The notes beneath the pieces were generated by a model. It was given only the letters and a program-made list of their open reading frames with translations, was not told the DNA's origin and searched no databases. Positions 1-33,087 of a stretch of DNA of 33,087 nt are shown here, in pieces. Where the stretch lies: contig JAVJQK010000078.1 in NCBI GenBank assembly GCA_040218145.1, positions 1 through 33,087 of the forward strand, given 5' to 3'. Position 1 is the first letter of the stretch. Each line of letters begins with the position of its first letter. The position numbers were made by a program, and so were the translations under genes. Origin of the DNA: Sandaracinaceae bacterium. Its GTDB lineage: Bacteria > Myxococcota_A > Polyangia > Polyangiales > Sandaracinaceae.

Positions 1-513
1 CGCGCGACCGCGCCGAACCAGGTGTGGGTGACCGACGTGACCTACGTCCCGACGGCCGAGGGCTGGCTCTACCTCGCCGTGATTCTCGACCTCTACGCGC
101 GGCGGGTGGTCGGCTGGGCGGCGAGCGAGGCGAACGACACCCGGCTTGCGATGGCGGCCCTCTCGATGGCGACGACCGCTCGTCGGCCGCCGCCCGGCCT
201 CGTCCACCACTCCGACCGCGGCAGTCCGTACGCCAGCGCCGACTACCGTCGTGCGCTGGATGCGTCTAGCATCGTCCCGAGCATGAGCCGCAAGGGCGAC
301 TGCTGGGACAACGCCGTCGCGGAGAGCTTCTTCAGCACCCTCAAGATCGAGCTCGTCCACGAGGAGCAGTACGAAACGCGCCCGGCCGCCATCGCCTCCA
401 TCGGCGATTACATCCATTTCTTCTACAATCTCGAGCGGCGCCACTCGCTGCTGGATTACCTCAGCCCTGTCGAGTTCGAACTGAAGACCCAGGTCGCCGC
501 GTCGGCGGCATAG
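1..513 (+). CDS. IS3-family transposase OrfB, 5' end outside window
   Basis: C-terminal 170 residues of an rve/DDE integrase-core transposase that cuts and joins the ends of an IS3-type element. The frame is open from base 1, so the true start lies upstream of the window. The catalytic triad is visible: D in VTDVTYV (residue 12 from the edge), D in HHSDRG (72) and E in DNAVAESFF (108). The 35 residues between the last two give the DD(35)E spacing of IS3 OrfB proteins. The C-terminus with FYNLERRHSLLDYLSPVEFE is the usual family ending. The gene stops a few bases before an IS21-type element begins, and no clear IS3 right end is seen, so the IS21 element has probably inserted at or replaced that end. 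OrfA would lie off the left edge. Confidence 0.93.
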   Translation, partial: RATAPNQVWVTDVTYVPTAEGWLYLAVILDLYARRVVGWAASEANDTRLAMAALSMATTARRPPPGLVHHSDRGSPYASADYRRALDASSIVPSMSRKGDCWDNAVAESFFSTLKIELVHEEQYETRPAAIASIGDYIHFFYNLERRHSLLDYLSPVEFELKTQVAASAA

Positions 514-527
514 TCAGACTGTAGTCC

Positions 528-567
528 GCCACCGAGATCCGTCGTTTCTCGACGCGATCTCGGTGGC
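528..567. terminator. 12-bp perfect inverted repeat between the IS3 and IS21 genes
   Basis: Arms at 528-539 and 556-567 (gccaccgagatc and its exact complement) are separated by 16 nt. It lies between the convergent stops of the IS3 transposase and istB. It could act as a bidirectional terminator or belong to the IS21 terminal region. There is no T-run, so the terminator role is uncertain. Confidence 0.45.
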
Positions 568-576
568 GACCTGAAA

Positions 577-1344
577 TCACCTCCGGCGCTTCCGTGTGGC
601 ACGCGTGGGCTTCGGACCGGCCGGTGTCTTCCGGCGTCGGTATGAGTCCGCCTCGATGTCGAGGACGTGGCAGTCCTGCGCGAAGCGGTCGACGAGAGGT
701 CCGAGACACGAGGCGTCCTGAAATACCGTGCCCCACTGCTTGAAGGGCAGGTTCGTAGTGATGACGATGGAGCGCTGCTCATGCCGTCGGCTGACGATGT
801 GGAAGAGCAGGTCGGCGGCGCGTCGATCGCAGGGGACGTAGCCGAGCTCGTCGAGGACCAGCAGGTCGGGTGCGACGTAGCGCTTGAGCCGCCGCTCCGT
901 CGCCGGCAGCGACTCCTGCCGGAGCAGGTCCGCGAGCGCGGCGTTCAAGGTGGAGAAGCGGACGGTGTAGCCCTTCTCCAGCGCCCGTAGCCCGAGGTTC
1001 TGGGCGAGGGTGCTCTTGCCGACGCCGGCCGGCCCGCGCAGCAGGACGTTCTCGGCGTTCTCGATGAAGTCGAGCCCGAGCAGGTGCTCGTAGAGCTCGC
1101 GGTCGATCTGTCGAGGGTGGTTCCACTCGAAGTGGTCGAGCGACTTGAAGATGCCGAGCGTCGCGGCCTTGGTGCGCCGCAGGAGATTGCGCGCGTCCCG
1201 CTCGCGCAGCTCGAGCTCGACGAGCTGCTCCACGAGCACCCCGTGACTCATCTTGCTCTTCTGCGCGTGGGTGAGCAGGGCGTGGATGGCCTCCGGGGTA
1301 GTGCGTAGTCCGATGCGACGCAGCAGGTCGACGACGTCAGTCAT
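577..1344 (-). CDS. istB: IstB, ATPase helper of IS21 transposition
   Basis: A 255-aa AAA+ (DnaC-like) ATPase that assists the IstA transposase in target capture. Walker A is GPAGVGKST at residues 104-112 and Walker B is LLVLDELG at 161-168, followed by the sensor-like VITTNLPF segment. Length and layout match IstB proteins, with a helical N-terminal domain of about 95 residues before the ATPase core. The ATG at 1342-1344 is chosen because it overlaps the end of istA by 8 bp, the usual translational coupling in this family; a longer open frame upstream would lie entirely inside istA. The gene looks intact, so the element may still be active. Confidence 0.95.
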   Translation of the reverse strand: MTDVVDLLRRIGLRTTPEAIHALLTHAQKSKMSHGVLVEQLVELELRERDARNLLRRTKAATLGIFKSLDHFEWNHPRQIDRELYEHLLGLDFIENAENVLLRGPAGVGKSTLAQNLGLRALEKGYTVRFSTLNAALADLLRQESLPATERRLKRYVAPDLLVLDELGYVPCDRRAADLLFHIVSRRHEQRSIVITTNLPFKQWGTVFQDASCLGPLVDRFAQDCHVLDIEADSYRRRKTPAGPKPTRATRKRRR

Positions 1345-2797
1345 GGTCGTACACCCCGAGGTCGTGCGGGACGACGTCGCGATCGGGGACGTGGTCGCCG
1401 AGCTCGAGCGGCAGGGCGACGCACTGCGGCCGCCGCGCCTGATCGCAGAGCACGGCGAGCGCGCCGAGGTCGTGACTCCCGCGCTCGAGCAGGGCGTCGA
1501 CAGCCTGCGCGAGGACACGCTCGCCGTAGAGGTCGAGCAGCTTCAGCGTGCGGCCGATCATCGAGCCCATGTTGCGACCCTCGTGCAGCCACAGCGCGAT
1601 GAGCTCGTCGATGCGAGGAGCCACCGCGAGCAGTCGCTCGCGGCCTTTGCCGGGACGAGCGCCCGGCTTGGTGGCGAGGATCTCGGGGCGGTGCTCGGGC
1701 GTCTCGACGAGCTGTCGGCGGCCCCAGTTGCGGGCGTGCACGGCGACGACCTCGCCGCCGTCGAGCAAACGCACCTCGGTATCGCTGGCGACCAACGTCA
1801 GCGTCGTGCGCGCGTGGGCCGGCGGCACCGAGTAGCGATTGGTGTCGAAGCGGACGGTCGCGGTCTTGTCGACGGCGACCGGCGTGACGAGGTCGACGCT
1901 CGGCATTGGGTCGGGCAGCGTCAGCAGGTGCCTTCGCTCGTCCTCGAAGATGTCCGCGACGGTGCGCTCGCGCTCGACCGGGTGGGGGCGCTTCATCGCG
2001 ATCTCGTCGAGAAAGCGAAGCAGTTCTTCGTTGCCGTGCTCGATGGAGTGGATGAGCCGCGCCGCGAAGAAGCGGTCTTTGAGGTAGCGGATCGCGCGCT
2101 CGACACCGCCCTTCTGGTTTGGCTTTCGGACGCCGCACAGCCGCGGCTGCACGTGGAGCGTGGCCGTGAGCGAGAGCAGGTCGGGCTGGTAGCGGATCAG
2201 GTCGCCCTGACGCTCCAGCACGATGGTCTTGGGATTGTCGAAGAGCCACTGCCGTGTGGCGCCGCCGAAGTGCGCTGCTGCACGGGCGAGCGAGCGGCGG
2301 ACGGAGTGGACGGTCAGGTCGAAGACGAGCTCGGCCCAGATCGCTCGACTGAAGGCGAGCACGATGACGAAGACCCACAGCGCCCGCTCGCCGCCCGGGA
2401 CGCGGAGCTTGCCGACGTGGCCCCAGTCGATCTGGCTCTGTTCGCCCGGCAGCCGCTCGGTGCGCAGGAAGACTTCGGACTTCGGCGCTGGCCGGACCTC
2501 GGCGACGTGGCGGGTCAGCGTGCGCAGGCTGCCGGCGTAGCCGCGCTCGACGATCATGTCGTAGATGCGCGTCGAGACGAGCTTCGGATAGCGCTCGAGC
2601 ACCTCATCGATAAAGCCGACGTAGGGGTCGAGCAAACGGGGCCTCTCCGGACGCGCTTTGGGCTCGGGCCCGAGGGGCCCAATGACGCGCTCGACCACGT
2701 CCGCGTGCACGCCGAGGTGCGATGCGATGGTGCCCTTCTTCCAGTGCTCGGCGAAGAAGAGGCGACGGATCTCGGCCGCCTGGTCGCGATCGATCAT
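1337..2797 (-). CDS. istA: IstA, IS21-family DDE transposase
   Basis: A 486-aa transposase. An N-terminal helix-turn-helix (about residues 1-40, with IASHLGVHADVVERVI) precedes the rve catalytic core with D124 (QIDWGHVG), D187 (LFDNPKT) and E233 (KGGVERAIRYLK). A C-terminal beta-rich part contains the RYSVPP segment common to IstA. Length agrees with the family. The start at 2797 overlaps the end of the accessory gene upstream by ATGA, and the end overlaps istB. The four minus-strand genes therefore look like one coupled operon inside the element. Nothing appears broken. Confidence 0.95.
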   Translation of the reverse strand: MIDRDQAAEIRRLFFAEHWKKGTIASHLGVHADVVERVIGPLGPEPKARPERPRLLDPYVGFIDEVLERYPKLVSTRIYDMIVERGYAGSLRTLTRHVAEVRPAPKSEVFLRTERLPGEQSQIDWGHVGKLRVPGGERALWVFVIVLAFSRAIWAELVFDLTVHSVRRSLARAAAHFGGATRQWLFDNPKTIVLERQGDLIRYQPDLLSLTATLHVQPRLCGVRKPNQKGGVERAIRYLKDRFFAARLIHSIEHGNEELLRFLDEIAMKRPHPVERERTVADIFEDERRHLLTLPDPMPSVDLVTPVAVDKTATVRFDTNRYSVPPAHARTTLTLVASDTEVRLLDGGEVVAVHARNWGRRQLVETPEHRPEILATKPGARPGKGRERLLAVAPRIDELIALWLHEGRNMGSMIGRTLKLLDLYGERVLAQAVDALLERGSHDLGALAVLCDQARRPQCVALPLELGDHVPDRDVVPHDLGVYDHD

Positions 2798-3165
2798 CGC
2801 TCCACCTCCGCGCGCAAGACCCGCAGGTCACGGAAGTCGGCCACGCCGTCGATGCGCCGGCGGGCGCGGCGGGTTTGGCGGACCGCGACCCCGACCTCGA
2901 AGTGAAGCGAACGTGTGCCGTAGCCGAGCACGTCGCACAGATCCGTCGAATCGCAGAAGGAGGGCGCCTCTTCGTCCACAGCGAGCACAACGGACAGCCG
3001 CCGCTGCGTCCACAGCGACAGTCCCTCGAGCACCGTCACCACCGCACGCGGGTGCGCGCACGACACCGGGGGCAGCACCGCCTTCAACACGTCTCGTCCG
3101 TCCCCGATCGCCAAGAGCCGCGTCCGCGTCGGCTCCGGCGAGACCATCACCGTGATCGATTCCAT
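2794..3165 (-). CDS. IS21-associated small protein of unknown function
   Basis: A 123-aa protein coupled to istA by an ATGA overlap. Its third codon positions are strongly G/C, unlike the overlapping frame on the same strand, so I take this as the real frame here. The sequence is a mixed alpha/beta protein with no motif I can assign; it contains two Cys and an Arg-rich stretch (RQTRRARRRID) near the C-terminus. The ATG at 3163-3165 is preceded by GGAG at suitable distance; a GTG at 3183 is an alternative. The constant position before istA suggests a passenger or regulator of the element rather than a host gene. Confidence 0.7.
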   Translation of the reverse strand: MESITVMVSPEPTRTRLLAIGDGRDVLKAVLPPVSCAHPRAVVTVLEGLSLWTQRRLSVVLAVDEEAPSFCDSTDLCDVLGYGTRSLHFEVGVAVRQTRRARRRIDGVADFRDLRVLRAEVER

Positions 3166-3508
3166 CGACTCGCTCCGCGCCACCGGGCGCAGGCTCGGGC
3201 GACGTGCTCGAGGTCGGACCGGCGGGCGGAACGACGGTGCGCCCCGCGGTCCACTTCGCGGCAGAGTGATCCGTCACGCGCCGCTCCGCGCGGCGTGCCC
3301 TCATGTACGCGGCGCGGTCCGCCGCCACCTCGGGATCCCTCTGATATCGAGTCCGGGCGAGTCGTTTGCTTCGGGTCCGGGCCGCGTCCCGGCACGCCTC
3401 GCCGCAGTACACGTGCCCGCGGTGGCACCGGAGGCACTCGTGGAACAGCCGGCGGCACCCAGGGCACCGCTTCTCTACCAGAACGACTTCGCCGACGGTC
3501 TCGACCAT
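2828..3508 (-). CDS. Cys-rich zinc-finger-like IS accessory protein; C-terminal half doubtful
   Basis: The first 108 residues look genuine. They hold a metal-binding pattern (CPGC at 15-18, HECLRCH at 23-29, then GHVYCGEAC ending at Cys39) followed by a very basic helix rich in Arg, which suggests a DNA- or RNA-binding finger. From about residue 109 the frame overlaps the 123-aa gene completely, and codon-position bias favours that other frame. The natural protein therefore either ends by frameshift near 3180 or carries a non-conserved tail. From memory, similar Cys-rich proteins accompany IS21-type elements in Deltaproteobacteria, but I could not check this. A role in controlling transposition is only a guess. 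Confidence 0.6.
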   Translation of the reverse strand: MVETVGEVVLVEKRCPGCRRLFHECLRCHRGHVYCGEACRDAARTRSKRLARTRYQRDPEVAADRAAYMRARRAERRVTDHSAAKWTAGRTVVPPAGPTSSTSPEPAPGGAERVDGIDHGDGLAGADADAALGDRGRTRRVEGGAAPGVVRAPACGGDGARGTVAVDAAAAVRCARCGRRGALLLRFDGSVRRARLRHTFASLRGRGRGPPNPPRPPAHRRRGRLP

Positions 3509-3555
3509 GCGCCGGTCGAGACGATTTCTTGTGCTCCGGATCGGCCAGAGCGACA

Positions 3556-3723
3556 GTCAGCGAGCCGTCTCGACCGACTGGCACCGAGGGCTCGGCGCAC
3601 CAACGCCGGGCCCTCATTCATTCCGTCTCGACTTGCTCGCTAGGCTACGCCGCCTATCGGGAGAAGCCGCACTTCCCGCAGGGATCGCGTCCGATTCCTA
3701 CGTTTCCGCGCGACCGTCGACAC
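3556..3723. other. Short spacer between the IS element and the CRISPR trailer
   Basis: No convincing gene, promoter or partial repeat is seen. The stretch separates the presumed outer end of the IS21 element from the oldest CRISPR repeat. Reading frames here are fragments continuing from the array or the IS element. Confidence 0.5.
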
Positions 3724-4848
3724 GGTCCATCCCCGCGGGTGCGGGGGAGCCTCTCGCTGCAAGGCCGACGCGCACCTGTACGTGGGTCCATCCCCGCGGG
3801 CGCGGGGGAGCCGTCAGCGGGATGTCGAGGCCGTAGTCCTCGCACGGTCCATCCCCGCGGGTGCGGGGGAGCCGTCGCCTACCTCCCGAAACAGCCGGTC
3901 GACGCGGGTCCATCCCCGCGGGTGCGGGGGAGCCGCGTTCCACGGGGGCCCGACCGGGCAGAAGTACGGTCCATCCCCGCGGGTGCGGGGGAGCCGCCGA
4001 CCTCAAGGGCCCCAACGCGAGCGGAAACGGTCCATCCCCGCGGGTGCGGGGGAGCCGACCTCATGGAGCGCATGGAGGACTGGCCGATGGGTCCATCCCC
4101 GCGGGTGCGGGGGAGCCGACCTGTGCGACCGCCACGGCCTCGAGCTCTGGGGTCCATCCCCGCGGGTGCGGGGGAGCCATGACCCAGATGAGCTTCCTCG
4201 TCCTCGGGGAGGGTCCATCCCCGCGGGTGCGGGGGAGCCCCCCCCCACCGTCCAGCATCCGAGGTCTGATGGGTCCATCCCCGCGGGTGCGGGGGAGCCA
4301 GCGCGACACCCGGCTGCGCCGTGGCCGTCGGGGGTCCATCCCCGCGGGTGCGGGGGAGCCTCCGCGGGAATCGCATCGACCGGCTCCGCGTGCGGTCCAT
4401 CCCCGCGGGTGCGGGGGAGCCTCGTGCATGGCGGGGACCGTCTTGCCCCCGTACGGTCCATCCCCGCGGGTGCGGGGGAGCCCGCGGCCGGCGCTCGGGA
4501 ATGTCCTGCGTGAGGGGTCCATCCCCGCGGGTGCGGGGGAGCCGCCTGATCACTGATCCCCAGGATGCTCGCGTACGGTCCATCCCCGCGGGTGCGGGGG
4601 AGCCCGGTCGTCGATGACCAGGTCGGAGCGAAGCACGGGTCCATCCCCGCGGGTGCGGGGGAGCCGCCTGGCGGACGTCCGGGTGTTGCTTCCACTTCGG
4701 TCCATCCCCGCGGGTGCGGGGGAGCCGGGCGCGCGCCCGAGCTCGGCGCGCTCAGGTCGGGTCCATCCCCGCGGGTGCGGGGGAGCCTGACGCTGGCGCG
4801 CTGGTGGTCCAGCAAGCAAGGGTCCATCCCCGCGGGTGCGGGGGAGCC
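3724..4848 (-). CRISPR. Type I-E CRISPR array, 19 repeats and 18 spacers
   Basis: Nineteen 28-nt repeats begin at 3724 and recur every 61 bp (one interval of 60, between 4212 and 4272), leaving 33-nt spacers, typical of type I-E. On the minus strand each repeat starts GGCTCCCCCGC and ends CGGGGATGGACC, the usual orientation of I-E repeats with a short GC hairpin. Eighteen copies are identical; the second from the left (3785) has one T-to-C change. Repeat decay normally marks the trailer, so the left end is oldest and the leader is on the right, next to the cas operon. Transcription is then minus strand, co-directional with cas genes. By eye no spacer matches anything else in the window. Confidence 0.98.
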
Positions 4849-5174
4849 TCTGAGCGGATTTGCACGCTACCGCTTGGGGAGGTCGTTGTCTATTTCCGAT
4901 TCGGTTTTCAAGGAGCGAAGACCCGGTCGCAGTGGAGTCCCGCCGGACGACGGCGAGGCATTGAATGGCGATGGGCTCGTAGGAGACGGAACCGAACCAT
5001 AGCGAGGCCGCTCGGCGATTCGCGGTCAGTCGACCGTAGCCAGGTCGGCGATGCTTCGGATCAGGACGACGGACCGGACAGAGTTTCTAGAATCAGCCGG
5101 CCATCTTCTCCGGAACCTGTACACCTGTACACGCGTACCCGGGCCGCTTGAGGCTCGTCCTCTGGCCCGGGTTG
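4849..5174 (-). promoter_or_regulatory. CRISPR leader and remaining intergenic sequence
   Basis: This 326-bp stretch lies between the newest repeat and the decayed cas1. The part touching the array (about 4849-4925) is the least GC-rich piece nearby and on the minus strand carries TTGAAAACCGAATCGG and an AT-containing run, as expected for a leader and crRNA promoter. No cas2-like frame can be read in any of the six frames. A short direct repeat (CTGTACAC twice, 5117-5132) is present without clear meaning. Confidence 0.6.
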
Positions 5175-5432
5175 GACCAGAAACGAGGCCGGTGCCGTTG
5201 CGAGCACAGACCCGGAACGCGGCGTGTGAAACCTCGCGCCAGGTCCGAGCACGATCGCGTTGACCATCTGGTAGGGAATGGCGTGGGTGCCCGCGGCGAC
5301 ATCGCCGAAGCCGGCGGTGATGAAGCGCAGCGTGCCCTCCTCGACGGTGAGCCGGCCGCGCCCGAGCCAGACGTGGCGGTCCCACTTCGGGATCTTCGCG
5401 CCGATGAGGCCCAGCCGCCCCTTGAAGATCAC
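5175..5432 (-). pseudogene. cas1: Frameshifted N-terminal remnant of cas1
   Basis: Starting with a GTG that overlaps the cas6e stop, the frame reads like the N-terminus of Cas1, the CRISPR integrase: WLGRGRLTVEEGTLRF, then IPYQMVNAIVLGPG. Near 5230 one base appears to be missing. The following homology (VSHAAFRVCARNGTGLV) continues in the next frame, which matches the conserved 'T.VSH.AL..CA..GTGLV' segment of the family. After about 86 codons all similarity stops; the C-terminal catalytic domain with its metal-binding Glu/His/Asp residues is absent. This is a dead gene. It marks the place where cas1-cas2 once followed cas6e and implies loss of local spacer acquisition. Confidence 0.85.
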
Positions 5433-6133
5433 GCGGCGGCCCGGAGGAGGAGCATGCCAAAGCCGAAGGCGCGGTGACGGCCGACGCCGCGGCGGAGTCG
5501 CTCGGCGAATGCCTCTGGGTCGGTCACCCGAAGCAGGCCCGACAGGAGGGCGTCCGGACGCTCGAGGAGCGTGGAGCGCCGTCGGTCTCCTTGCGTCCTC
5601 CGCAGGGTCCGGAGCCGGCGGAAACGCCGGAGATCGGCGTGGATCAGCTCGGCCGCTCCGCCGCGCTCCAGACGCTCCCCGAGCCAGCCGCGGTAGACCG
5701 CCTCCCGATCGACCCGCTTCTCGGGGCCCACGCGCCATGCTTCCGCGAGAAACGCGTCGACCTCGCGCACGCCCGGGTTCTTCTTCGGATGAGGGCCGCT
5801 GTGACGTCCCCGGCGAGTCGGGCAGGCGCGCAGCTCGAACCCGACCGTCCGTCCCGCCCGGAGACGAGGCATGGGCTTGCTCGCGAGCTCGCTCCAGCCC
5901 AACGACAGAGCCTCCCGCTCCAGCACGGCGGCTTCGTGGTCTGCGTAGCCGAGGATGAGAGCGTCCCGAGCTGCGGTCTCGACGATGCGAAAAGGATGTG
6001 GGGCGAGATCCCCGAAGACCCCCCGTAGGTGCGCGTGCATAGCATAGTCGAGGTCCGCCTCGCGTCGTTCACCGACGATGCGCCGGTAGATGGCGGGCAG
6101 GTCGCAGCGGATGCGGATTATGTGCGTGGTCAC
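5429..6133 (-). CDS. cas6e: Cas6e, pre-crRNA endoribonuclease
   Basis: A 234-aa protein of the Cas6e/CasE family, which cuts the repeat RNA at the base of its hairpin and stays bound to the crRNA 3' end in Cascade. Supporting features are the DYAMHAHLRGVFGDLAPHPF segment (residues 29-48, holding the candidate catalytic His33) and the C-terminal glycine-rich loop HRAFGFGMLLLRA. Length is normal. The GTG at 6131-6133 is chosen because it overlaps the cas5e stop (GTGA); an upstream extension would run inside cas5e. Downstream the stop overlaps the start of the cas1 remnant. Single unbroken frame; expected to be functional. Confidence 0.95.
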   Translation of the reverse strand: MTTHIIRIRCDLPAIYRRIVGERREADLDYAMHAHLRGVFGDLAPHPFRIVETAARDALILGYADHEAAVLEREALSLGWSELASKPMPRLRAGRTVGFELRACPTRRGRHSGPHPKKNPGVREVDAFLAEAWRVGPEKRVDREAVYRGWLGERLERGGAAELIHADLRRFRRLRTLRRTQGDRRRSTLLERPDALLSGLLRVTDPEAFAERLRRGVGRHRAFGFGMLLLRAAA

Positions 6134-6858
6134 GGGGTCCCCCCCACCTCGAGCCAACCCTCGTAGACGGTCCGCCGCCCCACGTGGACCTGGTTGAGCC
6201 AGTCCCGTTCGTCGCACACCTCGACCTCACGCTCGCCCCGGCGAAGGCCCGCCCGGGTCGGCCACCACGCGCGCGCTCGATGGGCTCTCTCCGGTCGGGG
6301 GCGGCAGAGGGGCTCGATTCCGAGGATGGCGAGGAGATCGGGGCCCTGGCGTTCTCCCAACAGCACGGGTGCGCTCGGCACGCAGGGTCGCCGTCCGAGG
6401 CTCAAGGGTCGCGCGGGGACGCACAGCGCCTGGGCGAGCTCGTCGAGGGTGGGGGTGGTGTCGGCGCCGCGGAGCGTGAGGGCCACGGTGTAGACGCCGT
6501 CGGCGAGGTAGTGCCGGTATCGAATATGGGTGCCGCGTCGCGCCTCGGCGCCTCCCCTACGTTCTTCCGGTGCTCCCCGCGTGGTCCAGGATCTGTCGAG
6601 GAGGTGGGGCTGACCGAGGTCGACGGTGTGGTAGTCCTCCATCCGCTCGGGCTCTCGGTCCTGACGGGCGGCGTACTCCAGCCGCCCCTGCAGGTCTTGG
6701 TGTCGCTCGGCGTCTCGACGCTCGTAGCCGAGCGCGTTGGCGCAGAGCCCCGTGAGCATGCTCTTGGTGGGGAAGCTCTCGGTGAAGCCGTGCTGGTCGA
6801 CGATGACCCCGCCGAAGCTCATCAAGGGAGCGTCGAGCCGGAGCAGGAGCGCCCTCAC
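6130..6858 (-). CDS. cas5e: Cas5e, Cascade subunit capping the crRNA 5' handle
   Basis: A 242-aa RAMP-fold protein of the Cas5e/CasD family. Recognisable parts are the N-terminal beta strand LLLRLDAPLMSFGG, the conserved PTKSMLTGLCANALGYER block, and the mid-protein RSWTTRG and THIRYRHYLADGVYTVAL segments typical of CasD. It binds the 5' end of the crRNA and contacts Cas8e in the surveillance complex. It begins with GTG (6856-6858) overlapping the cas7e stop and ends overlapping cas6e, so translation is coupled on both sides. The middle is Arg-rich but uninterrupted. No defect seen. Confidence 0.95.
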   Translation of the reverse strand: MRALLLRLDAPLMSFGGVIVDQHGFTESFPTKSMLTGLCANALGYERRDAERHQDLQGRLEYAARQDREPERMEDYHTVDLGQPHLLDRSWTTRGAPEERRGGAEARRGTHIRYRHYLADGVYTVALTLRGADTTPTLDELAQALCVPARPLSLGRRPCVPSAPVLLGERQGPDLLAILGIEPLCRPRPERAHRARAWWPTRAGLRRGEREVEVCDERDWLNQVHVGRRTVYEGWLEVGGTP

Positions 6859-8042
6859 GCGGCCCCCAGGCGCTCTCCGGCCCAGGCGGACAGCGCGTCC
6901 AACGAGGCCGCCGCACCGAACGCCGGCTCGAGTTCTTCGGCGCCGGCGCCGATGCGGAGGCTCGCGCGTTCCCCGGGTGCGCCGTAGGCGCCGTCGAGTT
7001 CGCCGAGGTGCACGGCCAGCTTCTCGTAGGCGCGGCGGATCGGATCCTCGGTCGGGCGCACGGCGTCCAGGAAGGCGTTGGCGAAGGTCCGTGGCTGCGC
7101 GGGGCCGTGCTCGAGGGCAACGAGGTGAGCGTAGGCGTACGGCGCGGTCGAGCCTCGTTTGGCCCCTGGGCTGACGGTCGCCACCAGCCGCACGAAGCGG
7201 CCGATCACCTCGCGCGCCAGCGAGAGGTTGGCGTCGCCCCAGTCACTGGGGGGGCACCCCTCGAGGTTCGAGACGAGCTGCCCGAAGTCCACCGCGACGT
7301 AGCCGTAGAAGACACCGCTGGTGAGCTCGGTGGAGTTGATGTGGCCGGAGCCCGCCTCGCCCTCGGCCTGGCTAAGCTCGTCGACGGCGGAGAAGTAGTC
7401 CGATTCGGATTTGCGCCCGTGCACGGTGAACGCGTGGGCGACGTGGATCGAGGCGTCGCCGGCGGCGAGGACGTCGCTGGTGACCATCCGTCCGAACAGC
7501 GCCGCGTCCAGTCCCGCGGCGCGCTTCATCTCGTGGAGGTTCTTCTTCCAGTCGCGGTCCTTGGCCCTCTGCTTGGTGGCCTTCTTGGCCTCCGCGACGA
7601 GCTTCTTCGCGCTGGCCGCCTCGATCCCCTGCGCGATCGACGCTGCCTCTTCGCGAAGATAGCGCAGCTCGGGCAGTCCGAGCACGGTGACCTGTCCACT
7701 CTCGAGCGCTGCGCCTTCCTTCGGCGCGCTCCCGAGCACGAGCTCGAGCAGGGCGGCACCCACGGCCCGGGCAACGGCCGGGTCCACCCCGTCGTCGATC
7801 AACGGCGAGACGATGTGATTCTCGAACGTGCGTCTCGAGCGAACCGACATCTCCGCTCCGGAGATGCCGTGCCAGCCCTCGTCGCCGTCAAAGGTGCGCC
7901 AGTGGCGCTTGAGGCACTGCGAGGAGACTCTGGTCCGGACGCTGTCCCCGAACGGGATGCGCTTGGCAAAGCCCACGTCGTCGCGGTTGAGGAGAGAGGC
8001 GGGGTAGGAAGTGAGGGTGTGTATCTGCAGGAACTGAGGCAT
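6855..8042 (-). CDS. cas7e: Cas7e, Cascade backbone protein
   Basis: A 395-aa Cas7e/CasC (Cse4) protein; six copies coat the crRNA in type I-E Cascade. The N-terminus MPQFLQIHTLTSYPASLLNRDD and the block KRIPFG...RTRVSSQCLKRHWR are the family signatures. Further matches are STELTSGVFYGYVAVDFGQL and the C-terminal GAKRGSTAPYAYAHLVALEHG region. The ATG at 8040-8042 overlaps the cse2 stop by ATGA; a TTG one codon earlier is possible. Length is slightly above the E. coli homologue, with the difference in an acidic/Lys-rich insert near residues 125-160. Intact. Confidence 0.96.
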   Translation of the reverse strand: MPQFLQIHTLTSYPASLLNRDDVGFAKRIPFGDSVRTRVSSQCLKRHWRTFDGDEGWHGISGAEMSVRSRRTFENHIVSPLIDDGVDPAVARAVGAALLELVLGSAPKEGAALESGQVTVLGLPELRYLREEAASIAQGIEAASAKKLVAEAKKATKQRAKDRDWKKNLHEMKRAAGLDAALFGRMVTSDVLAAGDASIHVAHAFTVHGRKSESDYFSAVDELSQAEGEAGSGHINSTELTSGVFYGYVAVDFGQLVSNLEGCPPSDWGDANLSLAREVIGRFVRLVATVSPGAKRGSTAPYAYAHLVALEHGPAQPRTFANAFLDAVRPTEDPIRRAYEKLAVHLGELDGAYGAPGERASLRIGAGAEELEPAFGAAASLDALSAWAGERLGAA

Positions 8043-8605
8043 CAAGAGTTCTCCTTGCGGTAGAGGGCGGCGTAGTAGTCACGGGCGATGCGGCGGCGCA
8101 CCGCCTGCCCGCGCGACTGGTCCGGGGAGTGCAGTAACAGACGCGCGAGGGCGTCGAAGTCGAGGCTCACCCCGCGGCTGTCCGCGAGGTGCACGACGGT
8201 GCGCAGGCGATCGGGCAGCACGGCTCCGTCTGCGCGTAAGAGGGCCTCGAGGCGATCCTCGGTGACCCCGGCTTCGATGAGCGCGCGCCCGAGAGGCCGC
8301 GGCGAGTGTGCGCCCTTCGCGTGGGCGAGGGCCGAGATCAGTGTGGCCCACGCGCGTTCGGCGCGGTCTCTCGCCTCTCCGCCTGCTGGCAGGATGGGCT
8401 CGAGCGAAGAGGCGACGATCCGCCAGAAGGCGGGTGCCGGGAGCTCCAGAGACATCCTGCGGAGTTCCGCGATGTCTCCCGCCGAGAGGAAGGTCTCGTG
8501 TTGGATGGCGTGCGCCAATCGACCGATGATCTCGTGCTGGCGAGGCGGCGCATCCTCGGTCGCATCGGACGCGCGCGCAGGTGTCGTGGAGTCTTCTTGA
8601 GTCAT
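8042..8605 (-). CDS. cse2: Cse2 (Cas11), small Cascade subunit
   Basis: A 187-aa helical protein between cas8e and cas7e, the fixed position of Cse2/CasB, which forms a dimer along the Cascade belly and stabilises the displaced DNA strand. Internal support: FWRIVASSLEP, the ERAWATLISALAHAKGAHSPRPLGRAL block, the RLLARL-like segment near the C-terminus and the ending RRIARDYYAALYRKE, all usual for CasB. The first 30 residues are charged and probably disordered. The ATG at 8603-8605 is chosen for its ATGA overlap with cas8e. No catalytic function is expected. Confidence 0.93.
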   Translation of the reverse strand: MTQEDSTTPARASDATEDAPPRQHEIIGRLAHAIQHETFLSAGDIAELRRMSLELPAPAFWRIVASSLEPILPAGGEARDRAERAWATLISALAHAKGAHSPRPLGRALIEAGVTEDRLEALLRADGAVLPDRLRTVVHLADSRGVSLDFDALARLLLHSPDQSRGQAVRRRIARDYYAALYRKENS

Positions 8606-10134
8606 GAGCTGCTCCGTGCTTCGCACGCCGCGGCTTCGGCCTGCGCAAGCTGTTTGAGGATCCGGTGGCACTTGCCGCGGAAGAGCGAGTCGGCACGGGC
8701 CACCGCCCTGAGCTGCCGCGCGTCGGCGGTCGGTGCGCCCTCGAAGCAGCGATCGAGCTGACGGCGACCGAGATCGCGCAGAAGGCGCTCGAACTCGACC
8801 GCCCGGTCCACCTCGTCCCGGTCCACGTCGTCGAACAATCGAGGAAAGAAGCTGTCGTCAACGTCGCGCTCGAAGGCTTCGAGGAAGGGCTTGGCCCCAT
8901 CGTCGGATAGGTTCAGGTCCCGCTCGTCGCGACCGCCCTGGAGATAGGTGAGCAGAGCCTGGCGCAGCACCTTGCGGCGGAAGTCGCCAATCAGGGCGAC
9001 GCGCGATGAGGAGAGCGCAGCCAGCTGCTCGCGGTGCCCAGGCTGGCCCCACCCCCTCCGGCTGGCGCCGGAGATCGGGATGCGCCGCTCGTGGTAGCCG
9101 TCGGTCGTGCCCTGGCCCCTGATGAGCGCACGTACCACCAGCTCCACCGCCGCGGCTCCATCCGGGTCGAGCGCCGGGCTCGGTTGCCAGTCCCCAGAGA
9201 GCGCCCAGTCATGGATCCGAGCGTAGGTGGGTCCCTGCGCACCCATAGTGAGGCCGGCTCCGTCCTTCTTGCGGATTGGGGTCCACAGGTCCCCCGTGTT
9301 GCCCTTGAGCTCCTGCTCGACTCGGGCGCTCGTCGATGTGCCGAAGCGCGCCTCGAGAGAGGCACCATCGGCGGCGATCCGTACCCGACGGCACACCTCG
9401 ATCACGAAAGGGTCCAGGATATTGAGGGGGCACGGGGGCTTCCCGCCCCACGGCTCGAGCCAGAGCAGCGCGATGCCGCCGTCCGCGTACGGGTAGGACG
9501 CCAGGAGTTCCGGGCGACGCGAGAGCAGGAGCCCGACCTCCCGGGAGAATCGGGGCTCCTCCGTGCAGACCGAAATATCGGGGCGGTTGCCGAGGCCGCC
9601 GTTCATGCGGAAAACGCCGTAGTTCCCGGCTCCGCCGAAACCCTCGAACGTCTGGAGCGCGATGAGGACAAACGCCCAGTCCTGGGGCTGCGCGCTGCCC
9701 ATCTTCGCGCGCTTGACGTCGTGGTTCTTGGCAAGCTGGAGCAGGTCCAGCACGTCGGGCTCACGGGCCGCATTCTTCAGTACATCGAGCGCGCCTTCCG
9801 GCACGGGAGGCTGCATGAACGCCGGTTGCGCGAGGTCCTCCACGACGAGACACCACGGCTCGCGGCTGTCTGTCAGGGCGAGGAGCGCGTCTCGCCACGC
9901 GTCCTCACCCGGCCATGGGGTGCTCGCGCCCGCGCGGTGCATTGCAATCGCCGCGAGCTGGACAGTGAAGGTGTGCCACGGGTGTCCCTGATGAGGTCGC
10001 AACCGCCGCATCACCAGCGGCTCACCTCGCGAGAGTGCGGCGAGGCAGCCTGGCAAGCTAAGCATCTGCGCCTCCTTGCCCACGGTGGCGTGAAACAGCC
10101 GCTCGGTGAGCAGGTCGTGCCTTGTTTCGCTCAA
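8602..10134 (-). CDS. cas8e: Cas8e (Cse1), PAM-recognising large Cascade subunit
   Basis: A 510-aa Cse1/CasA protein that reads the PAM and recruits Cas3. The N-terminal region has the family blocks RLFHATVGKEAQMLSLPGCLAAL and RPHQGHPWHTFTVQLAAIA, then FMQPPVPEG, and later GNYGVFRMNGGLGNRP. The C-terminal four-helix bundle is also present (about residues 370-510). Length matches the family. It starts with a rare TTG (10132-10134) that overlaps the cas3 stop; the overlap and the immediate start of homology make the choice firm, and the weak codon may lower its level relative to the multi-copy subunits. No frame breaks. Confidence 0.95.
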   Translation of the reverse strand: MSETRHDLLTERLFHATVGKEAQMLSLPGCLAALSRGEPLVMRRLRPHQGHPWHTFTVQLAAIAMHRAGASTPWPGEDAWRDALLALTDSREPWCLVVEDLAQPAFMQPPVPEGALDVLKNAAREPDVLDLLQLAKNHDVKRAKMGSAQPQDWAFVLIALQTFEGFGGAGNYGVFRMNGGLGNRPDISVCTEEPRFSREVGLLLSRRPELLASYPYADGGIALLWLEPWGGKPPCPLNILDPFVIEVCRRVRIAADGASLEARFGTSTSARVEQELKGNTGDLWTPIRKKDGAGLTMGAQGPTYARIHDWALSGDWQPSPALDPDGAAAVELVVRALIRGQGTTDGYHERRIPISGASRRGWGQPGHREQLAALSSSRVALIGDFRRKVLRQALLTYLQGGRDERDLNLSDDGAKPFLEAFERDVDDSFFPRLFDDVDRDEVDRAVEFERLLRDLGRRQLDRCFEGAPTADARQLRAVARADSLFRGKCHRILKQLAQAEAAACEARSSS

Positions 10135-12668
10135 TCCATCTTCTCCAATCCGAGCCGCGAGTACGAGAATCGCGCACCGGCCAGGGAGAACGTAAAGGCT
10201 CCCGACTCCGTTGCGTCTGGCTCGGGCTCGACCGCGGCTTCGTCGTCGAGCGAGAGGCCGTGGACCATCCAGTGCGTGAGCTTGAGTTCGGTGATGCGTT
10301 CCCCCAGCGCTGATCGGATCGGCGGTTCGAGCCCGATCCGTCGGTCGTCTTCTCCGAGACGCGTGGGCGTGCGGCGGTCTGACGGAAACCGCGTGTCGAC
10401 GACTGATTTTCTCCAGTCCAGCGCGTTGAGGCCGGCCAACCCCCGGTCCGCCAGCGCCCGCCCCACCACCGCTCGGGCGTGTCGCTCGAACGTCTCGTGC
10501 TGCTTCTCGATGCCCGAGAGCCGGGAGGGGTGGAGTGCACGCTCGACCAGCTCTCGGTTCGCGTCGGGGGTCCGAAACGCCAGTTGCGACTCGACGAGCC
10601 GCCAGGTGGTCTCCAACGCTCGAAGGTCCGGGTAGACGGTCCCGAGACCGTGGGGTCCTCGCGCGCTCCCGTCGGGTTGGACGAGCGGCGTGAGGTCTCG
10701 ACTTTCGGGGGTCAGTACTACCGCTCGTGCTCGCTCAAACCCGGGCGGGCGCGCACGAGCATGGCGGTGGAGCCGTCCCAGACGCTGGAGCAGCACGTCG
10801 ACCGGGCACAGATCGGTCATCAGCCAGTCGGCGCAGAGGTCGAGTGATTGCTGGACGGTCTGGGTTGCGACGGCCACGACCCCACCCGCGCTCGAGCCCT
10901 TGCCGATCGCCGCTTCGATCGCCGCGTCCAACCGAATCCGATCGGGTGTAGCGTAGCGGCTGTGGTGCGGCACCGGGACGCCACCGCACCGAAGCGAGAG
11001 CTCGGGCGCGACCGCCTCCAACGCCCGCTGCGTTTCCAGGCAGTCGCGAACGGTGTTGCGAATGACTAGGACCTTTGCCCCACGCCTCGCGGCGTCGCAA
11101 GCGCGACGAGCGATCTCCGTCGCGTCGTTCGCGATCGGGGTCGCTTCCCATCGGACATCCTTGGGCCGCCCCCCCTCGTTCGGGTACACGACGTGCTCGC
11201 CCGCGGGCTCGACAACGGAGACGCGGGGATAGCGCTCCTCGCTCGCCTCCTCGAACGCGGGGACCGGCAGCTTCAGGACGACCCTCGCGAGCGCGACGCG
11301 GGCTTCGCCCTCCAGCGTTGCGCTCATCAGCAGGGCGTGTCCCCCCGCGGCCACGTGCAGCGCCAGCACGTTCCGGAGCAGATACGTCATGTAGGTGTCG
11401 GAGGCGTGGACCTCGTCGACCACCAGCAGCTGCCGCGTGAGCGCGGTGATCCTCAGGTGTGCGTGTCCTGTCTGTAGCCCCCCCAGGAGGACTTGGTCGA
11501 TCGTGCCGACGACAATGGCGCCGGCGAGGTAGCGCTTGGGGTTCTCAGCTGCCCAGCCGCGGTAGCGCATTCGGCTCACCGGGTCGTCGTTCCACAGAAC
11601 CTCGAATCCCGGCAGGCGCTGGCCGACCTCGTCGTCGACCTGGAGGTAGCCCGGCACGGCGAGCACGACCGGGGGTGCGTCCTCGCCGTAGGTGCGCTGG
11701 ATGAGGCCTCGCATCCGGCGGAAGAGCTGCGTGGCCGCCGTCCGGGTCGGCAGCGCGAAGTACATACCGTCCACCTCGCCGGCGCGATGAAGGCCCAGGA
11801 AGCGCGCGAAAGCCGCCTCCGTCTTGCCCGAGCCGGTGTCCGACTCCAGGAACGTCAGCCCCGGTCCGGACCGCACGGGGAGATCGAGCACGGACCGCTG
11901 CATCGCGTTGGCCGCGAACCCCGCCGCGCGCGCGAAGTCGATGCCTTCGGACAGTCGAGAGCGCGCGAGCTCCGTCGCGATGCCGATCGCATCGAGCGCC
12001 CGGGCCGCCTGAGTCCGGGCGAACCCCAGCCGCGGAGGGTCGCCAGCTTCGCTATAGCGGAAGAAGCGGGTGTCCGAGCCCAGCCAGTCGGCAAGCATGA
12101 CGAGACCCGCGAAGCCGTGCTCCAGTGCGATCGCATCCGGCATTGGCGGGCCGTCCTCGAAGGCTCGCGGCACGAGTTCGCGTAGCCGCTCGAGGAAGTC
12201 CGCGAGACGCGAGAGGGGCTCACCCTCCCAGAGCGACTTGCACTCCGCGGTGGAAACGGCGGCCGGACGGCCATGGTGCGAGATCGCCGCGAACAGGAGG
12301 CCGTACGCAGCGTCACCCCAGGCCGCCAGCGGCGCGAGCACGGCCTGCCCCTCCGAGCTCTGGAGGAGCCAGCTCGCCTCATCCACATGTCCCGCCTGCG
12401 GGAAGCCACCAGTGCCCCTATTCTGGAAGCCCCGGTTCATCTTCCCGAGGTCGTGCAGTGCGGCGAGCACCACCAGCCGCGCCCGGTCGACCGGAGTCAA
12501 GCTCTCGCGCCGGGCCAGGCCTGAGAGACGTGCCCCGAGCAGCGACCGCTCGAGGAGCGCCTCGGCACATGCGGCTACGTCCAGGCAGTGGTCGACGAGC
12601 GGGTGCCACGCCACGGCGACACCTGCGTCGAGACGGAGCTTGCCCCAGACCCCCACTTCCCCCTCCAT
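10131..12668 (-). CDS. cas3: Cas3, HD nuclease-helicase of type I CRISPR interference
   Basis: An 845-aa single-chain Cas3 that nicks and degrades target DNA after recruitment by Cascade. The HD nuclease domain shows WHPLVDHC (His22, His27), the metal-binding HD at 72-73 (ALHDLGK), HHGR at 131-134 and D194 (LADWLGSD). The SF2 helicase follows with Walker A ESDTGSGKTE (275-284), DEVH box (418-421), SAT motif (449-451) and motif VI QRLGRLHRH. All key residues for both activities are present. It is the first gene of the minus-strand cas operon, so the operon promoter should lie just right of 12668. Downstream its stop overlaps cas8e. Confidence 0.97.
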   Translation of the reverse strand: MEGEVGVWGKLRLDAGVAVAWHPLVDHCLDVAACAEALLERSLLGARLSGLARRESLTPVDRARLVVLAALHDLGKMNRGFQNRGTGGFPQAGHVDEASWLLQSSEGQAVLAPLAAWGDAAYGLLFAAISHHGRPAAVSTAECKSLWEGEPLSRLADFLERLRELVPRAFEDGPPMPDAIALEHGFAGLVMLADWLGSDTRFFRYSEAGDPPRLGFARTQAARALDAIGIATELARSRLSEGIDFARAAGFAANAMQRSVLDLPVRSGPGLTFLESDTGSGKTEAAFARFLGLHRAGEVDGMYFALPTRTAATQLFRRMRGLIQRTYGEDAPPVVLAVPGYLQVDDEVGQRLPGFEVLWNDDPVSRMRYRGWAAENPKRYLAGAIVVGTIDQVLLGGLQTGHAHLRITALTRQLLVVDEVHASDTYMTYLLRNVLALHVAAGGHALLMSATLEGEARVALARVVLKLPVPAFEEASEERYPRVSVVEPAGEHVVYPNEGGRPKDVRWEATPIANDATEIARRACDAARRGAKVLVIRNTVRDCLETQRALEAVAPELSLRCGGVPVPHHSRYATPDRIRLDAAIEAAIGKGSSAGGVVAVATQTVQQSLDLCADWLMTDLCPVDVLLQRLGRLHRHARARPPGFERARAVVLTPESRDLTPLVQPDGSARGPHGLGTVYPDLRALETTWRLVESQLAFRTPDANRELVERALHPSRLSGIEKQHETFERHARAVVGRALADRGLAGLNALDWRKSVVDTRFPSDRRTPTRLGEDDRRIGLEPPIRSALGERITELKLTHWMVHGLSLDDEAAVEPEPDATESGAFTFSLAGARFSYSRLGLEKMD

Positions 12669-12878
12669 CGTGAAGTCCGTATCTCACGGTCGGATCGATG
12701 TCGCCAGCCCTTTTGCGGGCAAGAACCGGCCCGTCGAAACTTGCTCGTCGCGCCGTGACCCATCAGCGACGCCGGGATGGTCGCGGTGAGTGCGGGCGCA
12801 GCGCAGGCTCCACCGCTTCGTCGGACGGTGAAGGGTGAAGGCGGCGGGGTCTTGCGGAAGGTTGCTGGAAGGCGAACG
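12669..12878 (-). promoter_or_regulatory. Upstream region of the cas operon
   Basis: These 210 bp precede cas3 and contain no convincing gene. They must hold the cas promoter unless transcription starts further right. I could not identify a clear -10/-35 pair. A short inverted motif TTGCGGGCAA lies at about 12714-12723. Confidence 0.35.
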
Positions 12879-12957
12879 TGTCCTGCCGGTTTGCACCCCC
12901 AAGCGACCTGATTCTCAACTGCCGGTTTGCACCCCCAAGGGACCGCCTGATTTTCAA
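12879..12957. repeat. Two direct repeats of 36-39 bp; candidate orphan transposon end
   Basis: Copies at 12883-12918 and 12919-12957 share CTGCCGGTTTGCACCCCCAA and a following GACC..TGATT.TCAA; the second has a 3-bp insertion. IS21-family termini are known to carry several internal repeats next to a TG tip, and a TGT begins at 12879, so this may be a solo end left after deletion of an element. An operator for the cas operon is the alternative, because it lies about 210 bp upstream of cas3. No transposase gene adjoins it. Confidence 0.5.
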
Positions 12958-13040
12958 ACCAGATGGGACCGGGGGTCGGTCCGATGACGCTGAGCGGAGA
13001 GCGGCTCGCTGTCAGCCTGGGAAGGGCATCGCCCCGGCCT

Positions 13041-13280
13041 CTGGCGATCGTAGTCGGGCATCGAGTGCGAGAGCCGGCTGCGGTTCTCGCCGACGATGGG
13101 GATCGCCTGGCGGCCGTCGGGGGCTCGGATGCGAGTCAGGGAGCCATCGGCGAGCGCGATCTGATAGGTGGTTTGCCCTGTGGTGGTGAGTGCGAGTTGC
13201 CCATCGTCGAGCACCTCCTCGGCGCCGTGGACTCAGAGGACCGTCCCATCCGCGCCGCTGACGGCGGTGACGGCGTCGTC
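13041..13280 (-). pseudogene. Truncated duplicate of the kinase C-terminal (propeller) region
   Basis: This stretch is nearly identical to two pieces of the kinase gene further right. 13047-13213 corresponds to 15531-15697 and 13214-13280 to 15854-15920, so 156 bp (52 codons) are deleted in frame. Encoded segments such as LDDGQLALTTTGQTTY and IPIVGENRSRLSHSMPDY are shared. The copy carries a nonsense change (TGG to TGA, in the VLW codon) and has neither start nor end of the gene. It lies beside the candidate orphan transposon end, suggesting a deletion or rearrangement between duplicated DNA. Flanking bases 12958-13040 and 13281-13330 hold nothing I recognise. Confidence 0.88.
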
Positions 13281-13330
13281 ACATGTGCGCACCGCCACCC
13301 TTGCGCTTGCTTGACCCCAATGGCGATTTG

Positions 13331-13597
13331 CTATGCGTCGATGCGGTGCGTCCAGCGCGGTGTGCCGCTCCTGGACAGGTACCGGACGAGGTCCGGGGTT
13401 CCGTAGAAGCGGGTCTGTGAGCCCTGCCGGTAGGCGAGGGCCGACTTGTCGACCCGAAGCCCTGAGGCGCGCGCCCGCGCGGTAAGCGTGGCGAGAGCGT
13501 CGGCGCGGGAGGCGTCGGTGTTCCTCGCGCCGTTCGCCGCGAAGACCGCGACATTGACCCCCTGGATGTTCACGTGAGCAAGCTGGATCGTCGCCAT
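13331..13597 (-). CDS. 88-aa protein of unknown function, paired with the 70-aa gene
   Basis: A small soluble alpha/beta protein: an N-terminal strand (QLAHVNIQGVNVAVFAAN), a helix rich in Ala and Arg (DALATLTARARASGLRV), and a C-terminal block GTPDLVRYLSRSGTPRWTHRI. No signal peptide, membrane helix or catalytic motif is seen. I recall similar short proteins in diverse bacteria but know of no function. The ATG at 13595-13597 has GAGGAG upstream. It follows the 70-aa gene by 10 bp on the same strand, so the two are almost certainly cotranscribed, divergent from the WYL regulator. A regulated two-component small module, perhaps defence- or stress-linked, is speculation. Confidence 0.75.
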   Translation of the reverse strand: MATIQLAHVNIQGVNVAVFAANGARNTDASRADALATLTARARASGLRVDKSALAYRQGSQTRFYGTPDLVRYLSRSGTPRWTHRIDA

Positions 13598-13607
13598 GAG
13601 CCTCTCC

Positions 13608-13820
13608 TCAGTCGAGGTTGTTCTTCTTGTTGCCGTCGGGGTTGGACGCGGGCGTCCGCTTCCCGCCGACGTTGCGGATGTGGTAGTCGGGGAACTCGCC
13701 GCGCTCGATGCGGTTCGCAAACTCGCCACGGGTCATCTCCTTGCCCGTGTTCGGGTCGCGGAAGCGCTCGTTGCGGCCGCTGTCCGACTCCCTGGTGACT
13801 GTCACTGGCTTCTTCGCCAT
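13608..13820 (-). CDS. 70-aa basic protein of unknown function
   Basis: A compact, highly charged protein beginning MAKKPVTVTRESDSGRNERF, then DPNTGKEMTRGEFANRIERG, and ending in an Asn/Lys-rich tail. The pattern suggests a small folded domain (strand, strand, helix, strand) with no enzymatic motif. From memory, homologues with the layout 'GRN.RF.D..TG..MTR..F...IE.G.Y..YHVR' are common and uncharacterised. It is the first gene of the minus-strand pair. The start at 13820 lies 101 bp from a perfect palindrome that separates it from the divergent WYL gene, so shared control by that regulator is likely. Confidence 0.75.
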   Translation of the reverse strand: MAKKPVTVTRESDSGRNERFRDPNTGKEMTRGEFANRIERGEFPDYHIRNVGGKRTPASNPDGNKKNNLD

Positions 13821-13920
13821 CACTACTCTCCGTTGTGGCCGACGATGCGCCGGTGGGAGAACGATAAGTGGGGCTTGGTCGCTGTCCACGACTCCTCCAT
13901 GGAATCGAACTGAGTTGATC

Positions 13921-13947
13921 CTTGAGGGATCCTATGGATCCCTCAAG
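13921..13947. promoter_or_regulatory. Perfect 12-bp palindrome upstream of the WYL regulator
   Basis: Arms CTTGAGGGATCC (13921-13932) and GGATCCCTCAAG (13936-13947) are exact complements with a 3-bp centre, ending two bases before the GTG start of the WYL gene. Position and symmetry fit an operator for a dimeric regulator that controls its own gene and the divergent small-gene pair. A hairpin in the mRNA that hides the start is the alternative. Confidence 0.65.
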
Positions 13948-13949
13948 CG

Positions 13950-14960
13950 GTGGCGAAAGCGCTCGAAGAATCTGTCCGTGCACCCGCTCGCCGGGCCTTC
14001 CGCCTCATGGATGCGCTCCTGCGCCGCTCGAGGCTCACGGTTAGCGAGGCGCGGGATTTCACCTTGGTCGGACCGGCCCGAACGCGCACGATCATGAGGG
14101 ATCTTGTCGAGGAGGTTGGATGCGCGGAGCTCGCGCCGGGATCGCCCATGCGTGTGCGGCTCTCGGGAATCCGCCGTGGTGTCCCCTCGCACGAGATGGC
14201 GATCGCGGCGTGCTTCGCGGCAACCCTCGCCCCCCTGTTCGAAGGCACCAAGCTCGAGACGGGCATGAGGGAGGGGTTACGGTACGTCGTGGGCGCGAGC
14301 CCCCGGCCGGAGAAGTTCGATCACCTCGAGCGCAAGTTCTTTTTTGTGAGGGGTGGCGGTGAGCCGGCGCTTCCGGGCAACGCGAAGTTCCTCGAGCGCC
14401 TTGCGAAAGCGATTCTCGAACAGCGGAGCGTTGCGCTCACGCATCGCCGGTTTGACGCGGACGGTCCGTCCTCAAAGGCCACCTACCAGCCCCTCTCCAT
14501 CGCGATCTACGACCACCAACTCTACCTCCTCGGGAGGCGCGAATCAGACCAGGCGATCAGGTTGCTGCGATTCTCGCGCATCACCGGGGTGCGGGTTCTG
14601 CGGCGTACCTTCGACTACCCATCGGAGCTCGAGTTCAGCCCACGACAGCTTTTCGCGCAGTCGTTCGGGGTCTACCTGAAGGAGCAAAGCGAGCCCGCCG
14701 AGCCGGTGGAGATCCGTCTTCATCGACGCTGGGGCGGGTACGCGAGGGATCATCGCTGGCACCCGAGCCAATCGGTGGACGTCGGAGACGAGTACGTCAC
14801 GGTGCGTCTCACGGTTCGTCTGTGCCCCGAACTCGTGGGGTGGGTCCTGAGTTTCGGCGACGAGGCTGAGGTGATCTCACCGACGACGCTTCGGCGGGAT
14901 GTCGCGGGTCGCGTACAGAGACTCGCAGCCCTCTACCGTTCCCCGAGCAAGGGCAAATAG
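13950..14960 (+). CDS. WYL-domain transcriptional regulator
   Basis: A 336-aa protein with an N-terminal winged-helix-like domain (about residues 12-75), a WYL domain around 155-220 with the core YQPLSIAIYDHQLYLLGRRE, and a C-terminal WCX-type beta domain (about 252-330, VEIRLHRRW to LAALYRS). Such proteins bind DNA as dimers and respond to small ligands or nucleic acids; many control defence or CRISPR loci. The GTG at 13950 is the first start in the frame; Met20 is another option. The adjoining palindrome and the divergent small-gene pair are the obvious targets, while control of the cas operon 1.3 kb away is possible but unsupported. Confidence 0.9.
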   Translation: MAKALEESVRAPARRAFRLMDALLRRSRLTVSEARDFTLVGPARTRTIMRDLVEEVGCAELAPGSPMRVRLSGIRRGVPSHEMAIAACFAATLAPLFEGTKLETGMREGLRYVVGASPRPEKFDHLERKFFFVRGGGEPALPGNAKFLERLAKAILEQRSVALTHRRFDADGPSSKATYQPLSIAIYDHQLYLLGRRESDQAIRLLRFSRITGVRVLRRTFDYPSELEFSPRQLFAQSFGVYLKEQSEPAEPVEIRLHRRWGGYARDHRWHPSQSVDVGDEYVTVRLTVRLCPELVGWVLSFGDEAEVISPTTLRRDVAGRVQRLAALYRSPSKGK

Positions 14961-15053
14961 GACGGCGCAGGTCGCCCTGCATCGGCGTCCAGACCAGCAG
15001 CGCCCCAGGCCTCGGCGAAGGCAAAGCCCCCGTGCGAACCAGCGCACCCGGTT

Positions 15054-17660
15054 CTATCGACGCTCGTTCGGGAAGACGCCGATGCGACCGATGTGACTCC
15101 CGTTCTGGCGATCAAGGACCTCGAGGGCCCAGTGGCTCACGAAGACGCGGCGTTCGTCGGCGAGGAGGGAGTCGAAGTGCCCGGCCCCCTCGAGCGGCGC
15201 GTCCCAGAGGCGGCGGCCGGTCTGGAGGTCGAGGGCCGCTACCCGACGTGGCGCGTCACCGCGGCCGGTCATGTCGTAGACGGCGAAGAGGACCCCGTCC
15301 TGGGCGGTCAGGTGTCGGATGCCCCAGCTCTGGGCGGCGTCCGGGGCGGCGGCGGCGGGGGTCACCCACCGGAGGGCGCCCTCCCCGCTCAGGACGGCGA
15401 CGTGAGGGACCGGCCGATCGTAGTCGTCGGGCAGGCGAACCTCTACGACGTAGTGATCGCCCTCCGGGGAGCGCCACGCGCCGCGGACCTGCTCGCGCGG
15501 CCAGGGAAGCCCCCCCTCCGGTCGCTCGCGATCGTAATCGGGCATCGAGTGCGAGAGCCGGCTGCGGTTCTCGCCGACGATGGGGATCGCCTGGCAGCCG
15601 TCGGGGGCTCGGATGCGAGTCAGGGAGCCACCGGCGAGCGCGATCCGGTAGGTGGTTTGCCCTGTCGTGGTGAGCGCGAGTTGCCCATCGTCGAGCAGGC
15701 ACGCGCGCGAGCCTCGAGCCCCGAGCTCGGCGGTCCATCGGTCCGTCCCGTCGCGCGCGTTGATTCCGGTGGCTCGACCTCGCCGGTCGACCACGACGAC
15801 GAGCGCGGCCGTCGGGACGGTGACGAAGACCTCGTCGAAGTGCGTGGACCAGTCCTCCTCGGCGCCGTGGACCCAGAGGACCGTCCCATCCGCGCCGCTG
15901 ACGGCGCTGACGGCGTCGTCGTTGTCGAAGTCCCAGCTGAAACCGATGGCGTCCCGGTAGCCGTCGTCGTTCACGTCGACGAGCGCCGGCGTGTACGTCC
16001 CGATCCACGCGAACACGTCGGACGAGCCGGCGCTGCTCCAGCGGTCCGGAGTGCCGCCGAACTGGGGCGAGGCGGCCTCGGCGATCATCGTGCCAAGGAG
16101 CGCCGCCGCTCCGGCCACTGCGCACGGCAGCGTGACGAGCGCGAGCAGCGCGGCGCCCACGGCCCAGAGGATCCACCTGCGGCGCGGAGCACGGGGCCGA
16201 CCGGGCGAGTTCACGGGCCGCAGCCCGTCTCCGGACACTTCGTAGGCAGGGAGGCTGGTGGCTACGCGCGCGTGGTGGGGCGGCTGGATTTGCTGAGCGG
16301 CGGTGGCGGAGACGGAGGCCGTCTCGAGGGCGGAGTGGCCGCCGGGCTCCTCGGGAGGGCGGGGCTGTCCCGTCGCGTCGAGGTCGGCGGGAGGGATGAG
16401 GACTTGCTCGCCGGTCTCGGGCTCGGTCCTCGTCACGTCGACGTCGAGCGTCGGCCGATCGGGGTCGGTCGCCCCGAAGTTGAGGGAGGCGGGGTCGGCT
16501 ACGTAGCCCGGCTGCGTGTTCGACAAAGGAACGTGGCGTCGGGCGAGCAGGCGCTCGGCGTCGTCGGGGCCGACGCGGACGAAGTCGCGGTCGGGAGCGG
16601 TGGGCTCGGCCGCCAACAGCTCCGGTATCTGCTGAGGGTCGGTCTGGCCCCAGAAGGACCGCGGGGCGGCGGGCTGCGCCATCTCACCGGTGCTGCGGAG
16701 GCGGACGTTGCGGCGCCAGGGGGGCATGTGCGCCTCCGCGCTCTCGGCGAGCTGCCGGAAGCCGACGGCGGGGATGTGGAGGCGGCCGAGCGCGTCGATG
16801 ACCTCGCCGGCCGAGAGGAAGCGTCGAGCCGGCTCGGGCTCGAGCAGCCGATCGACGACGGCGGCGAAGGGCTCCATGGTGGGGTCCCACTCAGACCGCA
16901 GTTCTCTGATGCGGCGCCGATCACCCGCCAGCGCCTGGCGGATGTAGGTCGCGCTCGAGCTCGCGTCGTAGGGCAGCTCGTTGGTGAGCGCCTCGAAGAG
17001 GACGACGCCGAGCGAGAACAGGTCGGCGCGGGCGTCGTAGCGCGAGCCATCGACGAGCCGCTCGGGGGCCATGTAGGGCAGGCGCCCGGAGCCCACGAGC
17101 GAGGGCATCAGTCGGCCGCGCTCGACGGGACGAGCGAGGCCGAAGTCGGTCAGGTACGACACGCCGCTGGGCGCGATGAGGATGTTCGGGGGGCAGATGT
17201 CGCGGTGAATGATGGGGGGCCGCGGCTTCAGCCGCTTGCTGTCGCGGAGGTCGGCGTGCGCGTGGTGCAGCGCGTGGGCCATCTGCACGGCCAAGGTGGC
17301 GACGGCCGGCCAGGGCATCTGCTGTCCCAGCTTTGCGTGGCCCTCGATGACCTCGGAGAGGTCCGGGCCCTCGACGTAGCGAAAGGCGAGGAAGCGGATG
17401 TTCCTCTCGGCGTCGAGCCCGTGGTCCTGGAGCGGGACGATGTGCGGGTGCTGGAGCAGGCTCGCGATGCGCGCCTCGTTCTCGAAGTCGCGGACATAGG
17501 CCGGGTCGTCAGCGAAGCGCGGAGGCGGAGTCTTGAGGCAGACGACGTAGGCGACGTCGTGGCCCGCAGCGTCGCGGACGGCGATGTAGGTGCGGCCCGT
17601 CGCGCCACGGCCGACCCGGTGAACGATGCGATAGTTGGCGACGCGCTCGGGGTGGCGCAC
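15054..17660 (-). CDS. Membrane Ser/Thr protein kinase with C-terminal propeller-like sensor
   Basis: An 868-aa protein. The PknB-like kinase domain (residues 10-290) has the glycine loop GRGATG (17-22), Lys43, Glu62, HRD at 152-154 followed by Asn159, DFG at 172-174 and APE at 198-200, so it should be active. A Pro-rich juxtamembrane linker leads to one membrane helix (about 496-525). The remaining 340 residues are presumably outside the cytoplasm and contain an FG-GAP/EF-like stretch (VDVNDDGYRDAIGF) and PQQ-propeller-like repeats (LDLQTGRRLW). The GTG at 17658-17660 has GGGAG upstream; the longer open frame lies within the sigma gene. It starts 29 bp after the sigma factor gene, suggesting a common transcript and a signalling link. 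Confidence 0.92.
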   Translation of the reverse strand: MRHPERVANYRIVHRVGRGATGRTYIAVRDAAGHDVAYVVCLKTPPPRFADDPAYVRDFENEARIASLLQHPHIVPLQDHGLDAERNIRFLAFRYVEGPDLSEVIEGHAKLGQQMPWPAVATLAVQMAHALHHAHADLRDSKRLKPRPPIIHRDICPPNILIAPSGVSYLTDFGLARPVERGRLMPSLVGSGRLPYMAPERLVDGSRYDARADLFSLGVVLFEALTNELPYDASSSATYIRQALAGDRRRIRELRSEWDPTMEPFAAVVDRLLEPEPARRFLSAGEVIDALGRLHIPAVGFRQLAESAEAHMPPWRRNVRLRSTGEMAQPAAPRSFWGQTDPQQIPELLAAEPTAPDRDFVRVGPDDAERLLARRHVPLSNTQPGYVADPASLNFGATDPDRPTLDVDVTRTEPETGEQVLIPPADLDATGQPRPPEEPGGHSALETASVSATAAQQIQPPHHARVATSLPAYEVSGDGLRPVNSPGRPRAPRRRWILWAVGAALLALVTLPCAVAGAAALLGTMIAEAASPQFGGTPDRWSSAGSSDVFAWIGTYTPALVDVNDDGYRDAIGFSWDFDNDDAVSAVSGADGTVLWVHGAEEDWSTHFDEVFVTVPTAALVVVVDRRGRATGINARDGTDRWTAELGARGSRACLLDDGQLALTTTGQTTYRIALAGGSLTRIRAPDGCQAIPIVGENRSRLSHSMPDYDRERPEGGLPWPREQVRGAWRSPEGDHYVVEVRLPDDYDRPVPHVAVLSGEGALRWVTPAAAAPDAAQSWGIRHLTAQDGVLFAVYDMTGRGDAPRRVAALDLQTGRRLWDAPLEGAGHFDSLLADERRVFVSHWALEVLDRQNGSHIGRIGVFPNERR

Positions 17661-17689
17661 GGTCGAAGGCTCCCGCGTGAGGGCGACGG

Positions 17690-18451
17690 CTACGTGGGCG
17701 CGTCGCCGGTGGGGCCATCGTCCAGCGTGTGGCCGACGTTGCGTGAAGAGAGCACCGAGGCGAACTCGATCATCTCGTCGCGCAGCACGCGCAGGCCCGC
17801 GAGGTGCAGCCGGTGGAGCTTGCTCGAGCTGCGGATCCCCATCTCCTCCCCGAGCGCCTTGAACGTGCGGCCCTCGAAGTAGTAGCCGACGATGAGGCGG
17901 TGTGCGTCGGGGTGCGCGTTCTCGAGGCGGTCGATCGCGAAGTGGATGCGGTCGACGACCTCGGCGCGGAGCAGCTTCGTGTCGGGCCGCACGAGACCCT
18001 GGCTGCCGTGCACCAAGCCCTCCATGAGGAGGTGATAGGCGACGACGGAGTGGGTCTGGACGTCGACGCGAGAGGCCGCGCTCATCGGGCGGTCGACGCG
18101 GGTGAGCTCGCGGAGCGATGCGCCGAGGATGGCGGCGCGCACGCCGGCGCCACGGGCGTGGGAGTTTCGCGGGACGCCGCGCAGACGGCTCCACTCTTCG
18201 ACGACTGCGTCTTTGACGTGCCGGCCGACGACGGCCTCGGCGGAGGCGCCGGTCCGCTCGGCTTCGGGGAGCTGCTGCCACTCCAGGTAGCCAGCGTACG
18301 CCTCCATGTAGGCGGTCTGCCGGACGTCGTCCGCGTCGGCGGCCGTCCCGCCGCCTCGGCGGATCACCACCTTGGTGACCCACCGGTCGATGAAGTCCTG
18401 CCAGTCGCGGAGGAATCGAGCGTGCTCGATCTCGTGGGCTTGGTGATTCAC
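17690..18451 (-). CDS. ECF-like RNA polymerase sigma factor
   Basis: A 253-aa sigma-70-family protein. Region 2 is visible near residues 35-60 (ADADDVRQTAYMEAYAGYLEW) and region 4 near 180-225 (HRLIVGYYFEGRTFKALGEEMG, then the recognition-helix-like SSKLHRLHLAGLRVLRDEM). About 110 residues lie between the two, longer than in minimal ECF factors. The ATG overlaps the stop of the upstream 107-aa gene (ATGA). The downstream neighbour is the membrane kinase. The kinase may control this sigma factor by phosphorylation, as known for some ECF groups linked to Ser/Thr kinases; that is inference from gene order. Confidence 0.85.
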   Translation of the reverse strand: MNHQAHEIEHARFLRDWQDFIDRWVTKVVIRRGGGTAADADDVRQTAYMEAYAGYLEWQQLPEAERTGASAEAVVGRHVKDAVVEEWSRLRGVPRNSHARGAGVRAAILGASLRELTRVDRPMSAASRVDVQTHSVVAYHLLMEGLVHGSQGLVRPDTKLLRAEVVDRIHFAIDRLENAHPDAHRLIVGYYFEGRTFKALGEEMGIRSSSKLHRLHLAGLRVLRDEMIEFASVLSSRNVGHTLDDGPTGDAPT

Positions 18452-18771
18452 GAGCCGCCCTCCCCTGCCCCGCCCTCGCCTGTCGGGGTGGGGGCCCGCA
18501 GCCGCGTCGCCACCATCTCGGGCTCCTCGTTCAACTCGCGCCCGAAGGCCCGCATCTCCGCGATGGCCTCGGGAGGGAGGAAGTCGAAACGCGCGAGCGC
18601 GATCTCGAGCAGCTCGTCGTCGGCCTGCTCGCCCGAGAGGAGTCCAGCGCGAACACGCGCCTCCACGGAGGCGATGGCGGCGGCCTCTTGCCGCTCGTGG
18701 TCAGAGGGTGGTCGAAGGAGGGGTGGTACTGCGCTCCCGCCTCGCCCGCGTTTGGGGGAGTCGTTCCGCAC
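18448..18771 (-). CDS. 107-aa unknown protein coupled to the sigma factor gene
   Basis: A short protein with an Arg/Pro-rich first third, then an amphipathic helical core (EAAAIASVEARVRAGLLSG, DDELLEIALARFDFLPPEAI) and a Gly-rich acidic tail. It has no membrane helix, Cys motif or recognised domain. It is translationally coupled to the sigma factor by ATGA, the position where anti-sigma factors or sigma partners often sit, so a regulatory role is plausible but untested. The GTG at 18769-18771 is chosen; the frame stays open upstream, but that part has no coding bias. Confidence 0.6.
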   Translation of the reverse strand: MRNDSPKRGRGGSAVPPLLRPPSDHERQEAAAIASVEARVRAGLLSGEQADDELLEIALARFDFLPPEAIAEMRAFGRELNEEPEMVATRLRAPTPTGEGGAGEGGS

Positions 18772-19170
18772 GCCGCAAGCGTAGCCAGAAAGTCTCGAAG
18801 CGGCCACGCCACTGACGGTCTGCAGCTGTATCGAGGGGCCGAGAAGAGGGCTTCGGAGACCAGCGCTCTTGCACAGCATCAGCGTCGATGCTGCCCGCGT
18901 CAGCGGTGTTTACGGGGTCGGGGCCGCTGCTTCGCGGCGGGACCCACGTGCGGAGAGGTGAACATCGACGCGTCCCTTGGCCAACAAATCTGGCGAAGCC
19001 GACGACCCCATGGCGTAAAGGCGTAGAGGAGGCACAAAGGCGCGGCGCCGCGAACGGCGCTGTAGGTGCGCCCAGTCTCGCCGCGGCCGGACTTGGTGAC
19101 CGCCTCCCGCACACCGCGCTACGCAGGGCCCTCACCATCGATGGCGGAGGGGATGTGGGACCAGTGAGGG
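18772..19170 (-). pseudogene. Non-coding stretch with a second kinase fragment
   Basis: Between the sigma-linked gene and the lipoprotein genes lie 399 bp without an intact gene. At about 19044-19112 the minus strand encodes KSGRGETGRTYSAVRGAA, closely similar to the glycine loop of the nearby kinase (GRGATGRTYIAVRDAA), then loses similarity. This looks like a leftover of another kinase gene. The rest (18772-19040) shows nothing recognisable; it must include the promoter of the sigma operon. Confidence 0.55.
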
Positions 19171-20292
19171 CTACCACTCAAGAAGGAGCAAGTTGGTCCA
19201 AAAGAGCCCCCAGGGCGAGAGCCACCCCTCATCAGCTTCGAATGGGTGGCCTACGCCGCCGACGGCTAGGAGCAGCAGCGAGTGACCCGAGTCGGACGGT
19301 AGGTCGAGTGTCGGCAGGCGAAATGCCAGGCGCTCTGTTGGCCCGACGGAGACGAGAGTGCTCGTTGCCCCCTCAGGCCCGATGGGTAGTAGCTGCCCGT
19401 CGAGAAGGGCCACAATCGCTACTCCATTGTCGCTGCCGCAGTTGGCTACGTCATCAGAACTCTGTACGTGGATCCACAGGCCGTTCGGCTCGAGCAAGTC
19501 CGGGTCTCGCAGATACGCTACCATCGGCCCCTCCTCTCCGAGAGACACGAAGCTACTTTGCCTTGGAAGCCTGGTCCTGGTGGTCAGTTCGAGCGTGCTG
19601 TTGTCGGTCGCCAACGGATTACTGCCGGTGCGGTCAATAAACACGTTGACGCTGGGGAAAGCTCCGGACCAGGTGCTGGGCACGGAGGTCGGCGTCTCGA
19701 TGATATAGAGGAGCGAGAGCGAGTTGAGGCCCTCATCGAAGTTCGTGCGTTCGATCTCGATGGTGGAGACAAACGACGCGACGCCTGATGATTGTGAGGT
19801 CGCGAGGACTTCCTCCCAGGCTCCCTCCGTCCGGCGTACGCGCGTGACTCGGCCATTGACTATCGCGACGGTCCGCACGGTGTGCGGAACCGAGGCAACG
19901 TCGGCCCCGACGCTGATGCCAACTGTCAGCTGTAGTGGCACGTCACCGCTGACCCACCAGGATCGCAAGCCAGACTCTCCGACCTCGAAGCGCAGAGCCG
20001 TGTTGATACCGTTCGCCGCGCTTGGGACGCTTGGGGGGATTTGAGCCGTCGGCACTGACACTGGGGGGCGAAACTCAGTACCTTCGACGAAAGAATAAGT
20101 GAGGTCGCAGAAGGGGTCCCATCCCGCATCCCCCGCATCCCCTGCGTGGTGGGACGTGCTTGAATCGCAGGCCGGCGACCCGTCCGCATCGCACATGTGG
20201 TCGGCAACAGAGCAACTGCATCCGGTGAGCATCAGGACTACGCCGAGGCGTTGGACCATCGCCGGGGCCACTCGGGCTTGTCGGGGGATCAT
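19171..20292 (-). CDS. Predicted lipoprotein of unknown function
   Basis: A 373-aa exported protein. A short basic start and hydrophobic stretch end in the lipobox MLTGC (Cys25), followed by a Cys/Asp-rich linker (SVADHMCDADGS, HHAGDAGDAG) common in myxobacterial lipoproteins. The mature part is rich in beta strands and Ser/Thr, with no enzymatic motif I can name; it may be an adhesion or envelope protein. The ATG at 20290-20292 is preceded by AGGA at a good distance; a GTG at 20310 is the alternative. GC content is visibly lower than in the flanking genes. It is last of three same-strand genes and probably cotranscribed. Confidence 0.75.
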   Translation of the reverse strand: MIPRQARVAPAMVQRLGVVLMLTGCSCSVADHMCDADGSPACDSSTSHHAGDAGDAGWDPFCDLTYSFVEGTEFRPPVSVPTAQIPPSVPSAANGINTALRFEVGESGLRSWWVSGDVPLQLTVGISVGADVASVPHTVRTVAIVNGRVTRVRRTEGAWEEVLATSQSSGVASFVSTIEIERTNFDEGLNSLSLLYIIETPTSVPSTWSGAFPSVNVFIDRTGSNPLATDNSTLELTTRTRLPRQSSFVSLGEEGPMVAYLRDPDLLEPNGLWIHVQSSDDVANCGSDNGVAIVALLDGQLLPIGPEGATSTLVSVGPTERLAFRLPTLDLPSDSGHSLLLLAVGGVGHPFEADEGWLSPWGLFWTNLLLLEW

Positions 20293-20345
20293 CTCTCGCT
20301 TCCTGTTCACGTATACTCCCGAAACCGATGTCGACGACCCCGTCG

Positions 20346-20894
20346 CTACTCGAGCAGTACTACCTCAAGATACCTCTCGGCGCACCCGTCGGCGCCTACC
20401 AGATCGGCCCTGGAGATGAGGCCGAGGACTCGTCCAGCAGAGTCCACCACAGGACTTCCGGAGTCCCCCGGACATGCGCGCCCAGCAACCAGTACGGTTT
20501 CCTCGCGCTTGCCGAGTGCTGCCAAGCGATGAATGGAACCTGCCCCTGCTCCGCAAAGAAGGAGCAGTCCATCCTTCGTCCCCGATGCGACTGCTCGCGC
20601 TTGAAGAACAAGCGGTTCGGCAACGGTGATATATGCAATGTCACGGCCGGCGGAGAATCGCACATGTACGACGTCGGAGCGTCGAGATCCGGTATGGATC
20701 GTAAGAGAGCGATCAGCCGCAGACTCGATACAGTGAGCTGCAGTATAGAAGTGTCGACCGCGAACGGGAGAAACGGCGAACGCAGTGCAGAACGGCCTGC
20801 CGTCGGCGAGTAGCTGAGCGACCATGGGGCAGGCCACACGGCGCTGCGCCGCACACCCCGTCATCAACAGTATCAATACAAGCAGCGGTCTCAT
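20346..20894 (-). CDS. Trypsin-like serine protease, lipoprotein
   Basis: A 182-aa chymotrypsin-fold (S1/S1B-like) protease. After a lipoprotein signal with lipobox LMTGC (Cys14), the triad is visible: His54 in FYTAAHC, Asp85 in GRDIAYI and Ser145 in CPGDSGSPVVD. The core is short, with few loops. Expected to be anchored to the cell envelope, processing or degrading periplasmic or external proteins. The ATG at 20892-20894 directly precedes the signal peptide; an upstream open extension is rejected. It sits 55 bp after one lipoprotein gene and 53 bp before another, so the three may act together, with the protease maturing its neighbours (inference). Confidence 0.85.
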   Translation of the reverse strand: MRPLLVLILLMTGCAAQRRVACPMVAQLLADGRPFCTAFAVSPVRGRHFYTAAHCIESAADRSLTIHTGSRRSDVVHVRFSAGRDIAYITVAEPLVLQARAVASGTKDGLLLLCGAGAGSIHRLAALGKREETVLVAGRACPGDSGSPVVDSAGRVLGLISRADLVGADGCAERYLEVVLLE

Positions 20895-20949
20895 GTCTCG
20901 TCCTCGCCGACGGCAAGCCGTTGCTTCTACTGGGAACCGTCCAAGCCGC

Positions 20950-22026
20950 CTAGGGATAGATGGGGCAGGGCAAGACGCCTCCGAGAATCGCATCATCAGA
21001 ACTGGCTGAAGCGTTGGCGAGGCTTCCGACGTTCGTGTGGGTTCCCGTGGAACACACTCGGTTCGATCCAAGACGGATTCTCTCGACTGATCCCGTCTCC
21101 GTGAACCAGGCTTGCCCCGAGAGGACTAGGAACCCGATGTTGATGCTATCCGTTCCAGCCGTGCTGCCTGCAATCGTGTTAAAGGCGCCTGTGTAGCCCG
21201 TGGGCGTCGCCTCGTCCATTCGAGACCTGGTCGTGAGCACACTCGCACCGTTTACTGTCCTCAGGACGCATACGTCGGTACCCGTGTTCAGGAAGTTGAG
21301 CGCCTGTGTTTCACCCGGCTGAGGGCTCTCTCCGGTGCAGAACCGAATTCGAGCGGTACTGCGGATCACACGCGACTCACCACCACCCGACACGAAGCTG
21401 AAGAATACGCTCCATACGCCACTTTCGAGGTTTGAATGGTAGCGAACAAACTCTCCGCCCCCTCCGAGCGTTACGGTGTCGGCCGTGTGCCCGGCTTCCA
21501 GTTCAAAGTACGACGGCAACCCCGTTCCGCAGCTCCCATCAGGATCGATGCAGACTTCGTCGTTTCCGATCTTAATCGTGCCGCTTGTTCCGCCCATGTA
21601 GGCTAGGACAGGGTTGGCAACGTTGAAGAACGCTCCGGTGGTGCCATCGTAGAAGAAGGCCTTCCCTTCCATCCGCCACTCAAACATGAGCCCAGCCCGC
21701 TCTTCATTCTCGTCATATCCGGCCACGCTCGCACCAACAGATTGCAGTGCCCAGTCATAGAACGAATCGAGGCTTGCGAACGTGCGCTGCTGCTCGGGCA
21801 CCGGGAAGAACGGCCTGGAAGCATCTGTGCTGCCAATCAGCAGGAGCGGCCTTCCGTCCCCGGTCTGGCCTAGTCCTAGCGGAGTAGTGTAGTTGGAGTT
21901 GACGGTTCCAGCATAGCTGCTTTCAGTCTCCTGCAGAGAAGCCTGATGACTTCCGACCGCCGTTTCTTCCAGAGCGCACCCTGCCAACGTGAGGGCTGCG
22001 AGGAGGGCTACCGTGTAAAGCTTCAT
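20950..22026 (-). CDS. Predicted lipoprotein of unknown function
   Basis: A 358-aa secreted lipoprotein: signal MKLYTVALLAALTLAGC with lipobox LAGC (Cys17). The mature protein is neutral, Gly/Ser/Thr-rich and beta-strand-rich, with several Cys residues (for example VCIDPDGSC, DVCVLRTV, RVCSTG) that could form disulfides. No known domain is recognised. GGAGA lies just upstream of the ATG, supporting the start. It is the first gene of the three-gene minus-strand group, and its lower GC and many codons ending in A/T differ from the genes on either side. Confidence 0.75.
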   Translation of the reverse strand: MKLYTVALLAALTLAGCALEETAVGSHQASLQETESSYAGTVNSNYTTPLGLGQTGDGRPLLLIGSTDASRPFFPVPEQQRTFASLDSFYDWALQSVGASVAGYDENEERAGLMFEWRMEGKAFFYDGTTGAFFNVANPVLAYMGGTSGTIKIGNDEVCIDPDGSCGTGLPSYFELEAGHTADTVTLGGGGEFVRYHSNLESGVWSVFFSFVSGGGESRVIRSTARIRFCTGESPQPGETQALNFLNTGTDVCVLRTVNGASVLTTRSRMDEATPTGYTGAFNTIAGSTAGTDSINIGFLVLSGQAWFTETGSVERIRLGSNRVCSTGTHTNVGSLANASASSDDAILGGVLPCPIYP

Positions 22027-22402
22027 ATGATGTCTCCAGCTTATCTGAGAGGCAGTGAGGGTGGCGTTCGTGCATTCGAGCAATGGTGTCGAGTGCATAG
22101 TTCGAGGCCGCCCGGGCTGTCAAGTAGCAGAGATGTCTGGAACGCGTCTGCCAGGGCGCTCAAGGCGCTCTACCTGCGTGTGCTTCGTCTCTTCGAGGAG
22201 CTGCGCGTCGCGAAGGTCGAGGGAACCTATGGCCGCAAGCTCGTGAGGAGGTCAAGGTGGAGGTGCTCATCATCGCCGACGCGACTTGTGACCGTGGCGC
22301 CACTCCAGCCAGCCGTGGCGTGTAGGCCGGTGCTCCAGGACATTCGACCACGCAGGCAGGGAAACCGCCGAGGAGTCCCCGGAGTCAATTGAGGGAGGGC
22401 GC
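22027..22402 (+). pseudogene. Intergenic region with an istB remnant
   Basis: No intact gene in 376 bp. At about 22150-22242 the plus strand encodes ALYLRVLRLFEELRVAKVEG and TYGRKL; after a frame change, KVEVLIIADA follows to about 22285. Order and content match the segment between Walker A and Walker B of IstB ATPases ('LY.RVPRL...L......G.....L....K.DVL..DD'). The motif is broken by the frameshift, and both ends are missing. It is a scar of an IS21-type element at the border of the plus-strand block that follows. The left part (22027-22140) should hold the promoter of the lipoprotein gene. Confidence 0.6.
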
Positions 22403-23275
22403 ATGGCCGAAGCGAGCACGAGCAGAGCAAATCAGGGGGGCGTCGAGGACGTGGCGACGGGCCCCGCGCTCGAGGAACTGCCGCTGGCGTGGGTCGAGGC
22501 GGATCCGAGCTGGAACTGCCGCGCGCCGTACGTCGAGGCCGAGGTGCAGGGCGCGGTGGAGCGCTATCGCCACGAGCCGATGCTTCATCCACCGTCGGTG
22601 GTGCGGCTCGGCGAGCGGCGATTCCAGCTCGTGACGGGGTTCCTGCGGTTCGAGGTGATGCGGCGGCTGGGCGACGAGCTCGGCTGGTTCCGGGTCGTCG
22701 AGGGCGACGAAGAGGACCGGCTGCTCTGGAACCTCGGGGAGAACACCGCGCGACGCGACCTGACCGGCTACGAGCTGGTGGAGCGGGTGTGGATGCTGTA
22801 CTCGCGGGGCGTGTCGAAACCGCGCCTGCTCCGCGCGTGCGGGTTCAAGATCCGCTACCTCAACCGACTGCTGTTCATCCGACGGCGGGCCCACCCCGAA
22901 CTCTACGAGGCGTTCCGAACGAACCCGTCGCTGTCGGTGGCGAGGATGGCGCGGCTGTGCACGCACGAGCCGGCCGAGCAGGTGGAGGAGTACCGCAAGA
23001 GCGAGGCTTGGCTCGCGCGAGCGGCGGAGGTCGAGCAGGGGTACGCGGAGCGACTCGATGCCGAAGGCGCTGACGGTGACGAGGGCGCCGAGGTGAGGCG
23101 CCCGAAGCGTCGCCGTCGGCGCCTGCCGAGCCGGGACCACGTCCGGCGCCTGCTCGCGGTGCACGAGAAGAGCGGTCATCTCGATCCGAACTACCGCCGC
23201 GGCGTCGTCGCCTCGCTCCGCCACCTGCTCTACGGCGAGCCGCTCCCAGAGCGCGCCTCCGCCAGCGGCGACTGA
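22403..23275 (+). CDS. ParB-like DNA-binding protein
   Basis: A 290-aa protein with a ParB/Srx-type N-terminal domain (about residues 25-120: LVTGFLRFEVMRRLG at 77-90 in place of the usual GxRR box, and LGENTARRDLTGYELVERV at 111-129) and a helix-turn-helix region (about 132-175, GVSKPRLLRACGFKIRYLNRL). The C-terminus is charged and Arg-rich. Typical ParB proteins bind centromere-like sites; here four copies of a palindromic motif lie immediately downstream, a likely target. No parA is seen in the window. GAGGGAGG precedes the ATG. It may control partition, replication or transcription of the element that follows. Confidence 0.85.
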   Translation: MAEASTSRANQGGVEDVATGPALEELPLAWVEADPSWNCRAPYVEAEVQGAVERYRHEPMLHPPSVVRLGERRFQLVTGFLRFEVMRRLGDELGWFRVVEGDEEDRLLWNLGENTARRDLTGYELVERVWMLYSRGVSKPRLLRACGFKIRYLNRLLFIRRRAHPELYEAFRTNPSLSVARMARLCTHEPAEQVEEYRKSEAWLARAAEVEQGYAERLDAEGADGDEGAEVRRPKRRRRRLPSRDHVRRLLAVHEKSGHLDPNYRRGVVASLRHLLYGEPLPERASASGD

Positions 23276-23312
23276 GCGGGCACTGCATCCCCCGGGCCCG
23301 GGCCAGCTGTTG

Positions 23313-23413
23313 GGTACGCAGTACCCGCGGCCTCGAGCTTGGTACGCAGTACCCGTCGGGCCTGCTGTCGGGGTACGCAGTACCTGCGGCTTCCGAGCTG
23401 GGTACGCAGTACC
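23313..23413. repeat. Four iterated palindromes GGTACGCAGTACC
   Basis: Copies start at 23313, 23341, 23372 and 23401. Each is a 5-bp inverted repeat (GGTAC/GTACC) around GCA, and all four are identical over 13 bp. Spacing of 28, 31 and 29 bp is close to three helical turns, placing the sites on one DNA face. Three of the four are followed by a similar 14-bp GC-rich stretch, so the unit is a degenerate tandem repeat. The position right after the ParB-like gene and before the gene block fits a centromere, iteron origin or operator. Confidence 0.85.
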
Positions 23414-23487
23414 CGCGACCTCGGGCCGAGTCCTCGCGCGAAACTTTTTTCACCGCGCCCGGCCTCCTCTGCGCCCTCGAAGGCTCG

Positions 23488-23547
23488 CTACAAGGGGCCT
23501 TGTAGGCGTCACAAGCGCTATAGGCTAGCGGTGGGTATGGCTTGTGA
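23488..23547. repeat. Nested inverted repeats upstream of the gene block
   Basis: CTACAAGG/CCTTGTAG (23488-23505, 2-bp loop) is followed by TCACAAGC (23509-23516) and its complement GCTTGTGA (23540-23547). All contain the half-site ACAAG/CTTGT. Together with the iterons this makes 23313-23547 the densest repeat zone in the window. The remainder to 23676 is comparatively AT-rich and should contain the promoter of the downstream block, but no promoter pair is clear. Confidence 0.6.
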
Positions 23548-23676
23548 GTCGTACCCGAAAAGTTGTTTGGTTTCGATGGGTTGACTCTCGTGGTTGCGTG
23601 GACATCGTCTCTCGGTCCACGGCCGAACCAGCGCGCAATCAAACGCGGTAGGTCGGCTCCACAACCGGGAGTTCAC

Positions 23677-24309
23677 ATGCGCCGAACCACCTCTCTGTCC
23701 CGCCGAGCGGGCACCAGCACTCTGGGCCGCGAGCTTCGCCAGGCGTCGCGCCGCGAGCTCGCGACGCTCAAGCGCGACCTGAAGGAGAAGCACCGCGACC
23801 GGATGAAGCGAGCGCGCACGAAGGACGCGCAGGAGCGCCGCAAGAAGCTGGTCCTCGCCGCGGTGGAGGTCAGCGGCACGGCGGCGGCGGCGGGGGCGGC
23901 CCGGGCGATGCTCGGTGACAAGCTCGACGTCGGGCCGGTGCCGCTCGAGCTTCCCCTCGCGATCGCAGGGCACGTCGTCGGCGGATACTTCTATCCCGAC
24001 GACGAGCGCGGCGACCACGTCCACAACATCTCGAACGGCATGATGGCCGTGGCGGCCTTCCAGGGCGCGCAGCGCATGACGGCCTGGGCGCGGGAGCGGA
24101 CGCGCCGCCGGGGTGGCTCCGAGGGGGCGTCGTCGCAGGGCTACGCCGGGGCGTACGCGGAGGCGCTGCCGCCGCCGCCGAGCTTCGCGCTGCCGCCGCC
24201 GCCCATGCCGCCGACCGAGGCGCCCCGCATCGCGGGCGCGGTCCCCACCGCCGCCGACCGCGCGATGGCCCAGGCCATCCGCGTGATGGAGGACGCGCGC
24301 CGCGGCTGA
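23677..24309 (+). CDS. 210-aa basic protein with hydrophobic centre, unknown
   Basis: The N-terminal 55 residues are very basic and helical (RELRQASRRELATLKRDLKEK). A hydrophobic middle (about 60-115) has two candidate membrane segments, around VLAAVEVSGTAAAAGAARAM and PLELPLAIAGHVVGGYFY. A Pro/Ala-rich part follows (PPPPSFALPPPPMPP) and then a short C-terminal helix. The layout fits a small membrane-associated structural protein, for instance of a particle with an internal membrane, but no family is recognised. The ATG at 23677 has CGGGAG upstream; the open frame extends further left without coding character. First gene of the plus-strand block, 69 bp before the coat-like gene. Confidence 0.7.
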   Translation: MRRTTSLSRRAGTSTLGRELRQASRRELATLKRDLKEKHRDRMKRARTKDAQERRKKLVLAAVEVSGTAAAAGAARAMLGDKLDVGPVPLELPLAIAGHVVGGYFYPDDERGDHVHNISNGMMAVAAFQGAQRMTAWARERTRRRGGSEGASSQGYAGAYAEALPPPPSFALPPPPMPPTEAPRIAGAVPTAADRAMAQAIRVMEDARRG

Positions 24310-24378
24310 GCCCGGCCGCTGCACCAACTCCGGCTCCGTCGTGAGCCCCCCTTTGGACCCCACACAGGAGAACGCCTC

Positions 24379-25377
24379 ATGTACGACCTGATCGGACTCG
24401 AGCCGGACGACCTCTACGACGACGAGGACATCCTCGCGGTCGCGGGGGAGGACGACCTCGACGACTACGACGACCTCGACGCCATCGCCGGGATGGACGG
24501 CCTCGACGACCTCGACGAGGAGGACCTCGACGCCATCGCCGGCGCGTTCGAGCTCGTCGGCCTCGATGACCTCGACGGCCTCGACGAGGAGGACCTCGAC
24601 GCCATCGCGGGCCTCGAAGACGACGACTACGACGACGACGAGTTCGCGGTGGCGGGCGAGGACTACGCGCTGCCCGGCAGCGTGGAGGAGCTGCTCGATG
24701 CGGGCGCGACGGCGGGCCGCCGGGTTCGGCGGCGCCTCTCGCGCTACGCGGGCCGTCGTCGGGGGCGCGGTCGGGTGCGCCGCCGCCCGAGGAGCCGCGC
24801 GGCCGTCCTGCGGGCGATCCGGGCTCGGCGGGCGCGGGCGCGCGCGCGTCGGACGACGACCCGGGCTCGGCGCGCGGTGCGGACGATGAGCCGCCGCGTG
24901 CAGCGCGAGCGGGCGAAGGCGCGCCAGGCGGTGCGCGTGGCTCGGGCGGTGGCCGCGCGGACGGCGCCGCGGCCGGCGCGCACCATCCCGAGCGTGACCG
25001 GCGGTCAGACGCAGGTCGTGCCGACGCAGCCGCAGAAGAGCGGACCGCAGGTCGTGCCCTTCACGGCGACGGGCCCCATCGCGCCGGGGGAGACGCGCGT
25101 GCTGACGGCGCGCCCGCAGGTGGTCTTCCGCCCGAACCAGTTCCAGGTGGCCGGCCGCATCGCGGAGTACTTCCGCATCAACGCGATTCGGATCGGCAAC
25201 CAGAACCAGTTCGCGGCGAGCGGCTCGGTGCCGGCGGAGGCCTTCAGTGGCAACCACCCGATGCCGATCGGCAACACGACCGCGCACCCCGGTCACGACA
25301 TCGCGATCGAGGTCACGAACATCAGCGCCTCGCCGCAGGACTTCTCCGCGGCGATGAGCGGGCCCGCGCTCCAGTAG
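24379..25377 (+). CDS. Candidate coat-like protein: acidic repeat, Arg-rich middle, beta-rich C-terminus
   Basis: A 332-aa protein of three contrasting parts. Residues 10-97 are strongly acidic, with five copies of a short hydrophobic motif of the type LDAIAG between Asp/Glu runs. Residues 113-205 are extremely Arg-rich, like a nucleic-acid-condensing segment. Residues 246-332 form a beta-rich domain (FRPNQFQVAGRIAEYFRINA, IRIGNQNQF, SVPAEAFSG, DIAIEVTNISASP). The last part is the only one that looks like a globular fold and could be a single jelly-roll shell domain; this is inference, from predicted strands and a vague memory of similar proteins in phage-like clusters. A strong AGGAG site and a following hairpin suggest high expression. 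Confidence 0.7.
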   Translation: MYDLIGLEPDDLYDDEDILAVAGEDDLDDYDDLDAIAGMDGLDDLDEEDLDAIAGAFELVGLDDLDGLDEEDLDAIAGLEDDDYDDDEFAVAGEDYALPGSVEELLDAGATAGRRVRRRLSRYAGRRRGRGRVRRRPRSRAAVLRAIRARRARARARRTTTRARRAVRTMSRRVQRERAKARQAVRVARAVAARTAPRPARTIPSVTGGQTQVVPTQPQKSGPQVVPFTATGPIAPGETRVLTARPQVVFRPNQFQVAGRIAEYFRINAIRIGNQNQFAASGSVPAEAFSGNHPMPIGNTTAHPGHDIAIEVTNISASPQDFSAAMSGPALQ

Positions 25378-25405
25378 CGCGTCCGGGCTCCGCGAGCGCT
25401 TCCCT

Positions 25406-25468
25406 GGTCGCCCTCCGCCTCGCGCGGACGGCCCTCCCCCAGTCCCGCCCGCCGGGCGGAGGGCGACC
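25406..25468. terminator. 14-bp inverted repeat after the coat-like gene
   Basis: Arms GGTCGCCCTCCGCC (25406-25419) and its exact complement (25455-25468) enclose a 35-nt GC-rich loop and are followed by CCTTTCTGTG. A stable hairpin 30 bp after the stop could end or attenuate transcription, making the upstream gene more abundant than the rest, or protect its mRNA end. Confidence 0.6.
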
Positions 25469-25516
25469 CCTTTCTGTGTCTCGAGCTTCCCCTCTCTGAC
25501 CGAGCCGACCGAACCG

Positions 25517-25981
25517 ATGCCGCTTCCCTCCCACACCGAGAGCGCGCCCATCGCCAACCCCGACGAGGTCGAGGGTGGTCTCGCCGAGCGCCTGTGGTGC
25601 GTGACCTTCGGGGCGTACGGCGCGACACACGTCTACGCGTGGGCCGACTCGCTCGAGGACGCGTTTGAGGTGGCGGTGGAGCACCTCGACGACGAGGGGC
25701 AGTGCGGGCACTTCACGATCCTCACCGAGGACGACTACGTCGAGGCGGCCGAGGAGCTCGGCGTCGAGTGGGACCCCGAGTCGCCGGACTACGCGGTGAT
25801 GGAGCACGCCGAGGCGGATCTGACGCCGATCGGCTGGACGACGCTCGAGTGCGCGCGGAGCGGCGGCGGCTCGGCGTTCGTGCCGTCGTGGGAGTGGTCG
25901 GTGCGCGAGGTTCACGGGGCCGAGCGCCAGCGCGTCGAGGAGCGCTCGTACGAAGAGATCGAAGCGGAGGAGGTCGCGTGA
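25517..25981 (+). CDS. 154-aa acidic protein, unknown
   Basis: A soluble acidic protein with a likely alpha/beta fold: the strand-helix unit LWCVTFGAYGATHVYAWADSLEDAFEVAVEHL, a Cys/His pair in DDEGQCGHFTIL, and a C-terminal helix rich in Glu. No membrane helix or signal peptide. I recognise no family. Its stop overlaps the start of the transglutaminase-like gene (TGATG), so the products are probably made in step and may work together. It is the first gene after the hairpin. Confidence 0.7.
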   Translation: MPLPSHTESAPIANPDEVEGGLAERLWCVTFGAYGATHVYAWADSLEDAFEVAVEHLDDEGQCGHFTILTEDDYVEAAEELGVEWDPESPDYAVMEHAEADLTPIGWTTLECARSGGGSAFVPSWEWSVREVHGAERQRVEERSYEEIEAEEVA

Positions 25982-26421
25982 TGCGGCAGGTCAGTTTTCG
26001 TTTGCGTCTGTTCCAGAGCGAGCGCGAGCGCGCCTCGAGCGAGCGGATCCTGCGCGTGCTGTTGCGCGCGCTGGCCGCCGCCGACGTCGAATACCTGCGG
26101 GCGCACCCAAACACGCCGCCGCTCTACCAGGCGGGGGTGCGCTACCGAGCCGAGCGGGTGCCGCGCGAGTTCTGGAAGGGCGTCGCCGAGACGCTCGAGG
26201 ATCGCCACGGCGACTGCGAGGACCTGGCGTGCTGGCGGTGCGCGGAGCTGATCGTCCGTGATCGCGTCGCCGCCGAGCCGGTGTTTCGCTACCGCCGCGT
26301 CGGGCGGCTGAGCGTCTACCACATCCTCGTTCGCTACCCGGACGGCCGCATCGAGGACCCGTCGGCGCTGCTCGGAATGGGCGCGGGCGGGGCGACTCGG
26401 AGGCAGCTCGGGCTCGGCTGA
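25981..26421 (+). CDS. Transglutaminase-like cysteine protein
   Basis: A 146-aa protein with a papain/transglutaminase-type triad: Cys79 in HGDCEDLACWRCAEL, His114 in YHILVRYPDG and Asp126 in IEDPS, in the right order and spacing for the superfamily. It is smaller than typical transglutaminases and has no signal peptide. In structural gene clusters such a fold could act as a peptidase or amide-bond-forming enzyme on proteins or peptidoglycan peptides. It is coupled to the gene upstream and followed by a peptidoglycan-binding protein. The ATG overlapping the previous stop is the natural start. Confidence 0.8.
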   Translation: MRQVSFRLRLFQSERERASSERILRVLLRALAAADVEYLRAHPNTPPLYQAGVRYRAERVPREFWKGVAETLEDRHGDCEDLACWRCAELIVRDRVAAEPVFRYRRVGRLSVYHILVRYPDGRIEDPSALLGMGAGGATRRQLGLG

Positions 26422-26506
26422 GATCTTCACGACGAGCGCGCTCGCGCGCGGCGCTCGGACCCATCGATCCGCGAAGCAGCGGGCGCGCGAAGGAAGGGAG
26501 ACGACC

Positions 26507-27667
26507 ATGGGAGCGATCGCCGCACTGCTGGCCCTCGGGGGCATCGTCGCGTTGGCGGCCTACTCGGCGGGCAACGAAGAGGCGCGTCCCTCGTCGGGGC
26601 GCCCTCCTGCCGGAGCGCCGCCGTCGCTCCCGCCTCCACCCGGGTCGCCGAGCGGTTCGCCCGCGGGCACGAGCCCCGCCCCGGCCGCGTCGCCGAGCCC
26701 GAGGCCGACGAGCCACGCGCCGGAGGGGGCCGATCCCTACGCCGCGACGCCGGTCCCCGCGCACTGTCCGCCCGGGCTCGACCGGGCGGACCCGACCGCG
26801 CGATCCCTCTGTGGCCCGGGCGGAGGCGCCGCAGACCCGTCGGCGCCGGTGGTGCCCACGTCGACGGCCACAAACGCCCCGCCCGATCTCGTCGAGCGCG
26901 TGCGCGCGTTCATGGCGTCCGATCCCAGCCCGGAGCAGATCGAGGAGCTCGCGACGCAGCTCGATCGCGCCGGCCTGTCGGACGCGGCGCGGCAGCTGCG
27001 CGGGGTCGCCGCGGCTCGTCGTCAGGAGCGCGCGCGAGCGCCCTCCACTCCAACGCCCGCGCCGGGCCCTTCGTCGCCGGCGAGGAGCGACTCGAGGACC
27101 CCCGGGCCCTCGTCCTCGTCGGCTACCGATACGGGCAGCTCGTCGAGGCCCGGCGGCGGCGGCGAGCCGCAGAGCGGGCGGCAGCTCGCCGTCGAGACCG
27201 CGGGCGCGCTGCGCGATCGGCTGAGCGTGCTGCAACGGCTGACGAGGGAGTTCCAGGAGGCGGCGAACATCGCGGGGGACGGCCTCTACGGGCCGATGAC
27301 GCGGGCGGCGTTGACCTACTGGAGCGGCCGGACGGCGCCGCGGCCGTGGGTGGGCTCGGGGAGCCCGAGGTATCGCGGGCTGGTGTCGGTCGAACGGGGC
27401 GACGGCACCCCGGCGGCCGAGCACGCCGAGCGGACGGCGCGCGCGCTGTTCCGGGCGCTGCTCGATCCGGAGGGACCGGCGAAGCCGATCCTCGAGCGGT
27501 TCCAGCGGACCGTCGGGCTGACGGTCGACGGCAAGTACGGCTCGCAGACGCGCGCCGCGCTCGGACGGCTCGGCGTGGCGAACCCGCCGAAGGCGTTCCG
27601 GCGCACGCGGCGCCGCGCGAGCAGGGGGAGCGGCGGCGGAGGCTCCTCGAGACGGCGTTCGGGCTGA
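26507..27667 (+). CDS. Membrane-anchored protein with two peptidoglycan-binding repeats
   Basis: A 386-aa protein. An N-terminal hydrophobic helix (residues 2-20, AIAALLALGGIVALAAY) is probably an uncleaved anchor. A long Pro/Ser-rich linker (25-125) and a helical segment (about 128-170) follow. Then come two PG_binding_1-like units with the signature D.LYG..TRAAL near residues 255-270 (GDGLYGPMTRAAL) and DGKYGSQTRAAL near 340-355. The C-terminus is Arg/Gly-rich. These repeats bind the cell wall, so the protein likely bridges a membrane and peptidoglycan, as in spike, entry or lysis components. AAGGGAG precedes the ATG. Confidence 0.82.
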   Translation: MGAIAALLALGGIVALAAYSAGNEEARPSSGRPPAGAPPSLPPPPGSPSGSPAGTSPAPAASPSPRPTSHAPEGADPYAATPVPAHCPPGLDRADPTARSLCGPGGGAADPSAPVVPTSTATNAPPDLVERVRAFMASDPSPEQIEELATQLDRAGLSDAARQLRGVAAARRQERARAPSTPTPAPGPSSPARSDSRTPGPSSSSATDTGSSSRPGGGGEPQSGRQLAVETAGALRDRLSVLQRLTREFQEAANIAGDGLYGPMTRAALTYWSGRTAPRPWVGSGSPRYRGLVSVERGDGTPAAEHAERTARALFRALLDPEGPAKPILERFQRTVGLTVDGKYGSQTRAALGRLGVANPPKAFRRTRRRASRGSGGGGSSRRRSG

Positions 27668-27703
27668 GCGCCGACAGGGTCGCGTACGACAACGGAGAGG
27701 ACG

Positions 27704-28609
27704 ATGAACCAGCACTACCTCGATGACCTGAACGGGCTGCCCGTGACCTCGGGCGGTGAGTACGATCCCGAAGCCGGCGCCTCGTGGGGCGCGAGCGCCG
27801 GGTGCGGCTCGCGCGCCGTGGCGAGCGGCGCCTCGGGCGAGGACGGCGGCGCGCTGAGCGGCGACGTGGTCGAGCGCGTGCGCGTGGGGCCGTACACGGC
27901 GAGCGTCCAGCTCGAGCGTCGCGACGGAGGCCTATGGATCGCCTGCGCGATGATCGAGACCGAGAGGGGCGTAATGAGCTGGTGCGGCGCCGCGACCGAG
28001 CAGGAGGTCGCGCAGCGGCTCGCGGCGCGTCGCCGCGAGGGCGCGAGCGCGGGCTTCGACTTCGGGAGCTTCCTCAACGACATCGGCCGTCAGATCAATC
28101 AGGGCGCGCAGCAGCTCGCGCGCAACCGGACGCTGCGCCGGGTCGTGCGCGACGTGAACCGCACCCTGAACCGGCCCGAGCTGCAGCCGGTGCTCGCGGT
28201 GGCGCAGCAGATCCCCTACCTGGGTCAGGCGCTCGGCGCGGTGCGCGCGGCGGCGACGATGGCCGACCAGGTGCTGGGCGGTAACCCCCAGGCGCGCGGC
28301 CGTCTCCAGTCGATCCGGCGCGCGGCGCAGCGCGGCAACCCCATCGCGCGCCAAGCGCTCGAGGTGCTTGGCGACGTGCTCCGCGCGCAGCAGCGCTCGG
28401 TGCGCCAGCGGGCGGGCGCGCCAGCTCGACGTCGTCCGGGCCGCCGCCCGCCTTCGCGCCGGCGCCACGGCAGCTCGCCGCGCCGCCGGCCTCGTCACGA
28501 CGCGCGCTCGAGCGGCTCCGAGGCGGAGGAGCGGGCCTGGCGCGCCGCCTCGGAGCGATGGGCCGAGCACACCCGCCGCTCGATCGTCACGCCGCCCCCG
28601 GTCGGCTGA
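27704..28609 (+). CDS. 301-aa protein with Arg-rich C-terminus, unknown
   Basis: Three parts are visible: an acidic Gly/Ser-rich N-terminus (1-50), a small beta segment (VRVGPYTASVQLERRDGGLWIACAMIE), and a long helical region (about 120-230) with moderately hydrophobic stretches such as VLAVAQQIPYLGQALGAVRAA. The end (about 235-280) is almost pure Arg/Pro/Ser. Like the coat-like protein it combines acidic and very basic segments, suggesting nucleic-acid packaging or an internal structural role. No known domain is recognised. The ATG has GGAGAGG upstream and follows the previous gene by 36 bp. Confidence 0.7.
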   Translation: MNQHYLDDLNGLPVTSGGEYDPEAGASWGASAGCGSRAVASGASGEDGGALSGDVVERVRVGPYTASVQLERRDGGLWIACAMIETERGVMSWCGAATEQEVAQRLAARRREGASAGFDFGSFLNDIGRQINQGAQQLARNRTLRRVVRDVNRTLNRPELQPVLAVAQQIPYLGQALGAVRAAATMADQVLGGNPQARGRLQSIRRAAQRGNPIARQALEVLGDVLRAQQRSVRQRAGAPARRRPGRRPPSRRRHGSSPRRRPRHDARSSGSEAEERAWRAASERWAEHTRRSIVTPPPVG

Positions 28610-28651
28610 CAGTCGGCTGAGCCCGCCCCCTTGTCCAAGGAGCCCTCGACG

Positions 28652-29365
28652 ATGACCGACGCACCGCCCTCTCCTTCCACCGCACGCGGTGAGCACGATT
28701 CGCTGCGCGCGCTCCTGCGGGGCGTGGTGGACCTCATTCACCGCGGCCTCCACGAGCTGGAGGCGCACGGACCCGAGCCGTCCGATGCCTCGACGGAGGA
28801 ATCCACGACGCCCACCGGCGGCGGCGACGGACCGACTCCGGGCGCGGAGCCGCCCGCGCCGAACCCTCCCGACATCTCGGATCCCAACGAGCCAGCGACC
28901 CCCCTACCCACCCCACCCACCACGGAGCCCACGATGCCCATCGGAACGAGAAACTTCGCCTTCGCCCACGCTCGGATCACCAGCGACGGGGAGGAGGTGC
29001 GGGTCAGCAAGGCGACCGGCTTCACGCCGGCGATCACCCACCCGAACGACCCCGATCCGGCGCACTGCGCGCCGCGCGACGACCTGCCGAAGGTCGCGCG
29101 GGTGCGGCCCAGCGACCCGGACAAGCTGCCGCCGAACACGCTGCTCTACCGGCTGACGTTCCCGGAGAACCACCAGATCGACCGCGACGAGGCGGTGGTG
29201 ATTGCCAGCGGCGCCGACCGCGAGACGCACAGCGCCTACGACATGAACGCGTGGCCGGTGAACGACCGCGCCATCGAGGTCGCGCTCGAGCTGCGTCGCC
29301 CGGACGTCAACGGCGAGCGCAAGGACGTCTTCACGGTCGACGTCCTGGTGCTGCGGGTCGACTGA
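28652..29365 (+). CDS. 237-aa protein with disordered N-terminus and beta-rich C-terminus
   Basis: Residues 1-94 are Pro/Glu/Thr-rich low complexity after a short helix (SLRALLRGVVDLIHRGLHEL). Residues 95-237 look like a beta domain (NFAFAHARITSDGEEVRVS, LLYRLTFPENHQIDRDEAVVI, FTVDVLVLRVD). An internal ATG at 28934 (MPIGTRNF) has a GGAG site and would yield just the beta domain, so two products are possible. No family is recognised. AAGGAG lies 10 nt before the chosen start. It is followed within 8 bp by another beta-rich protein gene, which suggests a pair of shell or spike subunits (inference). Confidence 0.7.
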   Translation: MTDAPPSPSTARGEHDSLRALLRGVVDLIHRGLHELEAHGPEPSDASTEESTTPTGGGDGPTPGAEPPAPNPPDISDPNEPATPLPTPPTTEPTMPIGTRNFAFAHARITSDGEEVRVSKATGFTPAITHPNDPDPAHCAPRDDLPKVARVRPSDPDKLPPNTLLYRLTFPENHQIDRDEAVVIASGADRETHSAYDMNAWPVNDRAIEVALELRRPDVNGERKDVFTVDVLVLRVD

Positions 29366-29372
29366 GGGAGTG

Positions 29373-30062
29373 ATGGGCGAGCCGCGGCAACTGCTCGACT
29401 GCCCCGACCGGAGCAACCTGGGGCGCCGACTGACGCTCCAGCCGGCCGGGGCCTTCGAGGCGCTGCTCGACGTGCGCGGCGAGGACGCCGCGGCTCGCGC
29501 CGTCACCACCACGATCACGCTCGCGCCAAAGGTCTCGTTCGAGAGCCTGGGGCCCGATGATCTGCTCGCCCGCCGCGACGAGCTGCGCGCGCGCGCCCGG
29601 ATCGAGGCGGGCGTGGGCGGCCACGTCGCCACCATCGAGCTCGACGTGGGCGCGGGCCTCCGCTTCGGCGCCGCGGTGTCGTCGCTGCGCGTCTCGGCCA
29701 TCAACGACGGCGGCGCGCCGATCGACGTGGGCGCCTTCGTCGGGTACGGCACGGCCGCGACGACGCCGACGCTGACCACGTACGGAGGCCCGCTGTCGTT
29801 CCGAGAGACGTGGGAGCTCGACGTGCCGGCGTTCGCGCAGGCGGTCGAGATCCTGCGCCCGCCGGGTCACGAGCTGCTCGTCGACGTCGGCCTCGGGCGC
29901 GCTCGTGGCGTGGCCGGGCGCTGGCTCTACGGCGACCGCGTCTTCTTCGACGAGCGGATGAGGCCGCTGCCGCTCGCCAACGGCTGCCGGCGCGTCCGCG
30001 TCACCTCGCTCGCGACCGGCCGCAGCTTCCAGCCGGTCGCCCTGTTCACCCTCACCCTCTGA
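29373..30062 (+). CDS. 229-aa beta-rich protein, candidate structural subunit
   Basis: Almost entirely predicted beta structure, with alternating hydrophobic strands: ARARIEAGVGGHVATIELDV, SSLRVSAINDGGAPIDVGAF, SFRETWELDVPAFAQAVEIL and a C-terminal SFQPVALFTLTL. No signal peptide, membrane helix or catalytic motif is present. Length and composition would suit a single jelly-roll capsid or penton-type protein, but I cannot confirm the fold from sequence alone. The ATG at 29373 has GAGGGAG just upstream, giving tight spacing; the GTG one codon earlier is an alternative. It follows the previous gene by 7 bp. Confidence 0.68.
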   Translation: MGEPRQLLDCPDRSNLGRRLTLQPAGAFEALLDVRGEDAAARAVTTTITLAPKVSFESLGPDDLLARRDELRARARIEAGVGGHVATIELDVGAGLRFGAAVSSLRVSAINDGGAPIDVGAFVGYGTAATTPTLTTYGGPLSFRETWELDVPAFAQAVEILRPPGHELLVDVGLGRARGVAGRWLYGDRVFFDERMRPLPLANGCRRVRVTSLATGRSFQPVALFTLTL

Positions 30063-30078
30063 CGAACGAGCCGAGCTC

Positions 30079-30552
30079 ATGAGCGAAACGTCTCCCGAGA
30101 CCCCGGCGTCCGACGAGCCGCCCGCGTCGGCCATCACGGCGCCCGGCGCGGCGGCGGCCGTGCCCCAGGAGCAGCTCGATCGCGCGGTCGCGCTGCTCCT
30201 CCACGCGATGCAGCTCCGCAACTACGTCGAGCTGCACCGGGGGCGGCTGCCGGCCGACCTCGTGCGCCGCTGGGACGAGTGGTACCGGGGGCTCGCCGAG
30301 GTCTTCCAGCGCGTGCAGGCCGACTCGATCGCGCAGCGCCAGGTCTTGGCTCAGCTCCCCACTTACCAGGCCGAGCTGACCCGCTATCGCGACGCGCTCG
30401 CGGCGCACGGCGCTCCAGCCCAGGGGTCACCGCCACTCGACGCGGCGGCCTCGCGCGAGCCGCGCCGATCGCTCTCGCCGCTGCTCATCGGCGGCGCCGG
30501 GCTCGCGGTCGGGCTGGTGGCGGGCTTCGCGGTCGCGGGGAGCCGGAGCTGA
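30079..30552 (+). CDS. 157-aa tail-anchored membrane protein, unknown
   Basis: A soluble helical region (about residues 28-115, with PQEQLDRAVALLLHAMQLRNYVELH and a conserved-looking DEWYRGLAEVF) is followed by a linker and one C-terminal membrane helix (LLIGGAGLAVGLVAGFAVAG) ending five residues from the stop. This tail-anchored topology recurs in several proteins of this block and suggests components of a common membrane. No known family. Start ATG at 30079, 16 bp after the previous stop; the site GAGCCGAGC is weak. Confidence 0.7.
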   Translation: MSETSPETPASDEPPASAITAPGAAAAVPQEQLDRAVALLLHAMQLRNYVELHRGRLPADLVRRWDEWYRGLAEVFQRVQADSIAQRQVLAQLPTYQAELTRYRDALAAHGAPAQGSPPLDAAASREPRRSLSPLLIGGAGLAVGLVAGFAVAGSRS

Positions 30553-30555
30553 GCC

Positions 30556-30783
30556 GTGGGCCACTCGCTCGAGGACGCGTTCGTCGCCCACCTCTCCAAG
30601 GGTGGCCTGCTCGTCATCCACCCGAAGCATGGGGTGCAGCTGGTCACGAGCGTCGAGCGGGCGGTGCGCTGGCTCGAGCGAGACGGCTGGGACTACTTCG
30701 TCACCCACCAGAACAGCGACACCGGCGACGAGCTCGAGCAGTGGATCCCGCTTCACGACCCGCGGTGGGAGGACGACGAGTGA
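30556..30783 (+). CDS. 75-aa small soluble protein, unknown
   Basis: A compact protein with a strand-strand-helix pattern (GLLVIHPKHGVQLVTSVERAVRWLERDGWDYFV) and an acidic tail. No motif is recognised. It starts with GTG three bases after the previous stop and has the third-position G/C bias of its neighbours, so it is likely real and translated by coupling. The role is unknown; the position between two membrane proteins suggests a scaffold or adaptor, without direct evidence. Confidence 0.62.
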   Translation: MGHSLEDAFVAHLSKGGLLVIHPKHGVQLVTSVERAVRWLERDGWDYFVTHQNSDTGDELEQWIPLHDPRWEDDE

Positions 30784-30829
30784 CGCGCGCGGGGCCGAGC
30801 GCTCTCGCGCGGACGAACGGAGGACGTCG

Positions 30830-31675
30830 ATGACCGACTCGAACCCCCAGGCGGCGAGCGCGCCGCTGCCTATGCCCGGCGCGCGTGTCACGAGCCCGTC
30901 GGGCTGGCGCGCCCGGCCCGGCGGCCGACGCGAGTGGCACGAGGGCGCGGATCTGCGCGCCGCGGTCGGCACCCCCGTCCTCGCGACGCGCGCGGGCGTG
31001 GTGCACGACGCGCTGCCGGAGACGGCGCGAGGGATCCGCGGCTACGGGAACCTCGTCGTCCTGTGGCACCCGCAGGACGGCGTCTACACGGCGTACGCGC
31101 ACCTCTCGGAGATGCTCGTCGCGCGCGGGGATCGAGTCGAAGCGGGGGCGGTGATCGCGGCGACCGGCGTCACGAGCGGCGGCCGACACCCGCGGATGTG
31201 TCCGCACCTGCACTTCGCCGTGCGCCGGCCGAGGAGCGACGGCCGCGCGCCGTGGCCGGGCGCCTACCCGCACCCCGAACGCGCGCCCTGGGCGCACCGT
31301 TCGTACTGGGTCGACCCGAACGAGTACCTGCGCGGCTTCGGGCTCGAGGCGGCGACGACGCGAGGCGCGGGCGAGCTCCGCATCCGTCCCTCCTCGGCGG
31401 CGGACGCGGGCGGCGGGCGGCCCTACCCGCCGCGTTGCCCGCGGCGCTCTGCGGTCGTGCTCGCGGGGGCGGAGCTGCCGCCGCGCGGCGCGCCTGCCGA
31501 GCGACCGCTCGCCGTCGCGCCTCCCCCCGAGCAGGGCGCCGCTGTGCCGCCGCCGACGCGATCGAGCGATCGTGGCGGCTGCCCGAGCGAAGGGAGCTGC
31601 TGGCCGTTCGCGATGCTCGTCGGGGCGGCGGGCTTCACGGCCGCGGCGCTCGCGTCGAAGGGGCGCCCCCGATGA
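30830..31675 (+). CDS. M23 (LytM-like) peptidoglycan endopeptidase with C-terminal anchor
   Basis: A 281-aa zinc metallopeptidase that cuts peptidoglycan cross-bridges. The metal ligands are visible: His37 and Asp41 (HEGAD), then His126-Leu-His128 (CPHLHFAV), with His91 in AYAHLSEM as the usual additional conserved His. The peptidase occupies residues 15-175. A Pro/Arg-rich linker with Cys residues leads to a hydrophobic helix close to the C-terminus (CWPFAMLVGAAGFTAAALAS), placing the enzyme on a membrane with no signal peptide. In this context it may open the cell wall during entry or exit of a particle. GGAGG precedes the ATG. Confidence 0.88.
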   Translation: MTDSNPQAASAPLPMPGARVTSPSGWRARPGGRREWHEGADLRAAVGTPVLATRAGVVHDALPETARGIRGYGNLVVLWHPQDGVYTAYAHLSEMLVARGDRVEAGAVIAATGVTSGGRHPRMCPHLHFAVRRPRSDGRAPWPGAYPHPERAPWAHRSYWVDPNEYLRGFGLEAATTRGAGELRIRPSSAADAGGGRPYPPRCPRRSAVVLAGAELPPRGAPAERPLAVAPPPEQGAAVPPPTRSSDRGGCPSEGSCWPFAMLVGAAGFTAAALASKGRPR

Positions 31676-32367
31676 CCGCCCGCCAGCGCTTCGAGGCGAT
31701 CGTCGCGAGCGTGCGCCTCCTCGACGCTGCGGTCGCGCGGTCCGGGCTCGACGAGGGGGAGCGCGTGCGCTGGCGAGAACTGGTCGCGTACGCCGCCGCG
31801 CTCGGTCGAGCGCTCGAGCGGCTCGACGACGCCGCCGCGCGAAGCCGTCATGTCGATCACTTCGAGGGCCTCGTCACCCGCTGGCGCGAGGCCCTCACCG
31901 CGTGGGGCGTGCTGGACGCGGGTGAGACCGCGACCGCCGGCTTCGACGGCTTCATCAGCCCGGGTCGCGCGCGGGCTCGCATGGACAGCGTTCACGCGGA
32001 GGTCGCGAACCTCGACCGGCTGGTCCGAGACCACAAGCATCAGCTCGGGCGCGGCTTCGTGTCCGGCTGGGAGCGTTGGCGCGACTCGTGGCGGCAGTTC
32101 TACGCGCGCTACCCGCGCGAGTGGGACTGGTGGTACCTCGGCAACGCCTCGGCCTGGAACGAGACGCTCGTCTTTCAACAGCGGCTCGCGCAGTACGCCG
32201 AGGCCGTTCAACGCGCCGGGGTGCGCGGGCGCCTGCCGGCTCCGGCGCCACCGCCCGAGCGAGAGGGCAGCGGCGACTGGCTCGGGAGCGCGAGCACCAT
32301 CGCCGTCGCGGGCGCCGTCGGCGCCGCGGTCCTCGGGACCGTCTACCTCGTCAGCCGGGTCGCGTGA
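31672..32367 (+). CDS. 231-aa helical tail-anchored membrane protein, unknown
   Basis: Mostly alpha-helical and charged (residues 1-190), with a Trp/Tyr-rich block near the middle (WERWRDSWRQFYARYPREWDWWYLGN, here cited in short: positions about 130-155), then a linker and a single C-terminal helix (IAVAGAVGAAVLGTVYLVS). The coupling on both sides (ATGA with the M23 gene, TGATG with the next gene) suggests strict co-production. The aromatic block could bind membrane or wall. No known family is recognised. The topology parallels the 157-aa and M23 proteins of the block. Confidence 0.72.
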   Translation: MTARQRFEAIVASVRLLDAAVARSGLDEGERVRWRELVAYAAALGRALERLDDAAARSRHVDHFEGLVTRWREALTAWGVLDAGETATAGFDGFISPGRARARMDSVHAEVANLDRLVRDHKHQLGRGFVSGWERWRDSWRQFYARYPREWDWWYLGNASAWNETLVFQQRLAQYAEAVQRAGVRGRLPAPAPPPEREGSGDWLGSASTIAVAGAVGAAVLGTVYLVSRVA

Positions 32368-32621
32368 TGACGAGGTCGCGAGGCGAACAGCGGGGCCAAG
32401 ATGTCTACGAGCTGCCGACGCCCTCGCCTGTCGGCGAAGCGGTCGTCGAGGGGGAGCTCGTCGAGGACTCGCCGCCGACGCGTGAGCGGAGCGGCGCGGA
32501 CCGGGTCGTGGCCGTCGCGATGGCGGTGACCGTGACCGGGGTCGCGGTGGTCAGCCTCCTGAACTTCCTCAGCAGCGATCCCGAGCCCGGCGACAACCGA
32601 AGGAAGGGGAGACGTCGATGA
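32367..32621 (+). CDS. 84-aa single-helix membrane protein, unknown
   Basis: A small protein with an acidic N-terminal half, one membrane helix (VVAVAMAVTVTGVAVVSLLNF, about residues 47-67) and a basic tail rich in Lys/Arg. Both ends overlap neighbours by start-stop coupling (TGATG before, ATGA after). The size and topology resemble minor membrane proteins of membrane-containing viruses or holin-like proteins, but there is only one helix and no further evidence. Confidence 0.68.
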   Translation: MTRSRGEQRGQDVYELPTPSPVGEAVVEGELVEDSPPTRERSGADRVVAVAMAVTVTGVAVVSLLNFLSSDPEPGDNRRKGRRR

Positions 32622-33087
32622 GCCACGCCGACCGGAACACCCGAAAGCTCCACCACTGGCTCATCCGCATGGCCGGTGACGGCGGCGGGCGCGTCTCGCT
32701 CGGGCACCTCAGCGCGACCGGGCCGGGCGTGCCGCTCGGGCAGTGGGCGGTGCGTCACGAGGACGAGGACGCGGCGCTGAGGCAGCTCGCCGAATCCATC
32801 GTCTGCGCTGCGGCCGACGACGCCGACGGCCAAGCCGGCGGCACGCCGCAGCAGTACGTCGCGCTCTTCTACGCGGAGGACGCGCCCGATCAGCCGGCGA
32901 GCCGGCTGCCCTTCCGGCTGTCCCAGGCGGAGCAGTTCGCGCCCGAGGGCAGCGCCCTCGCGACCGAGCCGCCCACCGAGAAGGGGCTCGTCGCCCAGGC
33001 CATCCGCCACAACGAGTTCCTCGTCCGCACCTCGTTCGGCGCGATGGGCTCGGCCGCCTCGCAGCTCGAGCGTCACAACCACATGCT
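32618..33087 (+). CDS. Unknown protein, 3' end outside window
   Basis: At least 156 residues, open to the right edge. The start ATG (32618) overlaps the preceding stop, with AAGGAAGGGGAG upstream. The readable part is soluble and mixed: KLHHWLIRMAGDGGG, an acidic stretch, QYVALFYAEDAPDQ, a predicted strand FRLSQAEQF, then a helix beginning EKGLVAQAIRHNEFLVR that continues past the edge. No domain is recognised. It continues the same operon, so the block extends beyond this window. Confidence 0.75.
   Translation, partial: MSHADRNTRKLHHWLIRMAGDGGGRVSLGHLSATGPGVPLGQWAVRHEDEDAALRQLAESIVCAAADDADGQAGGTPQQYVALFYAEDAPDQPASRLPFRLSQAEQFAPEGSALATEPPTEKGLVAQAIRHNEFLVRTSFGAMGSAASQLERHNHM

Follow-up and report, generated by a model that had tools for sequence, protein, structure and literature searches.

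A mobile gene block of Myxococcota as the possible late module of a non-tailed virus-like element

Introduction

What kind of structure is encoded by a run of co-directional genes, including wall-cutting, membrane-anchored and beta-rich proteins, that reaches the end of a myxococcotal contig? A sequence-only reading had taken this block for an integrated or domesticated non-tailed virus. The explanation that we favor, by slightly better than an even chance, is that the block is the late module, for a particle or for crossing the envelope, of an undescribed virus-like mobile element of Myxococcota that is non-tailed and probably associated with a membrane. The viral part of this claim is inferred.

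Results and Discussion

Organization of the block

The window analyzed here is one whole contig (C78 of genome G000, 33087 bp); therefore, the end of the contig truncates the block within its fifteenth gene. Gene calling gave 15 co-directional genes on the plus strand from 22403 to 33085 (Table 1), in keeping with the roughly fourteen read from the sequence, and start-stop overlaps of 1-4 nt join them at four places (25981, 31672/31675, 32367 and 32618/32621). The left half of the window looks like ordinary chromosomal-type sequence. In the close relative G002, the genes are found in the same order at 50-95% identity, and purifying selection acts on all ten of the block genes for which a relative was compared (dN/dS 0.11-0.51), which together indicate that the block is not a chance assembly.

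Table 1. Features of the block in the window
Feature	Coordinates	Strand	Description	Evidence
p1	22403..23275	+	ParB-like / winged-HTH regulator, first block gene	PHROG ParB-like, E 0.03
Repeats	23306..23415	+	Palindrome GGTACGCAGTACC, present four times at intervals of 28-31 bp; resembles parS sites or operators	
p2	23677..24309	+	Conserved protein, hydrophobic core, upstream of p3	HMM matches in almost all relatives
p3	24379..25377	+	Acidic repeats, Arg-rich part, C-terminal beta domain	AlphaFold pLDDT 86, jelly-roll-type
p4	25517..25981	+	Acidic protein	82% identical in G002; present in L025 too
p5	25981..26421	+	Transglutaminase-like cysteine enzyme, Cys79-His114-Asp126	Residue conservation
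p6	26507..27667	+	N-terminal membrane anchor, peptidoglycan-binding domain	PF01471 (PG_binding_1), 9e-8
p7	27704..28609	+	Amphipathic/basic protein	Conserved in most close relatives
p8	28652..29365	+	Pro-rich N-terminus, beta-rich C-terminus	
p9	29373..30062	+	Beta-rich, two predicted beta domains	Structure prediction
p10	30079..30552	+	Helical protein, C-terminal membrane helix	
p11	30556..30783	+	Small acidic protein	60% identical in G002
p12	30830..31675	+	M23 peptidase, C-terminal membrane helix	PF01551, 3.2e-22
p13	31672..32367	+	Helical protein, C-terminal membrane helix	
p14	32367..32621	+	Small membrane protein	
p15	32618..33085	+	Coiled-coil protein, incomplete at the end of the contig (G002: 318 aa)	

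Regarding the start of the block, where a ParB-like gene and repeats had been read, the repeats are secure: GGTACGCAGTACC occurs in four exact copies, all within ~140 bp downstream of p1, and in no other place in the 11-Mb genome. The ParB-like assignment of p1 itself is weak; a gene of similar size and place (WP_206607021) is carried by plasmid pSa001. The protein described as having acidic, Arg-rich and beta-rich parts is p3, the leading candidate for a coat protein, and the two further beta-rich proteins are p8 and p9, the latter a candidate for a second coat or turret protein. Both p2 and p9 have homologs in a distant group of elements (hhalign probability 98.7, E 3e-16, and 93, E 3e-7, respectively). 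Pfam bears out the peptidoglycan-binding and M23 proteins as p6 and p12, and the at least five single terminal membrane helices are accounted for by p6 (N-terminal), p10, p12, p13 and p14. In pSa001, the p13 equivalent is fused to the M23 protein (WP_206607013); the p3 and p9 proteins of this plasmid are WP_206607019 and WP_206607014. Homologs of p15 occur in G057, pSa001, L026, L028 and L031.

The transglutaminase-like reading of p5 holds through its residues, although no Pfam match was obtained at E 0.1. Cys79, His114 and Asp126 do not vary among the four closest homologs, and across ten homologs Cys79 and Asp126 are kept in all and His114 in 90% or more; a PDB search gave a weak LapG-type match (E 0.15). 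The idea that p5 cuts hydrophobic-Gly-acidic repeats of p3 and p7 as protease sites was rejected because, with one exception, these repeats were not above those of composition-shuffled proteins.

Distribution and mobility

A profile search found the transglutaminase-like gene in 35 of 379 Myxococcota genomes, at a maximum of nine copies per genome. The order p2-p3-transglutaminase-like-...-p9-...-M23-...-p15 is shared by the Sandaracinus plasmid pSa001 and several MAGs of Myxococcota; parts of it are present on two contigs of IMG/VR, of 194 and 106 kb. The 209.7-kb pSa001, from Sandaracinus sp. MSr10575, carries the same block, about 14 kb long, between the ParB-like gene and ParA, with genes annotated mostly as hypothetical proteins; the RadA, GIY-YIG and DUF3560 genes seen in G002 and L026 are missing from the block there. 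ParA stands at the far end of the block in G002, pSa001 and L029. Among the variants read, wall-binding or wall-cutting proteins with membrane anchors comprise M23, lysozyme/GH46-like and LysM types.

Distant copies form elements of ~20-24 kb at unrelated sites, which carry serine or tyrosine recombinases, primase, a DarB-like methylase-helicase and ParA/ParB. Beside related blocks, the recombinase is of the tyrosine type in G395 and of the serine type in G071, G251, G185, G136, G266 and G402. The flanks of related elements differ, similarity running for about 20.7 kb and then stopping, and the block is patchily distributed, absent from most relatives and multi-copy elsewhere. Relatives thus show the recombinases and variable sites of integrative elements; the window itself contains no recombinase, the contig ending first. 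The expectation of the same gene order at different integration sites was borne out by unrelated flanks, recombinases, the plasmid and several copies per genome. The block is therefore mobile, and the combination named in advance as fatal to the viral reading, no jelly-roll folds together with one fixed site lacking mobility genes, is not what was found.

The block is a member of a family of mobile virus-like elements that is found across Myxococcota, which are soil predators, and that had not been reported before; no description of the family was found in the open-access literature. As to a spread into Gammaproteobacteria, 0 of 368 other genomes carried the element, and the single Chromatiales MAG contig with one may be mis-binned. 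A p9 match in G024 and a transglutaminase-like match in L033 were discarded as spurious. No homology was found by hhalign between p15 of the window's type (type A) and F6 of the distant group (type B), or between p3 of the two types; therefore, these equivalences rest on position and architecture, with weak HMM matches in addition for p3.

Predicted structures

The C-terminal domain of p3 is predicted by AlphaFold as a jelly-roll-type beta-sandwich, and p9 probably adopts this type of fold as well in its model (pLDDT 73). The solved folds nearest to the p3 domain include capsid proteins of membrane-containing archaeal viruses, as well as unrelated jelly-rolls; it matches an HHIV-2 chain (Z 8.2) and, more weakly, HCIV-1 and P23-77 VP17. 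These matches are unspecific. Both the p3 domain and the N-terminal half of p9 reach Z about 8 against viral proteins and unrelated folds alike, and in Foldseek searches against PDB (E 0.013 or worse) capsids score no better than unrelated jelly-rolls. The best match in a viral structure library (E 2e-4) is to an uncharacterised protein. For p9, no double jelly-roll (DJR) capsid was among the matches listed, and Pfam and PHROG gave no match. Hence, the anticipated jelly-roll is present in the p3 prediction and probable in that of p9, and a capsid-specific match was not obtained, unrelated jelly-rolls scoring equally.

Virus-classified contigs and competing explanations

The 194-kb IMG/VR contig G057 has p2, p3 and the transglutaminase-like gene in the same order together with p15, alongside 38 tRNAs, RtcB, a Dda-like helicase and a virion protein (phrog_1645) common to cyanophages and HMO-2011, which are tailed phages. 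The 106-kb contig G402 combines the block with DNA polymerase, RNR, primase and a DarB-like protein. Searches of viral and phage collections with p3 and p9 gave no loci beyond G057, and 50,697 phage records gave no match to the block except one short weak one. A match between the transglutaminase-like gene and a Geoglobus pleomorphic virus gene (E 5e-3, 39 aa) was too weak to use. CRISPR spacers of the window do not hit the elements: they show 7 or more mismatches, as shuffled spacers do.

The content of G057 lends itself to another explanation, unlikely in our judgment yet the strongest of the rivals: the module would serve large tailed phages as an accessory, supplying internal head, injected or lysis proteins, and smaller mobile elements would have captured it; these elements would be satellites or domesticated remnants borrowing the capsid and motor of a helper. 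No motor was found in the elements themselves, which accords with such borrowing. However, Terminase_6N was found in neither G057 nor G402 and phrog_2 was not found in G057, and tail, portal and HK97 capsid families are missing from their PHROG matches listed (25 families), although these contigs may be fragments. In the window block, neither terminase nor HK97 capsid, portal or tail genes were detected by Pfam or by a PHROG scan of the first ten genes, in line with the reported lack of tailed-phage hallmarks. Moreover, a cargo set would not need as much as the module encodes, namely its own wall enzymes, two or three beta proteins and a number of membrane proteins.

Less probable still is an envelope-spanning apparatus for DNA transfer or secretion, a conjugation-like system that integrative elements and plasmids of Myxococcota would carry. 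Membrane-anchored wall enzymes and the plasmid and integrative context would suit it, as would ParA/ParB, DarB-like antirestriction and DUF3560 proteins, which are common in plasmids too. Against it, neither VirB4/TraD-type nor FtsK/T4CP-type ATPases were found by Walker-A scans and Pfam, the neighborhoods holding only RadA-like, primase/helicase, SNF2 or flank ATPases; relaxases were absent from Pfam scans of selected element genes, pSa001 is typed non-mobilizable, and soluble jelly-roll-type beta proteins are not a hallmark of conjugation. Very improbable, and largely refuted, is an immobile structure of the host that serves the envelope, sporulation or predation of myxobacteria. The chromosomal appearance of the window's left half and the wall-binding and wall-cutting domains speak for it. 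Against it, the block is absent from most relatives, reaches nine copies per genome, occurs on a plasmid and on contigs classified as viral, and lies beside recombinases within differing flanks.

The non-tailed virus reading is favored by a conserved gene set under selection that occurs on a plasmid, on contigs classified as viral and in integrated elements that have recombinases, where neither tailed-phage nor conjugation machinery was detected. It is weakened by the unspecific folds, the tailed-phage virion protein of G057 and the non-matching spacers. The packaging ATPase of the HerA/FtsK type that was to be sought failed to appear in G402, G057 (PF01580) or the neighborhoods, and Pfam and PHROG matched no known capsid protein in the block. 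No replication gene is reached before the window stops. Non-tailed, mobile and virus-like are the parts that stand, on the evidence of the plasmid, recombinases, IMG/VR contigs and missing tail genes; a packaging ATPase and a capsid-specific fold do not.

Proposed mode of action and implications

In the non-tailed virus reading, the ParB-like regulator would act on the palindromic repeats to control maintenance or induction. The shell might be formed by p3, with its Arg-rich, putatively DNA-binding part and predicted jelly-roll domain, together with the beta proteins p8 and p9. Membrane-anchored p6, p10, p12, p13 and p14 could sit in a host-derived membrane and breach the wall during entry or exit, and the transglutaminase-like enzyme may cross-link or process p3. 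In distant relatives, the DarB-like protein would travel with the DNA and block restriction. More tentatively, and at somewhat less than an even chance, the elements may found a lineage of non-tailed membrane-associated bacterial viruses whose members range in size from integrated or plasmid-like forms of ~14-24 kb to genomes of 100-200 kb. Their small, Arg-rich jelly-roll coat protein would be new, and their DNA would be packaged with neither a terminase nor a HerA/FtsK motor that can be recognized.

If particles are made, a widespread virus group of Myxococcota has gone unreported, its marker gene occurring nine times in one genome. Small plasmid-like elements would then be linked to viruses whose genomes exceed 100 kb, and packaging would have to rely on a mechanism other than the two main known motors. 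As one member resides on the sequenced pSa001, the viral reading is directly testable.

Comparison with known virus groups

G057 resembles jumbo tailed phages in its tRNA cluster, RtcB, Dda-like helicase and phrog_1645, but no terminase was found in it, and the window block has no tail module. The tailless DJR viruses of Tectiliviricetes (PRD1, Bam35, PM2 and the Odin group) have genomes of roughly 7-18 kb, a range similar to the about 14-24 kb of the elements, and share several small membrane proteins, wall-degrading enzymes and temperate or plasmid-like members; the elements are known from genes alone. The Odin group is without a packaging ATPase and has nucleases of the ParB family, and the FLiP group likewise lacks an FtsK/HerA-type packaging ATPase (PMC5894146); the elements, in which none was found, are like the Odin group in this respect. 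Sphaerolipoviridae, Simuloviridae and Matsushitaviridae have two single-jelly-roll capsid proteins and an internal membrane. The elements differ from them in that neither sequence similarity nor a packaging ATPase was found and the fold score is not above that of unrelated jelly-rolls. The likeness lies in the HHIV-2 match of the p3 domain and in the presence of at least two small beta proteins next to membrane proteins, and temperate replicons of 16-19 kb exist in Simuloviridae (PMC12642351).

Gene block and its conservation

The window is one complete contig of 33,087 bp within an 11.06-Mb genome, and gene calling placed 15 genes, all on the plus strand, from 22403 to the contig end. The co-directional block of wall-directed, beta-rich and single-helix proteins described by the sequence-only reading was borne out. 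Only two of the genes matched Pfam, p6 through its peptidoglycan-binding domain and the gene for the M23 peptidase, and five proteins (p6, p10, M23, p13 and p14) possess a single terminal hydrophobic helix. A PHROGs scan of the first ten genes gave endolysin-type matches for the peptidoglycan-binding protein p6 and a marginal ParB-like match for p1. The p1-p2 interval contains GGTACGCAGTACC four times within 101 bp, with no further copies elsewhere in the genome. As this is the arrangement expected of the centromere or operator of a ParB-like protein, the repeats are a candidate for such a site. Among the other features of the contig, the CRISPR array comprises 19 repeats (28-nt core) with 32-nt spacers, which did not match the elements studied here.

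Features of the window and of related elements
Feature	Location	Remark
IS3-type transposase fragment (contig edge), IS21-like istA/istB pair	window 1-2797	
CRISPR-Cas locus, Type I-E-like	window 3724-4850 and 5429-12668	upstream of block
WYL-domain-like regulator	window 14007-14960	adjoins CRISPR locus
Regulator resembling the window's WYL-domain-like one	L028 3072-4121	immediately 5' of block
38 tRNA genes in ~9 kb	G057 (L046 10990-19790)	
633-aa protein resembling transposase/TnpB-type nuclease	G057 90083-91987 (L057 4084-5988)	one PHROG transposase match
F4-F5-F6 (mostly opposite strand), p2, p3-like, p9-like, beta	group B, start	
transglutaminase-like, basic, membrane, F2, small membrane protein	group B, middle	
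1.7-kaa methylase-helicase, membrane-anchored GH46-like hydrolase, GHKL-like protein, often serine recombinase	group B, end	

The p3 to p15 order is kept in G002 (JAUHXR010000076; same family) with 50-95% amino-acid identity. Across ten genes compared between the window and G002, dN/dS ranged from 0.11 (the transglutaminase-like protein; p3-C, the C-terminal beta domain of p3, the main coat-protein candidate) to as much as 0.51 among the tail-anchored proteins; the block thus consists of real genes under selection.

Mobile relatives

Among close relatives (group A), the same gene order occurs in pSa001, a 209.7-kb plasmid of Sandaracinus sp. MSr10575 (annotated as hypothetical proteins, except M23, peptidoglycan-binding, regulator and ParA genes), and, complete or partial, in MAG contigs L025, L026, L027, L028, L029 and L031. 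L028 carries a 20-nt repeat between its WYL-like regulator and p2, and L026 an IS21-like pair upstream of the block, as in the window. In G002 and L026 the block is followed by genes typical of plasmids or phages, among them GIY-YIG-like, RadA/Sms-like and DUF3560 genes, and in G002, pSa001 and L029 the element ends with ParA. p9 matched 5 of 57 relatives, including one spurious match.

A transglutaminase-like profile detected more distant relatives (group B), with 35 of 379 Myxococcota genomes positive and a maximum of nine copies per genome. p2 lies upstream of the transglutaminase-like gene in almost all examined loci of sufficient reach, several of them having p3- or p9-like matches in between. 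Homology between group A and group B holds for both p2 and p9 (hhalign probabilities 98.7 and 93.2; negative control 0.06). Gene order is near-fixed in twelve group-B loci, and their p3-like protein combines acidic repeats, a basic stretch and a beta domain. Group-B copies share ~20.7 kb of similarity ending at different flanks, and these loci are mobile elements. Heavy-metal efflux genes (CusABC/CopA-like) adjoin them in three genomes (G185:C3, G251:C252, G071:C44). Recombinases accompany relatives of both groups: in G395, a group-A genome from the same taxonomic order as the window, the block lies inside ~20 kb opening with a tyrosine recombinase, and serine recombinases are frequent in group B.

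Predicted folds

The p3-C model is a beta-sandwich (pLDDT 86.3; 12-sequence alignment). The solved structures nearest to it, at Z about 8, comprise PHM, one chain of HHIV-2 (an archaeal virus containing a membrane) and SPV1 chain 6oj0_A. Lower in the ranking come nanovirus coat, P23-77 VP17, nucleoplasmins and GOLD domains. As the neighbours include both viral and unrelated folds, the predicted jelly-roll-type fold, which the sequence-only reading had proposed to look for, is likely but not diagnostic of a capsid (Foldseek E-values against PDB 0.013 or worse). p9 is modelled as two beta domains (pLDDT 73), the first half matching GOLD domains, the STIV turret protein and PRD1 P5.

Proposed viral nature of the element

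The module was also found on two IMG/VR contigs, G057 (194 kb) and G402 (106 kb). G057 carries p2-p3-TG (TG, transglutaminase-like) and p15, five p3-type domain matches, tRNAs, helicases, RtcB and a virion protein that it shares with cyanophages, because of which it is possibly a tailed jumbo phage; phrog_2 is absent from this possible fragment. A PTH2-like peptidyl-tRNA hydrolase gene lies near its tRNA cluster, and many of its small proteins (L047, L034, L059, L060) begin with a common motif, either MAYDLL/MAIDLL or MNREEK, which may be a virion targeting signal. G402 combines a group-B-like module with a serine recombinase, DNA polymerase, RNR, primase and a DarB-like protein. Terminase_6N is absent from both contigs, each possibly a fragment, as is FtsK/HerA, the packaging ATPase that the sequence-only reading had proposed to look for.

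The proposed non-tailed virus-like element is supported in part and gains strength in its mobility (recombinases, a plasmid, copies ending at different flanks), but its viral nature, although the most likely reading, is unproven. The data establish the anatomy of the block, its conservation and mobility, and the lack of known machinery. That particles form and are packaged, and what each protein does, we infer from a gene set that suits a particle having to cross the envelope of a Gram-negative cell. The shell would be formed by beta proteins of shell type, one of which has an Arg-rich part resembling DNA-binding regions, and several tail-anchored proteins with membrane-tethered wall enzymes would mediate envelope crossing. 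Group B adds a DarB-type antirestriction protein to this gene set; DarB is carried in P1 virions. For a missing packaging motor, the Odin and FLiP groups provide precedents (PMC5894146).
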